Assembly (NCBI GenBank): GCA_027600665.1
Contig: JADGJL010000239.1
Location: 1-29,664, forward strand
Length of the DNA stretch: 29,664 nucleotides
Direction: 5' to 3'
Origin: Irineochytrium annulatum
Lineage: Eukaryota > Chytridiomycota > Chytridiomycetes > Chytridiales > Chytridiaceae
Positions within the stretch are counted from its first letter, which is position 1, and the number at the start of each line of letters is the position of its first letter. Positions 1-29,664 of this stretch are shown in pieces. Position numbers and translations under genes: made by a program. Below the pieces are notes generated by a model, which was not told the origin of the DNA, made no database searches, and saw only the letters and a list, made by a program, of their open reading frames with translations.

Positions 1-3000
1 GGTCGGGGATTACGGTGCAGCGGGTGGAAAAAAGGGACGTGGGGAAGTTGGTGGCGATTTTGAACATTAACGGGAGTTGGAGCAAGCTGACGCTAAAGCG
101 TGAGTTATTGAACACCAATTTATTGCTCATTTCTGACGTTCGAGGGGGCGTTTTTTTGTAGGCCAACACGAGAACAGCTTGGCGCAGATTATTAAGTGCG
201 TCTCGATGCAGAGCAAGATCACGACGCTTATTTTCGACTTCCCGGAGTATGCGAAGGACGACTTCACGTGTATGGTCCCCTGTAATTACCTTACCGACTT
301 CGTTGTCTTCGGCGCGACGCGTGAGCTGACCGCCGATGTCGCCGAGGCCGTGATGGACTTCGTCGACGGCTGTGAACAGCTCGAGGTTCTTGACCTGGGC
401 GGCAGCCTTCTATCATCAGGCTTCCTGACCGCCCTCTTCCCGCGCGTCGCGAACGCACAGTTAAAGCGACTTCATATGGACGAGTGCGGATTCGACAACC
501 CCGAGGCCGTCGAAGCATTGGCCTCAGCTATCGAAACCACGCGGTTCGAGGGCGTTGAGATCATGAGCTTCGTGGCGAACGAGATCCGGGACGAGGGCAT
601 GATCAGACTTGCAGGGCCGCTGGCGGCCATGAAGAAGTTGACGCTGCTGTCGCTGGAGTCCACGAGCCTCTCGCTGGCTGGAGTTGGGATCGTGTGCGAG
701 GCGCTGACGTCGAGTACGATCGAGAGCTTGAGTTTTGGAGGTGAGTTGCTTCTTCGTTTCCTTTTCGTTTTAACCGCATGCGCTTAGGTGTCACTGAGGA
801 TGTGGAGGAAGATGCCGCGATAGAAGCGATGATAAAAGTTGCCAACTTTTTCGCCGCGACCACGACGCTGAAGAGCTTTGAACTTAGCGATTCGAATCTG
901 TTCGATCGCCACGTTGCGGTTATCAGCGAGGGTCTTCGGTGTAATAAGAGTCTCGCCGAGCTTGATCTGTCTGGGAACACTATTGGGAATCGAGGCTTTG
1001 CTGCTCTGGCCGACGCCTTGGCGGAGAACACGACACTTGAGGAGATTGCGTTCGCCGGCTGTCGGAGTGACGATGATAGCGAGGATGGCAATGGCGAGGG
1101 CTTGTATAGCGGTAGGGGTTTGGAGGACCTGATAGGAAAAATGCGCGGCCTTAAATCCCTGGATATCAGTGAAACGCTCTTGTTACCGGAGGCCGCCCCG
1201 AGGATCTTCCGCGCCGTCGGCTTAAGCACGACCCTGGAGAGTCTTCTCATGGATCATATTCACATCAATAGGCTTAACGACGAAACTTTGCTCTTATTCA
1301 ACGACTGCGTCCGCAACTCGACTTCGCTGAAGACTATCAGTCTCGTGGGAAGTTCGATCCCGATGAACGAGCGTACTATCGACGCCTTCAATAGCAATGC
1401 GAACGTGAACATCTTCTTCGAGCCCGAGGACGCTTACCCCTCTGATGACGACGGCGACGACGGATATATCAAAAACGAAAACGGTTTCTTCAACATGAAC
1501 ACGCTTGATAGGAAGGAGACAGTGCGAGCCCGACTGAAGTCCCTAACACTCCGGCGTCTGATCACGGGCGAGGAAGGCGGAGGGGAGACGTCCCCCGGCG
1601 GAAGTGATAAGTTGAGGCAGGACTCGACGTCGGGAGACTCGAAAACGTTTATTGTCTTTAACGAGGCCGACGTTGACGGTGTGAAGGCTGGTGGGGAGGC
1701 CGAACGGCGGGCCAAAGTGCAGCCTGAGGACGGCTCTACTGTGCTTGCGGCATTGAAGCTCTCGATTCTTCGAACTGCGTCGGCTCTAGCGGATAGCAGC
1801 TCGCAACATTCGAGGCTGAAGGAGGTCCTGGAAGCCATTAAAGTGGTCGGGGACATGCCTCCTGCGACTGACGTACCAGTGAAGCCGTCTCAAAAAATTC
1901 TGAATTGGGGCTTGGATGCTGACGAAGACGTGTTTTTACTCGCGATACCAACGGAATCCGCGTCTATTCCGCCGGCGGAGCGCCAGATCATCCGCGAGCT
2001 TAAGCTCCGCTTGCTATCAAAAAATTACCCTTCCGCGGAGGTTGCCGAGCAGAAGATTGGGGGCTGGGATGAGCTGGAATCGCCAAGTGATAGTTTACAA
2101 CAGTCGCCGAAAGGAGCCCCTATGCCACTAGGGGCGACGGCCGGCTTCCTGCAGGGCGGAATGGGTGCCAGTAACGAAGCCGGCGGCGACGGAGAGAGTA
2201 GGAGGGTGACAGCTGTTATCTTGCCGCAGTATCCAAGGGTGGCGGCAAAAAAGGTAATTTAAACCTGGTTAGCATCGGGTGTACTAACAGGTTGCATTAG
2301 AGGGGCGAGAGTAAAGCGTTGGGTTTAAAGGACAAGATTAAGGACAGAAAAGCGAATCTCTACGTCGTCTTTCTCTCACATGCGATCGTCACGGCCATGA
2401 CTGCATCTTATGACGTCTTGAAGAACGCGATTGATACTTGGAACCATATTTTGAGCCAGGTGGAAAAGGGTCATGGTTCATTGCTTCCAGGTGAGCTTCG
2501 AGCTATAAATGCTGTAACGTTAACGTCATTTTCAGTTTTCCTTTGCACGGACGGTGACACAGGATCGGTCATATGGAAGATACAGTCGCGTTTGAATTAC
2601 GCCTTGTACTTGCTGCATGCTCAAATCGGACCATTAAAGCCGGGAGAGGGCAGCGTTAAGAAGGCGGTTTCCACTATCCGTCGGCTTTTTCTGTTTCAGG
2701 GCATCGTTGTGAACGATATCCGGCAGTGTAGCATCGTATGCGAAAAGATGATGAACGTACTGACTGAGTTTACGAATCACTACGCCGTCTTTCATGACGA
2801 ACTGGAAAAAATCAAGAAGAAGTTGCGCGCACAGCTTGAGGCTATCGGCGGCCTCAATGGCGACGCGTGTCATTGGCCGGACCCGATTCGGGACGACGAG
2901 GTCGCGGCCCAGGTCGGGACACTCATAGCAACGAACTCTACCTGGAAGAGCTTTTCGGCGCGATTCGAGGACCAGGCCGACCTCCTAGCGCTTGTCGATG

Positions 3001-5370
3001 TCCGGAACAGACAGGGCGCTAAGACAGTGATCGAGAGCTTGCATTTGAACCCGACCATCGACGTCGTCCGGCTGGCTGTTGACGCGTCATATAATTTACC
3101 TGGTAGGACAGGCGGCCTTATGCTTGTCGACCTTCTGGCATCGGGCCTTCAACGTGCGAAGTGGGATGAGCTATCCGTGACGTTGCCGCTGAAACGTAGA
3201 GCTATTTATGGCCTGGTTCAGGTCATGCGGGATAGCAAGTCACTAAAGACTTTAGAGCTTATCAACGGCATGATCGTCCGTGACCCAGATAGATGTGTTG
3301 ACATAGATCAAGCTGCGGAGGGCATTGGGTCGTCGGGGGCGAGATTGATCGCAGATGCGGTGAAAGTGAACACGACGCTTACGAGGCTCAATTTGTCGAA
3401 AAATCGCTTCGACGGGAAGGGTTTTAAGGCGCTTGCTGAGATGCTGTCGGCGAATAAGACACTACAGGCGCTTGTGTTGCAGAGTAGGTCCATTGTTTAT
3501 TAACTGTTCTTGGCCAGTCGTTTGTAACACTTGAAATCAGAGACGGCGTTCGATGACGGGGCCATTGCCATTTTTCAAAGCGTTTTGAAGAAAAGCACCA
3601 CGCTTGTCGAGTTCGACATCTCGGACAATATCGTGACGGACGAGGGATTGAAGGCTCTATCGTCCGCGGTAAAGGCTTCAAAGGCGATGGCGAGACTCGC
3701 CTTATCCAAAAATCGGTTCACGGGCCCAGGCGTGGACGCTTTTGGCGGAGCCCTTACCTTGAATAAGAGCCTTGTCCGAGTATACATTGGAGGTAAGGTG
3801 GCTTCCCGTACGTATGGTTGCTTACTTGAGTATTAGCTCGACCAACAAAGAAACGGACGATACAGGAGAAGTCCTTGACAACGTTTTTGGGCAATATAAA
3901 GCTTTCTAGCGTCTCCGAACTCGGTTTGGACCGTAAGTGTTGACTACCCGCGACGTTGACTACCCGCGACGTTGACTACCCGCGACGTTTAACCCTTACC
4001 TGAAAAATAGATCAACCCTTCAAACCGTCGAGTGTTTTCGCATTAAGTTCTTTACTTGAGGAGAAACCGATTACGAAGCTGATCTTGCAAGGTGAGACGA
4101 GAGTTGATGAGTGCAAGGTGATGACACTTGTTGAATTGCCTTATAGACTGTTCTCTCTCTGCAAACGATATGGTCGCCATCATCGGTGCATGCCAAAGGC
4201 ATTTCGCCTTGAGCTATCTGGATGTCTCGTGGAATTGGATCGAGGACGACGGGTGTCTCCCGATCGCATCATTTATCGAAAAGAGCGAAAAGTTGGACTT
4301 TCTCGAGCTCTCAAATACCGGTATCACCGTGAAGTCCTTTACGGCGATCGCAAAGGCGTTGGAAGTTAACCGGTCACTCAAGACGTTGATACGTGAGGGC
4401 CATGACACCGTGGACGTTATAAGGCGCTTGGAAACGGAAATTGACGAGTCGCTGTACCGAAACCGCGTTCTCGCAGAGCTCTCTCACTCGATTAGGAGTT
4501 GGAAGTGGGCTATCGAGAACACGTCCGCCGAAGTCATCGACTACCTTCTTCAGCTCAAGGGCCACGAGGACTTTATGACGGAGAATAGGCTGGCCGTCAT
4601 TTCTCTAGCTTGTAAGTACGGCTCGATCGAGACTGTCCGCGGGTTGCTCAAGGATCTGCCGGAGGGCTTCGACTGGTCTGAGAGCCACGGGAACGACTTC
4701 ACACCTCTCGGGTTTGCGATCAACAGCAGCAACGTTAAGCTCGTCGAACTCCTGGCCAACCTTGACAACATGAGCTGGATCGTGTACACGCCGGACTCGA
4801 CTAGCGCCGTCTATCTCGCCGTCGCCGTGAACGGAAATACCGAGATCGGGGACGTCCTTATAAAGCATGGTGCGAGTGTTGAGGACGGCCTGGATTCGGA
4901 AGCGAAAGAGCCCGAAAAGCCTGGTTTCACGCCACTCCACTACGCGAGCCTTTACGGGAACCTCGCAATCGTGCAGTACCTTCTCCGCAAGTGTAACGCG
5001 AACGCCATGATCGATGACACGGGCGCCACCGCCCTCCATGCCGCCGCGAGGGGCATTATACCAGTCGAGACTGATGACAGCTACGCAGAGGCAGAAGAGG
5101 CGAAGGGTATTCACGTCAACCGTCGGGCAAATCACGCCGCAGTTATTAAGGCTTTGGTTAAAGCCGGCGTGAACGTCAATTCTTTAGATTCTCAGGTACT
5201 TTGAAAATCATGCTTTCCAATTTAACTCCCGATTTTTCTAGCGAAAAACGCCACTCGATTACGCGACGACCTCCAAGCAGGTTGAGCTCGCGAAGGTGTT
5301 GAAGAGGTTGGGCGGCAAGCCAGGACCGCCAGACGAGATTAGGAGGACAAGTAGAAACACAAGCATGTGA
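1..5370 (+). CDS. LRR-ankyrin protein, paralogue A of a TIR-LRR-ankyrin gene (5' end outside window)
   Basis: Partial large gene entering from the left edge; 1628 residues are visible. Exons: <1-99, 162-740, 788-2253, 2301-2490, 2536-3483, 3541-3792, 3837-3932, 4011-4091, 4147-5195, 5242-5370 (TGA). The protein aligns with copy B at 5585-12511 from about 30 residues before the end of B's second exon. Visible order: ribonuclease-inhibitor-like LRRs (LxxLxLxxNxIxxxG pattern), an acidic linker, a helical segment beginning YVVFLSHAIVTAM, a second LRR block, then ankyrin repeats in the last 230 residues or so. The intron before 2301 has a perfect TACTAAC branch point. Splice phases match B throughout; exons of 190, 252 and 81 nt have identical lengths in both. 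The C-terminus is basic (ends RNTSM), unlike the acidic end of B. Whether a TIR domain precedes it cannot be seen. An intracellular receptor or scaffold role is inferred from domain type only. Confidence 0.85.
3939..3986. repeat. Three tandem copies of a 16-bp unit inside an intron
   Basis: The unit gttgactacccgcgac occurs three times head to tail without mismatch, directly after the 5' splice site of the intron 3933-4010 of paralogue A. The equivalent intron of copy B (11120-11164, 45 bp) lacks it, and the extra length here (78 bp) is mostly the repeat. It is a local microduplication with no coding role. Confidence 0.95.
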
Positions 5371-5584
5371 ATTATCATCCTGTAAATATCCACATACACA
5401 TTAATATACACAATATTTATTCATGGTAGTTCATGCCACCAAATCGGACATGGGTGAAACATTTGGGGGCGAATTGGTGGCTTTGTGACAGCGTTGTTTT
5501 TCCTTTCAAGCCTCTTGGGGTCGTGATTTTGCTGCCAAAGCCTCCCAGACCTGCAGCTGCCTGGAGACCCTGTGAGGCCGGCTT
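5371..5584. other. Intergenic spacer between the tandem paralogues
   Basis: 214 bp holding the 3' UTR of paralogue A and the promoter/5' UTR of paralogue B. An AT-rich stretch lies at about 5385-5425. I see no consensus AATAAA on the + strand and no coding exon here in the frame of either gene. Confidence 0.6.
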
Positions 5585-8500
5585 ATGGACTTCCTTAAAG
5601 CCTTCGGGCGCCGACAACCTTCCCAGCCGCCCCAAGCTCCTTCGCCGCCGAATGATCAGGCTAACATGCGACAGGCCGCAGTGCAGGCTACCTTTGCTGC
5701 CCAGACCCCCCCGACCGCCGCCGGTACCGGTTCCTTTGTGCCAATGACTCGTTCGGTCGTGGGCAACGCGCAGACTGCCCAAGCCGACCCGCTGCCTACG
5801 AGCTCAACTAGCCCGCTCGCTCCGCCGCCTCGGTCAAGCTCGAAGGTACCTCTTGAGCCTTTAGTGAGCCCGGCGATCGTGCCAGCCCCCGTGAACTCGC
5901 TGCCGATGCGTAATCCCCACGACGAGCGGCCGCTCGTCCCGGTGGTAGCGATGCACACCGCTTCTGTCGCGGCGCGAACGCCGCCGGCCACGCCGCCTGG
6001 AGCCGCATCGCGGGCGGCGCCCGTGCCGCCGCCGCATGACAGCAGCAGGGGCGCTATAGCCTCCGAGGTTTCTACGTACGAGGCTATTGAGATCGGGCTG
6101 GGCGACGACAAGGCTTTTGATTACGAGCTCCACACTCTCAGACACCTGATCTCGGTGCATCACGGGAGGCACGATGACGAGATTACGGATGATATTCTTG
6201 ACGCCCTCGTGGCTATTGATGAGCGCGTCCGGAAGGAGCTTGCGGCGAAGAATAAGGAGATCGATGACACGAGGGCGAAGATTGCCGAGTGGGAGAGGAA
6301 ATGGCAGGATCTTGCGACTACTAGGGAGGATAACGAGAGTGAGCGACGCTAATTTTCTGTAGGATGTTTCTAATTATAATACGCCCCAGCCGAATTGAAG
6401 GAAGTCGCCTATGAAGGATGGCCGGCGGATCCTAGTAACTACGACGCCATCACATCCCCTTTCGGCTACAAATACGACTTCTTCATTTCTTACCGGGTTG
6501 CGGCCGACTCCTACCTCGCACGCGAGCTCCGACTCCATCTTCAGCTTGCTGGCGCCAGGGTGTTCCTCGACCAGGAGGAGCTGAGGGATGGCGAAGACTG
6601 GCGGATGGGCTTCGTGAGGGGTCTCAAAAACTCGAAGGTTGTCCTGTTCCTAGTCTCTCCTGGCTGTCTCGCTCGCATGCACAGCTCGGATCGGTCCACG
6701 GATAACGTTCTGCTTGAGTGGGAGACCGCCATGGCCGCAGAGGAGCTGGGCTTCACAAAAGTTCAGCCCATCTACATTGGCGAGGGACAAGTAGACATAA
6801 CCGAATTTCCGGACGAGCGGCCGTTGTTCAAGAAAGCAACCGAGACGGACATTTTCTGCCGACAAAGCGCCCGAAAGACGCTGGAGAAGCTCGCCAACCT
6901 GTCTACGGATCCGCTTTACATCGAAAATCCGGCAAAGCGCTTAAAAAGGGACCTTATCTCGGCGCTCATGGATTGTAAAGACGGTTTCGAGGACATGAGG
7001 GACTCGAAAGCGGTTGACCGTGTGGAGTACCTCTTCGAAGAAATGAAGATTTACTTTTCTGGCGTGGGAGACGATGTGACGGAGGATGACCTTGCAGCGC
7101 TTTGGAGGGCTGACGAAGTCGAGATTTCGAGGGTCGAGGATAAGGACTTGCAGAAGGTAGTGGCGATTTTAAGTGTCAATATGTACTGGAGCAGCGTCCA
7201 CCTTAAGCGTATGTAACGTCACTGTGATAAGGGCATAACTGTCTCACCCATGTACCGCGTTCTACAGGTCAGCGCGAGAAGATCCTGCCCCTTCTCGTGA
7301 AGTGCATCGCGGAACAAGACATCATCACGTCCCTGACGTTTGACTTCCCGTCCTATGGGAAAGACGACTTCACGGAGTTGGTGCCATGCAACTACCTGAC
7401 AGATTTGATCCTCTCCGGCGGTACCCAACCGTTGACGGGCGAAGTAGCTAATGCCCTTATGGACTTTGTCGACTCATGCGATCGTCTCCGTCTCTTGGAC
7501 TTCGAAGGAAGTCACCCGCTCACCTCAGCCTTCTTGTGCACGCTCTTCCCGCGCGTCGGAGGCCTCACACACCTCTCTTTAGCGGGGTGTGGGTTCGACT
7601 CGGTCGAGGCCGTTGAGACGCTGGCGGCCGCAATCGAAAACACAGGCTTCGAAGGGGTCGAAAATATAAACCTTGCCAACAACTCGATCTGGGACGAGGG
7701 ATTCGAGAGACTTGCTGGCCCGTTGGCAGCAATGAAGAAGCTGAAGCGCTTATCGTTGGGCCAAACGTCCCTTTCGCTGATCGGTGTCGGTATCGTCTGC
7801 AAGGCCTTGACGGCAAGCTCAATCAAGTCTTTAGATTTCGAGAGTGAGTTTAGATAGGGTTTTGATAGACCTTTCACTAAATAGCTTACCTTTTGTCGCG
7901 CAGACGCTGCCATGCCTGAGGAAGAGGACGCGGACGAGAAGGTAGCAAAGGCGATGGAGGACGTGGCGACCTTTTTGGCGGCGACGACAACACTTGAGAG
8001 CTTCCAGCTTGAATCCTCGTGCTTGACTGACATCCACGTCGAAATTTTTTGTAAGGGTCTAACGAAGAACAAAAGCCTCTCGGAGCTTAGTCTTGCGGGC
8101 AACCCCTTTGGAAGGCGCGGGTTTGCCGCCCTTGCCAAGGCCTTTGCGGACAACACGACGGTGACGGATATATCGTTTGCTTACTGTCGCAGCGGTTCCG
8201 AGAGCGGGGACGGCAATACGGATGGTTACCTCTCCGGGGAGGGACTGGACGATCTGATCAAGATCGCGAAAGGTCTGCGAAGTCTTAACCTCACCGGAGT
8301 CGATTTCCTTCCCGCCGCCGCTCCCCTGCTCTTCCGCGCCGTCAGCGAGAGCACCTCGCTCGAGAACCTCATCTTGGATCACGTGGAAATTGAGCTTACG
8401 GACGAGGGGGTGAAGCTCTTCAACGACTGCGTCCGTAACTCGACGGCGCTCAAGTCCATTAGCCTCAAGTACAGCACGATGCCTATGGATGAGGATACGA

Positions 8501-11500
8501 TTGAAGCGTTTAGCAAGAACGTGAACATGGGCATCGAGTTTGAGGAGGGTGAAGCTCCCTCTGATACCGACGGCGATGATGGATACATTGTTGATGAGGC
8601 CGCCGGGTTTCAAGGAAGCGAGAGGAAGGACACGGTGCGGTCGAGGTTAAAGACATTGACCATTCGGAGGAACAAGGAGATCAAAGAGGACGATGAGGCC
8701 GATGGCGAGGAGGCTGATACCGGAGAGAGTCCAGGAGAGGAGGCCGAGGATGAGCTCCAGGAGAAGAAGGACAAGGAACCCAAAAAGACTATTCTCGCCT
8801 TCGCCAAGGCGCCAGATGCCGACTCTCAGAATCCCAAGGCTGTCGCGGAATCCGCGAAGGTTCAACCAGAAGACGGTTCAACACGTCTCTCTGCCATGAA
8901 GCTCTCGATATTGAAGTCGGCCGCCGCGCTTGCCGACAGCAGCTCCCAACATTCAAGGCTTAAAGAGGTCCTCGAAGCGATCCACGGTTTTGGCGACGTC
9001 TCCGCAGCGGGCGAGCTCAAGCCGTCCCAGACGCACTTAAGGTGGGAGCTGGATGAAGATGAGGACCGTTCCGAAAAGGATGTTTTCCTACTTTGGAAGC
9101 CTACACAGGATGCTTCCATCCCGTTGGTTGAGGAACGAATCATCCGGGAGCTTCAACTGCGGCTCATGTCGGAAATTTACCCGTCTGAGGATGTCGAGGA
9201 GGAGAGCATCGGCGGCTGGGACGACGCGGAACCCGACACGGAGGACAATGATACGGTTCAGTCCCGTCCACAGGCGTCATTACAAGAGGACGATGCCGGC
9301 GCGAATTTCGTAGACGACGCACAACCAGGAAATGCGGCCGACAATGCCGAGGACGACGACAATAACGATGATAACGGGCGGAACGTGACGGCGGCTATAT
9401 TGCCAGGATATCCGCAGGTTCTATCGAGAAAGGTAAGGAATTGTTTTACACTTGGTCAAAATTGACTCTATCGCTTTATTATATGCAGCGTGGGGAGAAC
9501 CAAGCCTCGGGCCCTGTGGGCAAGCTTAAAGAGATCAAGGCTGGTCTTTACGTAGTTTTCCTGTCGCATGCGATAGTGACGGCGATGAAAAGTTCGTACG
9601 ACGTCTTTTGGAACACCATTGGGACCTGGGAGAACCTTTTAAATCAGGTGGACAAGAATAATGGGTCTTTGCTGCCAGGTCTGTCCGTAATTCGCTGAGC
9701 GCGTTGCAAATATTATTGACAACGTGAATAGTATTTCTTTGCCCGGAGGGGGATTCGAGCACGGTTATTTGGAAGCTGCAGTCAAGGCTGAACTACGCCC
9801 TATACTTGCTATCATCGCAAAAGGGCGGGCTGGAGTCCAAGGACGCCGAGAGCACCGTGAAGAGAGCTATCGACACCATCCGCCGCCTCTTCCTCTTCCA
9901 AGGTATCGTCATCAATGACGTACGGCAGTGCAACATCGTATGCGATAAGATGATGAACGTTCTGGGCGAATTTGCAAAGCGCTACACTGGCGTTCACGAA
10001 GAGCTTGAGAAAATTAAGAAGAACTTCAGGAAGCCGCTGGAAACCGTCGGCGGGCTGGAAAGCGACGCCTGCGAGTGGCCGGAGCCGATCAATGACGACG
10101 AGTATGCTGGTCAGCTCGGCACCCTCCTGGCTACAAACACCACTTGGAAGACCTTTACGGCGAGGTTCGAGGAGAAGGAACCGACGGGCTCCGACGTCCG
10201 CAACCGCCAGGGTGCGAAGGCTCTGATCGAGTTTCTCAATCAAAACTCAAACATCGACGTTGTTCGCCTTGCCATCGATAAGTCTTACAACCTGCACAAC
10301 AAGACGGACGGGCTCTTGCTTATCGACCTTCTCGCTAAAGGCCTCGCGAGGGCCAAATGGGACGAGCTTTCCATCACGTTACCGCTGCATCCGAAAGCCA
10401 TCGGGCCCCTCATCTCAGTTATGAAGGAGGTCGGCTCGCCAATGCGGCTTGAGCTGATAAACGGTATTGTTACCAGCGGTGACTATGAGCCTGAAGATCA
10501 GGCCGGGGAGGGCATTGGTGCACCAGGTGCAAAGCTCATTGCGGACGCATTGAAGACCAACACTACACTCACGAGGCTGAACCTCTCAAAAAACCGGTTC
10601 AATACGGCAGCGTTCACGTCAATCGCCGATATCCTTTCGTTTAACAAGACCCTAAAAGCGTTAATTTTGCAAAGTAAGCTTACTTTCCTTTTTCGGCTTC
10701 AGTCCATTCTAATCGTTTTTAGGGACCTCCTTTAATGACGAGGCCGTTGGTATCATTCTTAACGCCTTGAAGAAAAACTCAACTCTTTCGGAGCTCGATA
10801 TTACTGACAATGAGATGACCGATGAGGGCTTGAAATCGTTATCAACCGCTCTCAAGGCCGGCAAAGCGTTATCCAGGCTCAGCATATCAAAGAACTTGCT
10901 GAAAGGACCGGGTGTTGAAGCTTTGGGCGAGGCACTTAAGTCCAACAAGGGCCTTATCCGAGTTGATGTCGGAGGTACGGGTGGTCTTTGCATCACGGTT
11001 GGCTGTTCTGACGATTTTCCCAAAAGTTTCCGAGAAGGCGCCCTTTGTTGAGGAGAAGTCTCTTACCAGCTTCCTAAGCAGTGTGAAGCAGTCTAACGTT
11101 ACAGAGCTTAGCTTGGACCGTATGTTCTAACTTTGTTGTACACCCGTACTGATCGTTACCGCAGACCAGGCAATCCAGCGATCCAGCCTTTTGATGCTAA
11201 ACACCTTGATAGAAATGAGCCGCATGAAGAAGCTGATTCTTCAAGGTAAACCTTTGCAACTTTTCGTAAGAGGCCTTAATTTTTTTCGTTCATGATTACC
11301 AGACTGCAGTCTTGGTGCCAAGGAAGTTATTGCTGTCATCGAAGCGTGCTCTAAACACTTTACTGTTGCATACTTGGACCTTTCGTGGAACCCGTTCGAA
11401 GATGAGGGATGCCTTCCCATCGCGGCCTTTGTGGAGAAAAGCAAGAACCTAGAGTTCCTCGAAATTTCGCAGACGGGCATTACCGTCAAGTCGTTCACGG

Positions 11501-12511
11501 CGCTGGCGAAGGCTTTAGTGACCAACCGCTCACTTAAAACCTTGGTTCGGGCGGGCCACGACAACGTCGACGAGATCCAGCGCCTCGAGGCCGAGATAGA
11601 TCAGCGTTTAACCCGCAATCGTATCCTCGCCTCGACGACACACTCAATCAAATATTGGAAGTGGGCTCTCGAGAATCAGTCGACGGAGTGTATCAACTAC
11701 CTAAACAAGCTCAAGGGGCATGAGGACTTCTTGGAGGATAACCGACTGACGGTGATCTCCTTCGCCTGCAAATTCGGTTCGCTAGATGCTGTGCGCCTGC
11801 TTTCGAAGGACGTACCGAAGGACTTCGAATGGGGCGTCAGCTACAACTATGGTTTCACACCGCTCGGCTATGCGATCAACAGCGAGAACGCTGAGTTGGT
11901 TGAGTTCCTCATGGGCATTGAAGGCATGAGCTCGATCGCCTACTGGCCAGACTCCTCGAATGCCTTCTACCTTGCTGTCGCGGTTAACGGGGATACCCGA
12001 ATGGGCGACCTTCTGCTCAAGTTCGGCGTGGACCCAATCGACGGTCTTGATGAGGATGCCAGCGAGCCGGAGAAGCCTGGTTTTACGGCGCTCCACTACT
12101 CGAGTCTAGTGGGTAACCTCGCGATTGTAGAGTATATGCTGCAGCACTGCGACGCGACAGCTGTAGTGGACGCGACTGGCGCCACCGCACTTCATGTGGC
12201 TGCGAGGGGTTACATGGGTACACTGGCGGAAAGTCCGGACGAGGACGAGGACGAGGAGACGAAGGCTGCGGACAACAGTTACAAGGTGAACCATGCCGGT
12301 GTTATTGAGGCTCTTCTTCAAGCTGGTCTGGACGTGAACGCTCTTGACGAAGATGTAAGGCACTGTTGCGTTTCAGTCTAGCCTTTTACGGGTGCTAACG
12401 TTCGGCCAACAGCGTAAAACCGCGCTAGACTATGCGACGCGCACGGACCTTGCGGATCTCCTGAAGGCGGCTGGTGGACAGCCGGGACCGGGTGACGAAG
12501 ACGATGAGTAG
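5585..12511 (+). CDS. TIR-LRR-ankyrin multidomain protein (paralogue B, complete)
   Basis: Eleven exons: 5585-6338, 6390-7208, 7268-7843, 7904-9432, 9489-9678, 9732-10673, 10723-10974, 11027-11119, 11165-11245, 11303-12354, 12413-12511 (TAG); 2128 aa. Domains: Pro/Ala/Ser-rich disordered segment (about 1-160); charged coiled coil (about 190-250); TIR domain (about 280-420) with YDFFISYR, the loop LDQEELRDGEDW, SKVVLFLVSPG and LLEWE, whose Glu361 sits where the TIR NADase glutamate is expected; RI-type LRRs from about 525; an acidic linker (about 900-1220); a helical segment; further LRRs (about 1500-1880); ankyrin repeats (about 1890-2120, with GFTALHYSSLVGNLAIVEYM). I found no P-loop or NB-ARC/NACHT motif, so it is not a canonical NLR. 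The start is the first ATG of the open first exon. TIR domains are known to act in immune signalling or NAD+ cleavage; the role here is inferred. No signal peptide or membrane helix is evident, so it is probably cytosolic. Confidence 0.87.
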
Positions 12512-12907
12512 TGCCCTACAACCGTTTCTTTTCTATTGGTTTTACCGTTTCAATGATTATCCGACCGACACATCAACATAAATTTAGCGAGTAATATGTG
12601 CGCAAGGAGGTTTTAAATAAACTATCACCTTTTGCTGTCAATTCCTTGTCAAGAGAAGTTCATGCAACTTGACTTTCGTAGCGTCCCACACTGACGTGCC
12701 TGGTAGTGTAAGCCAATCTTTACGATGTACCGTGTTTAAATGTATAGTCCTCTCTCATTTGCACCTTGCATGATATAATAGTAATAACGAAACAACGAAA
12801 GAAATGGTGTCTACTCGCTTCTGATCACGCCCATATATATCTACCGAGCAAAGGAAAATAAAAATGATGAAAGGCAGCGCCGAAGTCCAAAGTGGTGAAA
12901 AACCAAA
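12512..12907. other. Convergent intergenic region, no gene seen
   Basis: 396 bp between the stop codons of the TIR-LRR-ankyrin gene (+) and the arrestin gene (-), so it contains only their 3' UTRs. It is AT-rich. A + strand AATAAA is the only recognisable processing signal; I see no equivalent on the - strand. Confidence 0.7.
12616..12621 (+). terminator. Candidate polyadenylation signal AATAAA
   Basis: A consensus AATAAA hexamer 105 bp after the stop codon of the TIR-LRR-ankyrin gene, on its strand and at a reasonable 3' UTR distance. Confidence 0.5.
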
Positions 12908-15900
12908 TCAATCCGACAGGCAGGCCCGAGGCACCGCCCCGATCATCTGTGTTGACATATTTTGACCGAACGACCAAGTCGCATCTAGCTCACGCCTGTG
13001 AAGGTTTTGGGAAGGAGATTAGTATAAACACATTACTTCCGAACAAAGATAACTTACACAATAAGAACCCGATCCCCAACACGAATGCCGATCTCATTCA
13101 TTGACCTCGCCACATGCGTCATCACAGCTATCTTCTCTACCACGCCAGGCCCGCTTCCTGAAACGTCCACCGGCGTCGGCGGCGTATTTGGAGCCGCCCT
13201 CCCCACGGCGCCATGCCCGCCTCTCGACGACGTGCGCTCACCAGCCAAAACCATGCCTCCGCTCCCGAGCACCTGTCGTTGCTGCTGCTGCATGTTCAAC
13301 TGCACAACCCCGCCGCTCTGCTGCATCGCGAAAGCGCTGCCGGCAGACTGGTACGACCCCGTTCCATGCACGTAATGCGCCACAGGAGGCGCCGATCCCG
13401 GCCCGCTGAAGCTCTCGCCACGTTCCCTGCCACCATTGGTCTGCGGGTCGGACCGTCCTCGCGCGGCGTGAGAGTTCGCCCGCTGCTGATAGCTACGTTG
13501 CTGCTGCTCGATCGTAACAGGTGTTTGCGGCATAAACGGGACAGCCGCCGCCGGTAGCGGCTGGCCCGGGGGGGATGGGAGCATTTCCTGGCGCGGTGAG
13601 GTCGTGTAATGTGGTGGCGGGGACTTGCGTGGGGTCTGGTTGGTGCTAGCCATAGAGCCCTTCTTCAATACCGTGGAAGACGACGGGATTGAGACGGCGG
13701 ACGAGGTCGTAGTGGCATGAACGATTGTGACGGGCTCGGGCGTCGCGGCGGGTGTAGGCTGCTGCTGTCTCTGCCCTGGAGCACCGAGCCCGAAAGGCAT
13801 CGGCGCAGGAGGGATCCTTAGCGACGAGGTTGACGTTGTGTGGTGGATGTACACACCGTTAGCCTGAGGCGTGTATGGAAACGGAGAAACGTCTTGGCTC
13901 ATCGCGGGGGTCGGAGGCACCGCCCCGGACGCCTGGAGGGCGCGATACGTGGTGTCCGGCAGTGAGTCAGCCGGTGAGGAGTACTCAGACGATGAGGCGG
14001 AGGAGCAAGCGGAGGGCGCGCGTAGTGGGAGTGGGATAGACGGGATGATGATTGGCGCCGGATGAGGAGACCGGGCACGATTATGCCGCTCGGCTGCTTC
14101 TGCTGAAGGCGCCGGAGGGGTAACGCCGAGAAAGGCGTTTGCGGGGGCAGGAGTGTGGTCCTTGGATGTCGGTGGGTATGAGACAATGGGTTGCTTGTCG
14201 TTTTGGGTACTCGTAACAGGAAGTGGGTTCTCTGTAGTCGGGCAGGCGAGAGTGGAGGCAGATGCGTGGTCCGACCCCGACACCCCTGCGGCGATGCTAT
14301 CGAAGTCCAAATCCAGGTCTAAGTCCAACTTGAACGGCTCGATTCCAAAGAAAGATGGCGCAGCTGGGCCACTGCCCGCCGCATTTACCGACGGCGATGT
14401 CTCGACCCCGTGAGCCCCATTCACCTCCACCCCATTCGCCTCATTTGACGGCGACGCCACCGACATAACAGCGGACTTGGTCGCCTTGGACCGCCGCGTC
14501 GACGCCACCCTTCGAATTGTCCCGAGTGATTCTTTCTCCATCGCGTCCTCGCCGTCCGTCAGCTTTGACTTAGTCGACATGATCGTCAGCCTCCTATACG
14601 ATAGTGTGCTGTTCCGCGGCGGGAATGACAGCCTCCGGCCAGATGACTTCCGCCTTAAATCCTCCTCCGACTCCTCCGGGTTGTTTACGACCAGGAGCTC
14701 TTCGGTCGAAATCGCAAGGGTGCCGCCTATCCCAGTCGGCCCGGCCACGGGCACCTCTACACCGGCCGCCTTTGCAGAGCTCCCCCGCATGGGCAAGTCG
14801 CTTCCGGACAGCACGCCGTTCTCGTCAGGGTAGGAGGGTGGGACGAGCACGTCCGAGAGCTCGCTGTTTGAAATTACGGCCCTCAATACATTCGAGGAGG
14901 ACGGGCCGCGTGGGGGAGGGACAATTGAGGTTTCTGGTGATGGTGGTTCCTGCTGATAAGGCGAGGTCGGTGACTCGTAGTTGCTGGTCGTCCTTTGCGC
15001 ACCTCGGTGGTCAAAGTCAACCTCTGAGTAGAGGTGCTCAGTGTTTGTCCGCTGAAGGGCGCTCTATAGGTCACATGTTATTATCTTGGCAAACGTAGAC
15101 GAGATCGCCCTCACCTGGTTATCGTCTAGCAAGAGCGGCTCATCCTCATCGCCCCACATATTCTTAAGCTTTTTCGCAAACTCAATATTCGCCTCCTTAT
15201 CATAATTGACCCAACCGGGAGGCGCCGGAATGTCTACGAACGCGGGATCCACCTGATACCCCTTGAACCAGGCGTCCGGGTCATTCCATAAGCCCGCTTC
15301 CGCGATTCTGAGCGGGATGGAGACGGACGACTTCTGCCGTTTCTCAAAAAACTTTCCATCGGCTGAGCGGTAGTGAACCGTCACGTCCACATAGTGTTCG
15401 AGCTTCCAATCCCCAATGACGGCGCACGGTCCCGGCGTACCATTAGGTACGCGGAGCGAAACCGGCATTTCGAGATCCTGCGACATGCCGCCGTAGATAA
15501 CGTGGAATGGGGGCTTGAACATCCGAACTGGACCGGCAGGTTCAGGTGGTGAGATGACGTCGGAGCCGCACTGATACACCGACAGCGGGGCCGATCTGCA
15601 AATAGAGGTTAGCCCAAAGGCCGGTCGACCGTTTTAAAAGGCAGACCCACATGTGCTTATACCGCCTCACTAAGCCGACCTCAACCCGATCGATCCTCGC
15701 AATCGTCCCATGCGACGTGGTTTGGTTCAGCTGCAGCTGCAAATTCACTGGCTCTTTGCTACCCAACCACACGACCCTCGGGAGCTCCGCGCAGTACGTA
15801 AACACGCCGCCCGTGCTCGTCCCCAGGTATTTCGCCCAACCCTCCGCCTCGACCCAATCTGGCGGGTATGCGCACCGAAGTGTCACCGGCACGGGCACGG

Positions 15901-16622
15901 GCGACTGCTGGCGCGCGTTAACGGCAAACGACTCAAAGAGAAGATGAGACGTCAAGGCGTAGGCGGGCCGGTGCCAAAGAGCGAGGTTCGGGTCCAAGGA
16001 CGCGAGAGTTGCATGGGTGAGCGGGACGCCGCCCACATTTGTGGAGAGCGCAGCCCCGGCCATCATTGGATCTAGGCGAAGGAGACCGTGGGTGTCCGAC
16101 ACAGCCGAGCGGTTTGGCTGCTGAGCCGACGAAGGCGGAAGGGTGCTAGGGACTTTCATGGTGAAGGGGAAGTCGAGGTATGGCGGCTGCGGTGATGCCC
16201 CGCCGTGGCGGCCTGACGAGAAGATGTGGTCCAGTTCCCTTGAGGGTTCCATGATGACGGCGTTCTTGGGCAGCCGGTTTGAGTGGGCGTACTTTGTCGT
16301 GCACCACACGAACTCTGACGTTGTGTAGAAGGTCACGCCGTCGCTGCTCTTCCCCGTAAGAGTTATCTACAGGTTGCATAGGCTTAGAACACGTATTACA
16401 CATGGATCATACAGTTAGGCAGGTAGGCCGCATGTGCCGGTTCTCCGGAAGCTGGTGGAAGACCAGCGGCATCTTGACCCGCACCATTCCGCGAAGAGGC
16501 ACCCAGATGCATGGAGGCAGACCGTCACGAAGCTCCCGATTGGACACGGCAGCGGCGGCAGCGATCGCCTCTGGAGGCGGCAGATCAAGGACAGAGGCGT
16601 CGTTCGTCAACAGCACCTCCAT
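12908..16622 (-). CDS. Alpha-arrestin-like adaptor with PPxY motifs and C-terminal SH3 domain
   Basis: Five exons on the - strand: 16622-16413, 16366-15651, 15595-15115, 15063-13058, 12995-12908 (TGA); 1166 aa. The ATG at 16622 lies in a strong ACCATGG context. Residues 1 to about 469 look like an arrestin fold: a membrane-trafficking-type beta domain with ITLTGKSSDG, an FPFTMKVPSTLP segment typical of the arrestin N-lobe, and VRRYKHI at the end of exon 2. Exon 4 encodes a long Ser/Pro/Gln-rich disordered tail containing PPSY (544-547) and PPHY (952-955), the motif by which alpha-arrestins bind WW domains of Rsp5/NEDD4 ubiquitin ligases. The last 28 residues come from a small exon and complete an SH3 domain (about 1110-1166; ALYDY-like region, then VGDRVLIV, W, G.N, P..C). 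Likely role, inferred: ubiquitin-ligase adaptor in endocytosis of plasma-membrane transporters. The arrestin assignment is less certain than the SH3 and PPxY motifs. Confidence 0.72.
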
Positions 16623-17489
16623 GGTCGGCGGGGTCGCTGGCGACGATCTGGCGTTGTTCTAGTGCGTCACCTCGATCCCGAAAGATCAGGCTCTCCCCCA
16701 ACCCGGTCGACGGTGCTCTCTTTGCCCAGCGCTGAGATCCCTTGATCGCTGAGAGATGCGCCCGCAATCGGCAACACGACAGTATCCTGCTCTAACGCCT
16801 CCCGACCACGGCTGCCTCTGCTTCGGTGAGGCTGCTGGGCTGCGGTCGGCGGCGGTCGAACTAGGGAGCAGGTGGGCGCTTCACGAGTCTTGGTCACAAA
16901 CGAAGGTCTTCAATCAAAACGAGGCGGAACCGGTAAACTGAATGTCGCAAGGAGTCAGGGTGTCGGGACTCCTGCATGGCCAGGCGCTGGCAGCCTCCTT
17001 TGTTGAGCCCAATAGGCAGTCGCCCAGCGCGTCCGTACTAAGATTTCGCGAGTGGAAGGTTGATCACAAGCGAAGGATGACGCGTCGCAATCCGACTCGA
17101 CTCGGTCTTTCGTCGGGCGGGCAGCGACGAAGAATGTCGCGACCGGAATGTCCTGCATTACGTATGTTTCCTCGATGGCCGTCAGTATTCGGCCTTATGT
17201 ATACGTGGAAGGTCATAATATTTGAATTTGCAAAGGGAGATTCTGTGCTTCTCGTTTGCAACGGGAGTGAAAATATGCCAGTCGTGTTCGTATGGAATCG
17301 CTTTATTGCATTTAATTAATCAAATACCATTTATTTGCCAGTGGATTCCTTTAATAAGCCTACGCTACACAGCTACGCTCGAGGACCAGCCGAACCCCAC
17401 GGTCGATAGCCCTTTAACCCACGTTCCTTTCCGCAAATAGAACATCCCTTGATAGGAGGATTGTGGGCGCCCGAAATTTCACCACGGCA
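16623..17489. promoter_or_regulatory. Divergent intergenic region between arrestin and AAA genes
   Basis: 867 bp separating the start codons of the arrestin (-) and AAA (+) genes, so it should carry both promoters. Reading frames here are short and show no recognisable protein. The frame of the AAA gene stays open for about 70 nt upstream of its ATG, back to a stop near 17419, and AG dinucleotides at 17449 and 17454 could be acceptors for an unseen 5' exon. I see no tRNA or long repeat. Confidence 0.5.
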
Positions 17490-18611
17490 ATGGACTACAA
17501 CCTAGCCGACGTGGCGCGGCAGACCGTCGACCTCACTCAGCGCTGGGTGAAGAAGTTAGCCGCGTCGTATGGGGGCTTCCCAAACGGCACGCTCATCCAC
17601 GGCGTAAGTGCTTCCGCGGCCGCTCGGTAGGCGTTGGCGCGGTGCGCTAACACGCCTTTGAGAAGCCTCCCGGAACGGGCAAGACGACCTTCTTCAGCGC
17701 TGTGCGCGAGCTGGGCCTCGACGTGCCTTATATTTGTCTCCGCTCGCTCGACATCATCGAGGACACCACAGCCGCGCTCAACCGCGTCGAGAACGCGATT
17801 GAGCCCACTGTGCTCTTCATCGACGACTTCGACTTCTTCTTCGACGACTCGGGGCAGGGCGGTGGTGGTGTGAAAGGCCGGGAGGCGGCGCAGATGCTCA
17901 TGGAAATGCTGGAGGAGCAGAGGAGCAACGTGCTGCTGTTCGCCATCTCGGACGCGCCATGGAAGATCTCGGCGTTTGGGGCGAAGTTCTTCTCCATGTG
18001 GTAAGGAAACATCATTTTGATACTTCCGCACTTATACTTACCTCTTCGTCGGATAGTATCCTTGTGAATCTGCCGACAAAGGACGACAGGCTTGATATGT
18101 TAAGAAAGGAAATCGAGGGATGGGGAGATGGCATAGAAGTGGACCTGCTCAAGCAGGTTGTCGAGATCACAGACGGGTAAGGCAAACAAATCCCATCGCT
18201 CGCTCCGGCCGTTGCGTGCTTACTTTTCATTCGCAGATTCACCAATGCGGACATCTCGACGGTGGTTAAGTACGCACTCCAGCGCTCCTCCGAACTGATT
18301 CAATGTGCCGACCACTTCAAGAAGGTTGGCATTAAAATCCGACCCTTGAACTCACCGTAAATCACCAGGTTCAAGTCCCCATACCGGACTGTCCCGGTGA
18401 ATTTGAGACAAAGCTCACGCCCTGCTCCGCGACGGCGGACGGCGCGATGCCCATGACGTGGTCCGATATGGATCCGGAGGATATGAAGGAGCCCGAGCTC
18501 ACTTATGACGTCCTCATGCGAGCCGCGATGGAACAGCGGAAGGCCGTCGAGAAGGCGGATACGGCGCTGGCGCGCTACGTCGTATGGGAGGGCAAGTTTC
18601 TGACAAAATAA
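17490..18611 (+). CDS. Small AAA-family ATPase-like protein with altered catalytic motifs
   Basis: Exons: 17490-17603, 17663-18000, 18057-18176, 18237-18324, 18369-18611 (TAA); 300 aa, essentially one AAA domain plus a short tail. Visible motifs: Walker A HGKPPGTGKTT (residues 37-47, split by intron 1), Walker B VLFIDD (about 88-93), a PW-containing sensor region FAISDAPWKISAF, ILVNLPTKDDR, and the alpha-helical lid GFTNADISTVVKYAL, which resembles the GFSGADL of Vps4/katanin/p97-type AAA proteins. The catalytic Walker B glutamate is Asp93, the usual sensor-1 Asn is Asp, and the arginine-finger RRF is GAKFF, so hydrolysis may be weak or absent. The last intron (18325-18368, 44 bp, GTTGGC donor) has a weak donor but restores the frame. 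There is no MIT domain or membrane helix; an upstream exon is possible. The substrate is unknown. Confidence 0.72.
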
Positions 18612-18683
18612 GAAAACTAAGCTCACCGCACAATCGGTCATTATTTGGCGCTTTTCAATAAGAGGATCTGTTCGATTCCTTTC

Positions 18684-18701
18684 AAAAAAAAATTTTTTTT
18701 T
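18684..18701. repeat. A9T9 homopolymer palindrome
   Basis: Nine A followed by nine T in the 245-bp spacer between the AAA gene and the P450 gene. Such tracts are intrinsically bent and tend to exclude nucleosomes, so it may be part of the P450 promoter; that role is inference. Confidence 0.6.
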
Positions 18702-18856
18702 GTTTTCGGGGGGATGTCCGCGTTAGTGATGTATGTTGGTGAAGCGTGCAAGCCGTACTTTGTGAAACCCGCTATTTCCGGCCGAACGCGTTGGTCTGAA
18801 CATTTATTCCGAGGGAAGGCCCCTGCCCACGTTGACCTCATCCGGCCCCCTCCGCC

Positions 18857-20699
18857 ATGTCCGCAAAGCTGATCGCCGCCGTTGTCGGCGCTTTGATCAC
18901 GGCCAGCGCGACCTGGTGGTTCCTGTCCCCCGACACGCCAGAGAAGCGGAAGAGCCGGTATGGCAACACTTTTCCAGCACTCCCCGGAGGCCGGCCTGTC
19001 CTCGGTCACCTCCACCTTGTCGTAACGAGCGACTATTCGTTGCTTCGGGAGGCTGAGAAGCAGGTAAGTTGCGTCGCCCCGCATTCACCCGTGTTAACTG
19101 GTATTTGCAAAGGTGGGCAAGATCTTCAACGTCTCTATCTTCGGCTTGAAGGTGCTGTACTTTAGTGCGGTTGAACACCGCAAGCAGCTGCTTGGGAAGC
19201 TGGACGGCAAGAGCATCGGCGCCGGATGGCCCCCCAGGTGGCAGGCGCTCTTGGGCGCCGGATCAGTCTCGGTAGCTCCCAACGACCAGCACTCTCGTCT
19301 CCGACGGCTCGTCGCCAAGGGCGTCAATAAGGCGTAAGATAGTTGCCTTGTGGCGTCCACTAAACGACCCCAAAACCATTACCACAGAGCCATATCGTTC
19401 TACTACGAGTCCCTTCGCGCCAACGCGCGCAAAATCATTGGGCAGATTGCCGAGGTTACGTCGGGCGGGAAACGGGTCGCGTCGCTTGTGCCGTTTCTCA
19501 AAACATTCACCTACAATGCCATCGCCGGTTTCATCGCCGGCGCTGTGCCCCAGCACGAGGCCGTCCTCCTAGGCCTTAGAAGGGACTTTTTTCTGTGGTC
19601 GGATGGGCTGGGCGACCTCTTTATCCCTGGTAAATAGCGAAGCGGCTCTCGGTGTGACTGTGCTTCTCACCGCCTTTTAATTCAACGAACACAGCGTGGC
19701 TCCCTTTCTCGCCCTTTGCTAAGGCTATGAAGGCCCGCGCTCGCATCGCGAAGGCTGTCGAGGGCGTCATCACCGAGCGGAAGGCGGGTGTCGTCAAGGG
19801 CCTGACCTACAACGACGCGCTCGGCTATCTAGTTGCCGGGAGGGACGAGGACGGATCCGAGCTGACGGTCGAGGAGATCACGGACAACTTTATCTCGCTC
19901 GCCTTCGCCGGCTTCGACACGTGAGTGACCGGAACTGTTCGAGGTGAGCACGCATTTCTAAAATCAAAGGTGCGTATAGGACCGCAGGGACTATCTGCTC
20001 CAGCATCCACTGCCTCTTGCACGAAATTTCGGCCGCAGAGCTGGACCTTCTTCGGAACGAGATCCTCTCCCTCTCCGAGCCCATCCAGGAGTCCACGCTG
20101 ACGTCCCTCCCTGTCCTCGACAGCTTTGTCAAGGAGGTCCTGAGGAAGTACGCCCCTGTCGCGGCCGGTAAGCTAATTTGAGGCTGGTTGCAGTCCGGAA
20201 CTGTGGAAAGGAAATCTAATGGATGATTAGTCTTTAAGGTCGCGACCGAGGACTTTGAGATTGACGGCGTCACTATCAAGAAGGGGACGACGTTGGACGT
20301 GCCCATGTTGGCGTCGCATATGAATCCGGATCATTTCGACGACCCGGAAAGCTTCAGGCTCTCGCGATTCCTTGTAGACGAGGTAGACAAGAAAAGGCCC
20401 TTCGACTTTTTGCCGTTCTCGACGGGCGTTCGCATGTGTCTCGGGATGCAGCTGGCCCGCTTGGAGGTTGGTATATTTGTACTCTCAAATAACATCTCTC
20501 GCCTTAATCGGCCGATATCGCTTCTGCTAAAAACACTCCTTTTGCATTCACGCGCTTGACATTCTTCATTTCTTAGATGAAAATCTTCGTCCTCGAGATG
20601 CTTCGTGGCTTCAACTTTGCGAAGGGCGTTGGAAAGCCGCGGCATCAGCTCTTCCCTGTGAACCTCATGGAGGCGCCGGTTGTTGTGACAAGGCTGTGA
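18857..20699 (+). CDS. Cytochrome P450 monooxygenase, membrane anchored
   Basis: Seven exons: 18857-19063, 19113-19333, 19388-19629, 19695-19920, 19980-20167, 20231-20466, 20577-20699 (TGA); 480 aa, a normal P450 length. It has an N-terminal membrane anchor (about residues 5-23) followed by a Pro-rich hinge (PALPGGRPVLG). The I-helix oxygen-binding motif AGFDTT is at 295-300, the K-helix ExxR is E351-R354 (EVLR), the PERF-like segment is PESFRLSRF, and the heme-thiolate signature FSTGVRMCLG at 424-433 supplies Cys431. All hallmark residues are intact, so it should be catalytic, using NADPH-P450 reductase at the endoplasmic reticulum. The C-terminal half looks nearest to the CYP26/CYP120/CYP90-type clan, which often acts on retinoids or sterols, but the substrate cannot be told. 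It is not recognisable as CYP51 or CYP61. The last intron (20467-20576, 110 bp, GTTGGT donor) is the longest here. Confidence 0.92.
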
Positions 20700-20913
20700 C
20701 CAGCCTGCGTTGGGCATGCGGTTCCCGACCGGATCTCATTTGGTGTTGCCACAAGGTTGTTATTACTCTCCTTCCACATGGTTAAGCTGCTTCTGATCGC
20801 CTTCTCGGAACCTCATTTTTATATTTCTGTGTCCCTCGGGCTGCCTTTTTGAATGTCATGTTCATGTATATATATTGATTAACATTCGAGATGAAATCTG
20901 GGAGAAGAAAATA
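20700..20913. other. Spacer after the P450 gene
   Basis: 214 bp of mostly T-rich sequence ending in a TATATATA-like stretch (about 20868-20876) just before the broken membrane-protein frame. It holds the P450 3' UTR; no consensus AATAAA is seen. Confidence 0.5.
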
Positions 20914-21813
20914 ATGGGACAGCTTCCTGATGTTAATCTTGAAGGCATAGTGTGCCCTTCATCGGGCTCGCAGTGCAGTTTGGAGTTCATCTTGGCCTCA
21001 ATCTTCGCCAACTGCGCCTTCAGTATGCGTCGCTTCGGTTTGCCTCAGCGTAGGATAGCACACGACTCTCCCATCACTGCACTCAGGGCTGACGCGCTAC
21101 GACCTCACGCGCCGCCTCACCAACATCTTCCAGACCTTCTATCCCCCCTGGTTCACGAACGGAACCTCCCTCTTCGTCATCCACATCAGCGTCACCGCGC
21201 TCGCGTCGACTGTGAGCGACCAATACCGTCTTCAGCGCGCCGTCCGATTGCCCAAAGATCAACATGCCGTGGTACCCGACCTTCGAGGCCGTCGTTCGAC
21301 ATACCGCTCGCGTGCCTGTTCGCATACCCCTTATTTAGGACGAGGCTGGTTCTGCGAGTAGCCCCTTAACGTCCTGTTCCTTATCGTGTGTGAAGGCTTC
21401 TTGTTGAATATAGCAAGGTCACCATCCCCGCCGTCGTCGTCGTCGTGGCGTTCTTGACGGCCTTCATATCCGTCTACGACGCCATATGCTGAGCGACGAT
21501 GAGCAACGATTTAGCTGTGACGACCGCCAATTTCGCTTTATTGCTGGACAATTGGTCTTCGCCGACGCTCAGCACGCTGCCCATCGTGCTCACGGGACTG
21601 AGCCAGCGGTTCGCAGTCAGCACGAAGGGGTCGAAGGAGTATTCGTTGTTTGAGAAGGAAGGCGGGTCGACGGGGGGAGGTCACCGTGATAGTGGCTCAA
21701 ATGACGCAGGGTGGGTTGACGGCTATGATTTTGTCGGTCGCCCCGGTCGCGCCAAGCAGGGCCCGTTAATTGCGGTTGGAGTGGAGACGATACAGGGCGA
21801 CACGCGCCAATAG
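20914..21813 (+). pseudogene. Probable decayed gene for a multi-pass membrane protein
   Basis: An ATG at 20914 opens a frame to 21022. A good intron (21023-21086, GTATGC...CTCAG) joins it to an exon reading LTRYDLTRRLTNIFQTFYP and then a hydrophobic stretch up to about 21211. Beyond this, further hydrophobic segments appear in different frames within very short distances: FDIPLACLFAYPLF (about 21296-21337), LNVLFLIVCEGFLLNIA (about 21367-21417) and VTIPAVVVVVAFLTAF (about 21419-21466, followed by a TGA at about 21490). A final frame starts at 21499 and ends at 21813. The frame changes are too closely spaced for introns of normal size, which favours frameshift decay over splicing. I do not recognise the family; four or five membrane segments suggest a receptor or transporter. 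A wrongly modelled real gene remains possible. Confidence 0.4.
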
Positions 21814-22157
21814 GGGTGCAGGAGTCATTTTCCTTGCAAGAAGCTAAAGTTTGGGAACTACGGTTGTTGTTGGTGGGTAGGGTGGGTCATTTTGGCGGTT
21901 ATCATGTTCACATGTTACTGTATTTATGCACGTGTGTTAGTAGTTTCCGCTGGCGGTTTCCTTAATTAACAAGTGCTCTTGGGTTCATATCTCTGCAAAC
22001 GAGTTAAATTATGTCAGTGAGCAATAGCAGCCTGACTATGCTAATGTTTCGCCTCAAGTATAAGTCAGACGATTGTTTGTTCCCTTAGATTTTTACTTAA
22101 TGCGAATACTACTCCCCATCATCCTCACAGAAGCCCTACACACTACACTACGCAACG
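21814..22157. other. Convergent spacer, no gene seen
   Basis: 344 bp between the decayed membrane-protein frame (+) and the stop codon of the adenosyltransferase gene (-). It is AT-rich, with short frames only and no repeat or RNA gene that I can recognise. Confidence 0.6.
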
Positions 22158-23084
22158 TCATGCTGACTTATACTCGTTCCTGTAAATCGCCTCAGTCTTC
22201 CCCTCCTTCATAGCGGCATACCGGGCCGCCGTGAATAGGAAATCGCTCAGCCTATTCAGGTACTTCCCTGTGCTCTCGTCCGCGTCCCCCGAAGCAACGA
22301 TAGGCGTCACCCTGCGCTCGGCTCGGCGGCAGATTGATCGGCACACGTGCAGAGCGGAGGCAGCGCGGCCACCCGACTACGCGCAAGCAACACCGTTAGC
22401 CCCTACCCAGGGAAAGCCAAGTGTATCACTCACCGGGAGAATAAAGTTTCGCAGCGGAGGCAGCTGCGCGTCCAGCTCGTCGATCCACGCCTCCAGCTCA
22501 TCCACCAGCTTCCCTTCGACATCGAAGATGGTCTTGTTCAACCGGGCCTCGGTCGCCTTATTCCGGGGCGTCGCGATGTTCGACCCAATATCCTGCAGGA
22601 GGCATTGGATCTGTTGCCGTACGCCCGCAAAGAACCAGCGATTAGCGAGATCCGGAGGATAGTGAGCCATACACGAACGCGTGCGTCCGTGAAGGGACTA
22701 CGAAAGCATATCAACCTTGTCAATCTTCACCGGCAGCCCGTTCGTCTGCTCCTCACAGAATTCCCTCGCCAGACCCAGGGAACTGCTGAGCTCGTCCGTC
22801 GTTCCCAGGGCCTCAAAGATCTCGTCGTCCTTGCCACGCCGCTCGCCAGTGTAGAGCGAAGACGTGCCTGTCCATATATTGAAGGATGACAAGACGTGAT
22901 CAGATACCACCCCGACAGCTGGCGGAAGTCGACATTGATCTCACCTTTGTCACCAGTCCGAGTGTAAATCTTGATCCGGCGTGGCTCCTTTCTGTCAACG
23001 CGCAACGCGATGGTCAATAAACGGCGTGCGTTTCGCCGACGCTCAAGATACCAGAACGAAGGAGAAGAGGACTCACTCAGCCAT
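22158..23084 (-). CDS. MMAB: Cob(I)alamin (corrinoid) adenosyltransferase, PduO/MMAB type
   Basis: Five exons on the - strand: 23084-23077 (only 8 nt, ATGGCTGA), 22991-22945, 22867-22716, 22610-22434, 22376-22158 (TGA); 200 aa. It transfers the 5'-deoxyadenosyl group of ATP to cob(I)alamin to make adenosylcobalamin, the cofactor of methylmalonyl-CoA mutase. Family signatures are intact: [19 protein letters not shown] near the N-terminus (ATP binding), [35 protein letters not shown] and ICRRAERR followed by FLNRL-like [10 protein letters not shown] and RYAAMKEG near the end, closely matching the human enzyme. The start rests on splicing of the 8-nt first exon across intron 22992-23076, which gives [16 protein letters not shown]; this leaves almost no mitochondrial leader. 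The 22611-22715 intron uses a GTTGAT donor chosen by homology. It lies 168 bp downstream of COG6 on the same strand. Confidence 0.93.
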
Positions 23085-23252
23085 GGTGGAGAATGCAGCG
23101 ATCCGCGATGGGGATGCGAGGAGCGATGATGTATATACTAAACGCTGCCCCAAGAGCTGTCGCAACATTTGCAGGAACTCCGCTACTATGGGGCCAGACG
23201 CCATGCTGAGGCATTATGCTTGAAATGTATCTATTATTACAGTGTGTAATCT
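23085..23252. promoter_or_regulatory. Short spacer between COG6 stop and adenosyltransferase start
   Basis: 168 bp holding both the COG6 3' UTR and the adenosyltransferase promoter, both on the - strand. No clear core promoter element or polyadenylation hexamer was recognised. Confidence 0.5.
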
Positions 23253-25731
23253 TTAATCAGCATTTATATCCAACAGCGTCTCAATCTCCCCGACGCTCCT
23301 CCCCATAATCGTAGCTGGGAACTCGAACTTATTCTTCGGGTCCAGCACCTCCTGGTACAGCCTCTCGTACGCGCCCAGAAATCTCTTGCATGCGCCCTTC
23401 ATGGCCTGCCTCGCAACGCGGGACGATGAGAGCCGCGCAAGCCGGTTGGCCGTATCGAAGGCCACGTTGCAGAGGAATGCGTCGAGCTTCGACATGGCCT
23501 CGCTCAGCTTCTTGGCGTCCATCTCGGGTTCGAGGGAAAGCGGCATCTGGTGGAAAGCACAGCCAGGGTTAGACTCTGCGTGGTTCAAAGATCAATTCAA
23601 AACCTTTCGAGGCTTATCAATCAACGCCACGAAAGGCGCAAGGCCGGACTCGTTGAGGATTCCGCTCGTCAGCTCGCTAATAAGGACGTTTATCTGCTCC
23701 GCCATCTGCGCCTCTATCGACTCCGCTCTGCTCGCCGTGAACGAGTACGGCACCAACGCACTCTTTTACCGAAGCAAGTCAATGACATGTTTAAAGGCTT
23801 GAGCGGGGCATACTTGAACGTAGTAAAGACAGTTGACTCGGTACATGGCGTTCTCGAACTTCGGCAAAGACGCCGCCCCGGTCGCGCACATCTTGAGTAG
23901 CGGCTCGAGGACGGCAGAAAGGATGTCTTGAAACGGCTTCTCGTCGTTTTCTTCGTCGAGGAGGTTTGCCGCGTATGACGCCATGAGCTCTTTCTGTCCA
24001 GTCCGTTAGCATTTACACCAACCAAAAAGGAAAGCGTACAAGTTGCAGAATTGACTCCTTGACCGCCGGTGGCGGGAAAAGGTCTCCTCCCGGCATCTGG
24101 AGGAATGTATTAGTAAGATAAAATGATTCCGGCATTCGTACCTCCACCGACTTCTCTAGCTTCGTCGCTTGCTCCTTCAGCGTGTCGAAAAACACCTTGT
24201 ACGCCAGCTCCGTAACTTCTTCCAATACCAGCGAAAGCTGGCTCTCCTTCCCCATCACCTTATAGATGGTGTGCGCGTAGAATTTAACCATGTTCGCAAT
24301 CCGATACGCCGTTATGGCCCCAGGCTGCGCCATGAGGACTTGCTCCACCCGGACCTAAAAAGGCTTGTCAGCCAGAACTCGCTAGAAGAATGGGCCAACC
24401 TTAAAGGGCCGACATGTCCGCTCCATATTTCTGTCTAGAACCGATAAAACAATTTCACGTTCGCGAGTGGGTTCGATCGGTGCCATGGAATCTCGTTCCG
24501 CCGGCAGCTCGTCAGCATTATCTTGCCGATCTGCACATGGTTGGTAAACATCAACTCCACACCTATATCTACAAACCTTGGGGTAGGTTGAAGAAGCCGT
24601 CTAATAAGTCCTTCTCGCCAATAGCGGCCTGGTGTAGCCACGCCAGCATGTCGCCGATATACCGCAGTGGGTCATGGGCGTGGATCTCAATGGGTCTTGG
24701 CAGGCCACCGCGGCCGCCGATTGTTAAAGCGTCAAGGAACGACCGTGAGACGGCGGTTTGTCGGATGTGGGATATTTCGTCGATACAGGTTCTGTTCAGG
24801 GAGATGTGCTGTTTAGCATCCCGTCAAGCAGAGGTGAAGCATGACGAACTTACTGGAAGAGCACCGGCCGAAGCTTCAACGCCTTCATAGCGTCCCTCAT
24901 CGCCCGCGTCACCTCCGGGATGTCCTTGTTCATCGATCGACATTCGGACTGCGCCCATCGGAACAGCTTGTCGTATGCTGCCTCCTGATAAATCGCCATC
25001 TTCTCCATAATCTCAAGCCTGCCCCAAACGAATCAGCCACTTCCCAAAATCCCAGTCGACAAAAGTAAGCACCCAGCCTGCTGGTTATCGGTGATCAGAA
25101 GCGCCTTGCAGTCCTCGTTGATCTCCTGCAATCGATGCAGGGCCTCAAAAAAGTTGGTATCCAGCGCGGCCTCCGACGACGTGAGCAGAGCGACTTCCTG
25201 CTCGGTCGGCGTGAACCTTGCCAAAAACGCCTCCACGATCTGCTTCCTCGTCTTCGCCCTCTTGCTACATACGGCGTGTCAATCCCGTAACTCCTGAAAA
25301 ATCGTGCTGCAACCCACCTCTTCGTCTTCAAATACTGCGTCTGTTTCATCAGGCTCGCGGTCTGGTTGTGCGCGGCCGCGAGTTTTGTCTCCATCTCGGA
25401 GCAGCAGCCGTTGATGGCGACGATGGTGCCCTCCAGCCTGCTCAGCCTCTCGTCCAGCTGCTCAAACTCGTCCAAGAGCTTCCGGTTAAAGCCGACGGCG
25501 CGCTTCTCCATGTCGCCGCGCAGGTTCCGGCGGGCGGAGAGCGTGTTCGACGTGTAAAAGTCCGAGAGGGAGCGGAGGGCCTCAAGCGTTTGCGGCTCAT
25601 CTATGGACTTGATAATGTATTAGGCGGAATCAAAGTCGGGTTTACAGAATTACCGAGTTGAGTATCTTTGCGAGCTTTGTTGAGAGCGGGTTCGTCCGCG
25701 CGAGCTTGTTCTGGGGCTGGAGGGTCGTCAT
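23253..25731 (-). CDS. COG6: Conserved oligomeric Golgi complex subunit 6
   Basis: Eleven exons on the - strand: 25731-25654, 25607-25318, 25264-25073, 25018-24854, 24791-24577, 24530-24400, 24354-24142, 24096-24040, 23993-23814, 23762-23604, 23546-23253; 657 aa, close to the usual COG6 length. COG6 belongs to lobe B of the COG tethering complex, which captures vesicles for retrograde traffic within the Golgi. The N-terminal third is a coiled coil (about 27-125). Family landmarks: IYQEAAYDKLFRWAQSECR, KLRPVLFQTCIDEISHIR, LPRPIEIHAHDPLRYIGDML followed by AWLHQAA, CRPFKVRVEQVLMAQPGAIT and FYAHTIYKVM. All introns are 45-62 bp and every junction keeps frame. The N-terminal stretch LARTNPLSTKLAKILNS is also typical of COG6. 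Peripheral Golgi membrane localisation follows from the family. The start codon lies 73 bp from the divergent IML1 start. Confidence 0.95.
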
Positions 25732-25804
25732 GATGGATCGTTCACAAGCCTCCAAGGCGTGTGCCTCATTGGATTCGAGCTGTTAAACACAACGAACAGC
25801 TCGA
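25732..25804. promoter_or_regulatory. 73-bp bidirectional promoter between COG6 and IML1
   Basis: Only 73 bp separate the start codons of the divergent COG6 (-) and IML1 (+) genes, so their 5' UTRs and core promoters must overlap each other or the coding regions. A CCAAT box is present as ATTGG at 25768-25772 (CCAAT on the - strand, toward COG6). Most of the IML1-proximal third is an inverted repeat listed separately. Confidence 0.65.
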
Positions 25805-25806
25805 AT
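25773..25806. repeat. Perfect 12-bp inverted repeat overlapping the IML1 start codon
   Basis: Left arm attcgagctgtt (25773-25784), 10-bp spacer, right arm aacagctcgaat (25795-25806). The arms are perfectly complementary. The right arm includes the first two bases of the IML1 ATG (25805-25807). As DNA it could be a dyad binding site; as RNA it could form a 12-bp hairpin that buries the start codon. Confidence 0.9.
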
Positions 25807-28800
25807 GCTGCGAAAGAAGGATCTGCTCGCGGCCGCGTCGAAAACGCTGTGGGTACATGACGAACGCTTCTCAAAAGTATGTCTGCTGTAACGTGGCCGC
25901 TGGACCAAAGGCTCATCCGTGAGATTAACTCGCTAAACGTGACATCATCTCGCAGAGGGACGTCGTTATCAACCCGGACGCCTTTCCGGGGATTGTTGTT
26001 GGAGACCTCCTCGAGATTTCGCGTCCTCCGTCCGATCAGACGTCCATCCCACCCCGTCACGTTCATCATCACACATCCAACCAACACCTGAGCCCATGGA
26101 ACCTGTCGAGCGCGACGGTCGACCGAAATAAAAAGCTGGTGGTACAAGTGACGTCGGTGGATGATGAGCAGGTTGCTAAGCAGCAGCAGCTACAGGTGGG
26201 GCTTAAGCAAATAGTCACACCTGTGCTCATGTATTCAATAGATCTCTATTGCAAAGGACATTGCTTCGTTGTTTGAGCTCCAGCCTAGAACGACAGTCTT
26301 GGTTCGAAAGGTTCATCCACACTACATCTCGCTGGGGCTGAGCATCGTTGAAGGTTGAAAAGTCGACCTTGTCAGCCGAGTTCGTGGAGGTTTCCTTTCG
26401 GGATCAATACATCGGCAGGTCCGATATGTGGAAGCTGAAGATGAATCTCAACAACACATGCATCTATGTCGGGAAGAAGGTAACATCTCTTGGCGTCCGA
26501 GCGCAAGTGAAGGAGCTGGTGGTTAACGGGAGATCTGTAAGTCGTGACTCCTATTGCTCGCCAAACCTGACTAGTGTTTAGGTGCCCTGCGCATTAGTCA
26601 CTGAGAACACCCGGACGATCTACCGCTCAGAGTCCGCCAAATACTTCATCTTCATCCAGATGAGCAAAGAAATGTGGGAATTTGACGAGGACGGCGAGCT
26701 TTATTTTGAAAAATGCGTGCACGGCTTTCTGCCGGAGCTGTTTTCGTCCTGGAAGCGCATCGGGACGAACCATGTCGTCTCCATCGTCCTTTTCGCTCGC
26801 ATCTTCTTTGATGAGCAGCAGTCCGAGCAGATGGCGGACGACCCGGACGAGATGCCCCTGTCGCGGGACTCGTCGAATCGACTGTATCGGGACTTCTATC
26901 GTGTTGTGGTAGATTGGGAAACGCGGACGGATTGGTCCCAGGTGCTGGTTCCGCTTAAGAAGGAGTTCATTCAATTCAACAAGTATGTTCTCCAGCGTCA
27001 TGGAGAAGATGGGTCAATGATTCTGTCGGGAATGAATTCGCCCGCCTCCGAGGGAAACGTGCTCGAAGCCGTAAACCTCGCGCTAAATCCCTTTGACAAG
27101 CACTACATTGATCGAGATCTGCTGAGAACAGGGCTATCTATAGTTATCGTCACGCCAAGTCCTGGAATATTTGAAGTCGAGAAGACATTGGCTCGCCTTA
27201 CCACTCAACGTATGATAGACAACGGCATAGGTTGCGATGTCGTCAGCCTTTCGAAACCCCCGCTTTATGCTGTGCCCCTACTGCAATTTGTCGCGAAAGA
27301 TCGCGTTGTTAGGGAAGCTGCAGGTTTTAACCAAGGGTCAGTTGGAGAGTTGGAGCCGAAAGGGGATGTGTGGGACCCGTTATTCTACGACGACCCCGTA
27401 ACCGATGGCGCGGAACGAATATTTTTTACTATACCGGGATGGGTCGAGATCTCGTTTTACAACCGGTCGTTCGGCAGTCAGAACAGCAATAATGAGAAAT
27501 TTTTGGTCCGCTGCAAAATGAATGATCAGTCCCTTCGGATGGAAACCGGAACGGCGTTAATCATGGACTACTTAGAACCGGGCCACTACATGGAGCCGGT
27601 CGATGACCCTGAGCTTGAAAATTACGGCATTGACAGCTTTCCGTATGACAAATACGATAGCGAGGTGTTTGCGCCGATTAATAAGCTGGATGCGTGGAGA
27701 AATTTCTTGGAAGAAGGGCGCTTTAGAAGCTTGTCGCAAGCCGAATCGGATGGCAACCCGGTTGGAAGTGCGGGGACTGGTCATAATCCTCGGCTGAGCG
27801 CTGGCGGAAATGAGGCCGTCAGATCTTACGAAGACAAAACCGGCGAGAGCGCGCGGCTGGAGTATTATCGAGGCTCCGAGAGAGAGGATCAAGGCGTCTA
27901 CAGCACGTCGGCTCAGATGCCCATTCGAATTAGGCCTGGTACCATGGTGAGGGGCCAAGATAGTGGTGGGCGGGAATCTGCGAACCATCGTAACAGCTTG
28001 ACTGGTTACGATGGCTTCAAGCCCGGAACCTCTCCTATTAGCGGTGATCACTCGCGGCATCGTGTCTCACCCGGGATGCCCTTAATGCTTCCGCCGCGGT
28101 CGTCGCATAACCTGCGCCAGAACTACATAAACCCTTGCAATCCCTCGAAGAATGTTGTTAAAGTTAGCTCGTCGACTCGACGGTGGCAACATGTCTACCC
28201 CTCCCTCACAGCACAGCCCTTCAAAAACGAGATGGTTACAAAGTGGAAGTCAATTACCACACCCGCGTGTCTCCCGCTCACGACAGACTTCGTCCCCTCG
28301 TCCGAAGAAGCGCACCTATACTCTGAGAGTACCTACACGGTTACGCCGGCCGATGACGCGATCTATCAGGATGACACGAGGAGCGAGACGCAGCGCGTCG
28401 TGTCCTTGCTGTCGGAGCTTATCGCGCAACGGCTGCAGCAAGGGTTTCAGTTGATAGTCGCGAGCGATGGCGCACCCAAAATGCCGTCGGATTGGGGTCA
28501 GACGACGGACGACGTCATTTCGCCCTCGAATGCGGCGTCGTCCACTGTCTCGAAGTTTTGGAGCGGTCGTGCGATGCCGAATCGGACGTCGACGAAGGCG
28601 CAGTACTTTCTGAGCCTTGGTGATCATGTGCATAGACTCGCGTCAGATTCCTCCGGTAAAAATGTCGAGGTTAATAGCTTCCATATATTTTTAATTTATG
28701 GCAACTCAGGGCTTACTCTGTCACTTTAGGTAAAGCGGTTCGTCCGTAAAGTCTCGTACAGTGTGAAAAGCATGAGCTACTCATGCTCGATATGGCCAAA

Positions 28801-29664
28801 GCATATGGACAGCTATCATCAACGATCCTTTAATTTTTCGTACTCATCGCTGTCGTCCTATCAATGGAATTACCTTGATCACCTCATCTCCGGGTTCCAA
28901 GATGAGATGACGGATGCATTACGATTTTGGCGAACGCGCTTCCTATTGATCCCTTTAGACGCCATGCCTCACTCCAAAATGCTTAACCCCTCTAACGAGA
29001 ATCTCGACGAGGAAGAGTTGCGTCTTGCCGGATTTTATCGATTTATCGAGTTGTTCGAACGATCTCGTTACCTTCGGCCCGAGGAGAAGTCCGAGCCCGA
29101 CAGGAGACGCGCCCTTCAGAAGCGATATGGCGGCAGTAGCTTAAATATCCAGCTGACGACCCTCTCGACATCGGCTTACGTGAGGGATGAGTGGTTTAAA
29201 GTACCACTGCGTCAGTTGACGCAGGCCGACCGCCGTGGCTCGAACGACTCGAACATTGCCCAAGCAATCCCAGCCTCCTCGCTCGGCGTCAGCACGTCGG
29301 CGTTCCAGGACGGGCTCACGAGGCAGACTCCGCCCGCGCACGTGGCGCAGGCCATGCAGCACCCGGCCACGGGCTTGATGACGAAGGACAGACGATGGCA
29401 CTTTATCTTGTACGAGGGCGTTTTCGTCGGCAGCGATTGCGTAGATTGGATCATGTCGAACGTGTCCGATGTCGAGACTAGGGAGGACGCCGTTGAGTTT
29501 GGCAACGAGCTGTTGGCGTCCGGCGTCATCGAGCACGCCACAAAGCGTCACAGGTTTCTTGACGGCCATTACTTTTATCGGGTCGGCAAGGAGTTCAGGA
29601 TCGGGAGGACGGCTGCGGCTGAGCAGCCGGGTCATGGGAGGGATAAAGAGAAGGAGGGCGGGGG
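25805..29664 (+). CDS. IML1: Iml1/DEPDC5, GATOR1 (SEACIT) subunit, 3' end outside window
   Basis: Exons: 25805-25876, 25956-26195, 26242-26310, 26354-26536, 26582-28669, 28730->29664; 1195 residues are visible and the frame is open at the right edge. Iml1/DEPDC5 is the scaffold subunit of the complex that inactivates the Rag/Gtr GTPases and so restrains TORC1 under amino-acid starvation at the vacuole. Evidence: the N-terminus LWVHDERFSKRDVVINPD...GDLLEI; the IML1 domain in exon 5 with FIFIQMSKEMWEFDEDGELY, GFLPELFSSWKRIGTNHVVS and the later IVIVTPSPGIFEVEK; QYFLSLGDHVHRLASD before the last intron; and a DEP domain (about 1104-1178: RRWHFILYEGVFVGSDCVDW...). The ATG at 25805 gives a 24-residue first exon ending at FSK. 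Intron 28670-28729 uses a GTTAAT donor. About 300 or more C-terminal residues are expected beyond the window, judged from family length. Confidence 0.93.

Follow-up and report, generated by a model that had tools for sequence, protein, structure and literature searches.

A predicted fungal TIR-LRR-ankyrin protein without NLR ATPase signatures: a candidate NOD-free intracellular sensor

We describe a gene of the fungus Irineochytrium annulatum (positions 5585..12511, plus strand, of the window, i.e. the whole 29,664-nucleotide stretch analysed) whose predicted 2128-residue product joins an N-terminal TIR domain to two LRR blocks and C-terminal ankyrin repeats, and carries no NB-ARC or NACHT (NOD) signature. 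This domain order, the lack of NOD signatures, a TIR fold that resembles SARM1 and retains the catalytic glutamate, and selective constraint on the repeat region form the basis on which we propose, with slightly less than even confidence, that the protein is a NOD-free cytosolic sensor, in which the repeats would restrain the TIR until a ligand clusters several TIRs, which would then cleave NAD+.

The hand-assembled gene of the preliminary description was reproduced in its start, stop, exon limits and protein length. Its 11 exons (5585-6338, 6390-7208, 7268-7843, 7904-9432, 9489-9678, 9732-10673, 10723-10974, 11027-11119, 11165-11245, 11303-12354, and 12413-12511) join in one frame free of stops, and all ten introns, 45–60 nt each, have GT-AG ends. 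Exon 1 (5585..6338, plus strand) encodes residues 1-251, Pro/Ala-rich and then turning into a charged helix-like stretch (~170-255), as read from its open frame and composition; no relative of it was seen, and its codon usage weakly favours the proposed frame (0.04 vs -0.10 and -0.11, with 0.01 for the reverse complement). Exon 1 is supported by the open frame, and the TIR part of exon 2 by the open frame and a domain match, the counterparts of both in the tandem paralog (see below) falling beyond the contig start.

A single protein with the order TIR, two RI-type LRR blocks and C-terminal ankyrins had been claimed from the sequence, and this is confirmed by Pfam, by 28-residue repeat spacing and by PDB matches. 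In the profile search that had been proposed for the spliced protein, TIR_2, LRR_6 and Ank were matched while NB-ARC and NACHT were absent (11 Pfam families listed at E <= 1; HMMER filters discard most matches above ~0.1). The TIR fold lies at 6470..6907 (plus strand, as are all features of the gene; residues 279-424), with TIR_2 at residues 282-383 (E 1.3e-14). Downstream of the end of exon 2 (7112..7207, residues 493-524), LRR block 1 occupies 7327..8469 (~residues 545-905, including intron 3), where it is recognized by repeat spacing and by matches to LRR proteins in PDB. It is followed by a linker of acidic composition (8470..9527, ~residues 906-1239, including intron 4), a helical segment not assigned to any family (9528..10063, ~residues 1240-1400, including intron 5), and LRR block 2 (10076..11541, ~residues 1405-1825, including introns 6-9), identified by LRR_6, spacing and a ribonuclease inhibitor match. 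Ankyrin repeats at 11662..12457 (~residues 1866-2111, including intron 10) match Ank_2 (E 5.8e-23), Ank_4, Ank_5 and Ank. LRR_6 reached an E of 5.3e-17, with LRR_1 matched as well, and LRR-like starts fall 28 residues apart at 747, 775 and 803, over 1569-1681 and over 1739-1795. The LRRs are matched, among the best 60 of 289 PDB rows, by ribonuclease inhibitor 3tsr (E 3.9e-20), by LRRC34 and by NLRP chains in their LRR portions; judging from the ~28-residue repeats and the ribonuclease inhibitor match, the LRRs are of the ribonuclease-inhibitor (RI) type. NCBIfam yielded three partial matches well short of their cut-offs, one of the TIR to a Thoeris protein and two of ankyrin type, and PADLOC five weak TIR-type matches. 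Simple hydropathy revealed no clear signal peptide or membrane segment (the highest window, 1.62, is inside an LRR), and the TIR precedes the LRRs, which is not the order of a Toll-like receptor.

Upstream lies a tandem paralog (1..5370, plus strand), its 5′ end cut by the contig start within its own exon 2. The two copies share 55–64% identity in seven exon pieces and 44% at the end of exon 2, where paralog bases 3-98 match residues 493-524; an intron at the same place and in the same phase comes next, and then the LRR exon. Separate transcripts for the TIR and the LRRs appear unlikely from the genomic sequence, because the end of the TIR exon, the intron and the LRR exon recur in the paralog with order and phase unchanged. 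It follows that in both copies the exon that in our gene carries the TIR leads on to the LRRs, the paralog's TIR itself not being seen. That two adjacent genes, one for the TIR and one for the LRRs and ankyrins, were wrongly joined is conceivable for a gene model known from DNA alone; it is nevertheless extremely improbable, as the 59-nt gap has GT-AG ends and so resembles the other nine introns, and the paralog repeats the exon end (44% over 32 residues, its TIR part lying outside what is seen), the intron and the LRR start. On the strength of the exon end and intron conserved in the paralog, we set separate genes aside.

The exons shared by the copies evolve in the manner of coding sequence, since the copies differ by 0.31, 0.23, and 0.60 at the three codon positions, with a pN/pS of 0.35 (1536 aligned codons; exons 8 and 9 left out, exon 1 without counterpart). 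We conclude that the repeat region is under selective constraint, purifying and not visibly diversifying. Conservation between the copies, compared for five regions, is highest in the helical segment (66% identity, followed by 62% in LRR block 2, 59% in LRR block 1, 58% in the ankyrins and 49% in the linker); the linker value applies to residues 925-1225, yet a 40-residue stretch within it (1040-1079) is 78% identical. The middle of the protein exists as two diverged copies in the assembly, with no expanded family: the helical-LRR exon found the paralog as its sole relative in its own genome, and 40 stretches of viral contigs that fitted its pattern were not confirmed. The best assembly match to the TIR exon outside the window is only 37% identical, so that the paralog's TIR either falls in an assembly gap or is absent. 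By eye, the paralog's counterpart of exon 8 (window ~3868-4000) does not keep its frame open, and the intron after it contains a short tandem repeat; the explanation may be a damaged copy, different splicing or a fault in the assembly.

No P-loop, NB-ARC or NACHT had been visible between the TIR and the LRRs, and this absence held up. NB-ARC, NACHT and other P-loop families are missing from the 11 Pfam families found at E <= 1, and the Walker A pattern GxxxxGK[ST] does not occur anywhere in the 2128 residues. The layout is otherwise that of an NLR/STAND protein, with an N-terminal effector-type domain (TIR) and C-terminal repeats (LRR, ankyrin); the ATPase (NB-ARC or NACHT) is lacking, residues 906-1400 being without a confident model. 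Structure prediction, as had been suggested, succeeded in part, giving a SARM1-like model for the TIR and a low-confidence model for exon 6 (mean pLDDT 44.6, too uncertain for fold search), in which the helical segment forms four helices. Since residues 906-1400 have no assigned fold, a divergent NOD could hide in the linker or helical segment and make this an ordinary NLR. We consider this very unlikely: besides the missing P-loop families and Walker A pattern, NLRP chains among the best 60 of 289 PDB rows match the LRR part of the protein only, the linker, acidic in composition, shows little conservation except at 1040-1079, and two profile comparisons with the genome's own NACHT domains were negative, though built on a poor three-row NACHT alignment and proving little.

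By profile and by fold the N-terminal domain belongs to the TIR superfamily, and its nearest solved structure, by sequence and predicted fold, is the SARM1 NAD+ hydrolase (the fold search of the exon 2 model barely covers anything beyond model residue 176). It resembles SARM1/TIR-1 in sequence, predicted fold and catalytic glutamate: E361 (codon at 6716..6718, plus strand) aligns with SARM1 E642, residue numbers having been matched by hand, and all 34 aligned rows have E at this position. Where SARM1 has its pocket Trp, the protein has Asn (N357), W being present in 28 of 34 aligned rows. SARM1 also differs in placing its TIR at the C-terminus behind ARM and SAM domains, according to the part of PMC7075850 that deals with its architecture; neither ARM nor SAM is found here at Pfam E <= 1 and the TIR is N-terminal, and the protein does not qualify as a SARM1 ortholog. 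The pocket Trp and Glu are described in the same source, as far as its available text goes, as the ligand-binding pair of SARM1, Glu alone not being predictive of activity (PMC7075850). The TIR might hence be a binding module and not an enzyme, the protein acting as a scaffold or adaptor to which TIR-TIR contacts bring other TIR proteins of this fungus, for which the genome offers at least ten other TIR matches as candidate partners. We think this rather unlikely, given that E361 is kept and that, in both sequence and fold, the solved structures closest to this TIR are of active NAD+ hydrolases.

The genome itself (a 26.9 Mb assembly in 1082 contigs) places the gene among other TIR genes. That the DNA is fungal was upheld by six Chitin_synth_1 matches in the assembly, which are exon pieces and hence represent fewer genes, against none in 14 control prokaryotes. 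TIR_2 was found at 11 places, 10 of them above cut-off, the window's own included. One of these (contig C388, locus L018, 1627-6271) has a TIR and NPHP3_N/NACHT (E 6.6e-28) in one frame, weak WD40-like matches, and ankyrins in the next frame, the join of the two frames being putative; no LRR match was found in it. It is similar to our gene in its N-terminal TIR (37% identity over residues 25-119 of exon 2), a DNVLLEWE motif and ankyrins, and is opposite in having NPHP3_N/NACHT and WD40-like matches but no LRRs, whereas our gene has LRRs and no NACHT. In a tree of 26 TIRs our TIR groups with that of C388 (92/88), its nearest by tree path, and then with that of C184 (91/85), although both forks are below the tree tool's star level and C388 is a long branch; its highest plain identity in this set is to a bacterial TIR (36%). 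Apart from them stand five TIR-ankyrin TIRs. On two contigs (C8 and C524) TIR and ankyrin frames lie close together, and three more genes (two on C295, one on C118) have a similar appearance by eye; the TIRs of the five TIR-ankyrin-like genes (L020, L021, L022, L023, and L024) also group apart from SARM1-like TIRs. A further frame (C478, L026 4942-6219, minus strand) combines a TIR with Sel1 repeats, and a P-loop-like motif is discernible by eye near its end. The assembly contains no NB-ARC match, four NACHT matches and twelve NPHP3_N matches, mostly short. Three further contigs with LRR_6 (C916, C256, and C424) showed no TIR nearby by eye. A search for an EDS1-type partner matched neither this genome nor any control genome and so carries no weight either way. 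The window also holds ordinary neighbours at 17651-28726 (AAA ATPase and Vps4_C frames, a cytochrome P450, COG6, and IML1) and a cobalamin adenosyltransferase exon (22701-22940, minus strand), a hint that this organism uses B12, as few fungi do.

In the sensor model, the LRR-helical-LRR-ankyrin region would hold the N-terminal TIR masked or apart at rest. Binding of a ligand or an altered cell protein to the LRR or ankyrin surface would gather several copies, and the clustered TIRs would cleave NAD+, resulting in NAD+ depletion or a nucleotide signal, much as happens in SARM1 once its inhibitory domain releases the TIR; the helical segment or the linker stretch 1040-1079 could be part of the switch. 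We infer NADase activity, clustering, a ligand, restraint of the TIR by the repeats, and a part in defence or in regulated cell death. Against the sensor model stand N357 in place of the pocket Trp, the low-confidence model of the middle region, and the presence of two copies under purifying change, atypical for an arms-race receptor family. A non-immune function, whether housekeeping, metabolic or developmental, of an enzyme or scaffold resembling SARM1 would fit the last of these, both copies of the middle region being constrained. It would also fit the many ciliary or flagellar chains, such as LRRC34 and DRC5, among the nearest LRR matches (best 60 of 289 PDB rows), and the response of SARM1 to metabolic state stated in the available part of PMC9806590. 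This is in our opinion unlikely: a TIR joined to LRRs and ankyrins is reminiscent of sensor proteins, and the TIR closest in tree path sits in a TIR-NACHT gene, while RI-type LRRs alone say little about function.

A wider claim would be that fungi have a class of NOD-free TIR-LRR receptors in which a conserved helical segment, flanked by two RI-type LRR solenoids, takes the place of the ATPase switch and links the binding of a ligand to TIR clustering, and that fungal LRR-based intracellular sensing arose or survived in a form unseen by NACHT/NB-ARC surveys. This wider claim we regard as a doubtful possibility. What appears to be new is the joining of a TIR to LRRs and ankyrins without a NOD in a fungus, novelty being judged from literature titles and from this genome, to which our knowledge of the architecture's spread is confined. 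Fungal TIRs as such are not new, TIR-bearing NLRs having been reported from Chytridiomycota (PMC9815663, in the section on these proteins). No fungal TIR-LRR-ankyrin protein is named among the titles listed from the open-licence full-text literature, and nothing on a fungal TIR-LRR appears in the available parts of PMC4102429, PMC11291939, PMC9153377, and PMC9806590. Fungal NLR-like receptors have no LRRs according to the accessible portions of reviews of fungal immunity, which draw on NLR surveys that take the NOD as their starting point; a NOD-free TIR-LRR-ankyrin gene, its tandem paralog and a TIR-NACHT gene in the same genome suggest that such surveys miss a class. The gene also provides a concrete case for asking if a TIR enzyme can be governed by LRR repeats with no ATPase involved.

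The contrast originally drawn with fungal NLR-like proteins stands for the LRRs, which such proteins lack according to the pertinent passages of PMC4986451, PMC12881547, and PMC5658179, with fungi likewise without LRR receptors in the 101-species survey of PMC2939053, as far as its text was available. It is weaker for the TIR, in view of the Chytridiomycota TIR-NLRs and this genome's own TIR-NACHT gene. Fungal NLR-like proteins, of the same kingdom, have an N-terminal TIR in some cases and ankyrins in some (PMC9815663, in part); in the passages of this source and of PMC4986451, PMC12881547, and PMC5658179 concerned with domain make-up they have a NOD and no LRRs, the opposite of our protein. 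Plant TIR-NB-LRR receptors likewise combine an N-terminal TIR with C-terminal LRRs, with no membrane segment seen, but our protein lacks the NB domain, has RI-type LRRs and added ankyrins, and its TIR is closer to that of SARM1 than to the flax L6/L7 type. With the animal NLRs (NOD2, NLRP) it has RI-type LRRs in common, but not a NACHT match, and these carry CARD or PYD where it has a TIR. The intracellular TIR-Ank and TIR-Arm proteins of choanoflagellates are also similar, pairing a TIR with interaction repeats and having no transmembrane segment (PMC6040629, from the portion describing them); no LRR-ankyrin form is named in that portion, whereas the protein described here has both kinds of repeat.
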